NCBI GenBank assembly: GCA_026874595.1
Contig: CM049310.1
Location: 35,155,558 to 35,219,557, forward strand
Origin: Sipunculus nudus
Lineage: Eukaryota; Annelida; Sipuncula; Golfingiida; Sipunculidae
Direction: 5' to 3'
Length of the DNA stretch: 64,000 nucleotides
The notes under the pieces are model-generated. The model worked only from the letters and a program-made list of their open reading frames with translations, did no database searches and had not been told where the DNA came from. Below, piece after piece: positions 1 through 64,000 of this stretch; the first letter of the stretch is position 1, and each line of letters begins with the position of its first letter. Made by a program: the position numbers and the translations under genes.

Positions 1-369
1 ACAGCAGTTATTGATGAAGAGTGACTGCATCTGTCCCAAATTTGCTCCTGTGATTCCTCAATATGAGCTGTTGCCCATAATTTTCTTAACAAAACAAACG
101 ATCTGCACATTCATATTTCTGGTCAATGTTACTCTTGTGATTTTCTGCTCAGTTACTGGATATATCGCTCTCAGCCTGACAAGCTTTAGTGGACTGCATC
201 AGTAAAATCTTACAGCCGTGCTATATCAAAGGCTGTGCAGCTACTTTGCTTGACACTGTGGCACAATAGGCACCCAGTAGGGTTAATGGGCCAATCATGT
301 CTTAATTGTTATAAGCACACTGCTGACACTCTAGTGCTGGCAGCTCACTGGCTTCCCAGAATTGTATCT
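1..369. other. intergenic, nothing recognised
   Basis: AT-rich sequence with no open frame that resembles a known protein and no clear repeat. It ends at the target-site duplication of the inverted-repeat element that follows. Confidence 0.5.
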
Positions 370-378
370 CCATTTATG

Positions 379-1229
379 GGCATGTAATAAAACCCGGAAA
401 ATCTCGGAAATTAATAAAACTCGGGGAAAATGGCCGGAAAAGCATAAAAACACATGTGAAAGAGTAAGTCAAATCATTCATATAACAGAGAATAATTCAG
501 TGTGTTTGTACAGCTTATTTTTTATTGCTTAAAAAGAATAAAACTGCTTTTAACCGACCCTTTGCGTGTTGATCACCCTGTTAATTTCCTGCATCCGCCA
601 TCTTGGAGTCATGGTATGTCGTAAAAAAAAGGTGTCTCCTCGGATATAAAGTAAATGTTTCTTTAACACATTGTTTACTAAATAAACAGTATATTTGTCC
701 ATGATTTACTTTTTTCCATGTTTTCTAGTGAAGCTAAAATCTAACGGTTTCTGTCTGTGACTTATACAGAAAATGACATCAGGGAATGATCCCCACAGCA
801 AGGGGCCCTGGCCGGTTCTAAAAGTTAGATTGGTATAAATTAAATAGGTTTTATTGCCAAAAAAAAAAAGTATAAATTGTGTTTATTGAAAAATATGTAT
901 GATTTGTTTCATAATGTGGCATTTTAACAAAGTGTTAACGTAAATTTATTTTGATTCCGAGGGGACAACTTTTTTCCGACATACTATCACTCCAAGATGG
1001 CGGACGCAGGAAATTTACAGTGTGATCAACACTAAATAGGGTCGGTTAAAAGTAATTTTATTCATTTTAAGCAAATAAAAAACAGCTGTATGGTTGCACT
1101 GAATCATTCTCTGTTAAATGAATCATTTGAATTATTCTTCCACATGTGTTTATATGCTTTTCCGGCCATTTTTCCGAGTTTTATTAATTTCCGAGTTTTT
1201 CAGAGAATTTCCGGGTTATATTATATGCC
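379..1229. mobile_element. long-TIR MITE, Mutator-like by TSD
   Basis: The two ends are long inverted repeats. The left arm runs from 379 to about 645 and the right arm from about 957 to 1229, each about 270 bp, with small differences. Outer ends read GGCATGTAATAAAACCCGG and CCGGGTTATATTATATGCC. A 9-bp direct repeat, CCATTTATG, flanks the element at 370-378 and 1230-1238 and is read as the target-site duplication. Arms this long with a 9-bp duplication fit a non-autonomous Mutator-like (MULE) element. The 310-bp centre has no transposase frame. Class is inference; boundaries are seen directly. Confidence 0.75.
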
Positions 1230-1238
1230 CCATTTATG

Positions 1239-3762
1239 TAACCTCCTTGATCTAACATCCAGGGTAGTGTCCTTCACCTGCATGACATAATGCTAGGTAG
1301 AAGGAGGCCCTCCCCATCCTACCTGCCCCCCCCCCCCCCCCCCCCCGGGTCACAGGAAGGACGGCCTTCTTTGAATGAGTTCATCATTGTCTAAACAAGT
1401 TCAAATTTAAGAAAAACTTTAAAATTGAGTTAACATGGCAAAAAATAACATGATAGAAAAAGTGGTAAATTGAAGGCCAAAAGCACACTTACGTGTCACT
1501 AAATATCAGTTCAATAAACTCAAATATATAATTATTCCATGAAGAATTATTATATCATAGATGTAAATTTTATATATATACAATCATAGGGATCTGAATT
1601 TAAATTAAATCGTAATATATTAATAATTATAATATTAACAACTGAATCTTGATTGTGGCAGGTTATTAAATTTAAAGGAAATTTTAATAGCTATAAATAA
1701 AGACAGTATAATAAATAAAAAGGCATGGACACGTTGACACATTTATTATTTATGACACCGGTCAATATACCCATAAGGAGAACATATCAAAAGCCATATG
1801 AGCTAGTAATAGTACGGTATACTGTCATTACTGATCTAAACGAATTAGCGTCAGTGGTGGCTACAGTGGCAATATTGTACAACAACTGTATGTACAAGTG
1901 TTGTTGGCACGTATCTGAAGCCAGTGAAGGGCCCCTCCTTCAAACGGTTCATCAGTTTATAGCAAAGCACAAAGGAAAATGTCCACTCACCCTGATCATC
2001 TTGAAAACAAGCTCCTGGGTTTGTACACTAAATGGTTAATGCAGGAAAGCTGCATCTCCAGCTACAGTGAGGGTGGCGGAGTGCCCATGTGCCGTCAGTG
2101 TTTGACAGCAGGTTCAGGTCTTTCATTCCCTTGATACACACACACACACAAGGCGGATCGATACTCCGAGCACGCCGCCAGAAGTAATCGGGTGACGATC
2201 TGAGACACTAAGCTCAGTTCAAAGAATGTCCATCAGGGGGCAGCTCTGCAAGCAATTCAGGAGTTATTTTACGAAATGATCCTTAAGCAATGACAGAATC
2301 TTGCAAAGGCAAGATTGATAAGATCATGTGTGAATGGCTAAAAAAAAAAAAAAAAAACTACTGATCCGGTTACAAAATGTTACCTAAGAGAACCTAAGGT
2401 TAAAAAATCTAAAAGACACACCAAACTAGAAAAATAAGCTTGCAGAAATTTTATTTCAGCTATACACCATGCATTAGCGTAGGCCTATAAATTCCCAGCT
2501 AGTGACTATTTTGAAATTTTGTGGATCGAGGGACAGGGTAACAATTTACCAAAAAGTTATATTTTCCGTATTTGGTGAAAATCACAAAAATCTTAAATAT
2601 CTCAATAAGTGATGCATGGATTGTTCTAAAAATCAAATTGACCGAAGATCTTTGATAGCTTTGTCTTCTGCGGAAGACAGCTATAGGTACGTAGGCCTAT
2701 CATTTATTTCTGTCCCTTTCTTGTTTTCGTTCCTTTTTAATGCTCCGATAATTGCCACTTGACAGTAATGTTAGAGGTATAAGTAAAAAACGAATGGACA
2801 AATTTCTTTCATATTATGCCTATGTACATAGATATAGGATATTGGATCAGATATATAATTCAATTGTGATCATGACCTCTCCTATGGGAGTGGCTTTGAC
2901 GTACGTGCATATTCCCATATTTGGTGAAAAATATTGTTTCTCAAGTTAATAGATGGGAGAAACCATGGTCGTTTGTCAAGTTTCAGTATATGCTGCTGAA
3001 GATGGGGGCCTATTCTTCAAGGGGGTTGGGGGGGGGGGGGGGGGGGTAAATGTCAGGGGATACTATGCCAAAAAATTCTAGTTCTAAATTAGTTTGGATT
3101 TATCTTACAAACATATCTGTACAGATTCTAATTACAGAAATTTAACAGTCAAAATTAGCATATAAAAATAAACCAATATTAATTTATTAATTATATTTAT
3201 AAATTGTTTAAGTTTTAATTTTATTTAATTCCTGAATGTAAGCTATGTGATATTTTTATAGTACTTTAAATCAAGAGCCATATGTTCAATGAATTTAAAA
3301 TACATTTATTTAAAATTTAAATCACATTTATGAAAAAAATGTGTTACTATTTATGCTTACATTTCGGTTACACAAATATGCGTAAATTGAAATAGTAAAT
3401 TTGTTTTGTCTTTTTTTATATATACATGTATATACCTCCTTTTTTTCTTTTTCAACGAATGCTACTAAAAGATGCGTATCTGACAGAATAAAATAAAGAT
3501 GCGTCTCTGAGAGAATAAAATAAAAAATGCATCACCTCTTTAGAAAGAAACATATGTTTAACCAAGGCATCACCATGATCCTGCAAAGTTATATATTATA
3601 CACATCCACGCGCACTGAAAATCCGTGCAAGCGGCACCAAAAATATTTTCACGGCCTGATCCCTGTGAGTGACATACGTGTCAAATCCTCGCCTGGGAAC
3701 TTCCCTTACGTGGCCGTCACTGGACGAAGGAGTTGGACAAGACAACACGGACTGATTTCAAC
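1239..3762. other. intergenic, upstream of OSTC
   Basis: AT-rich spacer. It holds a run of 21 C (1326-1346), a short CA run (about 2140-2150), an A run (2341-2357) and a G run (about 3028-3046). A 104-codon open frame at 1725-2039 matches nothing I recognise. The last 250 bases before the OSTC start are less AT-rich and probably hold its promoter and 5' UTR, but no TATA box or initiator could be fixed. Confidence 0.5.
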
Positions 3763-6700
3763 ATGGAAGCGTTTTATTCCATTCCATTCACATTTCTTGA
3801 ATGCCCAAATTTAAGACTGAAGCGTCCATCATGGGTTAAAGTACCCTCAGCTATGGGCATGTTTGCAATCGTGCTTGGATCATACTTTCTCGTCACAGGA
3901 GGTTGGTGTTTTGGTCCCGTCTCTTGACACTGCCTGACGTGTCGTGTCCACTACAAATCTGGGGCAAATACCCTGCATTAACTTTATTACTCACAGTACA
4001 GCGTATACTTATACACCAACGCATTGACGTAGCATTAAATGAGTAAGAGCGTTTTCTTTGTTAAAGGTTAGACCTAAAACATTTCTGCAATGCACTTATT
4101 ATCGCCCGGGGAAATTGGTTTGGGGGGGGGGGGGGGGGGGGATGGATTGCAATAGGGTACGGTCTGTTGGCCGTTGGACTTACCGATTGTACTATTTCCT
4201 CCCAGGTGTTATGGAATATGCACCATGCGTGGAATCCATGTAAATACTGTAATAATGGTGTTTGCATGGAGTTTTAAGTTTAAAGGAGTGTGTTAAAGGC
4301 TGAGTTGTATGTTATCTTCATAAGAAACCTTGCATTTCGATGTGAAAGCCCTATCAGCATTGCTTTATATTTTCCGTTCTTGGCAATAAGCTGCAATATT
4401 GCTTGCATTGAGTTGCAAAGCAGTTATCAAAACACTCCACCCTTTGAGAATTTATTCATTAAACGTACTGAATTTGTTATTTCTAAGTTTTATAGTCCAG
4501 AACTGGAAGTTGTCAGCCTCACAAACAGTCGCCTTCCCTCCCGCCAATAGTCAGTACCTGGGCCTGTCAGCATTCATCACAGAAGTGACACATTTGGTTC
4601 TGCCAACCAATAGGTCAGGGTTGTTGGCTTGTCCTGACTAAATTGCCAAATAGCAGCCCCTTCAAAGGCAACTTTTACCTCAGAAAGATGAAATGTGGCA
4701 TTTTTTACCTTCTGGCAGTGATATCATGACTGTCCTTTAAAAAAATATCTAATAATCCAAGAATTGTGTATAAAAGCACAGTTTACACTGCCACAAATCT
4801 GGTAAGCTGCAGTGGACAGTGATTGTGAGGCAGTCGGCATCTAGCCCAATTAATCATACTCAATATTATCATCCCCCCCCCCATGGGAGAAGTGTTGTGT
4901 TCAGCACCATTGTCTGTAGGATATCTTGTTAACACAATACTTTTTGAAATGCTGCATATTTCCCCAAAAATTTGAAACAAAAATGCTCCTAATAAAATCA
5001 TGGACAAGTTCAAAAACCAGTGACCTTTATCTTAATCTTCAATGTCATCTGCCAAAATGTATAATTTTTGTGAACCCCATAAGGTTTTAAGTATTCCACA
5101 TTTTTCCTCCTTTTTTGGTACACGGCATGTTTCAGCCAGGTTCTTGCATGAGTTAAAATACCGGTGACCTTGACCAGGAGCTTCAAGGTCAGATGAGCCA
5201 AATTATAGTTAACGTATGAAGTATTGCATATTTTTCCCTCACATTTGACACACAAATTGTTTCCACTGAGTTCTTGGAATAGTTTGGGTACTGGTGACCT
5301 TGACCTTTATCTCCAAGGTCAAATTTTTACAGATTTAGAATTATTGTGACCACAATAACCTTGGAAGATCTGGTGATTTTATCTTCAAATTTGACGTACC
5401 AGGTCTTTCTGTCAAAAGATTGTCAGAGTACAAAAACTGGTGTTCTTGACTTTGATCTTCAAGGTCAAATATGCTGAAATTTAGAATCTTTGTTTTGAGA
5501 AAGTGCATATTTTTACCCCTAATGTTATGAGATGGCCCATAGGGGGGGGAGACATTTGTTTTTGCACTGTTACGTCTCTGTCAGCAGGATGCTGGAGTAT
5601 GAGTTTTAATGACTTTAGTGTCACCTCATTGGAAGACATGGGGTAATCATTTTTAGTATTCACCCTGTGTCTGGTCATGAATGGGTAAGTTATGTTAAAA
5701 TAGCAGCTATCTGAAACTGACGAGAAATTTGATCATGGGGGATAAGCTGGGAAATGGGGTCGGAATGAATACTGTGGTTGGCTTTATATTTACAGGGCTC
5801 AATTTTCGCGCTCAAGCATTTTTTCATAGTTTCACGGGGTTCCATTTTCGCGATGGGGCTTATATTAATATTTTAATTAACACCAAAATCGGTATGAATT
5901 CTCTATTACTCAAAGTTATGTTTTGCTCGAACAATGACTGTCATTACCGAAATCTGGTGATGCCGCTTCAGAGGGGTGTTGGTTTCACAGCTTGGCCATT
6001 ACATATCAATATAAATAGGCCCCTGCACTCTACCTTGGTCATATCATGTTTGGATTACGTAATAGAAACATCGTTCCATGGAAATAAAAAGTTGGTTACT
6101 GAAGGGGTGGTTACTAAAGGGGCCATATCCCTGAAGCGGCCGCTCATGGAAGGTCTGCCTGATCCTTGTGAGTGTGAATGTGAAGAAAGAGCAGAGTTAC
6201 TCTAAGGAGCGAATGATCAGATCGACAGACAGCTGACAAAGTGTAATCGTGGAGAGTTCAAGCAGTTTGACCAAGACAGCAGCTTGCGATCACAATTTAA
6301 TGAATAAAATCAGACAAGATATAATAAAAACATATAAAAATCATATAAAATAAGATCTTGGACACGTCACACTCTGCGATCACCATGATCGTCCTTTGGA
6401 TTATATTTATTTCCCACTAATGCCCATTATTGCCACCTGGTGGCACCTACAGAGACTATTTTCCCATGACAGCAAGGTTTCATATCTGCGTGGTTTCAAT
6501 TTTGCGGCTTTTTCCCTACCATGAATATTGTGAATTTGAAACCACCGCGAATAACAAGCCAACCACAGTATTTAGAAAGGTATGTGCACTCATTTCTGGG
6601 CCCAACCACTGGCAAACAGACTACTTTTTAGGAGCAGTTTACTCTGTTCACTGTAAAATAACACAGAAGGATATGACATTGGTGACAAGCATATTTATAC

Positions 6701-9700
6701 ATGGCTTAACTTTAAAGAAAAAAAGACCTAGCAATGTATCTGGTACTATTCAAAATTACATCCCTCAACAAGAACTACCTCACCATGAACTGAACATACT
6801 GATTTATTAATATGATTGGACTTGTGAAACATGCAGAGGTATCTAAAGCTGGGTTCACACTACAGACATGTACTTGCAGACCCTGGCCAGTGGTCACTTA
6901 ATGAGTCTGCTGACAGACTGTTCAGACTGCAGATTTGTGTCAGTGGACATGCATGTGTATATTCCATTTGGTATAAGCTAAAATTAAAGGAAGTAAAAAG
7001 AACGAATAAAATATGTAAATTTTTCTTGGCAAAAATGAAAATTTTAAAATTACTTAAAGAGTGTGAATGGCAGTATAATGATATGGAAAGGTGAAATGGT
7101 ATGAAGATAATTTTATATAGGAAATTTATATTTATAAATCACTTGTTAAAAAAATAATATTCACAATGTAATGGAATACTGATTTGATGAGAATTACACT
7201 TTTTTACACAGACCTATTTCCTATATAATTAATAAAATTAATTGAATTATTATACAGTAGCAAATGTAGATAATTAGCTGAAATATGTACTTACCAAATA
7301 TTTCTCTATGTATACACAGTATTTCTCATAGAAAGCAATAAAGTGGAACTTAAAATTAAATTTTTGGCAGTGATTGTGTTTATATGAGACTCTCTAAATT
7401 TTTTAACAACTGATCTCACTAAAATAAACTTCCGTAAAGTCTTATCTATTCTTAAATCTGTTCCTGAATAAATAGGAAACGATATAAAATATCAATGATT
7501 AATATAATAATGCTAAAGACAGAGAAAATACAACTGTTGGTTCTAATATTACCTCTAATTTCACAATTATGGCTCTAATGTTCCCTTTTTGGGTGTACAC
7601 ACAGTGGATCTATGCCTTGTAACTCATTAAAACCTCATTAAGGCCTAATGTAAACACAGATGTGTTGTTGAGAATAGGACTAAGCTCTATTCCTCCCCGA
7701 CATCAGGGAAAGTATCAGTTACATGTCCAACCCGTTCACTCAAGCAGATTTCTGCATTAAGACTGGAGTTGGCTGACTTAGGTCTGTAGTGTGAGCCCGG
7801 CTTAAGGAATTGATTCTGATTAAATTGATTAAAACCTGCACATGCTTTGAACTACATCCCACCATGAATGCAAGATCCTCATTTGTACAAACGAAATTTG
7901 AAGTTTTATGTTTCAGTATTGCAAAACTAACCAACTCTTTCCTTGTTCCAGAGGGTATACTTGTATTATCAGAATGACAAAATTTAAAAAACTGTTTGAT
8001 AGGCAGGGTTTGATTTGACCCGGTCAAAACCTATTTTACTCAACCCAGTGGGTAAAACCTTGGTAAAAGTATTTTACCCAGGTTTTACCCTGGTGCTTTG
8101 CCGAGATTATTACCCAAGCTTTTCCCCCACGTTTATTTGCTTTTATCTAGCAGGACCCAATTCTTTCTAACTGGTCAGCAGAAGTTATACACACTTTTTG
8201 TGAATATTGGTAGCAGGCCAAGTAGCTTCAATGAGCCGAGAACTTGCGTGTCCATGGAAGATGACTATATATACTGAAAGGGGGCACACACATTATGTAA
8301 TAAAGAGCTAATGGTTACACCAACCAGTTTACAATAATGTTTTGTCACATGATCCCATTAGTCATGTGACAACCCCTGAGCCATTATCAAGCATGGCACT
8401 CTGCCAGACTGCACAAGCTGAATGTGATATTGTCTAAGGCTACAGCTACAAAAATTAAGAAATTTTACTAATGTTACAAGAAGTAATTTTATTCTGTATT
8501 TGTAATACGATTTCCTTTTATCCAGGCATCATCTATGATGTGATCGTTGAGCCACCCAGCATAGGATCAACAACAGATGAAAGAGGAAACACAAGACCAG
8601 TGAGTTCATCTTCATCAGTGCTACCAAAATCTTATTCAAATGACGAATATTTTCTACCTATATGGCAGTAGTATGTACAACCATATCAATATTGGTTTGT
8701 GTATTTTTTGTCATTTTGGTTTCATTCTTTTCATATATTTTATAAATAATGATTCCGAAGTCAGTTCAGAACATGTATTTTATTTTTTTTATTCATGATT
8801 TGTTGATTGATTCAATTAATTTTATCAGATCTCCAGTCACTTGACCAATCTTGTTTCTTTTCTGTTTACAGGTAGCTTTTATGCCATACCGTGTGAATGG
8901 CCAATACATCATGGAGGGCTTGGCTTCCAGCTTTTTGTTTAGTATGGGAGGGATAGGTTTTGTAATACTGGATCAGACAAACAAGCAAGGTGTCCCCAGA
9001 CTGAATAGGATACTGCTGCTGTGTGTGGCCTTCTCCAGCATCCTCATCTCCTTCTTTATGTGCCGAGTCTTCATGAGGATGAAGCTCCCGTAAGTCTACT
9101 TAGTCAGCTTCCTGTCAGTCTGACCAATCAATGTTAACTTCAGTGTCTACCTGTAGCTTTACATGATTTATGATCTGTAGGTATTTCAGTGGGCCCCCTA
9201 GAGGAACTACTGACTCTCAGTATCATGTCAGATATTAAAAAGTATAGCATTTATATTATCACTTAAATAAAACTAATCTAAAAGAGGGCTTTCACAGTTA
9301 AAACATCATATTTAAAGACAAGCTAGCATGAGTTCATATTTGTTTAATTTTATGGAGTTTAACTGGTGGTCATAGAGCTGATTTAATGCCAGTTGCCATA
9401 TTTATCCAGAGACTCAGCATTTAGATACACCTTTGTGATGAGTTCCTGTGCAACTGGTGAGCCAAGATTGGACAAGTGCATAGTTTTAACCATTTACCTG
9501 GTTTTTTTTTCACAGAAAATCCAGCATAATTTATCTAGAGAATTTAGTATGAAGAAAACAACCAAGAAACTGTTAAATCACATGACAACAATAGTAAAAC
9601 ATTTTAAGGAATGTTGAGTGTGGTAAAATTAAGATTGTATTGTCAGGCATTTAAATGCTATCACAAAGCAGAAACAAGATATTGTCAAGTTTATGTAATA

Positions 9701-9781
9701 TTTACAGTTATTGTTTTTCTATTTAATTTGTGAGAATTATTTGTGAGTTTCTTTATTTTCAGTGGATACCTGAATGGCTAA
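3763..9781 (+). CDS. OSTC: oligosaccharyltransferase complex subunit OSTC (DC2), 4 exons
   Basis: Exons are 3763-3901, 8526-8599, 8872-9089 and 9763-9781, all with GT-AG introns and compatible phases. Together they give 450 nt, a 149-residue protein, the same length as vertebrate OSTC. The start is the ATG at 3763, giving the family N-terminus [20 protein letters not shown]; an in-frame ATG 30 nt upstream precedes it but does not fit the family. Three hydrophobic segments lie near residues 31-53, 86-104 and 117-135. Family landmarks include VEPPS (54-58), [18 protein letters not shown] (77-94) and the C-terminal RMKLPGYLNG. OSTC is an ER membrane subunit of the STT3A form of oligosaccharyltransferase and links N-glycosylation to the Sec61 translocon. 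Intron 1 is 4.6 kb and repeat-rich. The gene is convergent with ZZZ3. The identification is secure; exon ends were read by eye. Confidence 0.97.
5000..5480. repeat. degenerate tandem repeat rich in GGTGACCTTGACC (family D)
   Basis: Within OSTC intron 1, roughly 120-150-bp imperfect units recur. Each has a GTGACCTTGAC-like block followed 10-20 bp later by an AAGGTCA block (around 5020, 5165, 5290 and 5440). Termini could not be fixed. It may be an old relative of the Helitron-like arrays elsewhere in the window. Confidence 0.45.
5768..6572. mobile_element. MITE with 17-bp perfect terminal inverted repeats
   Basis: The left end AATACTGTGGTTGGCTT (5768) is the exact reverse complement of the right end (finishing at 6572). 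Inside both ends, looser inverted similarity continues through TTCGCG- and CGCGAA-containing stretches for about 80 bp. No target-site duplication is clear. The 158-codon open frame within it (5729-6205) has no domain and is probably not a gene. It lies in OSTC intron 1. Confidence 0.6.
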
Positions 9782-9845
9782 GGATACGGACATGAACAAT
9801 GGCTCAGAACCAGACAGCAGCCTTATTACATTGTTACATACCAGT

Positions 9846-9851
9846 AATAAA
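9846..9851 (+). promoter_or_regulatory. OSTC: OSTC polyadenylation signal AATAAA
   Basis: This is the first AATAAA after the stop codon, 65 nt downstream, so the 3' UTR would be only about 80 nt long. It lies just before a minisatellite. Confidence 0.7.
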
Positions 9852-9904
9852 AAAATTTTTAATATAAAATACCAGTATTTGTTGTATTTAATGTTATTTC
9901 AGTG

Positions 9905-10660
9905 TGTGTGCATCAGAATGAGAGGAAATTGATGAGTCAGTTGAATAAGACTGAAAGACAGGTGATTTACCTGTGTGGTGTCAGAGTCGGTTGAATTAGA
10001 CAGAATGACAGCTGAATTACCTGTGTGGTGTCAGAGTCGGTTGAATTAGACAGAATGACAGCTGAATTACCTGTGTGGTGTCAGAGTCGGTTGAATTAGA
10101 CTGAATGACAGCTGATTTACTGTGTGGTGTCTGAGTCAGTTGAATAAGACTGAAAGACAGGTGATTTACCTGTGTGGTGTCAGAGTCGGTTGAATTAGAA
10201 AGAATTACAGCTGAATTACCTGTGTGGTGTCAGAGTCGGTTGAATTAGACTGAATGAAGGCTGATTTACCTGTGTGGTGTCAGAGTCGGTTGAATTAGAC
10301 AGAATGACAGCTGAATTACCTGTGTGGTGTCAGAGTCGGTTGAATTAGACTGAATGAAGGCTGATTTACCTGTGTGGTGTCAGAGCCAGTTGAATTAGAC
10401 TGAATGACAGCTGATTTACTGTGTGGTGTCTGAGTCAGTTGAATAAGACTGAAAGACAGGTGATTTACCTGTGTGGTGTCAGAGTCGGTTGAATTGGAAT
10501 GACAGCGGAATTACCTGTGTGGTGTCAGAGTCGGTTGAATTAGACTGAATGACAGCTGATTTACCTGTGTGGTGTCAGAGTCGGTTGAATTAGAATGAAT
10601 GAAAGCTGATTTACCTGTGTGGTGTCAGGGTCTGTTGAATTAGACTGAATGACAGAGAAA
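9905..10660. repeat. 50-bp minisatellite, about 15 copies
   Basis: Units contain GTGTGGTGTCAGAGTCGG then TTGAATTAGA, AGAATGACAGCTG and ATTTACCT, with a 50-bp period (for example starts at 9971 and 10021). Copies differ at a few sites and by one-base deletions. A higher-order pattern is visible: a variant with CTGAGTCAGTTGAATAAGAC recurs near 10130 and 10430. It starts within about 60 bp of the OSTC polyadenylation signal and has no open frame across it. Confidence 0.9.
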
Positions 10661-12456
10661 AAGCATGTAACTGGAGATGGTTGTCTGCACATAGGAAAGT
10701 TAAAGTCCTCTGGTTGTTGGTGATGAGAATACATATATGAAGAACCCTTTGTCATTTGCAATACTTGTTAGTCTGATTTACCCCCAGGTGTCCTTATTAG
10801 AAGTGTTGGGGTTATAACCAGTGGCCATTTTGTTGCCCCCCCCCCCCTGTTGTTTTATTTGTGGATATAAACAAAACTGACTGCCTGTACATGAATTTTT
10901 AGAAACAATTTACACAGGCAAAAAGACAAGTATATTTTTTCATCCAATCCTACTTCCTCATAAAGTGAATGAGTGAAGTCTGAATGCTTGATAGTACTGA
11001 GTGAAGTGCCTGTGCAAAGGAATTTAAACTAGCAACCTTAAGAAAAAAACCAATCACAAGGAAAATCTTACCTTGAAGAGTCACCTGTAAATCAACAAAA
11101 TATTAAGAATTGTACAAGTGTAGAATTGCACAAAAAAAGGTCATTCAGGGTAAGAATTTAAGTTCAACCTTGAGCAGATGTCTATTTGCATTTTATCTTC
11201 TGTGGTGCATCTAAAATATGAAGAAATGGTTCTTAAATTAAGGCTTTGGGACAGCTTCTTCAATTCAGTAAAGTGGGTGTAACATGCACTTTGTTGTATG
11301 TTGGTGGGAGAATCCCTCCAAAATGTCATGAGAAAGTTTGTCCCAATATATGTGTTGTATTTCAAACACATTTACAATTTGGCATTTAAAATAGAAGCAA
11401 AGATCAATATTATTTACAGTTTTGAAGAAGCTAAGAGAGATCCTGTCTGCATATTGAGTTTGAGTATCCAAGGTCTAATGGTTAATAGCTGTCATCTGTC
11501 ATCAACAAGTGACCCTTTGGTTATACATTCATGTCTGCGACTTCTTCTGTACTTTTACAGTGAAACTGAAATATCCTTCAAGCTTTAATCTTGCTCAAGT
11601 GTAGCCACATGCAGGTCCAATCTGCATACCATGAAGTTAAATTTGAAGTGGGAAGAAACAGACTTTCAGGATGCCCAAAATCATGATTTCGGCAGTTAGG
11701 TTCACAGGGCACCATTTTCTAATTTTGGGTTTCCAAGATTTCACTATGACCTCCCTGGATGTTAATTTAAAATTTCCAATGGTTACAATCTGCACCCTGT
11801 TAATGAATAGACCAAGAGACAACAGAAAACAGCCCATTCCTTTATCTAAAATGTCAATTCTAAACAAAGCCAAATTATTACTGGTCCTGTGTGCGTAGGT
11901 ATCTATCAATGTCCAAACAGCTGCTGTTATGAATCTTGCCTGTGAATAATTTTATATTTGGTGATTGCCAAAGGGGAAGTCCCACATGGCAAAGGAATGT
12001 GAGCAATAAAAATTAGCCATCGCAAGTTTCTTGGCCAGACATTCAGTGACAGTGAGACGGACCAGACCAGTAGAAATGCCACACATACTTTATATCTGCA
12101 ATGTGAAAGGTAAATGATAAACACCCGATACCACCTCTTGGACGAGAGGAAAGTGGCCATTGTTTCATTTTATGATTTAATCCTTGTATCACTTCAGGAC
12201 AAACACCAACAATGAAGAAGAATGGTTATAGCTGTGTTTATTACAATAACACCCACACACATTAATGCAGTTTAACAACACATTCTGTCTTGAAGAAACG
12301 AAGCCTCCCTCTATTAACTGTTCTTACCCTAAGTAGTTTTCCCTCGCTTTTATTTTAGTTGCAAATTCTAACCGTTCTAAACTTTCAAGGTTTACAGGGT
12401 AATTTGGAAAATCCTTTTCTGAGGGTGATGCAAACTCAACAGAATTATCACTTACA
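10661..12456. other. intergenic between the convergent 3' ends of OSTC and ZZZ3
   Basis: AT-rich with a C run near 10837-10847. Overlapping short frames on both strands at 11141-11909 match no known protein and look like chance. Candidate minus-strand polyadenylation signals for ZZZ3 (AATAAA on the minus strand) lie at 12349-12354 and 12237-12242. Confidence 0.5.
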
Positions 12457-12462
12457 GGAGCC

Positions 12463-12666
12463 CAGGGGCGGATCCAGGATTTAGGAAAAGGGGGGGTCCA
12501 ACCCAGGAGGACTAATGAAAATCCTAAAAAAAAAGGTCATCAGGTCTGGAAAAGGAGGGGTCCAAGCCGCAAAATTATGTCTAAAACCCCTTAAAAAGGT
12601 TGCTTGGGCTGAAAAAGGGGGGGTCCGGACCCCCTGGACCCCCCCCCCCCCTTGGATCCGCTTCTG
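12463..12666. mobile_element. short MITE, GGGGCGGATCCA family, full copy
   Basis: The ends are CAGGGGCGGATCC and GGATCCGCTTCTG, inverted repeats with two mismatches. The 6-bp sequence GGAGCC flanks both sides (12457-12462 and 12667-12672) and is the likely target-site duplication. The body is G-rich, with blocks GGGGGGGTCCAACCCAGGAG and GACCCCCTGGACCCCC. Related copies are at 41019, 54165 and 55652. No coding capacity. Confidence 0.7.
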
Positions 12667-12866
12667 GGAGCCTATTCTTATCTGGGGCTCTTGCCCTTTG
12701 CTGTTCTTACAGGAATATGGTTTATCCTCAATAGAAGGTATTTTTATCCTTTTTAAGCTGGTGGTGTAATACATGTTCAGATCCAATGAGGTTTTAGTTA
12801 ATCACTTCCTGTATCTGCCATAAATTGCTCATTATATCTTTCTGTCAGTTTTGTCTCAGTGTAACA

Positions 12867-13020
12867 TCAGGTAGCTGGCATGTAATTTGGGTCTAAATAA
12901 TTGTAGTCTCCCTGCATGAAACGCATGTAGTCCCGGTCCATGTGACCCCCAGCGGAAGTGCTTTGGAACCTGATTGGCTCCAGTCGGTGGCTTGAGTTAT
13001 GTGACTCTGTCTCATAGGAA
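12867..13020 (-). CDS. ZZZ3: ZZZ3 exon 7, end of ZZ finger and C-terminus
   Basis: The acceptor is TTGCAG at 13021-13026. The exon supplies the last base of a split serine codon, then zinc ligands H413 and H417 in [11 protein letters not shown]. It continues through [20 protein letters not shown], a conserved ZZZ3 tail, to TGA at 12869-12867. Confidence 0.93.
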
Positions 13021-16000
13021 CTGCAACATATGAACCATATAAAAATATGACCAAGTTAAACATAAGAATTATACATCTTAAACTAGAATACGGGCAGTTG
13101 ACAAGAGACTACATGTATCTGCCAAATCACTGACGCATGGGTAACGTAAGGCATTGAATGTTCCTGACATGGCTACAAATTTGTGGCATAAGAGATGCCA
13201 ATTGAACTCCTTGTATATGTGCAATTCTCACCAAAAAAAGATCCACATATGATACAAAACGAAATGGATTCTAGGTGGCCAAAACAGTCTTCTATCCAGG
13301 ATCAATCATTCAAAGATTTATGGACATGCAAATTTCGAGTGAATACAACAAGTCACTCCTGAGATAAAAGCATTAATCTAATGAGAAAAAGTGCATCAAT
13401 GTATTCTCTAAAAACGGAACAGCAGGTGGCACCACCTGTCTGGTTTACAACAAAGCTATTAAAGATGGATAAACATGTAAAATGTCAGGCTTATACATCC
13501 ATTCACTCCTGATATAAGTGCAATTTTCACCCAAAGCAAATGGAAAAATGGACGCCATGTGAAAACAATTGTAGATGGCACCTCCAGTCTTGAGTACGAG
13601 ATGGAAGTCTCTAAGATCTATGGACATGTATAAAATCATGCCAATACAGCAACAGGATTCATACACTTATCATGAGAAAAATTTCAAGCACTTTTCAAGG
13701 ACCTGAAAAGTATTTTCAAGGACTCCCAAAATTTATGGACGGTCAGTGCACCTTCACCCAAGCATGTTGCCGACATCGAAAGGCTTGTAACACAAAATGC
13801 AAAATAATATTTATAATGAGATGGACCATTGTGTGATAAAAAGGCTAGGAAATGTAAAATAAGTAAAAGTTATAAGGAAATGACACATCTTTAAAAAGTA
13901 ACAAATTTAACCGAAATCTACACAAACAGCAATTGAAGCGCTCGTGATTTACCCTTTGGTATAGCCAGTCGCGGTTAAATACACAACGGCCCATTGTTTT
14001 AACGTTACATACAAAATGATCACTCATCTTTGACATGACCTTGACAAATTTAACTAATCTGATAACGAGGGTCTTAAACCTATAATATCTTGAATAGGGA
14101 TCTCTGATTTGCCGACTAGCTCAAACTTTAGCAAATTATATGCTCCGGCAGAAAGGGGTGCCGAAAAACTCTGACAGTTTGGCGATCGTGGGGGATATTC
14201 ATAAAGTTTTCAACGGCAAAAAAAAATAAAAGCCTGTAATATGTTACCCTTATACGATATTTGGGTATAGTATTATCAAATTATTTAAAACAATACTAGT
14301 CGTATCAACACGTTTAATATGACGACCCACACTGCACAGACTCTGAGTACGACACTGCTGTCTAGGGATTGTTGGAGTCAAAATCTGACTCCAATAATGC
14401 ACCGCGCGGCATCAACATGTACTACACTGACAGCGGAAATACACAAGTGGCGAAAAGGAGCAAATGTAGTCCGTTAAAATGCGTTGAATTTTGTGTAAAG
14501 TAGTTCTATGTCATGTAAAACGAATTTACTTTGAGACTCTTTTGCCTTATTCATGCTGAAACACCGTGGTTGGCGTCTTATCGGCACTGTTGGACAGTAC
14601 ATTCCTCCATAGTACACTTTCAGTGTCTATGGCTGCGTTTTGTGTTCGTCAGACAACAGTAACGTCACAAAGACGTCACAATGTTCGGTCGCGCGTCACC
14701 ATAATTGACTGACGTCATATGTTTTCACTGGCTTTTTTATAACAGTTCTCAGACAAGGAATAATTCGTAAACGCTGTAAACTGTTTTGTCATATTTTGGA
14801 TTATTCGTCTCACACAAAATCAAAACAAGGCATTACTTTTTACGCAGGTATTCGGCGGAATAGCTCATGTGACCATTGGACAAGAAAGGTTTACACTGCT
14901 TTATACGTATAAAAAAATTATCCCAGAAAAACATGTTGACACGGGTACTGGGACGTACTATACAATATACGGGGCTAAACTTCGGCAAGTTAAGGGACCC
15001 ACAATTTTAGCTCAGCTGACGTCTGACTATTAGCTGATAAGTAACCCGGTATATATGTGCTGTAGTTATGGTTAATCGTCCGTCCGTCCGTTAATTTCGT
15101 GTTAAGAGAATTTGGTACCAGGCTACACTTGTCAAGTAGTTCGGTCCTTCCCACAGTGCCCAAACAGAAGAGATTCGTTTTGAGTAGAAACGACCTCTGG
15201 CGGAAGGGTGATGACGACCTTGTCGTGCACGAGGTTTCTGCTGTTACCGCCAAGTCACAGGCCGCACGTGTCAACAAATGGCCGGGCAACACCTGTGAAG
15301 GTTGTTATCTAACGATCACAGACGCAGCCAGATTTCTATTCAAACCTGTCCAATATTTGATTAAAACTAACAATGTGAAATCTTATTTAGAAAACTCTTA
15401 TTGGTGAGCTTTATGAAATCGTTATGCAGGGCAAGGACGGGGCCGATGCTGGAAGTTGTATATGTCGCTGATCACTCTTTAAACTGCCAGCGTACTACGC
15501 TTACAAACGGCTATCACATCGCAACAAAAATGTGATTTCCCCGATGGATCCCAGCCTTTTACAAACTGTCGCAGAGTATGTGAATATACGTCAGTACCTG
15601 CCAAACACCTTTGCCTTTTTCGGACAAACAGTATTTATCCTAAATTGGAGTGAACCCGCGTGTAAACTTTATTTTGCTGATCAGTGGTCTTAGGGAGCTA
15701 ACAGATGACGATCAGAGCGCGTACACGTGGAATGCGCAGGTACCAAGGTAAAAAAACTAGAATATCAGCAAAAGCTGACAAAAGCCCTCAGCCAAAAGAA
15801 CAGTGTTTAGAGGTGGTAACAGTAACAAGTACTAAATATCTGTTCTCACATGGTTGATATCTGTACATATCTCAGTTATAAATTTAAAATGGAGAGGTAT
15901 GTACCATGATTCATAACAATCCACCAAATGCTTCCTGAAAAAAAGCTTCTAAGTTTTATTCTATTATAAGCTCTGTGACCTTGAAAAGTAGGTCAAGGTC

Positions 16001-19000
16001 ACCCATGTTTGAACATGAACGAGATTTTTGTCGATATACATCTTCACCAAAGAAATAAAATTCCTATTGTGAATCCTTTTAGAGATATCCCGCTCACAAG
16101 CCCAAAGTTGAAAAATCCAAGAAAAATTCAATAAAAAATCAGAAATTGCAGGTGGCGCCCCCAAACTTGTGCAGCAGGTACAGACTATCAGTCCCAATAA
16201 CCATAGTAAGTTTTGTAAAAATCCACCAAATGGTTTCTGAGTAATAAGCATCTAAGTGTTTTTTCTATAATCAGCTCTAAAACGTAGAAAAATAGGTCAA
16301 GGTCACCCATCTTCGAACTTGACCGAGATTTTGTCAATATACATCTTCTCCGAAAAAATAAAATTCTTACGGTGAATCCTTTTCGAGATATCCCGCTCAC
16401 AAGCCCAAAGTTGAAAAATCCGATAAAAATTCATTAAAAATCGGAAATTGTAGGTGGCGCCACCAAACTTGTATAGCAGGTACAGACTATCAGTCCCAAT
16501 AACCATAGTAAGTTTTGTAAAAATCCACCAAATGGTTCCTGAGTAATAAGCATCTAAGTGTTTTTTCTATAATCAGCTCTAAAACGTAGAAAAATAGGTC
16601 AAGGTCACCCATCTTCGAACTTGAGCGAGATTTTGTCATTATACATCTTCTCCGAAAAAATAAAATTCTTACGGTGAATCCTTTTCAAGATATCCCGCTC
16701 ACAAGCCCAAAGTTGAAAAATCCGATAAAAATTCATTAAAAATAAGAAATTGTAGGTGGCGCCACCAAACTTGTATAGCAGGTACAGACTATCAGTCCCA
16801 ATAACCATAGTAAGTTTTGTGAAAATCCACCAAATGGTTCCTGAGTAATAAGCATCTAAGTGTTTTTCTATAATCAGCTCTAAAATGTAGAAAAATAGGT
16901 CAAGGTCACCCATCTTCGAACTTGAGCGAGATTTTGTCGATATACATCTTTACCGAGGAAATAAAATTCTGACGGTGAATCCTTTTCAAGATATCCCGCT
17001 CACAAGGTAAAAGTTAACGGACGCCGGACGGACGGACGGACGGACGGACAGCTTGGGTGACGACAATAGCCCATCAGCCTAAGGGCTGAGGGCTAAAAAA
17101 AAAACCGCAACCCGTGGGTAAACTGAAAAACCTTTAACCAAAACAAAGTCGGATCGGGTTCGTTGGGGGAAATATGACCCCTCTGATATAATTATTATCG
17201 CCGAGTTACCAATGTAAAACGTAAAGTTAACTTGATTTAAACAACATATTCTACTGAGCGAATTGGTTTTATTTTATTATTATCTCTCAGATTCGAATTG
17301 TTCCCATCATGTATTTTTCACACATTTTATTCCCCTGGTTTTTTTCTCAGATAATTATTTCCTTTGGACAGATCTTCTCAATAGCTATATCAATAATCTC
17401 TGTAGTATAACATTTAAATTTAAATTATAAATCTTGCGAAATTACTTGCGTGAACTCGCCTAGCGTGTATTGAGTTTTCAATTAAAGAGCTTTTATACGT
17501 ACCTCGGGGGAAATCTCCACGATCTTCTCAGTAAAGCAGTTCACTTACTATTTGATAATAAACATGGTTATTACCCTCGTTTGTTAACTTGTTACATCGT
17601 TACTTTCACTGCCCAGTCTCATTCATCCACGATTGGGTTAATTTTATTTCATACATTTGATTGACGTAGAGATGCCCGAAAGTCGGTATTAAAATACCAG
17701 GTATGCATACACACAACATACACCAAAACTCTTTCACAAAATTTTATTTTTCAAGCACTTTTCCAAACCACTCTCTCTTTTTAAGCACCTTTCAAGCCCT
17801 TGAAATTGAAATGACTAAATTCAAGCACTTTTCAAGGTGCGTACGAACCCTGAGCAAGCGACTCCTGAAAAAAGGGCATCAATGTATTCTACGAAAGGCG
17901 AGAAGGTAGGTGGCACCACCTGTCTGGTCTACAAGAGAACTCTCCAAGATGGAAGGACTTGCTAAATTCCAGCCAAATACATTGAACCATTCCTGACATA
18001 GGAACAATATTCACCCAAAGCAAACACATGGACGCCACGTGAAAACGATTACAGATGGGAGTGGCACCACCAGTCTTGAATGAGATGGGAGGTATCCAAG
18101 ATCTTTGGATATGGACAATTTCAGCTCTAACAATGAACCAATCCCTAAGATGAACAAATGGCCACATGAAAATGATTGTAGGTGGCACCACCAGTCTTGA
18201 GTACAAGATGGGAGGAATCCAAGATCTATGGACAGCACGATTTCAGCCCAATACACTTAACCACTCCTGAGATATGGGCTGTTATCAATAAGATACCCAG
18301 ATTGATGCTGCATAAAAAGATTTGCAGGTGGCGCCACCAGTCTTTGAGTTTTACCAGTTACATATAAGAAAATAAGTTTGCTGGGTTTCAGAAAGATCGG
18401 TCCAAGGGTCTCTTTGGAGTTTCCGGAAACACAGTTGGCTCCTTAAATTTCATGAAAACATAGTACTTTATGCACAAACTCAAATATACAATAGACTGAT
18501 AAAGTGACCTGCTTGTGAAAAGTGGTGAAATTTCCATTCAAACTATTAGTTGCTTGACAAATGCATGGGTGGAATAACTCAATTGTTACATTTTCCAGGT
18601 TAGATTCACCCATGGTATTTTAAAGACTACCAGTATACCATCTTTTTATGCTGATGGGGATCAGTGGTTGACAGCAACTAAACTCCCACATCTCCAAAAT
18701 TTTCATTCCTAAATTCCACCTTTAAAACATGCCAGATATGTGCAGTATTATATAACTGATCTGAACTCCCTTTCACCACCCACTTCCAATGCCAGACCTG
18801 CAAGTATTACTCAAGTAACAAATAAGACAACTTCATAAAATAAAGTATTTATAAACCCACCTGTCTGTACAATTATCACAGAAGTCCACAGACACTTCGG
18901 GAAGGCAGTCTACACAGTGCCATCTGGTTCCTAATATTGGCTCACATCCACAGTTATCACACTGAAAATTAACATCCACAGTTATCACACTGCAAAATAA

Positions 19001-22000
19001 CAATACATCCAATTATCCCATGAAAATTGACATCACTATCCAAACTTTTTATAAAACATTGAAAATAACATTACATCCACAGTTATCACACTGAAAATAA
19101 CATCCACAGCTTTCAACCAGGGAACAACATCTTAAGCTGTAACACTGTAAATAACACTGTTATCACTCTGAAAATAACATCCACAGCTATCAACAAGGAA
19201 ACAACATCTACAGCTATAACGCTGTAAATAACACTGTTTTCACACTGAAAATTTTGTAACATCCAAAGTTATCACACTGAAAATAACAATACATCCACAG
19301 TTATCACACTGAAAAAAAACATTACATCCTCAGTTATCACACTGAAAATAACATTACATCCAGTTATCCCATGGAAAATGATATCATTATCCACACTTTT
19401 ATAGAACATTGAAAATAACATAACATCCACTGCTATCACACTTAAAATTACCAAAATAATATGGTATACATAGTTATAACATACCTCCACCAACACCCTG
19501 CATTAAAGCAGACCTTGAATTTAATTAATCCATACCCTGACATAACTGAATTTCATTGAAAACAGATGATACTGAGATGATAAACATAATCTGAAACAGA
19601 TTAAAGCCTATTGCCCATCCTTCCACAGAAGGGCAATGAAAATCATAAAGACATTTGATGATCTTTTTTGTGAAAAGCTTAAAAGAAGATACAGAGATTG
19701 TTTTTTTCAGGTGCTGACTGACTAATGATGAATTAAATTAAGTGTGATGCATGTGATATTAATAGGTTCTAAGCCCACCATCCACCCAGCTCCCTTAAAA
19801 CTGGATTAAAAAATTAAGTTAAACAACTGAGGTAAGTGAGGCCACCCAGAGAGCAGCCATGCCATAACGGGCAAGCTGAGAAGGAGCAGCCATCAGTTTA
19901 GCTCTCATCTTGTATCCTATATGTTGGGTTCCTTGGGAGGGATCAGCCATTAGTTTTTCTCTCACCTTGTATCCTATATGCTGGGTTCCTTGGGAGAGAT
20001 CCGCCATTAGTTTTTCTCTCACCTTGTATCCTATATGCTGGGTTCCTTGGGAGAGATCAGCCATTAGTTTTTCTCTGACCTTGTATCCTATATGTTGGGT
20101 TCCTTGGGAGGGATCAGCCATTAGTTTTTCTCTCACCTTGTATCCTATATGCTGGGTTCCTTGGGAGGGATCAGCCATTAGTTTTTCTCTGACCTTGTAT
20201 CCTATATGCTGGGTTCCTTGGGAGAGATCAGCCATTAGTTTTTCTCTCACCTTGTATCCTATATGTTGGGTTCCTTGGGAGGGATCAGCCATTAGTTTTT
20301 CTCTCCTGATTCTCTTCAGCTTCAGTAGTTCTTTATATTCATCAGTGTTCTTGACAGTGTCTGGGATGTCTTCATCATCCTGTAATGCAAAGTCTTTCAT
20401 ATTACAGCAGTAAACCACCAGTTCTTTATTATTTAAATGTTACAAAGGCTGAAAATCCCATCATCATTAACAGCTGACATGCCAAGGTACCAAGATTTCC
20501 AGGTTATATACCATATTTCAGGTTACTTTTCTGGTCATGAGTTGCTTGGAACATGTTAGTTGCTGCAGAAAACATACCAATTTTATACACCTGCATCATT
20601 TTCTTGTGTTCATTTATGCCCAAGTAGTTTTTGCTAAAAAAATACAGGTAACTGACCTGGTACAAAGTACAAATAATACAAAAAGCATGAAATGAGCAGA
20701 TCAGTGGCTGCATGGTGTATTTTTTAGGTTTTACTTCCTTGACACAAGCAGGCAGACACAGTTTTCCATTAACAAACCATGCTATAAAAATAGAATGAAA
20801 CCTTGTTGTGTCAAAATCGAAGGGACTGGTGCATTTACTTTGACTCAACCAGAGTTCGAGACAACCGTTGTTCATTATATTCAACCTTCTTCAGTGATTA
20901 TTATCGATAAATACTGCACATGTATAGGGCCTATAATAATTCTCACAAATGTTTGCATGAATCCTTTAGGTTTCTTATTATTATTTCTTTTCATTCTTTT
21001 ATTCTATTTAGATGATATCTTTTAGCGTCATAGAATTTCAGAAAAACAGAAAAAAATAGTTTGTGTGGAAGGAGAGATAGAGAGAGAGTGAGAAAGAGAG
21101 AGATTGAGAGAGGTTTATATGGTCTTTACATCAAGCTAACGCTTAGCAGGCCACGACGCCAAAGCTAACAGGACACGAACAATATAAAGGTGAAGCAGTA
21201 GTATTATCTTCCTCCCTTCATACAGAGTCCAGTATGTTTATCCTAGACACATCAAAGGTAAGGATTGGATTATGTTTGGTTTATTAATAACTTTTCTTTA
21301 ATGCTTTGTCGGCGAGAGAAGAAAAGCATGATCATGAGTGACTAATTAGCCAAATAGGTAAACTACGGACTAGGTATGTAAGACATTGCATTGTTGAGCA
21401 AGATCCTTGCCAGTATTAATTATGTAACTGGTCATCGTAGCCGTAGGTATGATTGTTGGACCGTGCACAACTGTCCAAAACATTAAAGCGGCATGACCTC
21501 AAGTCGAGTGACAGACACTTTGCACTTGATGAGTGAGAGCCTTGTAGGTATTAATTAATTATGACTGGTCATCACGGCCCAATCATGATTGACGGGCTGT
21601 GCATAACTATTATCCAAATATGACAAGTTAAGCTGTAGAAATCTTAGCTGGGGACCATTAAAACACTTTGACACATCAGGGTTTTCGACACATCCGACTC
21701 CGACACAAACAGAGTTAACTTAGTCAGGTTTTAACTGTTTTTTGTAGGGACCCCACATTCGACTTTGACACATGTGGGAATTTGACTTAACCGAGTTCGA
21801 CACAACGAGGTTTCACTGTATTATGTTCAACTGAAAAAAAAGATGGGTTAAGCTCCACTTCAAACCCTGAATATCTCTTAATCAACTTTAATATCTGGAT
21901 TAAAAAAAAGTTCTTCAAACTGTTATGTGCAGTAAGTTTCACAATTTGACCCCCTTCATGCACAAGAAACATAAGATATCATAAACAGTGTTATAGCTAG

Positions 22001-25000
22001 ACAAATTTGAGTGCTGGCTAAATTTACAGATGTTGGTGAAGCTAGTGGGGGTGGCCATGTCAGTGGAATCTGTATACTATACACATACTAGTGATGGGTC
22101 CACTTTTATTTAACTCTTAGATATACTAAATGCAAGAATTATTATTTACAACAGCCTTTTAACAGTGGAAAAAATATGCAAATAGTAACATGGTACAGGT
22201 TTTCAAGTGATATTAATGTATTTTTTTTACTATCAAATGTATAAACCATCCTTCAAAAACTGTCAAAAAATTCTCCATGGATTCTTCGGCTCTCCAAAGA
22301 TTCACCGACTTTTAGACAGACCTGTTAAACTGGATCTTTCTTGATCTGCACTGTGATCTTAACTTTGCAATAAGCCATTCACAGAAGGGATTTTAGGGTC
22401 TTCCCAATTTCATTATGTGTAAATTACGATAATGTCAGGTATTTTGACAATCTTTAAGATCTTTTGTGCAGGTCGGTGGGCTGTAAATATTAGACTTGTA
22501 CCCGCTAGCATAAACAGAAAATAGCAGGGTAAAAAAAAAAAAAAAAATTTTAAACTGATGGTTTTTGCACAGGGGGGGGGGGGGGGGGGGCTTCAATATG
22601 ATTTTACTCACAGAAATAACTATACTCTCTGTCACATTACTCGAGACTGGCATACTGAACAGGTCTCCATCCTGACTGCTCCCCGTGAAGCTGCCGCTCT
22701 CCATCTCATCGTCAGACATGTAGACAGGGGGCTGATGGGATAGCAGGAAGGTTGATGCCTGACGGTAAAACTTGTTGTTACGTTGGTGCCTGTGCTGGAT
22801 AATCTAGGTAAACACATGAAGACAGTCACTAGACATTGGAATATTGTTTCAGGACATTCACAACCCAGACCGGAAACACAAACCATCAATTAAATTACAT
22901 GCAAATACCTTTCATATTATTCCTAAAAAGTAGATTATGGTTTGGTCTTAACTTTTACTAATTATGAAATATTGACATAACCCCTGTCACACATTTAGCA
23001 AACATATCATGGAACCTCTTGAGTTACATCAGAACAAAATAACAGGTGCTTTTGATAATAGGCCATCTTCAAGTGTTGTAATGAAGTTTAAATGCAAAAC
23101 AGTAATGAAGTTTAAAAGGAGATTTTCCTTTATTTCTTCAAAGGAATTAAGTCATAGCGACAAAGTTTGGGGTCTGGTAGGAGTACTTATGGACATCTAA
23201 CCATATGCTGAATTTAAAATCTGTGTCCAACGGTGTCAAAGTGTGCCAGTCTAACAGACAGACTGACTGACAGACAGCAATGAACAAAGGGTCATCACTA
23301 TAGTTAAGATGACTTGAAGTTAGCTGAGCTCAATATTTCTGACTGATCTTAATACTTAATATTAAGGCCATCCTGCATTGTTGCCTGTATAAGTGAGTAT
23401 CTACTCCATCAGATGTAGATATAGGAAAGAGCACGTAAATCAAGGAACAATTACATGTTAAATACATGCATATATACTACATTTCATCTTCTGCACTTTT
23501 AACATGGTTTTTCAAGGTGCAGAATGTATGGAATATTGTGCTGCGGATATTTAGAAAAGGCTTCAGAGACTGTAATAATCAGAAGCTGTCATGTATAAAG
23601 CATTGCTCTACCGGTGACTGTGAGGTATCTGAACCTTACCCTTCTGTTGACTATGCCAGCACTAGGGATCCTGCCTGGGACTGGCAGACCAGCCTTGGCC
23701 AGCTTGATGAAATACTTCTGTACTCTACTGGCAACCTGCAACATGATAATCAGGATTTGATAATAGTTATTTGAAATTCAAAACTTTTAAATTTTAGCTC
23801 AGCTGACTGAAAGTCATCTGAGCTATAGCGATCACTCTTTGTCCGTCGTCCGTCTGTCTGTCTGTCCGTCCGTTAACCAGGCACAAATCGTAACCGCTGA
23901 ACCTAGAACCTTGTAACTTGGGATTCTGAGAGGTCCATGAAAAATCTCCTTGGAAACCAGAAATTAGGTCTCTGTTACCCATATCCTTCGAGCTATGGGG
24001 CCCCAAAGTACCCCCCAGAAAAGTCAAAAATTTCATACAAAAACTTCAATATCTCATTAACTACTTGACTGATGGTCATGATTTTTGGCATACATATTGA
24101 TCATGAGATGTTCCATCACTTCCTGCAGACTGGTGGCGCCACCTGTATTTTTTGATTTTTTACAAATTTTTTTCTCTATTTTTGAGACCTTTAAAAATGT
24201 GAACATCTGTTAACAAGGCACAAATCGTAAAGCCTAGACCTAGAATCTTAATTCTTGATACACTGAGAGGTCCATGAAAAATCTCCTTGGAAACCAGAAA
24301 TTAGGTCTCTGTTACCCATATCCTTCGAGCTATGGGGCCCCAAAGTACCCCCCAGAATAGTAAAATATTTCATACAAAAACTTCAATATCTCAATAACTA
24401 CAACACTGATGGTCATGATTTTTGGCATACATATTGATCATGAGATGTTCCATAAGTTCCTGCAGACTGGTGGGGCCACCTGTATTTTTCGATTTTTTTA
24501 CAATTTTTTCCTCTATTTTTGAGACGTTTAAAGATGCTGTCATCTGTTAACGTGGCACAAATCGTAACCGCTGGACCTAGAATCTTCATTCTCGACACAC
24601 TGAGAAACCTATTAAAAGTCTCCGTGGAAACCATAAATTAGATCTCTGTTACCCATATCCTTCGAGCTATAGGGCCCCAAAGTACCCCCCAGAAAAGTCA
24701 AAAATTTCATACAAAAACTTCAATATATCATTAACTACTTGACTGATGGTCATGATTTTTGGCATACGTATTGATCATGAGATGTTCCATCACTTCCTGC
24801 AGACTGGTGGCGCCACCTGAATTTTTCGATTTTTTACGAATTTAAAAATGTGAACAGCTGTTAACAGGGCACAAATCATAAAGACTGGACCTAGAATCTT
24901 CATTCTTGACACACTGAGAGGTCCATAAAAAGTCTGCATGGAAACCTGAAATAAGGTCTCTGTTACCCATATCCTTTGAGCTATGGGGGGCTCCCAATAA

Positions 25001-28000
25001 CCCCCCAGAATAATGGAAAATTTGATAAAAACAAACTGCAACATCTCAATAACTACAACACTGATGGTCATGATTTTTGGCATACATATTGATCAAGAGG
25101 TGTTTCATCAGTACCTGCAGACTGGTGGTGCCACCTGTATTTTTTCAAATTTTCACAATTTTTTTTTCTCTATTTTCGAGACCTTTCAGGATGTAGTTAT
25201 CTGTCAACAGGGTACAAATCGTAAGGACTGCACCTAGAATCTTCATTGTTGACACACAGGGAGACCCATGATAAGTCTCCATGGACACCTGAAATTAGCT
25301 CTCTGTTACCCATATCCTTTGAGCTATGGCACTCCAAAGTACAGCTCAGAATAATGGAAAATTTGATACAAAAGCTGAAGTATCTGAACAACTAATGCAG
25401 AGATCACCATAATTGTTTTCATGGATATTGATCATGGAGTGTTTCATCAGTTTCTGCAGACTGGTGGCACCACCTGTATTTGTTCGGGTTTTTTTTACGA
25501 TTTTTTTCTCTATTTTTGAGACCTTTAAAGTTATGAACATCTGTTAACAGGGTGTCGTGTAATAGGACTTTGTGGAACAGCCCCGCTAGTAACGTGTGCA
25601 CAGGTTGGTGCTACGTCACCGCTTTCTGAATAAAGTTGTGTTCATGGCGCGACGTGTCTGTGGATTTATGACATGGTGGCAGCGGGTTTTTAACCCATAG
25701 ACATTTTTGAACAGACTTTTGGCCTGTCAGTTTATTGACGGAGTATCAGGACGACTTGCAGAATCGTGTGGGCGTCTGATTACATGACCATGCCTGGATT
25801 TCAGCCGCCAGAGTGCTTTGATTTCCAGCATCCGGAGTACTGGCCTGAATGGAAACAGCGGTTTAGCTGTTTTCGGATAGCCACGAAACTTCATAAAGAT
25901 GAGGGTGAAATACAAGTAAGTACCCTGATATATGCCATGGGAAAGGATGCTGAACGTGTATTCAATACATTCACGTGGGATTCAGCAGAGGATCAGAATA
26001 AATACGACGTTGTTGTTCGTAAATTCGATGACTATTTTGTGCCTAAACGCAATGTAATTCATCAGCGTGCATTGTTTTATCAATGTGTTCAGCGGCCCGG
26101 CGAGACAGTCGAGGCGTTTGTTAGACATTTGTATGAACTGGCGGAGTCGTGTGAATTTGGTCCTAATAGAGATGAAAATATTAGAGACCGCATAGTTATT
26201 GGAATAAATGACAAGCAGCTCTCACAAGAACTACAGTTAAAATCTGATCTCAGTTTGGAAGTAGCAGTACAGTTGTGTAGACAGTCAGAGTTAGTCAAGG
26301 CTCAGATAGGGGAACAAGCAGCAGCTGTTGCCCTTGATGATATCAGTTCAGCCAATAGAGAACACCGTTTTGATGCTGCTAGTTTCAATAAACGTCGGGG
26401 AGGTCGTCAGAATCGTGGTCGAGGTCAAGGTCATGCTAAATCAAGTAGTAACACTAGTTTCAAAGCAACTAAACAGGAACATGTAACCTGTGGTAGATGT
26501 AACAAATTTCATGCTAAAGATGCCAGGTGCCCTGCCAGATATGCCAGATGTAACAAATGTCACAGAATAGGCCATTATGCAGTGGTTTGTAAGACCAAGT
26601 CCGTACAGGAGGTGGTTGTACCTGACGCTGACAACAATCCAAAATTCTTGGGCACTGTTTCTGAAGGTGAAGAAAGTACTGTTGACACTGACTGGAGAGT
26701 ACGACTTAACATAGAAGGAAAATTCCTTACCTTTAAGATAGATTCTGGAGCTGATGTGAGTGTGATATCAGAACAGGCTTATCAGAGTCTACGGTGTCCC
26801 CCGTCCCTAGAACCACCTCAAACAGTTCTGAGAAGTGTTGGTGGACAGTTACATTGTCTGGGGTGTTTTGAGACTAAAGTGAATTTTAGAGGGACTGTGT
26901 ATAGAATGATGATGTATGTTGTAACCGGAGCAAACAATTTGTTAAGCCGTAGTGCTGCTGTAGCTATGGAACTGATTCAGTTAAACATACATGATATTGA
27001 TATAGAACAGGAAGTATTTGGAGACCTTGGTCATATGCATTGTGAGCCTGTGAAATTTAAAGTGAAGGCTGATGTTCAACCTTACAGTCAGAGCGTCGCT
27101 CGTAGAGTTCCGATACCCCTCTTACCAAAGGTGAAAGATGAATTGGATCGTATGGAAAAAAATGATGTCATCACTAAGATCACGGAACCTACAGAATGGT
27201 GCAGTCCTATAGTTCCAGTAGTGAAAAAGAACAAGAAAGATGTCCGTATATGTGTAGATCTACGTAAACTGAACAAAGCTATCATTCGAGAGAGATATAT
27301 TCTCCCAACTCTGGATGACTTGCTGCCAAAGCTGGCAGGAGCTAAGATCTTTTCCTCACTTGATGCTTCAAGCGGATTCTGGGCGATTCCGCTACATGCA
27401 GACAGCATGAAGTTGACCACATTTATAACTCCATTCGGGAGGTATGCGTTTAAACGGCTCCCCTTCGGAATAACGTGTGCCCCAGAAATATTTCAGAGAA
27501 AAATGACAGAGCTGCTGGACAGTCACGAAGGAGTTATAGTGTACATGGACGATATTCTCGTGTTTGGCGATTCAATTGAACAACACGACGAAAGACTAAA
27601 GAAAGTGCTTAGTTCCATCTTGAGGTCTGGACTGAAACTGAATAGGTCAAAATGCCTCCTGAGACAGGAGGGTCTTCAATTTCTGGGCCACTGGATTGGA
27701 TCAGAAGGTATTCAACCTTCACCTGATAAAGTGAAGGCCATCGTCAACTTGAAAGCACCTACTGATGTGACGGAGCTGAAAAGACTACTGGGAATGATAA
27801 ACTATCTGGGACGCTATGTGCCCAATTTGGCGACAGTCGCAAAACCGATGAATGATCTCTTGCGTTCAGACTCCGTATGGTGTTGGGGCCCATCACAAGA
27901 AGAAGCTTTTGCTTATGTAAAGAGTGCTTTGACAGATGCTCCATCACTCGCCTTTTACGACGCAAACAAGAAAACGGTAGTTAGCGCAGATGCATCCAGC

Positions 28001-31000
28001 TATGGCCTTGGAGGCGTTCTACTCCAAGAGCACGGGAATGAGCTAAAACCTGTGGCGTTTGCTTCAAGATCTCTCAGTAGCGCGGAGGCCAACTATGCCC
28101 AAATTGAAAAAGAGTGTCTTGCTGCAGTTTGGGCGTGTGAGAAGTTTGCACAGTACCTGTCAGGCCTAGAAACATTTACACTACAAACAGACCACAAACC
28201 GCTTGTTCCATTGATAAATGGAAAAAGCTTAGACCAGGTGCCACAACGATGCCAGCGCCTTCTGATCAGGCTAATGAGATTTAATCCTGAAGCTGTTCAC
28301 ATTCCAGGAAAGCTACTGTTAATTGCAGACACGTTGTCAAGAAGCCCACTGGCAGAAAATACACCTGATCAGGAGTTGGGTGAAGACATCGAAGCTTACA
28401 TCAGTGCCGTCGAAAGTTACCGGCCAATGTCACCTGAGAAATTTACAGAAATCCAGAAAGCTACGGCTCAAGATCTGATATTGACTGAGGCAATTCGTTA
28501 TACCATGTCAGGATGGCCAAGGTACATCCAGGATGTAGCTGAGCCGTTGAGAGTCTACTTTGGTGTAAAAGACCATTTAAGTGTAGCCAATGGTTTGTTG
28601 TTGTTCGACGATAGAATTGTTGTTCCAGGTGTTATGCAAACTGAAATGCTTGACCGGATACATGATGGGCACCAAGGAATCTCTAAGTGTAGAGAGAGAG
28701 CTAAATCTGGTGTCTGGTGGCCTTCTATGAACAAGGAAATTCAGGACAAAGTTAACTCATGCGAGCATTGCCAAACCTATAGGCCAACCCAACGCAAGGA
28801 ACCTTTGATAACTACACCAATGCCAAACAGGCCTTGGGAAGCCATCGCCTCAGATTTGTGTGAATACAAAAGAGAAATGTACTTAGTCACTGTTGACTAT
28901 TTTTCAAGGTACATAGAGATCGCACATCTGCCAGATTCAACAGCAGGAACTGTCATATTGAAACTGAAGTCCCTATTTGCTAGATGGGGAATTCCGGATC
29001 GCCTTATATCGGACAATGGACCACAATATGGTTCAGCTGAATTTGCTGACTTTGCTGCTCAGTATGGGTTTAATCACGACACAACAAGCCCATACAATCC
29101 ACAAGCCAATGGTGCAGTAGAGCGAGCAGTGGAAACTGCTAAGAACATTTTAAGACAGGATGACCCATTCCTAGCACTGTTAGTATACAGAGCAACACCG
29201 AACACGGCAACTGGTTACAGCCAAGCAAAGCTCATGATGGGCAGAGAGATAAAAAGCACATTACCAGTACTTCCAAGGAAGTTAGAGCCTAATTGGCCAT
29301 CTATGGCTAAAATAAAAGAAAAGGACGCACAGACAAAACATGCCTATGAATCTCACTACAACCGTAGGCACGGAGTTCAACCTTTGAACCCTATCTGCCC
29401 TGGCACCCAGGTACGCATAAAAACTGACAATGAAGATTTCTGGACGAAAACAGGGAAAGTGTTAGGTCAGTATAGAGGTAGCAGTAGGTCATACATGGTT
29501 CTCACAGAGCAGGGTCGCACAGTTCGTCGTAATCGTCGTCACATCCGGCCTGTCGCAGAATCGAATGATACCACAGATGCAAACGCAGGAGATCAACACA
29601 ACCCTCCTTCAGAGATACCTTCCGCAGTGGATAGTGGTATGTCAACTGATGATCCGTCCTCGGCGTCTGTTGAATCATCATGTGTTAACCCGTCTGTGAC
29701 TACACGATCAGGACGCCAAGTGAAACCAGTTCAACGACTGGATCTGTAATTGTGTTAGTCATAGGTGCTATTAAGGCTTTATGGGCCAGAATAATGCCTT
29801 GCCGTAATAGCTGTCTGAGATGGACAGTCTACTCCATCTCAGCTCGCAGTTTATTTAGTTTTCTTAGTTTTAATTTAACTCGTTTTATCAGAACCATGAA
29901 CCTTTGGAATATACCAGTGTTTTAACCAGTGCACAGTTATAATTTCTTCTGATGTGCATAGCAAACTTTTTGCCATATAAGACTTTTTTTTTGCGAATGG
30001 CTATATTAAGGTAACCTGGTGATATATCTTGCCTTGTATCATTCTCAAAGGGGGAGATGTCGTGTAATAGGACTTTGTGGAACAGCCCCGCTAGTAACGT
30101 GTGCACAGGTTGGTGCTACGTCACCGCTTTCTGAATAAAGTTGTGTTCATGGCGCGACGTGTCTGTGGATTTATGACACAGGGCACAAATCATTAAAACT
30201 GGACCTAGAATCTTCATTCTTGACACACAGGGAGACCCATGAAAAGTCTCCATGGAAACCTGAAATTAGGTCTCTGTTACCCATATTCTTTAAGCTGTAT
30301 GGCTCCAAATTACCCCCCAGAATAATGGAAAATTTGATACAAAAACTGCAGTATCTCAATAACTACAACACTGATGGTCATGATTTTCGGCATACATATT
30401 GATCATGACCTGTTCCATCAGATTTTTTTTCTCTTTTTTTGATACCTTTAAAGATGTGGTTATCTGTCAACAGGGTACAAATCGCAACAACTGGTCTCTG
30501 TTACCCATATCCTTCAAGCTATAGGACTCCGAAGTATCCCTCAGAATAATGGACAATTTGATACAAAAGCTGAAGTATCTGAACAACTAATGGGGAGATC
30601 ACCATGATTCTTTGCATGGATATTGATGTTTGTAAGTGTTTTGATTAGTTTCTGCAGACTGGTGGAGCCACCTGTATTTTTGTACCCGCCAAAATGAAGT
30701 TTTGTGGATACTATGTTTTTGACCGGGTTCCTCCGACGTTGCCGCGTTCATTTCCAGAGAGCTCCTCTGGGACTTGATTTTATCAGCTTTCCAAGCTCAT
30801 ATCTCGGGAACCGTTTGACTGATCAGGAAATAAAATTTATACTAATGTAGCCCTTGGATAGCTCTATAACATACACAAAAAATGGTGGCGCCACCTGTAA
30901 CCATGTTTGCACAGTGTCCATCTGTTCATCTGCCTTTGGTTAAAATCACTCGTATATCTGCAGTGAATTGACTAATTCACCTGAAATTCGGCATGCGTAT

Positions 31001-34000
31001 ACATCCTGGATAGTTTTCTTGATTTTATGACAGGTGGCGCCACCTACATTCTCATTCACACTGATGACATCCAAGCTCATATTTCAGGAACCGTTTGACC
31101 GATCGGGCCAAAATTTTGCATGTGTATAGATCTAACATAGCTCTTTATCATACACAAAACTGGTGGCACCACCTGCAACCATTTTTGCACAGCGTCTGTC
31201 TGTTTGTCTGCCGTGCAATAAAGTCCCTCACATCTTGGCAGTGGTTTGACATATCTGCCTAAAATTTTGCAGTTTTATACATCCTGGATAGCTTTCTTGA
31301 CTTTATGACAGGTGGCGCCACCTTTATTCTAGTTTATGCTGCAGACATCCAAGCTCATATCTCAGGAACCGTTTGAACGATTGGGCCAAAATTTTGCATG
31401 TGTATAGATCTCACATAGGTCTTTATCATACACAAAACTGGAGGGGCCACCTGCAACCAATTTTGCACATTTTGCACAGCGTCTGTCTGTTGGTCTGCCG
31501 TGGCCTAAAATCACTCATTTCTCTGTAGTGGTTTGACATAACTGCCTAAAATTATGCAGGTTTATACATCCTGGATAGCTTTCTTGATTTTATGACAGGT
31601 GGCACCACCTACATTCTAGTTAACGCTGCACACATCCAAGCTAATATCTCAGGAACCATTTGACTGATTGGGCCAAAATTGTGCTTGTGTTTAGCTCTCA
31701 CATAGGTCTTTATCATACACAAAACTGCAACCATTTTTGCACAGCGTCTGTCTGTTTGTCTGCCGTGGGCTAAAATCACTCATATCCATGTAGTGGTTTG
31801 ACTTTTCTGCCTAAAATTTTGCATATGTATACAACTTGGACAGCTTTCTGGATTTGTGGTAGGTTGCACAACCTACATACACATTTAGGCTGCAGACATT
31901 CATGCTAATATGCAACATACCTCACTCTGTTTCCCCTTGCCACTCAATCCATGCCTCACTTCACTCTGATTTTGGCAGATAAACGTAGTCACTTGTCGGC
32001 TACCCGTATTCTAGTTTTTAAAGTTTACACATTTTTTCTCTATTTTTCAGATATATAAATACAGACTAAATCTTGGCCTGTTGGTTAATCTGTTTGATGC
32101 TTCAGTTGAATGGGTATCTACCATTCTGATGATAAAATTTCCTTTTGTGAATCTCTTCCCAGTCAGCTTAGCGTCATGACCCATGGGTCACTTGTTAATA
32201 ATTATTGTAAATTAGAATTATTCTGATATTCATATTACAGCAGCTTCTTAATATGGTGGGTGTCTGTTAACTTGCAAACCTACATGGTCTCTTCCTACCT
32301 CACTTACATGACTGTGCAGTGGAAACAAAATAGGAAAATATAGGAGATTAAAGCCTAAATGCTGGAAAATGCAGCATTATAAGAGACAATTTTTTCATGG
32401 AAACATCTACAAAGTCTTCATATGCTCTGATGATATCACAACTTGAACATTAAAGCTGCAATGAATAGAACAAGTTGGTTGCAGGTGGCCCCTCCAGTTT
32501 TGTGTATGATAAGGACCTATGTGAGATCTATACACATGCAAAATTTTGGCCCAATCGTTCAAACAGTTCCCGAGATATGAGCTTGGATGTCTGCAGCATA
32601 AACTAGAATAAAGGTGGCGCCACCTGTCATAAAATCAAGAAAGCTATCCAGGATGTATAAAACTGCAAAATTTTAGGCAGATATGTCAAACCACTGCCAA
32701 GATGTGAGTGACTTTATTGCACGGCAGACAAACAGACAGACGCTGTGCAAAAATGGTTGCAGGTGGTGCCACCAGTTTTGTGTAAGATAAAGAGCTATGT
32801 TAGATCTATACACATGCAAAATTTTGGCCCGATCGGTCAAACGGTTCCCGAGATATGAGCTTGGATGTCATCAGCGTGAACGTGAATGTAGGTGGTGCCA
32901 CCTGTCATAAAATAAAGAAAGCTATCAAGGATGTATAAAACTGCAAAATTTTAGGCAGATATGTCAAACCACTGCCGAGATATGAGTGACATTATTGCAC
33001 GGCAGACAAACAGACAGACGCTGTGCAAAAATGGTTGAAGGTGGCGCCACCAGTTTCGCGTATGATAAAGAGCTATGTTAGATCTATATACATGCAAAAT
33101 TTTGGCCCGATCGGTCAAACGGTTCCCGAAATATGAGCTTGGATGTCATCAGCGTGAATGAGAATGTAGGTGACGCCACCTGTCATAAAATCAAGAAAGC
33201 TATCCAGGATGTATACGCATGCCGAATTTCAGGTGAATTAGTCAATTCACTGCAGAGATATGAGTGATTTTAACCAAAGGCAGATGAACAGATGGACACT
33301 GTGCAAACATGGTTACAGGTGGCGCCACCATTTTTTGTGTATGTTATTGAGCTATCCAAGGGCTACATTAGTATAAATTTTATTTCCTGATCAGTCAAAC
33401 GGTTCCCAAGATTTGAGCTTGGAAAGCTGATAAAATCAAGTCCCAGGGGAGCTCTCTGGAAACGAACGCGGCAACGGCGGAGGAACCCGGTCAAAAACAT
33501 AGTATCCACAAAACTTCGTTTTGGCGGATACAAAAATACAGGTGGCTCCACCAGTCTGCAGAAACTAATAAAAACACTTACAAACATCAATATCCATGCA
33601 AAGAATCATGGTGATCTCCCCATTAGTTGTTCAGATACTTCAGCTTTTGTATCAAATTGTCCATTATTCTGAGGGATACTTCGGAGTCCTATAGCTTGAA
33701 GGATATGGTTAACAGAGACCTAATTTTAAGTTTCCACAGGCACTTTTCATGGGCTTTCTTGCATGACAAGAATGAAGATTCTAGGTCCAGTTGTTGCGAT
33801 TTGTACCCTGTTGACAGATAACCACATCTTTAAAGGTATCAAAAAAAGAGAAAAAAAATCGTAAAAATTTGAAAAAAATAGAGGTGGCGCACCCAGTCTG
33901 CAGAAACTGATGGAACAGGTCATGATCAATATGTATGCCAAAAATCATGACCATCAGTGTTGTAGTTATTGAGATACTGCAGTTTTTGTATCAAATTTTC

Positions 34001-37000
34001 CATTATTCTGGGGGGTAATTTGGAGCCATACAGCTTAAAGAATATGGGTAACAGAGACCTAATTTCAGGTTTCCATGGAGACTTTTCATGGGTCTCCCTG
34101 TGTGTCAAGAATGAAGATTCTAGGTCCAGTTTTAATGATTTGTGCCCTGTTAACAGATGTTCATAACTTTAAAGGTCTCAAAAACAGAGAAAAAATTCGT
34201 AAAAAAAACCCGAACAAATACAGGTGGTGCCACCCAGTCTGCTGAAACTGATGAAACACTCCATGATCAATATCCATGAAAAAAATTATGGTGATCTCTG
34301 CATTAGTTGTTCAGATACTTCAGCTTTTGTATCAAATTTTCCATTATTCTGAGCTGTACTTTGGAGTGCCATAGCTCAAAGGATATGGGTAACAGAGACC
34401 TAATTTCAGGTGTCCATGGAGACTAATCATGGGTCTCCCTGTGTGTCAACAATGAAGATTCTAGGTGCAGTCCTTACCATTTGTACCCTGTTGACAGATA
34501 ACTACATCCTGAAAGGTCTCGAAAATAGAGAAAAAAAAATTGTGAAAATTTGAAAAAATACAGGTGGCACCACCAGTCTGCAGGTACTGATGAAACACCT
34601 CTTGATCAATATGTATGCCAAAAATCATGACCATCAGTGTTGTAGTTATTGAGATGTTGCAGTTTGTTTTTATCAAATTTTCCATTATTCTGGGGGGTTA
34701 TTGGGAGCCCCCCATAGCTCAAAGGATATGGGTAACAGAGACCTTATTTCAGGTTTCCATGCAGACTTTTTATGGACCTCTCAGTGTGTCAAGAATGAAG
34801 ATTCTAGGTCCAGTCTTTATGATTTGTGCCCTGTTAACAGCTGTTAACATTTTTAAATTCGTAAAAAATCGAAAAATTCAGGTGGCGCCACCAGTCTGCA
34901 GGAAGTGATGGAACATCTCATGATCAATACGTATGCCAAAAATCATGACCATCAGTCAAGTAGTTAATGAGATATTGAAGTTTTTGTATGAAATTTTTTA
35001 CTTTTCTGGGGGGTACTTTGGGGCCCAATAGCTCGAAGGATATGGGTAACAGAGATCTAATTTATGGTTTCCACAGAGACTTTTAATAGGTTTCTCAGTG
35101 TGTCAAGAATGAAGATTCTAGGTCCAGCGGTTACGATTTGTGCCACGTTAACAGATGACAGCATCTTTAAACGTCTCAAAAATAGAGGAAAAAATTGTAA
35201 AAAAAATCGAAAAATACAGGTGGCCCCACCAGTCTGCAGGAACTTATGGAACATCTCATGATCAATATGTATGCCAAAAATCATGACCATCAGTGTTGTA
35301 GTTATTGAGATATTGAAGTTTTTGTATGGAATTTTTTACTATTCTTGGGGGTACTTTGGGGCCCCATGGCTCGAAGGATATGGGTAAGAGAGACCTAAAT
35401 TCTGGTTTCCAAGGAGATTTTTCATGGACCTCTCAGTGTATCAAGAATTAAGATTCTAGGTCTAGGCTTTACGATTTGTGCCTTGTTAACAGATGTTCAC
35501 ATTTTTAAAGGTCTCAAAAATAGAGAAAAAAATTTGTAAAAAATCGAAAAATACAGGTGGCACCACCAGTCTGCAGGAAGTGATGGAACATCTCATGATC
35601 AATATGTATGCCAAAAATCATGACCATCAGTCAAGTAGTTAATGAGATATTGAAGTTTTTGTATGAAATTTTTGACTTTTCTGGGGGGTATTTTGGGGCC
35701 CCATAGCTCGGAAGAATATGGGTAACAGAGACCTAATTTCTGGTTTCCAAGGAGATTTTTCATGGACCTCTCAGAATCCCAAGTTACAAGGTTCTAGGTT
35801 CAGCGGTTACGATTTGTGCCTGGTTAACGGACGAACAGACGGACAAACGGACAGACGGACAACGGACAAAGAGTGATCTCTATAGCTCAGATGACTTTCA
35901 GTCAGCTGAGCTTAAAAAGGAGCTTCTATCCTTAAACCATCTGCAGAGTTAAACTTGACATTTTACTCCCTACATGGGTTTTTTTTTTCAAGTCTAACAT
36001 CGTCTCAGCTCTTTGGACCCTTTTGCCACCACAATCACTAAATATCCATTCTTATAATACCTAGATGTTAACATTCAAGACTTCTGCTCATTACTATATA
36101 GATGAGAAAGCAGCTATGCAGACTCAAGTTAAATTGTACAAACATGAAAGAGTGTGCTAAAATAATACAACATTTTGGTTCCCATTTAAGAATATATACT
36201 ATTACCACCAGCTGTCAGAAATTAGTATGCAAAAAGCAAAAAATAAAAATTTTTGTCTGGCAGTGGTTTCCTTTGATAAAAAGTATAAATACTAGACATT
36301 GGCATCAGGAGGGCAGAGCTGCTATCAATACCTAACCTGTTGAGTTGTCCTATTTCCCAGGGCTTTAGCTATCTTCTTCCAACGACGAGCCTCTACTTCT
36401 TCTGGAGGAAACTCGACCAGGAGCTGCTCGAGGCGCCGCTGTTCCTCTGCTGTCCACAGCTGGTTGAACGTGGCTGACTTGGTCTGGTCCTTGACTCGAC
36501 CTCTAACCACAAAACCCATCGATGGACAGATGTCAACCATGGTGGATGAAGAAGGACAAGGTTTTGCTGGTTTAAAAAGAAATGTAAAAATATATTCACA
36601 ACATAGTTTTATAATCATTTTCTAGCATGCACATCCAACTGAAGGTAAAAAACTGAACTCTGAATGTAGGGGATGTGTTGTGTCGTTCATGACCTTTGAT
36701 ATCATGAAAGCCATTGATTTGGTTTCACAGATTTCCTGGTGTGTGGCAAGAGAAGTACTAGTTATTCTACAACTTCTCTTCCTGGTATTATTTAACTATT
36801 TCTTTAACTTATCAGATATATAATTTCTAAACCAGCACTATGACAGGACAGATGTAAATTTTTTTTCTCAAATTTCTGACCACATAAAAAGTCCAAAATC
36901 ACTCACTCTCAATATTTTCAACATCTCCTGTTTTCTTATTGCGTGTTTGGTGGTGATGGGATTGGAGCAATGGACCCTCAGTCCCTGACATGTAATTCTC

Positions 37001-37375
37001 CCATTTGATGTCGGGGAGCTCCGTAATATTCTGTGAAGCAGGGAATCCCAGGTCTTCTCCCCTTTGAAGCTTGTCAACAAAGCCGATAGGGTCAGACAGT
37101 GCTTCTTTCTTGGCACTGATAAGCTTGTCCAGGTCTTTGATAGCCTTAGCTCGCTGGGCTTCCAAGAGAACTATTGAGCGAAGCAGACTGTGGTAATCCT
37201 TGTTTCCCTTCAGAGCTAAGTGGTCGGATTCAAAGTAGTAAGTTCTATTAATGTTTTCATTGGTTTCAAGTGTGGATGAAGTGGTCTCAGATTTGTCTTT
37301 CATATTTTCTTCACCAGGGGGCTCTGATTTTTGCAATGATGCATCTACTGCCATCTCATCTGAGGTGTCCATCAT
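12867..37375 (-). CDS. ZZZ3: ZZ-type zinc finger-containing protein 3 (ZZZ3), 7 exons
   Basis: Exons in transcript order are 37375-36907, 36566-36337, 23735-23640, 22803-22612, 20379-20251, 18961-18861 and 13020-12867. Total is 1371 nt, 456 residues, with every junction GT-AG and in phase. Residues 1-156 are an acidic N-terminus followed by a helical, probably coiled-coil stretch. A SANT/Myb-like domain spans about 190-247 (W194, W219). An acidic, serine-rich linker follows. The ZZ zinc finger spans 373-420 with all eight ligands: C373, C376, C388, C391, C400, C403, H413 and H417. ZZZ3 is a subunit of the ATAC histone acetyltransferase complex, and its ZZ finger reads the histone H3 tail. It is shorter than the vertebrate protein (about 900 residues), mostly at the N-terminus. 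It is convergent with OSTC and head-to-head with the HPGD-like gene. Intron 2 (12.6 kb) holds a palindrome and a retrotransposon; intron 5 is flanked by splice-site arrays. Confidence 0.95.
13340..13690. repeat. family E dispersed repeat with GGTGGCACCACC
   Basis: Related to 17850-18345. Monomers contain a GGTGGCACCACCTGTCTGG block, ACTCCTGATATAAGTGCAAT-like text and GGACATG before the next unit. Lies in ZZZ3 intron 6. No ends could be fixed. Confidence 0.5.
15005..15095 (+). repeat. 5' head of a family A-type Helitron-like element
   Basis: Starts TTTTAGCTCAGCTGACGTC and has a partner TAGCTGA block, then the head GTCCGTCCGTCCGTTAAT, as in the family A element at 23796. What follows (to about 15400) does not match the A monomers. 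The overlapping frames here (14990-15407) are not convincing genes. Lies in ZZZ3 intron 6. Confidence 0.5.
15757..17096 (-). mobile_element. family C Helitron-like tandem-repeat element
   Basis: Read on the minus strand. The 5' end is a stem-loop (TAGCCCTCAGCC, CTTA, GGCTGATGGGCTA), then a GTCC-repeat head (about 17018-17048) and GTTAAC. About 3.5 monomers of roughly 300 bp follow, each with TGACCTTGACCTA, GGATTCACCGTAAG, AGCGGGATATC and GGTGGCGCCACC. The 3' part has GGCTGAGGGCT, the inverse of the 5' end, then a hairpin TCAGC-TTTT-GCTGA and TATTCTAG followed by T. This plan matches non-autonomous Helitron-like elements with internal tandem repeats (HINE or Pearl-type). It encodes no protein. 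Lies in ZZZ3 intron 6. Confidence 0.75.
17850..18345. repeat. family E dispersed repeat, longer copy
   Basis: Contains about four units marked by GGTGGCACCACCTGTC, GAGTGGCACCACCAGTC, GGTGGCACCACCAGTC and GGTGGCGCCACCAGTC at 17910, 18060, 18182 and 18329. Spacing is about 120-150 bp. CAAGCACTTTTCAAGG text adjoins it, as it does the copy at 13340. Confidence 0.55.
18861..18961 (-). CDS. ZZZ3: ZZZ3 exon 6, ZZ zinc-finger core
   Basis: Starts exactly at the first zinc ligand (C373): [19 protein letters not shown], then DFCDNCTD. The donor is AG|GTGGGT at 18860. The acceptor is TTTTCAG|TGTGATAAC. The same acceptor text plus the first exon codons is repeated upstream (18989-19341). Confidence 0.95.
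18962..19450 (-). repeat. tandem copies of the ZZZ3 exon 6 splice acceptor
   Basis: On the minus strand the unit is TATTTTCAG|TGTGATAACTG plus TGGATG. It is the polypyrimidine tract, AG and first exon codons of exon 6. Copies of the boundary, exact or nearly so, lie at 18989, 19090, 19244, 19276, 19308 and 19341, beside the true one at 18961. The four from 19244 to 19341 have a period of about 32 bp. Further degenerate copies fill the gaps (for example near 19165 and 19440). Confidence 0.85.
19880..20310 (-). repeat. ZZZ3: 57-bp in-frame repeat copying the ZZZ3 exon 5 splice donor
   Basis: Seven full copies encode the 19-residue unit [19 protein letters not shown] (P or L at one site), then one decayed copy. 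The last residue, valine, is the GT of a splice donor, AAG|GTGAGA. Exon boundaries after GYK are at 20251, 20194, 20137, 20080, 20023 and 19966. Donors 1, 3, 5 and 6 are GTGAGA; donors 2 and 4 are GTCAGA. The seventh copy ends AAG|ATGAGA and has no GT. Because the unit is 57 bp, any donor joins exon 6 in frame. Only the first copy is needed for the family-length protein. Confidence 0.92.
20251..20379 (-). CDS. ZZZ3: ZZZ3 exon 5 (minimal form)
   Basis: Acceptor GCATTACAG|GATGATGAAG. Encodes [20 protein letters not shown], then [15 protein letters not shown] and GTQHIGYK (residues 330-372). It leads directly into the ZZ finger. The 3' end given assumes the first of six possible donors. Confidence 0.88.
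20791..21824. mobile_element. decayed pogo/Tigger-like terminal repeats
   Basis: AATGAAACCTTGTTGTGTC (20794) and ACACAACGAGGTTTCACTG followed by TA (about 21805-21824) resemble the CAGTGAAACC ends of pogo/Tigger MITEs. A weaker inverted partner of the first lies at 20858-20876, so there may be two separate fragments. A GA-rich microsatellite (about 21071-21113) lies between. No transposase is seen. In ZZZ3 intron 4. Confidence 0.35.
22612..22803 (-). CDS. ZZZ3: ZZZ3 exon 4
   Basis: Acceptor TTTACCTAG|ATTATCC and donor TCT|GTGAGT. Encodes residues 266-329, including [19 protein letters not shown] and an acidic serine-rich linker, as at this point in ZZZ3 of other animals. A run of 19 G on the plus strand (22572-22590) sits 20 bp downstream of the donor. 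Confidence 0.92.
23640..23735 (-). CDS. ZZZ3: ZZZ3 exon 3
   Basis: Acceptor GTTGCAG|GTTGCCAG and donor AGG|GTAAGG. Encodes [16 protein letters not shown] then [16 protein letters not shown], the third SANT helix and the following basic segment. The 12-kb palindrome in intron 2 begins about 60 bp upstream of this acceptor. Confidence 0.94.
25553..25673 (+). repeat. 5' LTR (121 bp)
   Basis: Begins TGTCGTGTAATAGG and ends GGATTTATGACA, with AATAAA inside at about 25629. Identical by eye to 30058-30178. Confidence 0.95.
25674..25686 (+). promoter_or_regulatory. candidate tRNA primer-binding site
   Basis: TGGTGGCAGCGGG follows the LTR with no gap. TGG pairs with the CCA end of a tRNA. I could not assign the tRNA. 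Confidence 0.6.
25784..29749 (+). CDS. Gag-Pol polyprotein of the gypsy-type retrotransposon
   Basis: The first ATG in frame is at 25784; the frame is open 18 nt further upstream from a GTG that is unlikely to start it. The product is 1321 residues. From the N-terminus: a capsid-like region; an arginine/glycine-rich patch near 203-220; two zinc knuckles in 236-269, the second a clean CX2CX4HX4C; an aspartic protease with DSGA at 320; reverse transcriptase with YMDD at 587-590; RNase H with its first aspartate near 736; integrase with an HHCC finger (H960, H963, C993, C996) and a catalytic triad D1024, D1077, E1113 with DX35E spacing; then a basic C-terminal tail. No stop or frameshift separates Gag from Pol, so the ratio must be set otherwise. 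All catalytic motifs look intact. Confidence 0.95.
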   Translation: MTMPGFQPPECFDFQHPEYWPEWKQRFSCFRIATKLHKDEGEIQVSTLIYAMGKDAERVFNTFTWDSAEDQNKYDVVVRKFDDYFVPKRNVIHQRALFYQCVQRPGETVEAFVRHLYELAESCEFGPNRDENIRDRIVIGINDKQLSQELQLKSDLSLEVAVQLCRQSELVKAQIGEQAAAVALDDISSANREHRFDAASFNKRRGGRQNRGRGQGHAKSSSNTSFKATKQEHVTCGRCNKFHAKDARCPARYARCNKCHRIGHYAVVCKTKSVQEVVVPDADNNPKFLGTVSEGEESTVDTDWRVRLNIEGKFLTFKIDSGADVSVISEQAYQSLRCPPSLEPPQTVLRSVGGQLHCLGCFETKVNFRGTVYRMMMYVVTGANNLLSRSAAVAMELIQLNIHDIDIEQEVFGDLGHMHCEPVKFKVKADVQPYSQSVARRVPIPLLPKVKDELDRMEKNDVITKITEPTEWCSPIVPVVKKNKKDVRICVDLRKLNKAIIRERYILPTLDDLLPKLAGAKIFSSLDASSGFWAIPLHADSMKLTTFITPFGRYAFKRLPFGITCAPEIFQRKMTELLDSHEGVIVYMDDILVFGDSIEQHDERLKKVLSSILRSGLKLNRSKCLLRQEGLQFLGHWIGSEGIQPSPDKVKAIVNLKAPTDVTELKRLLGMINYLGRYVPNLATVAKPMNDLLRSDSVWCWGPSQEEAFAYVKSALTDAPSLAFYDANKKTVVSADASSYGLGGVLLQEHGNELKPVAFASRSLSSAEANYAQIEKECLAAVWACEKFAQYLSGLETFTLQTDHKPLVPLINGKSLDQVPQRCQRLLIRLMRFNPEAVHIPGKLLLIADTLSRSPLAENTPDQELGEDIEAYISAVESYRPMSPEKFTEIQKATAQDLILTEAIRYTMSGWPRYIQDVAEPLRVYFGVKDHLSVANGLLLFDDRIVVPGVMQTEMLDRIHDGHQGISKCRERAKSGVWWPSMNKEIQDKVNSCEHCQTYRPTQRKEPLITTPMPNRPWEAIASDLCEYKREMYLVTVDYFSRYIEIAHLPDSTAGTVILKLKSLFARWGIPDRLISDNGPQYGSAEFADFAAQYGFNHDTTSPYNPQANGAVERAVETAKNILRQDDPFLALLVYRATPNTATGYSQAKLMMGREIKSTLPVLPRKLEPNWPSMAKIKEKDAQTKHAYESHYNRRHGVQPLNPICPGTQVRIKTDNEDFWTKTGKVLGQYRGSSRSYMVLTEQGRTVRRNRRHIRPVAESNDTTDANAGDQHNPPSEIPSAVDSGMSTDDPSSASVESSCVNPSVTTRSGRQVKPVQRLDL
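30058..30178 (+). repeat. 3' LTR (121 bp)
   Basis: Preceded by the purine tract ending at 30057 and followed by the CAGGG duplication. The 308 bp between the stop codon and this LTR have no open frame. Confidence 0.95.
30685..32014 (+). mobile_element. family B Helitron-like tandem-repeat element nested in family A
   Basis: Starts CCCGCCAAAATGAAGTTTTG (a decayed 5' stem-loop) and ends with a hairpin GTAGTC...GGCTAC, then CCGTATTCTAG. It splits a family A monomer: CACCTGTATTTTTGTA lies before it and TTTTTAAAGTTTACACATTT after it, which rejoined give the usual monomer text. Units of about 300 bp contain AAGCTCATATCTC, GGGCCAAAATTTTGCATG, GCACAGCGTCTGTCTG, GGATAGCTTTCTTGATTTTA and GGTGGCGCCACC. 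Confidence 0.78.
32197..32474. other. centre of the palindrome, single-copy
   Basis: This stretch lies between the 3' end of the left A copy and the inner end of the right arm. It has no partner in the window and may be original ZZZ3 intron. Confidence 0.45.
32475..35912 (-). repeat. right arm: inverted copy of A with nested B, cut at its inner end
   Basis: On the minus strand it begins with the family A head (35912) and runs through A monomers to about 33537. It then enters the 5' end of family B (TCCGCCAAAACGAAGTTTTG region, 33510-33537) and stops inside B at 32475. The 3' ends of B and A are missing. The retrotransposon is absent: the matching position near 34145-34155 is an unbroken GCCCTGTTAACAG. 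Confidence 0.85.
36337..36566 (-). CDS. ZZZ3: ZZZ3 exon 2, SANT/Myb-like domain
   Basis: Acceptor TTAAACCAG|CAAAACC and donor CAACAG|GTTAGG. Encodes residues 157-233 with [19 protein letters not shown], then [17 protein letters not shown]. The tryptophans at 194 and 219 are the SANT hallmarks. Confidence 0.95.
36907..37375 (-). CDS. ZZZ3: ZZZ3 exon 1 (first coding exon)
   Basis: Two adjacent ATGs (37375 and 37372) open the frame. It runs to GAGA|GTGAGT at 36906. The first 50 residues are acidic and serine/threonine-rich. Residues 65-110 are helical ([19 protein letters not shown]). An acceptor-like TGCTTCAG on the minus strand at 37389-37396 suggests a further non-coding 5' exon. Confidence 0.9.
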
Positions 37376-37670
37376 TATTATACACCTGAAGCATTTCTTT
37401 AAGCTATAAATTAAAAAGATAAATATGATATATATGTACGTATAACTAGGTATAAGTAAAGGACGGATAATCTTATTTATACCACTGGATCATTAATCAA
37501 ACTTATCTGCAATCATACAAATTCATCATGGCGCTTGCAGTTTAATATTTTTTTTCCTAAAAATTTAGATTCATATATTAACAGCTTAATTTAGATAATC
37601 TTTTTCCTGAATAAGTTATTATGTACATTTTTTTTAATATAAATTCTAGTAGCATTCTAGTAAAAACCTG

Positions 37671-37757
37671 TCTATTAAGCACACCTTACTATTACGGGTT
37701 AAATCTGCCTGTCTTTCCCCCGTCTTGAACCTGCCCGGACTACACAGGTTTCACTGT
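37671..37757. mobile_element. possible short pogo-like MITE
   Basis: TAAAAACCTGTCT at the left and ACAGGTTTCACTG followed by TA at the right are imperfect inverted ends about 85 bp apart. Low certainty. Confidence 0.3.
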
Positions 37758-38590
37758 AAGTGTAATGTATAAACTCCCATATATATATGGGCATGAGCCA
37801 ATAGTTACTCTATTATCGCCCAACAACACATTATTCTAAGTTCTCTTTGCATTACTTGCATTGTCATTTTCCTGTCGTCATACTTAATTTACATTTGATA
37901 TGTATGGATCCCTTTTATCTCAATTCGAGAAATAAAGGATAATATCTACCCTTCCTTTTTGAAAATTTTAAATTTACCTGTGTCCCGAGGCTAGACTGCT
38001 TTTTAGTAATACTTCTCTCCGCCAGATGTCAGCAATGGCTGTTCTTTGAAATTATTAGTTTTACATTTGTCCACCAGATGTCAGTAATGGCCAATCTTTC
38101 GAAAACTTCACTCTCGCGGTATCAAATGCTCTTGAAATTCCCAGTATTCTGGAAACAATACATTTACCAGTTATTATAAGTCCGAGATCAACAACATATA
38201 TTGCAATTATGCAACGTTTGAAAACTTATTATAAGTGTACACTTATATTTCTAATGCAATAAACAAATGTGGATTATGATTTTAATTTTACATTAAAACG
38301 CATATGTCATTTTCTTATTTTTTATAATTTAGTACGTTTGCAATTTGTAATTAATGTATTCAGATCTTGATTTTGTTTCGCGTACTCCAGTATTAAATTG
38401 CGAGAAAAATACATCTCTTGATAATGCAGCCTCATAAAATTAAATCTGTAATTAATATTCACAATAAGTAGGTTGGCATGATCTTAAAACTAATTATACA
38501 AAAAGTATCAGTTGTGAAACAATTTGAATAAAGCGATTACTATTCATTCTGTTCATGGTAAAATATTCTCCGAACTCATCCCAATATAAA

Positions 38591-39149
38591 AACAAGAGCA
38601 CCACAAACGTGCGTAATACGCCCGTCGTGTACCTGGTGACCTCTAACCTCATTAAATATGCGTGAATTATGACGAGAAGGTAATTCAGGTGAGAAAATTC
38701 TATTGGCAAAATGTATAAATAATGAGTTTCATGAAAATCCATAGGATTTTTGGTAAGTCACCAAGGTGTCTCCAAAGTGCAGTGGCCCCTGACATCATTA
38801 AATATGCATGGTTTTTCCTCGAAATCGAACTTAGGCGAGATACTTTATTGATTAACATTTCTGACGAGTTTTATCAAAATCCTTCATATTCTTCATAAGT
38901 TGTATCGGCGACACCACAACGTAGACTAGTGACCCGTGACCTTATTAAATCTTAATGTGCGTGGATGACTATGGATGTTGCCCATAATCGAACAAGGATG
39001 AAATAATCTGTTGGTTAGTGGTTATGGTGAGTTTCGTGAAAAAATCCATCAAAGCACCGGTAAGTTATCGCGGCGACACTAAAAGTTAACGGACGGACGG
39101 ACAGACGGTTGGTATACCATAATACTCCCTTCATATGGCGGGCGTATAA
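38591..39149 (-). mobile_element. family F Helitron-like element
   Basis: On the minus strand it starts TATACGCCCGCCATATGAAG and has a partner GGTATACC, then the GTCC head (about 39090-39105) and GTTAACTTTTAGTGTCGCC. About three degenerate units follow. The 3' part has GGGCGTATTACG, the inverse of the 5' end, then a hairpin GCAC-GTTTGTG-GTGC and TCTTGTT. A second, interrupted copy is at 55515-55885. Confidence 0.7.
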
Positions 39150-39164
39150 ATAGTAAATGAGTAA

Positions 39165-39506
39165 GCAAAAAAATAAGGTTTTGTTCTCAGGCACTTTTTT
39201 TTCAGAAATCAATGCGGGCGAGCGATTTTTTTTTTATCTTATTTTTTGTATGTTTCGAAAAAAATATGTCATATGTTCAAGGAAAAACATGATAATAACA
39301 GTTTTAATTTGCTAAACAAGTAAAAGCACTTAAAAAACAAATGAAAATTTATCTTAATTGTTTTATTTTATCTTCTTGAAAGAAATGTCCCAGCGGCTGG
39401 AGCTCAAATTGATAAGTTTTTATTGGGAATCAAGATAAAAAAAATGATGCGGGGGTTTAAAATTGATGTGGGCGGTGCATGAGAACCATTCTCATATTTT
39501 TTTGCC
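39165..39506. mobile_element. PIF/Harbinger-like MITE, older copy
   Basis: The ends GCAAAAAAATAAGG and TTTTTTTGCC are inverted. GTTCTCAGGCAC and GTGCATGAGAACC lie just inside. It is about 340 bp long, related to the cleaner copy at 46865-47197. The flanks TAA and TGA are an imperfect 3-bp duplication. Confidence 0.55.
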
Positions 39507-40208
39507 TGAATAACTGATTTTTAAGGGTCTTTCATATCAATGGTTACATCAAGGAGTTAAAAAACTATCTTTTATCTTTCTATAATAGCTGTGCATAAAT
39601 TGTAATATTTTAATGTATAATTCAGACATAATATTTCTATTTTATGAATACTATAAATGGAAATTTTACAGAGCATCAATATTTTCTTAGAGTTTTTTTT
39701 GTATTGAAAGAAAAAACAGTTAGATATTAATATACCCTTCCATAACTGGAACGTTTAACTTCAAGTTTGTGAAGTTCTAAAACTTCTTTAAATTTGCCTA
39801 TATATATTGGCAGGCCTACTTTGAATTTACGCTAACATAAAAAAAATGAAAATGCATCATGAAAATAATGAGGAAATCAATCAAATTCATAACATCTACA
39901 GAAAATGGAAAAAAGTCTAAATGAGTTCGCCTGCTTTAGTGTTATGAAGGTTATGAGTAAAGTTTCTTATGGTGGTGGTCCCAGGTCTGGAAACACGAAA
40001 ATGACATTTCGGTTGTAAATGGTTAGCTAATCCGCCGGCAGATGTCAGTAGCTTCCGTTCACTTGACCTGTGTTGAACTTCGAACCTTTGAACATAAACA
40101 AGGGCGAAACATGGCCAGGGTTCACTGAGCCAGGGATTTGCAGGATTGAAGCATTACAAAGCCATCATATTTATAAAACAGAGATCCAGGAATTCTCCAT
40201 CTGGTACA

Positions 40209-43200
40209 ATGCGGATCACTGGCAGCGTGGGCTTCATCACAGGGGGCGCCAGAGGGCTGGGCAGGGGGTTCGCAGAGCTGCTGCTAGAAGAGGGAGGCAA
40301 GGTAAGCGCTGTGTACAGGTAAACGGAGGGGAAGAATGAAAACCGCATGAACTGGCGTAAAATCTGTGTTATTAAAGTAAAATACAGTGTCAAACATATA
40401 CTGTGTCAAAACAGCAAATATATCCATCATGTTTTATGATCCTGGTAATTATGAATTATCATGCTTTTTTAAAGAAAAATGCCAGTAAAGCAGAGTAATA
40501 AACGAATTATGTGTGTATATATATATTTATATATATTACTGTATTGTACTGCACTCTTTGCTGTGTTAATTAACTAAACAAGACTATCAGGGTATGCATA
40601 ACTTTATATATGTATTGGAGAACTTCAATATAACTTTTAAAGTAATGATGAATAATTCATTTACCCTTCATTGGCTGAAACTACCCTTTCCAAGTTGATA
40701 TAGCATTTGTAAGAACTAATTGGAACCCGTGTTAATTTCAAATAGAAAAATTACACTATCACATTTTATAATAACAATATTAACAAATTATGTGCATGCA
40801 TCTTCCCAGATGTTAAGGTATAATTTGCACATTTCATTTTTGGCTTGTTCTGTGGGCCAGCAGTAATTCTTCCTGCCCTATCTCAGACAGAACAATTAGG
40901 ATGAATGGCAACCCAGAGGCCTCCTTTAGTTCATGTCCCAATTTACAAGCAGTATAAAGATAATATGTAAGCTAATGAAGGTCTCTTATACTGAGATACA
41001 CTGTCTTTTGATAGAAGCAGGGGGAGGGTCCAGGGGGTCCAGATCCCCCTTTTTTAGCCGTTGCAAACTTTATTTAGGCAATTCCTGCCTACTTTTGGAG
41101 TCTGGACCAGGCCTTTTCTGGACCTGGGGACCTTTTTTTCAGGTTTTCTCATTAGTCCTCCTGGGTTAGACCCTCCATTTCCTAAATCTTGGATCTGCCC
41201 CTGTTTAATTATTATTCTTTTAAACTCTGTAACAATCATGAAATTCTTTACCTCACAGGTGTGTCTAGCTGATATCGATACAGACCAGGGCAGGGAGACA
41301 GAACAGGAATTAAAACAGAAATATGGTTCAGACTGTGTCATGTTTGTCCGTTTAGATGTCACGAAAGAACAAAATTTTTCAGGTTTGTAAACAGTCAAAT
41401 CTATAATTCATATTTAAAATAATTTATGAATGTTGAAAGTTAGGAGCAGACATGTATAATAAAATGTGATTAAGTCAAAGACAGCATCAATGTCAAGTCT
41501 TACTATTGATCAAACAGGAAAGCTACTTGGTTTCACATAAGGGTAAATTTGTTGAGGCGAATCTAGCAAAGCTTGACACAACAATTTAACTGAAAACCAT
41601 TATTTAAAGTATATTCTAATATATTTTTCAATTTAATTTGTTAAAATATAAATATATATATATACAAAAAAAAAGAGTGACACCTTTTAGATAGACTTGT
41701 TTATTAAAAAACAAGTGAATCCATCTCAAAGGTGTCACTCTTTCTCTTTACCTACACTTCTACTACAGACTAACATGGCTGTACCATTTATATATAAATA
41801 TATATACCATCTCAGTTTAGTGACCATCACAAAAGAATGACCACTTGTTCACGGTTCTGATTGAATTTTGCCCTTTATACAAACCTCGCTCAAATGACCA
41901 CCTTGAAAATGCAACCACATTAACAAGGTCCCCTGTGAGGTAGTAATTTTGAGGTTTATTATATATATATTTATAACTGTATCCGCCAAAACAGAGTTTT
42001 GCGGATACTATGTTTTCAGTCCGCCGCTGCCGTCTCCACTGCCACCGCCGTCTCGGCGGCCGTCTCGGCTGCCGTCTCCGCCATCGCCGCATAGATTTCC
42101 ATAAACTCCTCCGTAACCACTGGCAGAATTTTTCGAAATTCGGAATTATGATCTGGTCACATGTGACCTGCTGCGCCCTCATTTTTAAGTTGACCTCTGA
42201 CTTTTCCTCTTTGCCCAGCATCCATTTGTGCGTCTTATTCCATACATAAACCCACATATCTTAGGAACCACTTGACAGATCAGGCTAAAAATTTTGCACA
42301 AATGTAGCCCTTGGAGAGCTTTATAACATGCATTAAAATGGTGGCGCCATCTGTAACCATTTTTGCAAAGCGTCCATCTGTTCATCTGCCTTGGGAATAA
42401 ATCACTCATATCTCTGCATTTGTTAGACTTATACACCTGAAATTTTGCATGTGTATACATCCTGGACAGCTTTCCTGATTTTATGGCAGGTGGCACCACC
42501 TACATTCACGTTAACCCTGCAGACATTCAAGCTCATATCTCGGGAACCATTTGACCTATTGGGCCAAAATTTTGCATGTGTACAGATCTCATTTAGCTCT
42601 TTATCATACGCAAAACTGGTGGTGCCACCTGCACCCATTTTTCCACAGCGTTCATCTGTTCATCTGCCTTCGGATAAAATTACTCATATCTCTGCATTGG
42701 TTACACTTACACACCTGAAATTGTGCATGTGTATACATCCTGGACAGCTTTCTTGATTTTATGACAGGTGGCGCCACCTATGTTCACGTTAAGGCTGCAG
42801 AAATGCAAGCTCATATCTCGGGAACTGTTTGACTGATAGGGCCAAAATTTTGCATGTGTATAAATCTCACATAGCTCTTTATCATACGCAAAACTGGTGT
42901 GCCACCTGCTACCGTTTTTGCACAGCGTCGATCTGTTCATCTGGCTTGGGATAAAATCACTCTTATCTTAGCAGTGGTTTGACTTATACACAGGTTTTGC
43001 AGGTTTATACATCCTGGACAGCTTTCTTGATTTTATGACAGGTTGCGCCACCTTCATTCAAGTTTATGCTGCAGACATCCAAGCTCATATCTCGGGAACT
43101 GTTTGACCAAAATTTTGGATGTTTATAAATCTCACATAGCTCTTTATCAGACGCAATACTGATGGCGCCACCTGCAACCATTTTTGCACAGCGTCAGTCT

Positions 43201-46200
43201 GTTTGTCTGCCGTGGGATAAAATCACTCATATCTTGGCAGTGGTTTGACATATCTGCCTAAAACTTTGCATGTTTATACATCTTGGATAGCTTTCTCGAT
43301 TTTGACGCAGGTGGTGCCACCTACATTTATGTTTACGCTGCAGACATTCAGGCTTATATTTCAGGACTGGTTTGACATATCCCCCTGAAATTTTGCATAT
43401 GTATAGCTCTTAATCATACACAAAATTGGTGGCACCACCTGCCACCATTTTTGCACATTGTCCTTCTGTTTGTCTGCTGTGGGATAAAATCACTCATATA
43501 AAAGTAGTGGTTTGACTTATCTGCCTAAAATTTTGCATATGTATTCAACTTGGACAGCTTTCTGGATTTTGTGGGAGGTGGTGCAACCTACATACGCATT
43601 TTGGCTGCAGACATCTATACTAATATGCAACACACCTCACTCTATTTCCCCTTGCCACTCAATCCATGCCTCACTTCACCCGTCCCACTCTGATTTTGGC
43701 AGATACATATACCACTTGTCGACTACCCGTATTCTAGTTAGTAAAGTAAGCAAATGGCTGCATCAATAAAAATAATGAAATTGATAATTGGGTCTGAGCA
43801 TACTTTTTGATAGAAGTCTCTGGTTGAGATAACTTGGTGGTTCTCAGTTAAGGTGTATATATATTCATCTGTTTCTTTTATTGGCCAACTATGTTCAGAA
43901 ATAAAAGTGTCAGCTTTAGTGGTTTTTCTTTTTTTTTCTTTTTATTCAGATGCCTTGGAATCCTGTAAGAAGTTCTTTGGTGGCATTGATATCCTGGTGA
44001 ACAATGCTGGATTAGCTCAACAAGAATACACATTAATGATCAGTGTTAATTTGGTAAGTTTATCACCTCAACAGAACAGATGCAGATACACTACAGTCAT
44101 TATATGTTAATTCAGTGTTGTCAATGTTAATTGGTTTCTTTGATCACCCCATTTTAAAGTCATGCAGAAAATCTGAGATTGCTTGTATTTGCCATAAGGT
44201 AAGTTAATTTGATTATAATAAGTTTAAATTGCTAATTTTGTCAATCCAGAATGATCTAGTGCAGATATACTAAAATTAAGTATAGTGTGTTATTTTGGCT
44301 GGTGTTAATTTGAAAATTGCATGAGCCCATTCTCACCTCTTCCAGATCTGCACAACAACATACTGTTTGTCATTCATTGTTTGGGTTTTGGGATGGAGGG
44401 CTGCATTAATTGCTATGATTCAGATTGTTTTTCATTAAACTTGAAATCTTGATTAAGTATAATGCCTGCTTTTTAGAGACCATTCTCACTGATGAACTAG
44501 TATATTATATGGTTTTCTTCTGAGTTATGCTTTTTGGTTCTATTTTTGTGATGTTGAGTATATTTTCCTGTTTACTTTCTGTATTTGATCATTAATCAAG
44601 ATGCACTTTTGTCCCATCATTTTGAGTTATGTTCATTGTAGAGTGGCAAGATCAGAATTATCACTCGTTTACAACATTATCATTCTGCTGAGCTCCATTA
44701 GCCAAGGGTCATTTTTTATTTCAGCTGATTTTCAGTCATGCTCAGCTGTAGCCATGTGTCTTTGTTCATTGTTCTTTGATCTCTATATTCCTTCTCTCAA
44801 ATACAATGTAATACCAGTACTCCTTAGCTGAGCAGTGTTACATTTAGGTCACTTTATGTGTGTATGGGCTGTAGTAGTGTGCTTATTAATCAATTAAATC
44901 AATAATTGGTCGTTTTCGTTGAAATTCAGTTAAATTGATTGCATTTTTGCATAATTGATTAAAATGATAATGTATGCACATGCAAAAATCCTGTCTGATA
45001 AATACGAACACAAAGTAAAGAACAGCATCAGACGGAACCTTGCTCAGCAAAAAAAACCTGCAAACAAAAAAAAACAAACATATTTTCAACCTTCTGTTTT
45101 TCTGAATGTGTCTCTTATTGGCTGCTACCCTTATTTTGTTTGGAAAAGGATTCATCGTCAGAATTTTTATTTCCTCAGTAAAGATGTATATCGACAAAAT
45201 CTTGGTCAAGTTCGAAGATGGGTGACCTTGACCTATTTTTCTACATTTTAGAGCTGATTATAGAAAAACACTAAGATGCCTATTACTCAGGAACCATTTG
45301 GTGGATTTTCACAAAACTTACTATGATTATTGGGACTGATAGTCTGTACCTGCTACACAAGTTTGGTGGCGCCACCTACAATTTCTGATTTTTAATGAAT
45401 TTTTATTGGATTTTTCAACTTTGGGCTTGTAAGTGGGATATCTCTAAAAGGATTCACCTTAGGAATTTTATTCTTTCGATGAAGATGTTTATTGACAAAA
45501 TCTTGGTCAGGTTCGAAATTGGGTGACCTTGACCTATTTTTCTACGTTTTAGAGCTGATTATAGAAAAAACATTTAGAAGCTTATTTTTCAGGAACCTTT
45601 GGGTGGATTTTCACAATACTTACTATGATCATAGGGACTGATGGTCTGTAACTGTGCACAGGTTTGGGGGCACCACCTACAATTTCTGATTTTTAATTAA
45701 TTTTTCTTAGATTTTTCAACTTTGGCCTTGTGAGCGGGATATCTCTAAAAGGATTCACAATAGGAATTTTATTTCTTTGGTGAAGATGTATATCGACAAA
45801 ATCTCGATCAAGTTCGAAGATGGGTGACCTTGACCTACTTTTCAAGGTCACAGAGCTTATAATAGAATAAAACTTGGAAGCTTATTTTTTTAGGAAGCAT
45901 TTGGTGGATTGTTATGAATATGGTACATACCTCTCCATTTTAAATTTATAACTGAGACATGTACAGATATACATCCATTTGAGAACAGATATTTAGTACT
46001 TGTTACTGTTACCATCTTTAATCACTGTTCTTTTGGCTGAGGGCTTTTGTCAGCTTCTGCTGATATTCTAGTTTTCTAGATGTTTTCTACATTTTTTATA
46101 TTGTTTTGTATGGTGGACATTTAATCATGTGTCAACACAAAATGTATTAAGCCATAGAAAAAGTGTGGATATTCATGTTGTGAGATTTCCTTACTTCAGA

Positions 46201-49200
46201 GATTAAAAAACTGTTTTAGTTCTTTTTTTACATCAAATATTAATTTCAGTATACAATTATAGTTGAGATAATGTTTAGCATAATGATATTGTTTCTCCCT
46301 CATCCAACCTACAGTGTGCATACCTGATTTGTAACGGGAATTTTTAATCAATTTACTGAATCTTTTATTTTATTTATTTTTTTATTTTGGAATAGTGATC
46401 CAAGCAATACTATAGAAGATGCCGTGTTGTGGCATTATGTTTTTTTTTAGTAATTTTATCTTTAAAGAATTTATTTTCTTCTAAATTCAGTTAAAACATT
46501 TCATGATTTAAAAAAATGCATGCAAAATTTGACATGGTATGAGCCAAACTAAGGTTGAATAATAATGGAACTTATATTCTGAATTAACTTATATTTTATT
46601 TTTTTTTATATTGTGAATTTTCGAAATTATAAAAAAAAATGAAAATGATAAATAAATTTCTTTTAAATAAATCATTATTCTCTGGCTTAAAATTGATATG
46701 CTGAAAAAAAGGGTTTAATATAAACTTAAAGCATTATTCATCAGCCTCAGCAGAAAGTGAAATAAAGTGATCAGTCCTTTCTGTCAACCTGTCCATCCAT
46801 CTGTAAATATTTCATATGCAACACACTATCTAAAAAACCTTTCCTTTTCATGGCAGCCATATTAGGCCAAAAAAAATAAAAGGTATGGTTCTCAGGCACC
46901 GCCCGCATAATAAACCCCCGCATCAAAAATTTTATTTTGATTTTCAATAGAAACTTGCCAATTTTGAGCTGCAGCCGCCCGGACATTTCTTTCAAGAAGG
47001 TAAAATCATACAATTTCCTTTGTTATGTAATGCTTTTGCTTGTTTAGCAAAATAAATCTGTTATTATCATGCTTTTCCCTTATCATTTGACATTTTTATC
47101 GAAACATACCAAAAAATTCAAAATAAAAAAAAATGCTCCCCCGCATTGATTTCTGAAAAAAAGTGCCTGAGAACCATACCTTTTTTTTATTTTGGCCTTA
47201 GAGTATTTGTTTGTCAGTCATATATTTAGTACTTGATTATCACCAAATGGCAGAGCAATTTGTCTTAGTTTTTCAAATGCTAATATATAAAAAAGTAGTA
47301 TTAAGTAAATTTTGCATATGCTAAAATTTTACAAAATTTAGCTGAGCACCATGACACATGTGTCCCTTGTTTAGAAGATTTATGACAATAAACAGCCAAT
47401 TAGCAGCTTTTTAATGTAGTTGTTTGAGCTAGTGACCAGTGACTTTCATAAATGGGAGATGTAAAATATAGATTATTTTCTCAGATATTGATTTTATTGC
47501 ATTACTAAAATATTTGGCAATGTATGATTTTTATTTTATTAATATTCTATTTGGCAAATTCCTCATTCCTTCACTGCAGCTTACTTTTTTTTAATTGATC
47601 TGTCAATTTATGAAAACATTTCCAAATTTTAGTGGGCACCCCACTCAGGAACAGACTGTAGTATGAACCCCTATTCTTTTCCTGTTCAGTCACACATTAT
47701 ATAAACCCTTGATCAGTGAAAGGGTTGACTAGATTATTATAATATTATTAATGATGGTGACAACATATCTTTTGTTTAAAATTGTTCTCTTCCTTTATAC
47801 CTTCAGACAGGGGTTATCAGAGGTTGCCATTTAGGACTGGAATACCTGAGTAAAGCCAGGTCTGGTCGCGGAGGACTGATTGTAAATATAGGCAGCACAG
47901 CTGGTGAGTAGATAATGTGGCTTCATTAATATAGCTCTCATCATGAACATTTGGCCAGCCAGAGAATGCATGATCAATATAAGTATAAACAGAAAAATTA
48001 ACATATTAAATTTTTTTTTATAAAAGTAACATCCTTGTGTAAGTGAAAAACATGATTTTCAAGTTCATTCTTGCAAGATTACATAACATTTATGAAGGGG
48101 TAAGTTGAATCCTGATAAAAAGTTATTTGAAGAGAAATTATAAGACTGTTCCTAGAAATATTTTCATGCATTACTATTAAAAATTGTAACTTAATTTGCA
48201 GTCTTGTCTGCCAATAAATGTGTGTCAAAATATGTGTAAAATGTTTAGCTTAATATTAATCATCATTACAGGTTTAACCCCAGTAGGTTACAATGCTGAA
48301 TATGCTGCTACAAAATATGGTGTTGTCGGATACTCAAGAAGTTTACAGGTATGTTATTAACACACCCTAAATTCAAAGGCGATGCAGAGTTATTTATTCT
48401 TTTGAAGATGCCAAACATATAAAAACACAGATTCCAAACAGACATGGACTGGCAAACTTATTACAACACAGATTACAACAAAGTTGGATGGGCAATACCC
48501 AGGTGGGTAAACCCATATGGGTCATACAAGGGGGTTGGGCAATAAGTCTTAAAACTCACATGGGTTTTATTGGCAATATAAGATGGCCTTTTCTAAAAAT
48601 TTTTGTGTATTCTGTGGTGTTAAAAAGTATATCCTGTCAAATTTTTACAGATTAATATCACTGTGTACATGTGATTAAATTGTAAACAATCAAGTCAATA
48701 ATTGTACTTATAAGTGAATTTAGATAAACAGTGTCAACAATTCTGAATGTCAGAGTTACCTATGAGAGCCCTATGGAAAACATAAGCTTGGAAGCCTTCT
48801 TTGAACCAGTCATGCAGTGTGTCTTACTTTAATGTGCATTGCTGTCCCATTCATCAAGTGCTAGTAAGATGCATTTACACAATAGTAACATTAGGGCTGG
48901 CCAGTCATGACAGCTTGACAGGTGATGTTTCACTTGTATGAAGGTTATTCAGTTATCACCTTCACACCCACCACTTTACTCCTTGGTATCTGTATCTGGA
49001 CATTTGTTAACAATTAAAAGTGCTCAATTCCCCCTTTTGCCAGCCATTTATACTAGTAACAAAAGATGTGAGGTGTGCACTGCAAAAGCTAGGTCGCTGA
49101 TGGCATCAAGGTAACATGAATCAGCTGGTAATTATTAATTGCATATCAACCAGTATGAGCTAGATCATCATGACCATCAGGTATAATTATCCTACCCCTT

Positions 49201-52200
49201 TGATGTTGATCATTACTGAATTCTGTATTAAAAAAATGGTAAAGGCAGGTGTTTATAGTCTGATATTTCCAATGTTGTCTGTCTCATCCAACTTTACACT
49301 TTGCCTTCCTGGTTTTTCGGGCCTGTTCATTGTAGCTTTTCTCGGCTCCCTAAGGAGCATACAACCGAAGTAGCCATATAAGGCACTAGAAGGTAATTCG
49401 TCCTACATTTGTCTCCCATGACCAGTACGCATTCACTCCTGGGTGGAGAGAGCACAACCTTGTGGTAAAGACTTTGGCTAGGAGTCTTAGGGAAGACAGC
49501 TGTCAGAACAGGACATGAACCCATAACCTTGCGGTCACAAGTCCAGCACCCAAACCATTACGCCACCATGCTCGACATAAAAAGTCCCATATACATGTAT
49601 ACAGAGGGTTTATAATTTGTTTACACTTAGGAAGTTAGGTTTAAAAAACTGTTTTAACATATTTATTAACAGCTTAAATGAAGTCAACCCTGCTACATTA
49701 AAAGTTCACTGTTAACCCTGAAAAAAATCCAAAATAAATTTACAGCCATTTGTTAGCTTTGACAGGCAGTGGCCAGTAGCAAGCTCTGCATCAATGTACC
49801 CATAAAGTAATCCACTTTTACTGAAATATATTCCTGAAAAAAATTGAAACAAAGTCTGAGATATGAGTACTTTAGGTCTTACTGCACCTAAAGACTCCTG
49901 ATTTTTTGTTGTTGGTTAACTATCATAATAAATTGGTTTATGAGTTAAATATTATACATCAGATATATTCTTAATATAGCTTTATATTAACAAAATATAA
50001 CAGCAGAGGATCACATTTACAGCTGCATATAATCGTATTTAATTCCAAATTGACACGATATTGCCCATAAAACCCGTAAAACCCATAAAGCCTGGGTTTA
50101 CCCAGAAAAACCCACTGGGCTGAGCTTTATGCTTAAAACAGGGATTTGTCCAATCCTGGATAACAAACAGACATGGATTGGCAAATATATTACAACACAG
50201 ATTACAAACAGACAAGGGTTCTACTAAGGGTTCATTCGCTCATTTTCATTTGTCAGTAGGAATGGACCTAAAATAAGACAGCCAATAGGGCTGAAAAGGA
50301 GTACTCAAGGACCTCAGTCCAATGGAAAACAGGGTATATAAGTAAAAAATTTGGACTTTTTATTAATTAATGTTTATAAAATATTGTTTAATGAATTATT
50401 AATTCTAAAATTTTACATTTCATGTTCAGTGCAGTGTCTCGGAAAAACGTTACTTATATCCTCATCTTATTAAGATTGCTGGCATATCTTACTGGTCTCT
50501 TTACCTGGTTAGGATTTAGTCACACTTGTTTAATATTTGAAACTTTTCTTACAAATTTTTGAATGAAAAAACCATTCATATGTCATGCAGTATCTCAAAA
50601 ATGTTGCCAATATCCATTGTTCAGACCAATGAGAGCTTGGTATCACATTGTGCTCCAAGTTTTAAACCCATGTCACCCCGCTCTCATTGTTTGATAACAA
50701 TTCTTGGCCCTGTGCCAGGCCTGGTGGGGAAACCCTGAAAATCATGACAAACAAAGCAGAGGTTAAAGCAAAGGAGACAGAATGACTGCAGGGTATAACC
50801 TGTGTGTAGGAGTGAATATGGACTGGGGATCAGGTCCTTTTACCATTATCTAGTAATGAATATTTTCTTTCTTCTAAGATTTAAGAAGAACAAAACCCAA
50901 AACTTGAATTTTGTAATAAATTTTGTAATAAGTAATTATTTTTTAATTATCAATATAGGAAGCCTATATATAAACATGTATACCTGCAGATGCAGTTGGA
51001 TGAGAGTGGGGAGGACCACGGAGTTCGGGTCACATGTTTATGTCCGTCCTTCACACTGACAGACATGACTGCTGCAAAGAAGGAGCTCATAGAGAGTGAT
51101 ACACAGGTTTCTGATAAAGGCGTAGCTGCGGGAATGAATCTGATAAAAAACGTAGGATTCATTAAGTAAGTCATTCTCTCTTATATCTATCATTTCCAGC
51201 AAACATACATATACACATGTGCTTTCATACACATACACGTTTGCATGCATACACAACACAGTAACATCAACACAAAATTAACATAATTGTATTTTAGTCT
51301 TTTCCATCCCCTCCTGTCCACCTGCTGCAGTGTGGACCGAAACCATACTACTTCAAGACTAAAGTAAACTGGTTTATTATAATCCAGTTTAGATAGGAAC
51401 CATGTGTGGATATGGCCTAAGTAACATTTTTAAGGGCAAATATTAATGAGGGGTAGAAGATTAAAGGGCCTCATTTTCAACAAGGTAAATAATAACCTAC
51501 CTTACAGATTATTTAAGAAACAGAATTATTTGCAAATATGACAAATCACTCTACATTTTACAACATATCACCCCCTTTAAGGCAGCCAAGATCAATGGTC
51601 ACATACAAAAACATGCATTTCCAAAAGCAGATTTAAAATAAAAATGATTGAAAAATAGAAACCTTTTAAGAAAATTAACTCCAAAAAAACAGGTGGACTC
51701 AGGTTGGTGAAACAGAGTATGAAAAATGAATGCATGTGTGATCATAGATGGATTTTTTTTTCTGTATCTTTATTGATCATTACACACACACACACACACT
51801 ATCACACACAGAGAATTTGTTGTTTGTTTCCATTATAACAGTAAAGATGATGCTGAATATGGAGCACAATTCAATGTTCAAGTTTATCAACCTATTGTCA
51901 GTTATATTTCTATATAAAATATCTAAATTTCCATAAAAATTAAAATGCATTAAATACCAGTTAAGTGCACCTGGTGTCCATAAAACTGTACTGGAATCTT
52001 GATTGATGATTGACAATAATTTTACATTATTTATTTATGTACAAAATTTCAGGCTAGTAAGTGAGCTTTGTTTTGCAGAGTGAGTGATGTTGCCAGGGCC
52101 TTCCATGAGCTGGTTGTGAATGACACTAACAAAGGCGGAGTACTGGCGGTTACCCCAAAGGGCCTGCGGTACAAATATCCCCACAGTCTAAAACCCAGGT

Positions 52201-52205
52201 TGTAG
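40209..52205 (+). CDS. HPGD: 15-hydroxyprostaglandin dehydrogenase-like short-chain dehydrogenase, 7 exons
   Basis: Exons are 40209-40301, 41259-41382, 43950-44053, 47807-47903, 48272-48348, 50990-51165 and 52079-52205. They total 798 nt, 265 residues, against 266 in human HPGD. All introns are GT-AG and in phase. Short-chain dehydrogenase landmarks: TGGARGLG at 11-18 (nucleotide loop), D36 (NAD choice), NNAG at 90-93, S137, and Y150 with K154 in YAATK. The family oxidises the 15-hydroxyl of prostaglandins in the cytosol with NAD. Human Gln148, which contacts the substrate hydroxyl, corresponds to N147 here, so the exact substrate is open. The start is the ATG at 40209, which gives the family N-terminus. 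Introns 2, 3 and 5 are full of mobile elements, but all exons are clean. Confidence 0.93.
41019..41202 (-). mobile_element. short MITE, GGGGCGGATCCA family, inverted copy
   Basis: Reads CAGGGGGAGGGTCC to GGATCTGCCCCTG, a reverse-orientation relative of 12463-12666, sharing the AATGAGAAAACC-like and GGAGTCTGGACC blocks. No clear target duplication. In HPGD-like intron 1. Confidence 0.6.
41672..41743 (+). other. 72-nt imperfect hairpin
   Basis: AAAGAGTGACACCTTT (41672-41687) pairs perfectly with AAAGGTGTCACTCTTT (41728-41743), 16 bp. Inside, CTTGTTT pairs with AAACAAG, separated by mismatched AGAT and ATCT pairs. Size and shape resemble a microRNA precursor, but it could equally be a tiny MITE. 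In HPGD-like intron 2, sense strand. Confidence 0.5.
41992..43737 (+). mobile_element. family B Helitron-like element, full-length copy
   Basis: The 5' end is TCCGCCAAAACAGAGTTTTG then CGGATAC, a stem-loop, preceded by A. About five monomers of roughly 300 bp follow, with GGTGGCGCCACC-type cores at 42342, 42490, 42615, 42770, 43165 and 43310. The 3' end has TTTTGGCAGATA (inverse of the 5' end), a stem-loop region and CCGTATTCTAG, followed by T. An A and T flank is the classic Helitron target. No replicase frame, so non-autonomous. A CCGCTGCCGTCTCC-rich stretch (42022-42090) lies in its head. Confidence 0.8.
44700..44800. repeat. fragment of a family A-type 3' end
   Basis: TTTCAGCTGATTTTCAGTCATGCTCAGCTGTAGCC then ATGTGTC and TTTGTT resemble the family A ends, without monomers. 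In HPGD-like intron 3. Confidence 0.35.
45126..46071 (+). mobile_element. family C Helitron-like element, 5'-truncated
   Basis: About three monomers matching 15757-17096 in opposite orientation, then GGCTGAGGGCTTTTGTCAGC, a TCAGC-TTCT-GCTGA hairpin and TATTCTAG followed by T. The 5' stem-loop and GTCC head are missing. In HPGD-like intron 3. Confidence 0.75.
46865..47197. mobile_element. PIF/Harbinger-like MITE
   Basis: 333 bp with inverted ends of about 35 bp: GGCCAAAAAAAATAAAAGG then TATGGTTCTCAGGCAC, mirrored at the right. The 3-bp sequence TTA flanks both ends (46862-46864 and 47198-47200), as expected for PIF/Harbinger. Related to 39165-39506. Confidence 0.75.
47336..47373 (+). repeat. 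family A-type 3' end fragment
   Basis: TTTAGCTGAGCACCATG, then hairpin GACACATGTGTC and CCTTGTT. It has the same layout as the 3' end at 32160-32196. Upstream monomers are not recognisable. Confidence 0.5.
48487..50165. mobile_element. possible inverted-end insertion inside a short tandem duplication
   Basis: The left end (GATGGGCAATACCCAGGTGG then GTAAACCC) and right end (GGGTTTACCCAG, GGGATTTGTCCAATCC) are loosely inverted. On both sides lies the same text, CAAACAGACATGG, TGGCAAA and ATTACAACACAGATTACAA (48435-48480 and 50163-50215). The interior also contains a SINE. In HPGD-like intron 5. Class unknown. Confidence 0.4.
49318..49575 (-). mobile_element. tRNA-derived SINE
   Basis: On the minus strand the head carries an A-box-like TGGCGTAATGG (49565-49555) and a B-box-like GGTTCATGTCC (49521-49511), spaced as in a tRNA gene. 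About 190 bp of tRNA-unrelated body follows, ending near GCTACAATGAACAGG. Not a functional tRNA gene: no matching acceptor stem was found. In HPGD-like intron 5. Confidence 0.7.
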
Positions 52206-53480
52206 AAATGTATCAAGTGAAAGGTGGAAGGGAGAAACCAAAGTAAAAAATTCTTGCAGGACCTTTCAAGTCAATTTTGCCTACCTTTTTCATTTAAGAA
52301 AGGTCCTGAGGAGTATTTGCTTGCACGGGAGTACATGGTGCATAGTAGATTTATATGAGCATATAGTGAGGTAATTAATGAGTTAAAATTTATTCAATTG
52401 TCATGTGCGTGGAATATAGAAGCAATGTTTTTTATACAACACATGTTATGTAAAAGCACAGTTTTATTGACATTAATATAAATATCTCATAATGAGAATT
52501 TGTCAATCCAAAAATAGCATTGCACTGATCAGTATTTGTTAAAGAATGAGCAAGCATATTTTGAGAGCAGTATGATACTCATTAAATGAACACCTAGTAT
52601 CTCAGTATGTACATTTTAATTGTTCATTTGACAAAACTTGCAGCATATTACACATCCATAATGAATATTATTCTGTTGATTCTTATGTAAAATATTTTTG
52701 TATGATTAATAAAAAAAATATTATTTTTGTTGTACATATTTTCTACAATGGTGATTAAAGATGCCATGATAATGTCGATGGGTGCACTTAAATAAAGCTA
52801 TACAAGGATTCTGGGCCAAGACTGATGTCTTTATATGCAGTTGCTCAAAAGGAAGTGCGTCTTTGGTCCCAATTTATTCGAAGGAAAGATGTCTTCTTTT
52901 GAAGTCTGTATAAAATATGCCCTTTTCCATGTCAAAACTCTTGTATGAGTTATTCATTGAACCGTTACAGAGTTTTACGTTAATGAATTTAATTCCTAAA
53001 ATTACATGATTACATGAGCTATTAGTTTATTTGAATATGTATGTTTTCGTGTCACTCCTAAAAGAGCTCAATTTCAGTGATTCACCCCAGAAAACAAGCT
53101 GTCTTTTAATTACTTCTTTGTAGTGAATGATGCAAGCAAAGCTCTTGTACTGCTGTTGTACTGATAACAAATGGTGATAGGCGGGGGCAGAAACAAGAGG
53201 GTTTTAGTGTGACATAATTCTGTTTTCATGAACATATTTTATCCTGAACATTTAGCCAGTGAAGAAGATATTTCCTGGTTTTAAATGAGCCGTCGATTTT
53301 TCTCAAATGAAGATAGTGTATCAAACCAGCTGCTTCTGCACGCAGACTATGTAGTGGGGACGTTAACAACAGGATCCTGTTTAATGTATACGCTTCCTTT
53401 GGTCATTTTACCGACCCAGTAGTAACTAAAAACGGTATCACAAAGACGGGGAAAATGAGAAAATAAAATCGAAGTGATCC
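52206..53480. other. HPGD-like 3' UTR and downstream spacer
   Basis: Polyadenylation signals AATAAA lie at 52708-52713 and 52791-52796. Beyond about 52820 there is no recognisable gene or repeat. Confidence 0.6.
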
Positions 53481-53690
53481 CCACTTCCTTCCCTCCCACG
53501 CCTTTTTCTTTCCATCATTCTTCCATTTTCTTCCTATTCTTTCCATTTTATTTCAGTCTTTCCTCCCCCCATTCTTTCTCCATATCGTCCTCGATTTTCC
53601 ACATCTTTTTCATTCATTCACTTCCCTCTCTATTTCTATTTAACGTAAATTCCTTCCATTTCCTACTGCATTGATCCATTCTTTGAATAA
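53480..53690. repeat. CT-rich strand-asymmetric stretch
   Basis: About 200 bp almost without G on the plus strand (TTCTTTCC, TCCTCCCCCC, TTCCCTCTC). No regular period. Confidence 0.55.
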
Positions 53691-53789
53691 AAAGATATAT
53701 CTTTAATGAATTATATACGTATCAGATCCGCAGGATTAAATAATTCAGCATCACATGGTTCTAGTGATAAACATTTGAGGAAATAAAAG

Positions 53790-53791
<2 letters not shown>

Positions 53792-53842
<51 letters not shown>

Positions 53843-53850
53843 TATATATA
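53792..53850. repeat. (TA)n microsatellite
   Basis: Near-perfect TA repeat with one AAA interruption. It directly abuts the 47-bp tandem repeat. Confidence 0.9.
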
Positions 53851-53853
53851 TTT

Positions 53854-54095
53854 GTTCCTTTCGTAGAAAAATCAAAATTTCACTCATGTTCCTCTCTTAG
53901 AGACGTCAAAACATCCAGGCTTTGTCTTACTCATGTTCCTCTCGTAGAAACGTCAACACTTCTAAGCTATGTCATACTTCTGTTCCTCTCATAGAAACGT
54001 TAAAACATCTAGGCTATGCCATACTCCTGTTCCTTTCGTAGAAACGTCAAAACATCTAGGCTATGTCCTACTCATGTTCCTCTCGTAGAAAAAGG
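53854..54095. repeat. 47-bp tandem repeat, about 5 copies
   Basis: Units TGTTCCTCTCGTAGAAACG, TCAAAACATCTAGGC and TATGTCATACTCA, starting at 53887, 53934 and so on. Copies differ by a few bases. Confidence 0.85.
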
Positions 54096-54164
54096 CTTTT
54101 ATGAATGTGCATTTGCCCGAGCGCGACTGTCTCTCTCTTAAAAACATCCCGCATGTATTCAGAA

Positions 54165-54286
54165 TTTTGGAAAGGGGAGGGTCTAACCAAGGAAGACTTA
54201 AAAATATTCAAAAAAGGTCCCCAGATCCAGAAAGGGAGCGAATGATCCCGGGAAAAATGGTTAAAAACAAGAAAAAAGGGTGTTTG

Positions 54287-54290
<4 letters not shown>
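54165..54290. mobile_element. fragment of the GGGGCGGATCCA-family MITE
   Basis: GGAGGGTCTAACCAAGGAAG, ACTTAAAAAT and CCAGATCCAGAAAGG match the first half of 12463-12666. Ends at a TA microsatellite. Confidence 0.45.

Positions 54291-54336
<46 letters not shown>
54290..54336. repeat. (TA)n microsatellite
   Basis: Pure TA dinucleotide run of about 47 bp. Confidence 0.92.
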
Positions 54337-54339
<3 letters not shown>

Positions 54340-54772
54340 CATATGTGTGTTTGATCCAAGTACATTTTTTATTAAACGTGATAGAAATTCGAACATACTA
54401 TATGTGGAAAAAGGTGCGTTGTGTTACACTGTGTACACGTTTTTCATCCAATCAGCGAATCATATATATGGAAGATTAATTTTTAAAATTACATTTTTGA
54501 AACAACATATAAACTGTATGACTATATATAAAAAGGAACCGCATCAATAAAGGTCTGATTATAAAACAGAGGAAGTTCCATTTTCACAACACTTTATCAC
54601 AATTTGTGACGGTCAGCTTTATAAATAACTCATGATAAAACATGACAACATTTTTAATGTAAAGCTTCTGTGTCTTACATTGTCCCAGTAGAACTTGACC
54701 TCAATAAAACTGGTCCATTTTATTGCTTTGTAACCTATGGTGCCAATGTGATAAATAATAAAAAAAATAGCT

Positions 54773-54796
54773 GGGGGGGGGGGGGGGGGGGGGGGG
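54773..54796. repeat. G24 homopolymer
   Basis: Unbroken run of 24 G, the longest of several G or C runs here (1326, 3028, 4124, 22572). Length may be inexact from sequencing. Confidence 0.85.
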
Positions 54797-55514
54797 ACGA
54801 ACATCGCTTTTGTGTAATTATATATGTATCGGAAAATATATTGTCCTAGGAATACGCTGATTAATTTTTATTAAACATGATTAATAATTATGAAATATCC
54901 CTTCAAAATTACATATTTGATAAAAAAATATATTTGGTTATCAATAACGTTGTACATCAAACTTAAAGGTAAAGTTACATATCAGAATGAGACTGGAGAT
55001 ATTGTAATGTTTCCTTGATATATGGAATTGTAAATTGATCGGGTCATCCAACCAATAAAATATAGAAAAAAACATATTTACTCTCCCTTGAGATCAAAAT
55101 ATCATACTGGCTCAGCATTTACCTTAAATTTTGTAATTAGGGCCATTCTTTGGCAAAAGATCCCCTTTAATATGTTGTTCACGGCACTTTAGTCAAAATA
55201 TTTAAAAGGCAAGACGAAATGAGGTTCTGTGTGCCAAAACTGGAATGCCTAGGAGACGTCAGTCGTGATAATATGTTATGAACACTTTTGGTATAAAATG
55301 CTGTGGCCATTTTATCTCATTCTATTCGCCATTGGCACGATAAAAAAAATATGGTTTTAAAAGAAAACACTTCTTCTTAGAGGTAATTGTGCGTGTACAC
55401 AACCTAGAAAAAGCCACCGTCTTATACGGTTGTGACAGGAAACATACCGTATACGTCATTGTGCAAGTGGACCTGGTCCTAAATGGGGAGACCAAATCAG
55501 TTTTATCTTCTTTT
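54797..55514. other. intergenic, nothing recognised
   Basis: AT-rich spacer with no persuasive frame or repeat. Confidence 0.5.
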
Positions 55515-55885
55515 TATACGCCTGTCTATGATGGGACGTGACGGTGTTATGGTATACCCACGGTCCATTCGACTGTCCGTCCGTTAATTTTTAGGGTCGC
55601 CGCGATTACTTACATGGGTTTTGACGGATTTTCAAGAAACTCACCTATTCCAGGGGCGGATCCAGGAATTAAGAAAAGGAGGGGTCCAACTCAGGAGGAC
55701 TAATGACAAAGCCTAAAAAGGTTCCCTTGGTCAGGAAAATGTAACAATAAAAAAATATTAACCAATAGACTTTCTCCCCGATGTAAATTCCCGGTACATT
55801 CAGGCATATTTAATTAAGTCAGAGGTCACAAGACATATAAACGACGGACGTATTATGCAACCTTACGGGGCTCTTTATTACACTT
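55515..55885 (+). mobile_element. family F Helitron-like element interrupted by a MITE fragment
   Basis: Starts TATACGCCTGTC with partner GGTATACCC, then GTCCGTCCGTTAATTTTTAG and GGTCGCCGCGATTACTTA, as in 38591-39149. At about 55652 a GGGGCGGATCCAGG MITE fragment begins (to about 55740). The F-type 3' end, GACGGACGTATTATGC then GGGGCTCTTTATT, is at about 55844-55878. Confidence 0.5.
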
Positions 55886-56345
55886 GACTATTACCTGTTG
55901 TGTAGTCTTACCATGAAACATTTTATGGTGAATGATTTTCTACAGGCAGTTAAAGAGTCCGATTTCGCATGCAAATACTGTCATACATTTTTATTTCACC
56001 CAAAATTGTCTTAATTGGCATTTTAGCCTCGAAATCTGTTGAAATGGATTCCTTGATCAATTGTGCACTTTGATAGTAATACTTTTATTTTACCTTTATC
56101 AGTAGCAAAGACATGGGGCCCTTTTATTTTGCCAGTGGCCATTTGAGAAAAAATGTACATTTTTTAGACACTAAACACATGTTTTGTCATTCAAAAGATT
56201 AATTTCTATAGCAATAATTAAGGTACCTCAGTGTCTAAGTTGACCGTGATGAGTTAAGTCAAAGGTCACTTAACACTCTACTGAAAATAATAAACAGTAA
56301 AATGATGGTCAAATAATTAATAATGTAAACAGTTAATTGTCGTTC

Positions 56346-56400
<55 letters not shown>

Positions 56401-57681
56401 GATTATGAATAAATATACCTGATGCAAAATAACCAAAATCACTGCATGTAGAAAATGAAACACAATGAAATAAAATATAACTGAGGCAAAAATATGATTT
56501 ATAATAATTACTTTAACAAAACTATGAATAAAACAAACATAGATTGTGCCTTTCACCACTGATTTATCGGAAGTGATTGCTCCTACCTGAATGAAACGTA
56601 TAAAACTTATTTTTTATTAGTTTACACACACACACACACACACATATTTATATATATGGTGACTATGGTTCAAACCCTTCACATTGATGGTTGTGAAAAT
56701 TCCAAGATATCTAGTCCTAAAAGTGTGCATGACTACCATAAATTTACCTTGTTTGAAATTTTCTGTTAATAAATCCAAGGCAACTTTTATATATTTATCT
56801 TTTAAGCTATCTTATTTTCAACTTCAAAGTCCACAACTTATTTTTTCATCAAGAAATTGTGTATAAGCGCTACTAGACAAAGTGCGGAGAATTTCGAACT
56901 CATAGCTTTTTACTTGACAACCCCAAACCCATATTCTGAAACTTAACTGCACAAAAAGTGTCAAGAACTTCATAGCAGAGTGACTTGACTTTAACTATGC
57001 GACTTGATGGAAAGAAAATAGCCACATATCGTGCTATACATGCATCTGGTGCCACCGTGCCCACCTTAGGCGAATGGATGTTTTAAATCTTGCTTTTGTA
57101 TTTATTCTATCAGTATTACTATTTAAAACATTCTGAAGCGAGTACAACACCCTCAACAATATTGTGACAAGGGCGTATACATTATGTACACATATGTAGA
57201 AGACTGGCGATTTGAATAATACTTTTGACGTATTAACGCATGAAGCGTGTTGAAATTTTCATTTGTTCACACGGATGATAAAAGTCATTTTCGCACTGAG
57301 TGAAAGGAGTATAAAACAAGTTATTCCCTTAGTATGGGCATTCTAAAATTCCAGAATGACATTACAAAGATATAATAAATGAATTGCTTATAAAAGCAAA
57401 CATTACCAATACGACAGACCATTTATTTATTTATTATAAATATATTTTACCAGGAAAGCTCATTCAGCTTAATGTTGTTTTTCAGTGGGTTCCTGTTACA
57501 ATTGCATATTATTAACAAGTTAATGGTCACCATAGTTACCAGCATAACAGCTGCCGTGAGAATCAACGAGCATATTTTTGTATTTTTATGAGTCAGTTGT
57601 ATCTTCAATATCATTTAAGAAGAGAAAATTGGTGCAACGGTTCAGATTATACTGTGCAAGGGAAATATTTCATATCTGTAC
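55886..57681. other. intergenic, upstream of the glutamate receptor gene
   Basis: Holds a (TAA)n repeat (56346-56398) and a (CA)n repeat (56624-56644). A block TTTTACCAGGAAAGCTCATT (about 57449) has the look of a dispersed repeat. No gene recognised. Confidence 0.5.
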
Positions 57682-57733
57682 ATGTTGGCGATCACTCTTC
57701 TGGTCGTTGCTTTAGCAACGAGGATAAACGCAG
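57682..57733 (+). CDS. first exon, signal peptide, of an ionotropic glutamate receptor (inferred)
   Basis: ATG at 57682 opens MLAITLLVVALATRINA, a textbook signal peptide. It ends at CGCAG|GTAAGG in phase 1. The next plausible exon (58706) starts in the matching phase. Linking it to the receptor rests on order, phase and position only. Confidence 0.55.
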
Positions 57734-58705
57734 GTAAGGCGGCAATATCTCTGTATTTAATGTCTGATCTAGGGGTGTCCCTTCGACGTCTTTTTTCTCA
57801 GGTCATGTGTCTGTTTTGTCAATTTCCTAAATGTTACAGTTTTATATATTCTTAAATAAGGGGAACTCATGCATTTAACCCCTTTTGTGATATTATTATA
57901 CTCTCGCTAGGAGGTATTATATTTCTGTCCTGGTTAGTTATGTTTTGAAAGGTAATGTGGATCGTCATAATTTGTTTTTGTTCAAAAGATTCTTTAAAAT
58001 TTGAGAGACAGGGCAATCGAAACCGGTGTCATTCACCAGTACTATAAGGGAAACGCCAAGTGTCAATACCGAACGGAGAATATGCATAATTCGCACCTTA
58101 TTGCTCTACAAATCATTTAGAGTTTCTTCCTTTGATCTAGCTGTGAATACATGACTCAGGCATTTATACTGGTAAGCATAACCTGATACAAGCCATTCGG
58201 AGGAATGCACTGCAACGGCCTCCCATTATGCCGATAATCTTAACATTAGGCTACGGCTGATGAATTGACACAAAAAAATACATGTGAACTCACAACAAAA
58301 GCGAAAATCCGACTCTATGGTTACGATTCATTTCATGTGCCGCGTACAAGTTGGCTATCGAGCCATGCTTGTATTCATGAAGTCAGATATTAAACAAACG
58401 TGCAGTGGAATTTATCAATATGCTGAATATGCTCGCTCATGGTAGGTGTTTTTAGAAAGAATACTAAAATCCTTACGGTTGGCCTGGTTTATATCGAGTT
58501 ACAGCGTACTTGAAGGTCACGAGGTGTGGCCAAGTAAATGTAGTCTAACGCTGGTCGTAGAGTCTCGAATTTCCACTTACATGATAGATACCGGTTGTGC
58601 AAATGAAATGCATGTATAGCTGCCAAAATATGAATAAACGTGTTATTTCCATTATATTCTCCGCCGCACTGGTTGCCCTGGAAACGCTTACTGCTTACGG
58701 TGCAG

Positions 58706-58870
58706 AGTTTTCAAAAGCTACTTGCTCAGCTTTTGGCGTTATGATAAACCACGTCATGAAAATCATTTCTAAAAGATCCTTAGTACCGTTTGATCTGATT
58801 TTGTCTATCTACTCTCTTAAATTCAGATCAACTTCAGATTATATTCAATCAAGATTAACGTCAGTTACCG
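58706..58870 (+). CDS. ionotropic glutamate receptor, first amino-terminal-domain exon
   Basis: Acceptor GGTGCAG|AGTTTTC. After completing a glutamate codon it reads FSKATCSAFGVMINHVMK, then SKRSLVPFDLILSIYSL. The pattern AFxxxINxx...LxPxxL matches the start of the amino-terminal domain of these receptors. The 3' end is uncertain; no strong donor is seen before the frame closes at 58914. An alternative start at 58630 would read through this acceptor with its own hydrophobic leader. Confidence 0.5.
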
Positions 58871-59002
58871 TCCGTTTTCTTACGATAGTATATGGCAATA
58901 TATCTCGAGAATAAATTTGTAGAGCTGTGCCCTTTTAAAGCAACAATGGGTTACAAACAGTTAAATGCACACTGATCACCTCATGCAGAGTTTTTTTTGT
59001 AG

Positions 59003-59305
59003 TGGCTCATACTCAACCGGCTCCACAATGACTGGGTTTGCAGAACCACTGGACTCCAAAGATGACAACTGCTCCCGGGCAGCCGATTTGGCCCTGAAAG
59101 CAGGCTGGCGTGACGTTGCAGTATTAGAGGACTCCGGATCCGGCTGTGCTGAGACTCTCATGGAGTCAATGAGCAGTTTGAGTCGACCAGGGACCGTCGT
59201 ACATCAGCAAATCTGCGGAGAGCTTGGTAACCGTTCATCAACTCTGGTCCCGAGTCTAGCCGCCACAGAACGCAGCATCAAGTATTTCATTGTTTCCTCG
59301 ACCTC
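59003..59305 (+). CDS. ionotropic glutamate receptor, second amino-terminal-domain exon
   Basis: Acceptor TTTTTTTTGTAG|T. Encodes about 100 residues including NCSRAADLALKAGWRDVAVL, EDSGSG and ERSIKYFIVSS. The GW-x-V-x-VL then GxG, and a later IKYFIV strand, fit the two-lobed ligand-binding-protein-like fold of the amino-terminal domain. The donor TC|GTATAT is weak, so the end is approximate. The piece normally between this and the preceding exon is not visible. Confidence 0.6.
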
Positions 59306-61849
59306 GTATATATATAGGGTTAACCTGCATTTGTTGTATCTAGAAAAGTTTTAACTCAATTGACTTTTGACACCTGGCTCACTTTCTATTCCTATATGTA
59401 ACAAAGCAATAAATATAATTTTAAAATGTATTATTTATCAGCATCATATATAGATAAAAATAAGAAACAAGAAAACGACATTTTCCAAATGAACTAACTT
59501 AATTATACTTGAAAAAAATCCATGCATTAATTATTGAGATATCATAATGTATATGTGCAGTGGACTCAAACGGGAATAATTGTAGTGCAATCTATGTCTT
59601 GGTGACATTTCTGAAGAAATGTTCTGACAGTTTAATGTGAAAAGGAGACATGTTATTTCAATTTATTATCTAACGCAAATATTTATATAGCAACCTTGAC
59701 CACTGAGATGCATGATCATGTCCGAAAGCATGATCTTCCCCATAGATCACATAATATAGGTCACGGTGACCTAAATTTGACTTCGGTGACCTCAAATTTC
59801 TAAGGACACATTTCCAAGGACACATTTCCAAGGACCTCTCTTGTTACTGAATAAACGGCATCTAGGTCTAACAGTTATGAATTGTGCTCTAACTGATTTT
59901 TTTAGGGTGCTCAAAACTCCGTTTTTAATGGCTCGCAGTATATAAATGCTAATTTAAGGTTTCTGAGAAGACTTCACAAGGACTACCCTCGATTTAAAGT
60001 AAGACGTTTCTGGGTCAAACGATCACGAGTTTTGTCTGATTTTTCGGCGCTCAAAAAAGGGGTTTGTCAATGCACGCAAGACATATCGACCTATTTCAGG
60101 TTCCCGAAGAGATTTAATAAAGAACTGGATATCACGATCTAAGTCGAGCCCAAGCATCCATTATAGTTTCAATAAAACGTCGCACCTAGAACACTCATTG
60201 TAGTGGTCATTTTTTTCCCGTTGCAGATATTGGACTTTGAGCGTGACAACTAGGGAAACTTCTTGTATTTTTCACAGTGGATATCCATTATTTCTGACGC
60301 TGACGACAGACAGTTGAACAAGCATTTGTTCAACAAGATTTATCACGTGATCATATAGAGTCCCTGGGAGCAATCCTTGACACCAATGAGACAAGAAGAC
60401 AAGATCTGATTCGCTGTGTTAAGTTCTATAGACATAAAGGATTGTAAAGGAGACCTCTTCCCCAGTCACCGATGTAGTTTCTGCCAGAAGCAATTCAGTG
60501 TGGCATCAATACTGGTCAGAATATACTTTATTAATTCTGACATGATTACTACTACTATCTAAAAAAAAAATCCATACGAGGTCGCATTCTTCTACTGCTG
60601 CTTCATTTACAGACTATATACTACTATGAAAAGCGGAGCTACTACTACAACTGCTAATTCTAATGATAAAAATATTACACTCTATGTCACTGTAATTATC
60701 ATAAACGAGGATACTGTCATTTTTTTCTATTTTCGTGGAAATGCTAATTTTACTTATGTTAAGAGTAAATTCAAAATTTGTTCATGAAGTTGTTAAGATA
60801 TGCTCATCTTTGAATCAATCATATACAGAACATATGATCAAATCAATGACTGTACCTCTGTAGCACCCGGGACTTTTAGATAAGAATTTGCTTAGGGATA
60901 AAACCTCCCTGGACACCTTTGCATAACTTCACAATTTCAGGTAAGATGCAATTTGCTATAGAGATGGCCATTTAAGCTAGGTATATAAGGGGTAATTTTT
61001 ACATATACTTTTCTGTGTGATGCATACAATGCATATTACTATTTTCGAAAAATTCTTGGCTTGTGTCTGTATATTAATAAACTTTTATTTTGTTGGATTC
61101 TTCGATGACAGAGTTGATTATATGCTTTATGACTAGACTAATCTTCATGAACACTTTACAGTAAAACCCTCTTCTTCCCCTCATCCTAAAGCCGGACCCT
61201 GTAAGCCTATTTAAGTCAGGCGCCTTCTCTTCCATACAGACTCACTCCTGAATTCCGACCGCTCCTCTATGTCACTCCAAGTGATGACCTTACCCAAGAT
61301 TTCGTGTCTTATGGACACACACACACAAACACACACATATATATACTAGTATATAACTTCTTTGTTGTAGTTACAAAATCATAGAATTCGTAGACGGGGA
61401 GTGGGGTCGTCTATCAGACACCGTCTGCACTGGTTTATTTGGTATGCTCTTAAGACAGGTACAGAGACGCCAATTTTTCACTTATATTAAATACTTCTGT
61501 ATCGGTACAAATGGGATTTTGTTAGAAAAACAACCTGAACATGATTTGACTTTTTTCTTGTTGATATAACATAGAACCAGGAAATCACAATACTGCATTA
61601 ACGATGGTTTTCCGAAATCTATTCTAGGCAAAAATAGGACTTGGGTCTTAAAATGTATACGTTCAATAGATGATCTTTAGTGAAGTTATAACAAAATGAC
61701 CTAGAAAGGCAGGTTTCGCAAACGAATAAAAGGATCAGATGAGACCAGTAAAAAAGAACATTACTTTTCATACCTTGGTTCCCAACCTCAATACGACGAT
61801 CCCAGGCAGTGCAAAGCAGGCTGGAAATTTGGCTATCTTTACCTTTCAG
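59306..61849. other. receptor intron(s); expected exons not seen
   Basis: The rest of the amino-terminal domain and the start of the S1 ligand-binding lobe should lie here but were not recognised. A 43-codon open stretch after an acceptor-like GACAGACAG (about 60314-60448) matches nothing I know. A perfect AGGTCA-CGG-TGACCT palindrome is at 59758-59772. Confidence 0.4.
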
Positions 61850-62150
61850 GAGGCCTACATTGCGTTTGCCCCACTTGCTGTAACTGCAGAGCGAGCAGCA
61901 GTGGTAGACTTTACGTTCCCTTTTACGTTTGATTCTGAAATTATCCTTGTACAGAAAGTCAGGTCTACGAATGAAACGTGGATGCTTCACGCGAGTCCCT
62001 TCAGTTCTACCCTGTGGTGGATGGTGATTGGTTCAGCTGCTGTCACGACTGTTGTACTGAGGGTGTTCTCTTTCTTTGACGCCACGTCACAATGGCCTAC
62101 AAATCTTAGGTCTCATATCTGGTTTGTCTGTGGGTCCTTGCTGTCACAAG
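61850..62150 (+). CDS. ionotropic glutamate receptor exon: S1, TM1 and pore start
   Basis: Acceptor CTTTACCTTTCAG|GAGGCC and donor TCACAAG|GTAAGA. It reads EAYIAFAPLAVTAERAAVVD, then FTFPFTFDSEIILVQK, matching the conserved EADIAxAPLTIT-ER-xVVDFTxPF block of the S1 lobe, including the ligand-binding arginine. A hydrophobic TM1, TLWWMVIGSAAVTTVVL, follows, then the re-entrant pore loop SHIWFVCGSLLSQG. The gene runs off the window; the TM3 exon (SYTANL motif) is not present before 64000. Which receptor class it belongs to is open. Confidence 0.85.
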
Positions 62151-63002
62151 GTAAGAATGTGATATGTTTCACGAGAAACCCTGGGTCAGCTGTTTACTTA
62201 ATATCGTGTATGATAGTTTTGGTATAAAACAGTGAAACTGAAAATACTATGTCAGCATTCGGCCAACATAGGGGGGCGCCATATATAGTTTGCATCTACT
62301 TATACGAGTCGTATAATCAATAGTTGCAGCAATTCCTGAGATATTTGATAACAGTCATTACAGTATTTACGCAATAACGTCAAATCGCTTTTTCAAAATT
62401 TGCATGAAGGTAACTCTATTCTTACTCATCCAATCCTCTTGTTCTACATGATATGAAATCTTTCTGGTATATTAAGGAAAAATGTTCACAAAAACATTTT
62501 AGGTCAAAGAAAGTATGGTCAACGTATGTGGCGTCACCTGCAACTCAAATGATATAGCAATCACATAATCAATCTATCTCTGAAATTAGGTTCATGGCTG
62601 ATATATCCGGAGATAATTGGTTACAGACATTACGCTACGTATACAAACACATCATATTTCCAATTTTGCGATCGACAAAATTTCAACTTCCGTGAAGACT
62701 CAAATTTTATAATAATACGATCCAATTTGAATCATTTTATTCCCGTCCTATAAAAAATGTTAACTATGACACATAAGACAAATTTTTAATTCTTTTTTAC
62801 TTATATTGGAAAAAAAGGAAATGACCTGGAAATATAGGCGGACATAGGTAGCGCCATGAATAGCTTATTTTTACATTTTCCTCACATTAGTCTTCATAGG
62901 TTCATGATGGGAGCTGCAGGGGCTGTTGAGTTATTAAGTAACATACGGGGGACGCTGTACCACGCGAATGTTCCCAGAGTGAACTTAAAATGGGACAAGA
63001 TG

Positions 63003-63004
<2 letters not shown>
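62151..63004. other. receptor intron, nothing recognised
   Basis: AT-rich. A plus-strand open stretch at about 62898-63004 follows an acceptor-like CTTCATAG but does not resemble the next receptor exon. Confidence 0.45.

Positions 63005-63055
<51 letters not shown>
63005..63055. repeat. (TA)n microsatellite
   Basis: About 25 uninterrupted TA units. Confidence 0.92.
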
Positions 63056-63056
<1 letters not shown>

Positions 63057-63284
63057 TAAGGGAAACTTTTCATAATTTTTGTACATGTCATTCGATATTA
63101 GTAAGAATCTGAATGTGTCTTGTAAAGAACTGCATGAAATTGTTATCAATTGATAATTTCAGAAATTTATTGACAGTTACCTATATCGTTTTTTAAACCT
63201 GGCTCTGGGTTGGTCTATCTGCCACCTTCCTATATTACACTGGGACAGCAAACGTTGGTTCAGACACACTACCTTGTTATTTAT

Positions 63285-63440
63285 TATACCTCCGCAAGGT
63301 GGCGAAAGGTATTATTCTTTGCCCTCGGTTTGTCTGTTAGCAAATTAAAAAAAATTCTGAACAAATTTTCTTGAAATTTGTTAAGAGTTAGGAAAACGAA
63401 CAAAGACCAATCCACTGATTTTCGGAGGTAATCTGTAAAA
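63285..63440 (+). repeat. 5' end of a further Helitron-like family
   Basis: TATACCTCCGCAAGGTGGCG then AAAGGTATTATT forms a terminal stem-loop (TACCTxCGC with GCGAAAGGTA) like the 5' ends of families A, B, C and F. No 3' end was found. Confidence 0.4.
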
Positions 63441-63733
63441 ACAATTTTAATTAAAAGGATTCTGTCCCATTTATAATAACAGAGCAATTAGTCGGTATTA
63501 ACGGGCGACTTTGTATAATGGGGATGAAATGGGATGGGGTTGCTCAACCGTGAAACGTATGTAGCTATTATTTTTTTTTATCAAGAGCTTCATAAGGACC
63601 ATATTGTTGGGGTTTGAGGTCTGTGTAAAAATCTTGTTGAATAGTTGTTACACAGCCTGTCATCACCAGAATATGGACATGGGTTTGAATCCGGGACCAA
63701 TATTTTCCCTTAGCAAAATGTTTATGTAACAAA

Positions 63734-63882
63734 TGGGGCTCGTCCGGATTGACATCCAGCTTTGGGGCCCGGGGAATGGTGGTTTGGAGTAAGTGGGTAA
63801 TTCCCGCCACCTAATCCACCAAAATGTGTGACTCCTTGCTGAATTAATTTCGTTCCGAAAGCAGAACGCTCGAAAGGGGAGA
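63734..63882 (+). mobile_element. possible interior of a miniature LTR element
   Basis: TGGGGCTCGTCCGGAT (63734-63749) resembles a proline-tRNA primer-binding site and follows TGTAACA, an LTR-like end. AAAGGGGAGA (63873-63882) is a purine tract, followed by TGTGATAAG, an LTR-like start that runs to the window edge. Only about 150 bp separates them, as in terminal-repeat retrotransposons in miniature. No matching left LTR was found. Confidence 0.3.
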
Positions 63883-64000
63883 TGTGATAAGTGTTGCATA
63901 TTAAAGCGGATCCCCCGCTGTAACAGACATTGGGACATCCCATCCTGGTGTAACACAAGGTCTTCCCCTCGGAGGTGTATATACACTTGTTGCAACAATC

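Follow-up and report, generated by a model that had tools for sequence, protein, structure and literature searches.

Two minisatellites, each built on a splice junction, lie at the two ends of a single intron of the ZZZ3 gene in Sipunculus nudus. The units of both contain the junction, the exon text within them is ancestral, and the two units are unrelated to each other. In the reading that we prefer, to which we give a probability of roughly 0.7, both arrays grew from stretches straddling the junctions of this one intron, and their occurrence at both of its ends requires no special process because of the repeat load of the genome. Each minisatellite would have expanded at a different time from a short stretch across a splice junction, by slippage or unequal exchange. 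The arrays would have extended into the intron, since added sequence is tolerated on that side alone, provided that one junction stays intact.

The ZZZ3 gene and the arrays of its intron

The window, the whole stretch of 64,000 nucleotides that was analyzed (C5:35155558-35219557 of the 1.43-Gb genome), carries ZZZ3 on its minus strand; all positions below are those of the window. The gene contains a Myb/SANT exon (Pfam PF00249), and the human ZZZ3 structures 2fc7 and 6e83 were its top two matches among solved structures. The ZZ exon (18861-18961, minus strand, 101 nt, first base 18961, acceptor AG at 18962-18963) matched PF00569 with 22.1 bits, barely above the cut-off of 21.4. The last residues of the upstream exon (20251-20379, minus strand, first donor at 20250) align to human ZZZ3. 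Provided that the first donor and the last acceptor are used, the intron between the two exons spans 18962-20250 on the minus strand, is in phase 0 and has an array at each end. The last exon (12867-13020, minus strand), read from the sequence, ends at the stop codon at 12867 and had no Pfam match at E 0.01; we take it to belong to ZZZ3 from its position and ZZZ3 motifs. The remaining exons were presumptively assigned by ZZZ3 motifs as well; the coding sequence read in this way extends between about 37200 and the stop at 12867. A genome search with the peptide of the two exons gave nine matches, eight at the ZZZ3 locus and one weak match on C4 (E 0.086), which is presumably another ZZ domain; no retrocopy or paralogue with a spliced ZZZ3 junction was found among them. 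An Rfam search gave no matches.

The array at the acceptor end (18944-19448, minus strand) is decayed and holds 14 recognizable cores according to Tandem Repeats Finder (TRF), a core scan and a unit table. The scan covered 18800-20400 on the minus strand and allowed up to 6 mismatches in 18 against the core TTTTCAG/TGTGATAACTG (the slash marks the splice junction); all 14 places fell within 18961-19440, over about 500 bp. With the true site counted, four cores were exact (18961, the true site, 19090, 19308, and 19341), six had at most one mismatch (adding 18989 and 19276), and eight had at most two (adding 19167 and 19244). The remaining six had 3-6 mismatches, and three of them (19371, 19194, and 19020) lacked the AG. 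In the ten upstream cores that bear it, the first bases after the AG are 18989, 19090, 19144, 19167, 19221, 19244, 19276, 19308, 19341, and 19440 on the minus strand. Among the eleven AG-bearing cores, six of the ten spacings were 23-33 nt and the other four were 54-101 nt. TRF reported arrays at 18944-19034, 19073-19354, and 19232-19448, plus more overlapping rows, and two larger duplications inside the array had 81/96 and 76/85 identical aligned columns.

The copy at the true acceptor, TTTTCAG/TGTGATAACTGTGGATGT (18944-18968, minus strand), is the last unit of the array, and 18 nt of it (18944-18961) are exonic. In the copies at 18989, 19090, and 19308, identity to the exon extends for 18 nt (TGTGATAACTGTGGATGT) and then ends. 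The exact 18-mer core occurs four times in the 1.43-Gb genome, each time at the ZZZ3 locus, and its reversed control does not occur. An earlier sequence-only reading had described the acceptor and the exon start as repeated about six times upstream of the ZZ exon. All six positions that it named were found and the copies are real, but they do not form a clean six-copy array: the array is decayed and begins within the ZZ exon.

At the donor end, TRF found a 57-bp array of 7.4 copies with 94% matches (19883-20305, minus strand). Each of its seven full copies carries the exon end plus the donor, ...GGATACAAG/GTGAGAG or a variant of it. The junction reads AAG/GTGAG in four copies (20250, 20136, 20022, and 19965), AAG/GTCAG in two (20193 and 20079), and AAG/ATGAG in one (19908), all on the minus strand. 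As 57 nt equal 19 codons, the copies stay in frame, and an open frame of 206 codons (19819-20439, minus strand) crosses all of them. The units of both arrays thus include a splice site with the adjoining exon, and each array takes in a splice junction that belongs to a genuine coding exon, as had been claimed for the two ends of this intron.

The residues QHVGFK-CDNCG of human ZZZ3 align without a gap to QHIGYK-CDNCG of S. nudus and are contiguous across the junction. Therefore, the exon text is older than the arrays, and since it is ancestral, the concern that the repeat came first is answered in part. The best same-strand local alignment between the acceptor and the donor units was 5 nt, which marks them as unrelated. 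The arrays also differ in decay, with TRF matches of 94% in the 57-bp array against 62%-78% in the acceptor rows of 27-32 bp and 85%-88% in those of 65 and 77 bp. Consequently, the two arrays arose independently, in two events rather than one, which agrees with the independence first suggested for them.

Repeat load and arrays at other junctions

Arrays on both splice sites of one intron had been called hard to ascribe to chance, a view that is not supported, as the genome is rich in minisatellites and has other junction-bearing arrays. Twenty stretches of 10 kb, placed evenly on C1-C4, contained 46 minisatellite arrays (period 10-100) that covered 4.97% of the 200 kb, and tandem repeats of all kinds covered 13.47%. 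For the S. nudus genome, Table 5 of PMC10212961 lists TRF tandem repeats at 13.24%.

Splice junctions were sampled at kinase exons. The kinase search scored 136 of its 959 candidates and yielded 138 matches, from which 60 were picked by eye as short exons with a partial domain and no internal stop, and 40 regions were used. Seven of the 80 exon ends were dropped for want of a convincing site (the donors of L037, L054, L062, L063, and L066 and the acceptors of L048 and L059), and the acceptors of L045 and L057 were repositioned by eye. Minisatellites covered 4.55% of the 40 regions, and locally repeated text made up 7.1% of the upstream flanks, 9.1% of the downstream flanks, and 0.8% of the exon interiors. 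One of the 73 junctions, the L038 donor, lay within a junction-spanning repeat (95% interval 0.03%-7.4%), compared with 28/428 intron points, 0/115 points in exon interiors, and 60/591 points of the twenty 10-kb stretches. The comparison with introns gave p =.10, with junctions lower, and that with exon interiors gave p =.39. The array test used two overlapping windows per junction and one per intron point, and thus favored junctions; both ZZZ3 junctions, which served as positive controls, were detected by it. In this small kinase sample, the idea that junctions are richer in arrays than nearby intron was not borne out.

Several arrays at or near other junctions were seen. The array at the L038 donor (65 bp, 9.7 copies) spans the junction. 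The donor of the second exon of L070, a bystander outside the 73 junctions, is tripled in a 49-bp array of 2.4 copies. At L057, whose exon we take to be Aurora-like from its motifs, the acceptor text is repeated upstream on the intron side only and lies below the ungapped threshold. A candidate array at the acceptor edge of L045 was rejected, as its 120-bp repeat stops about 45 nt before the acceptor. In the window itself, a 50-bp array beyond the ZZZ3 stop at 12867 (9934-10655) contains many CACACAG/GTAAAT copies on the minus strand; on reading the sequence, no exon was seen at this array or at a 47-bp array at 53882-54091.

At a rate of 1/73 per junction and with independence, about 0.02% of introns would carry arrays at both ends. 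For an assumed total of 200,000 introns, about 38 such introns would be expected, about 850 at the rate of the intron points, and fewer than one if the lower limit of the 95% interval is taken. Triple clusters of the donor motif AGGTAAG with start-to-start spacings of 22-51 numbered 2543 genome-wide (1124 + 1419), against 996 (442 + 554) for the reversed pattern, the only control. This is a 2.6-fold difference between sets of matches that overlap and lie in many cases in a few large arrays, so that they cannot be read as counts of arrays. The single motif and its reverse were found 31 and 28 times, respectively, in 264 kb on both strands. The excess of triples could mean that arrays favor donor motifs.

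Predicted splicing and rival explanations

The matrix used to score splice sites was built on S. nudus sites, 38 acceptors and 35 donors. These sites had first been picked with a generic matrix; consequently, the scores are rough. The true acceptor at 18961 scored 8.0, with a median of 10.7 for the acceptors of the matrix. Four of the ten scored upstream copies reached the score of the true site and indeed exceeded it (19276, 10.1; 19308, 8.4; 18989, 8.3; 19341, 8.2), whereas the other six were weaker (19167, 6.7; 19221, 4.9; 19090, 4.8; 19144, 4.1; 19440, 2.6; 19244, 1.8). Beyond the acceptor array, two more sites in the intron resemble acceptors (19590, 10.5; 19875, 7.3), and one at 19484 (11.4) resembles a strong donor.

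All 25 upstream AGs between 18962 and 19460 lead to a stop, and the copy at 19341 reads TGT GAT AAC TGA, as had been reported. Therefore, the upstream acceptor copies are at best decoys, in line with the earlier expectation and as predicted from the sequence. A working protein would come only from the last copy, at 18961, and the upstream copies would be neutral or slightly harmful. The string TGATAAC is present in several acceptor copies. Its ATAAC matches four of the five letters of the branch-point consensus yUnAy, and in the copy at 18989 the candidate branch A of this string is found 20 nt upstream of the true AG. One acceptor copy could thus provide the branch point for the next.

On the donor side, the four AAG/GTGAG copies scored equally at 9.8 and the two GTCAG copies scored 4.7, with an own-genome median of 8.8. 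All six GT donor choices are open and in frame, with zero to five additional 19-residue units before the ZZ finger. Any of the six would accordingly be expected to yield an in-frame protein, and a ladder of isoforms is possible.

The copies might have been kept for a function, with the donor array as a ladder of ZZZ3 isoforms and the acceptor array tuning or delaying splicing, for example through unproductive transcripts. We consider this unlikely. The unit of whole codons, the frame open through every copy, the equal strength of four donors, and the four decoys that outscore the true acceptor would all fit such a role, as would the variable sites of the first six donor copies, three of them synonymous and one not, a small number read from the listing. 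However, a near-identical array stays open unaided when an open first copy has a length divisible by three, and the other six scored acceptors are weaker than the true site. The splice cores of the 57-bp array had changed at 3/54 positions and the rest of the unit at 9/288 (p =.41); in the L038 array, whose copies were chosen by the exact donor string (all ten hold it, and one copy at the stretch end was left out), the figures were 1/72 and 24/448 (p =.23). With few copies in two arrays, no difference between the rates of cores and rest was detected that would point to selection for or against copies. There is thus no sign of selection on the copies, since the cores change at no detectably different rate.

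Alternatively, splice junctions could be preferred seeds of minisatellites through some property of junction DNA or of transcription, and introns with arrays at both ends would follow from this bias. Arguments for it are that a small sample yielded several arrays bearing a junction and that donor-motif triples are in excess, but the junction rate in the kinase sample differs from the intron rate in the opposite direction (p =.10), and we rate this explanation somewhat lower still. Birth of the intron itself from a tandem array, that is, intron gain by tandem duplication, is very improbable. Although repeats bound both ends of the intron, the two arrays share no sequence, and a single array was therefore not the source of both splice sites; gain from one repeat was rejected on finding the units unrelated. 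An introner or other mobile intron element was rejected as well, with the exact acceptor core present at the ZZZ3 locus alone and eight of the nine matches to the two-exon peptide located there.

The reading of two unrelated minisatellites, each grown from one junction, is thus retained, and the both-ended case alone calls for no new mechanism. More tentatively, and as less likely than not, we suggest that minisatellites of S. nudus routinely capture splice junctions, around 1% of them, and that thousands of exons carry donor or acceptor arrays. Units divisible by three, as in ZZZ3, would give isoform ladders, and other units would give decoys. If this is true, the genome would lend itself to studying how splice sites are chosen and how intron boundaries drift. 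A genome with recurrent copies of equal strength at fixed spacing would allow the choice of the spliceosome among identical sites, and the shift of boundaries, to be measured. Gene models near junction arrays may be wrong. The ZZZ3 case serves best as a starting point for counting such arrays across the repeat-rich genome of this worm.

Comparison with known systems

The multiplication of splice sites by minisatellites is of a kind already known from human genes. In 1995, Turri, Cuin and Porter reportedly described a minisatellite of splice donors in IFI6. In human IFI6 (IFI-6-16, G1P3), according to the account in PMC4526556, a minisatellite at an exon-intron boundary provides several donors, and downstream units are used in mRNA. 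ZZZ3 resembles IFI6 in that a short tandem repeat at the exon-intron boundary multiplies the splice donor; however, IFI6 is a human case with the donor only and with mRNA evidence, while in ZZZ3 both intron ends are affected and the arrays are known from DNA. In a limited search of the open-licence literature, we found no report of an intron with both its acceptor and its donor expanded.

Zhuo is said to have described intron gain by tandem duplication in 2007. The creation or displacement of splice sites by tandem duplication, with intron gain, is treated in parts of PMC4974935 and PMC2891723. ZZZ3 differs, as the sites of an existing intron were multiplied and a new intron is not in evidence. 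In genes of human segmental duplications, boundary minisatellites with units of 30 bp on average alter splicing, as summarized by De Grassi and Ciccarelli (2009, PMC2812944). The system, as outlined there, concerns novel introns in recent human paralogues, whereas in the worm ZZZ3 the acceptor and the donor are each multiplied. The polyubiquitin gene UBC contains, as the core account of PMC10809524 has it, a tandem array of dual-specific splice sites, one site per unit, that gives a ladder of products. In that account, the UBC sites work as donors as well as acceptors and a whole protein makes up the repeat, whereas the units of each ZZZ3 array carry one kind of site.

Kinase exons with repeated splice-site text

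Repeated splice-junction text was found in three kinase-exon regions of the S. nudus genome. The donor of the protein-kinase exon of L038 (G000:C4:93861113-93862546, minus strand; exon end ...SEPYSTK), ACTAAG/GTAGATAC, was multiplied by a 65-bp array of 9.7 copies. The donor of L070 (G000:C3:96799726-96801120, 1225-1344), whose exon ends in ...CGTPEYLAPE and, by its motifs, is presumably from an AGC-like kinase, was tripled by a 49-bp array as GTAAGG, GTTAGG, and GTAAGG. On the acceptor side, decayed repeats of the intron-side acceptor text CTGTATTGTAACTTTCAG were located upstream of the kinase exon of L057, which its motifs lead us to take as Aurora-like (G000:C11:54655538-54656890, about 320-603).

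Splice-like motifs in arrays near ZZZ3

In the ZZZ3 intron, the 57-bp donor array ends in a decayed copy that carried the acceptor-like CTCCTTCTCAG at window 19875 (-), with a rough matrix score of 7.3, so this array now contains both donor-like and acceptor-like sites. Past the ZZZ3 stop codon, many copies of a 50-bp array (window 9934-10655, about 14.6 copies) contained CACACAG/GTAAAT or GTAATT on the minus strand.

Larger-unit arrays and a putative retroelement

TRF detected arrays of 278-338-bp units at window 30858-31911, 32476-33355, 33532-35828, and 42335-43614, the consensus sequences of which shared the core GGTGGCGCCACC or GGTGGCACCACC, and the 278-bp units were present in both orientations. 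A further array, with 337-bp units (window 23872-25549), was located just ahead of a single open frame of 1336 codons (25739-29749, +), which, going by its motifs, resembles Gag-Pol, presumably of the Ty3/gypsy type.
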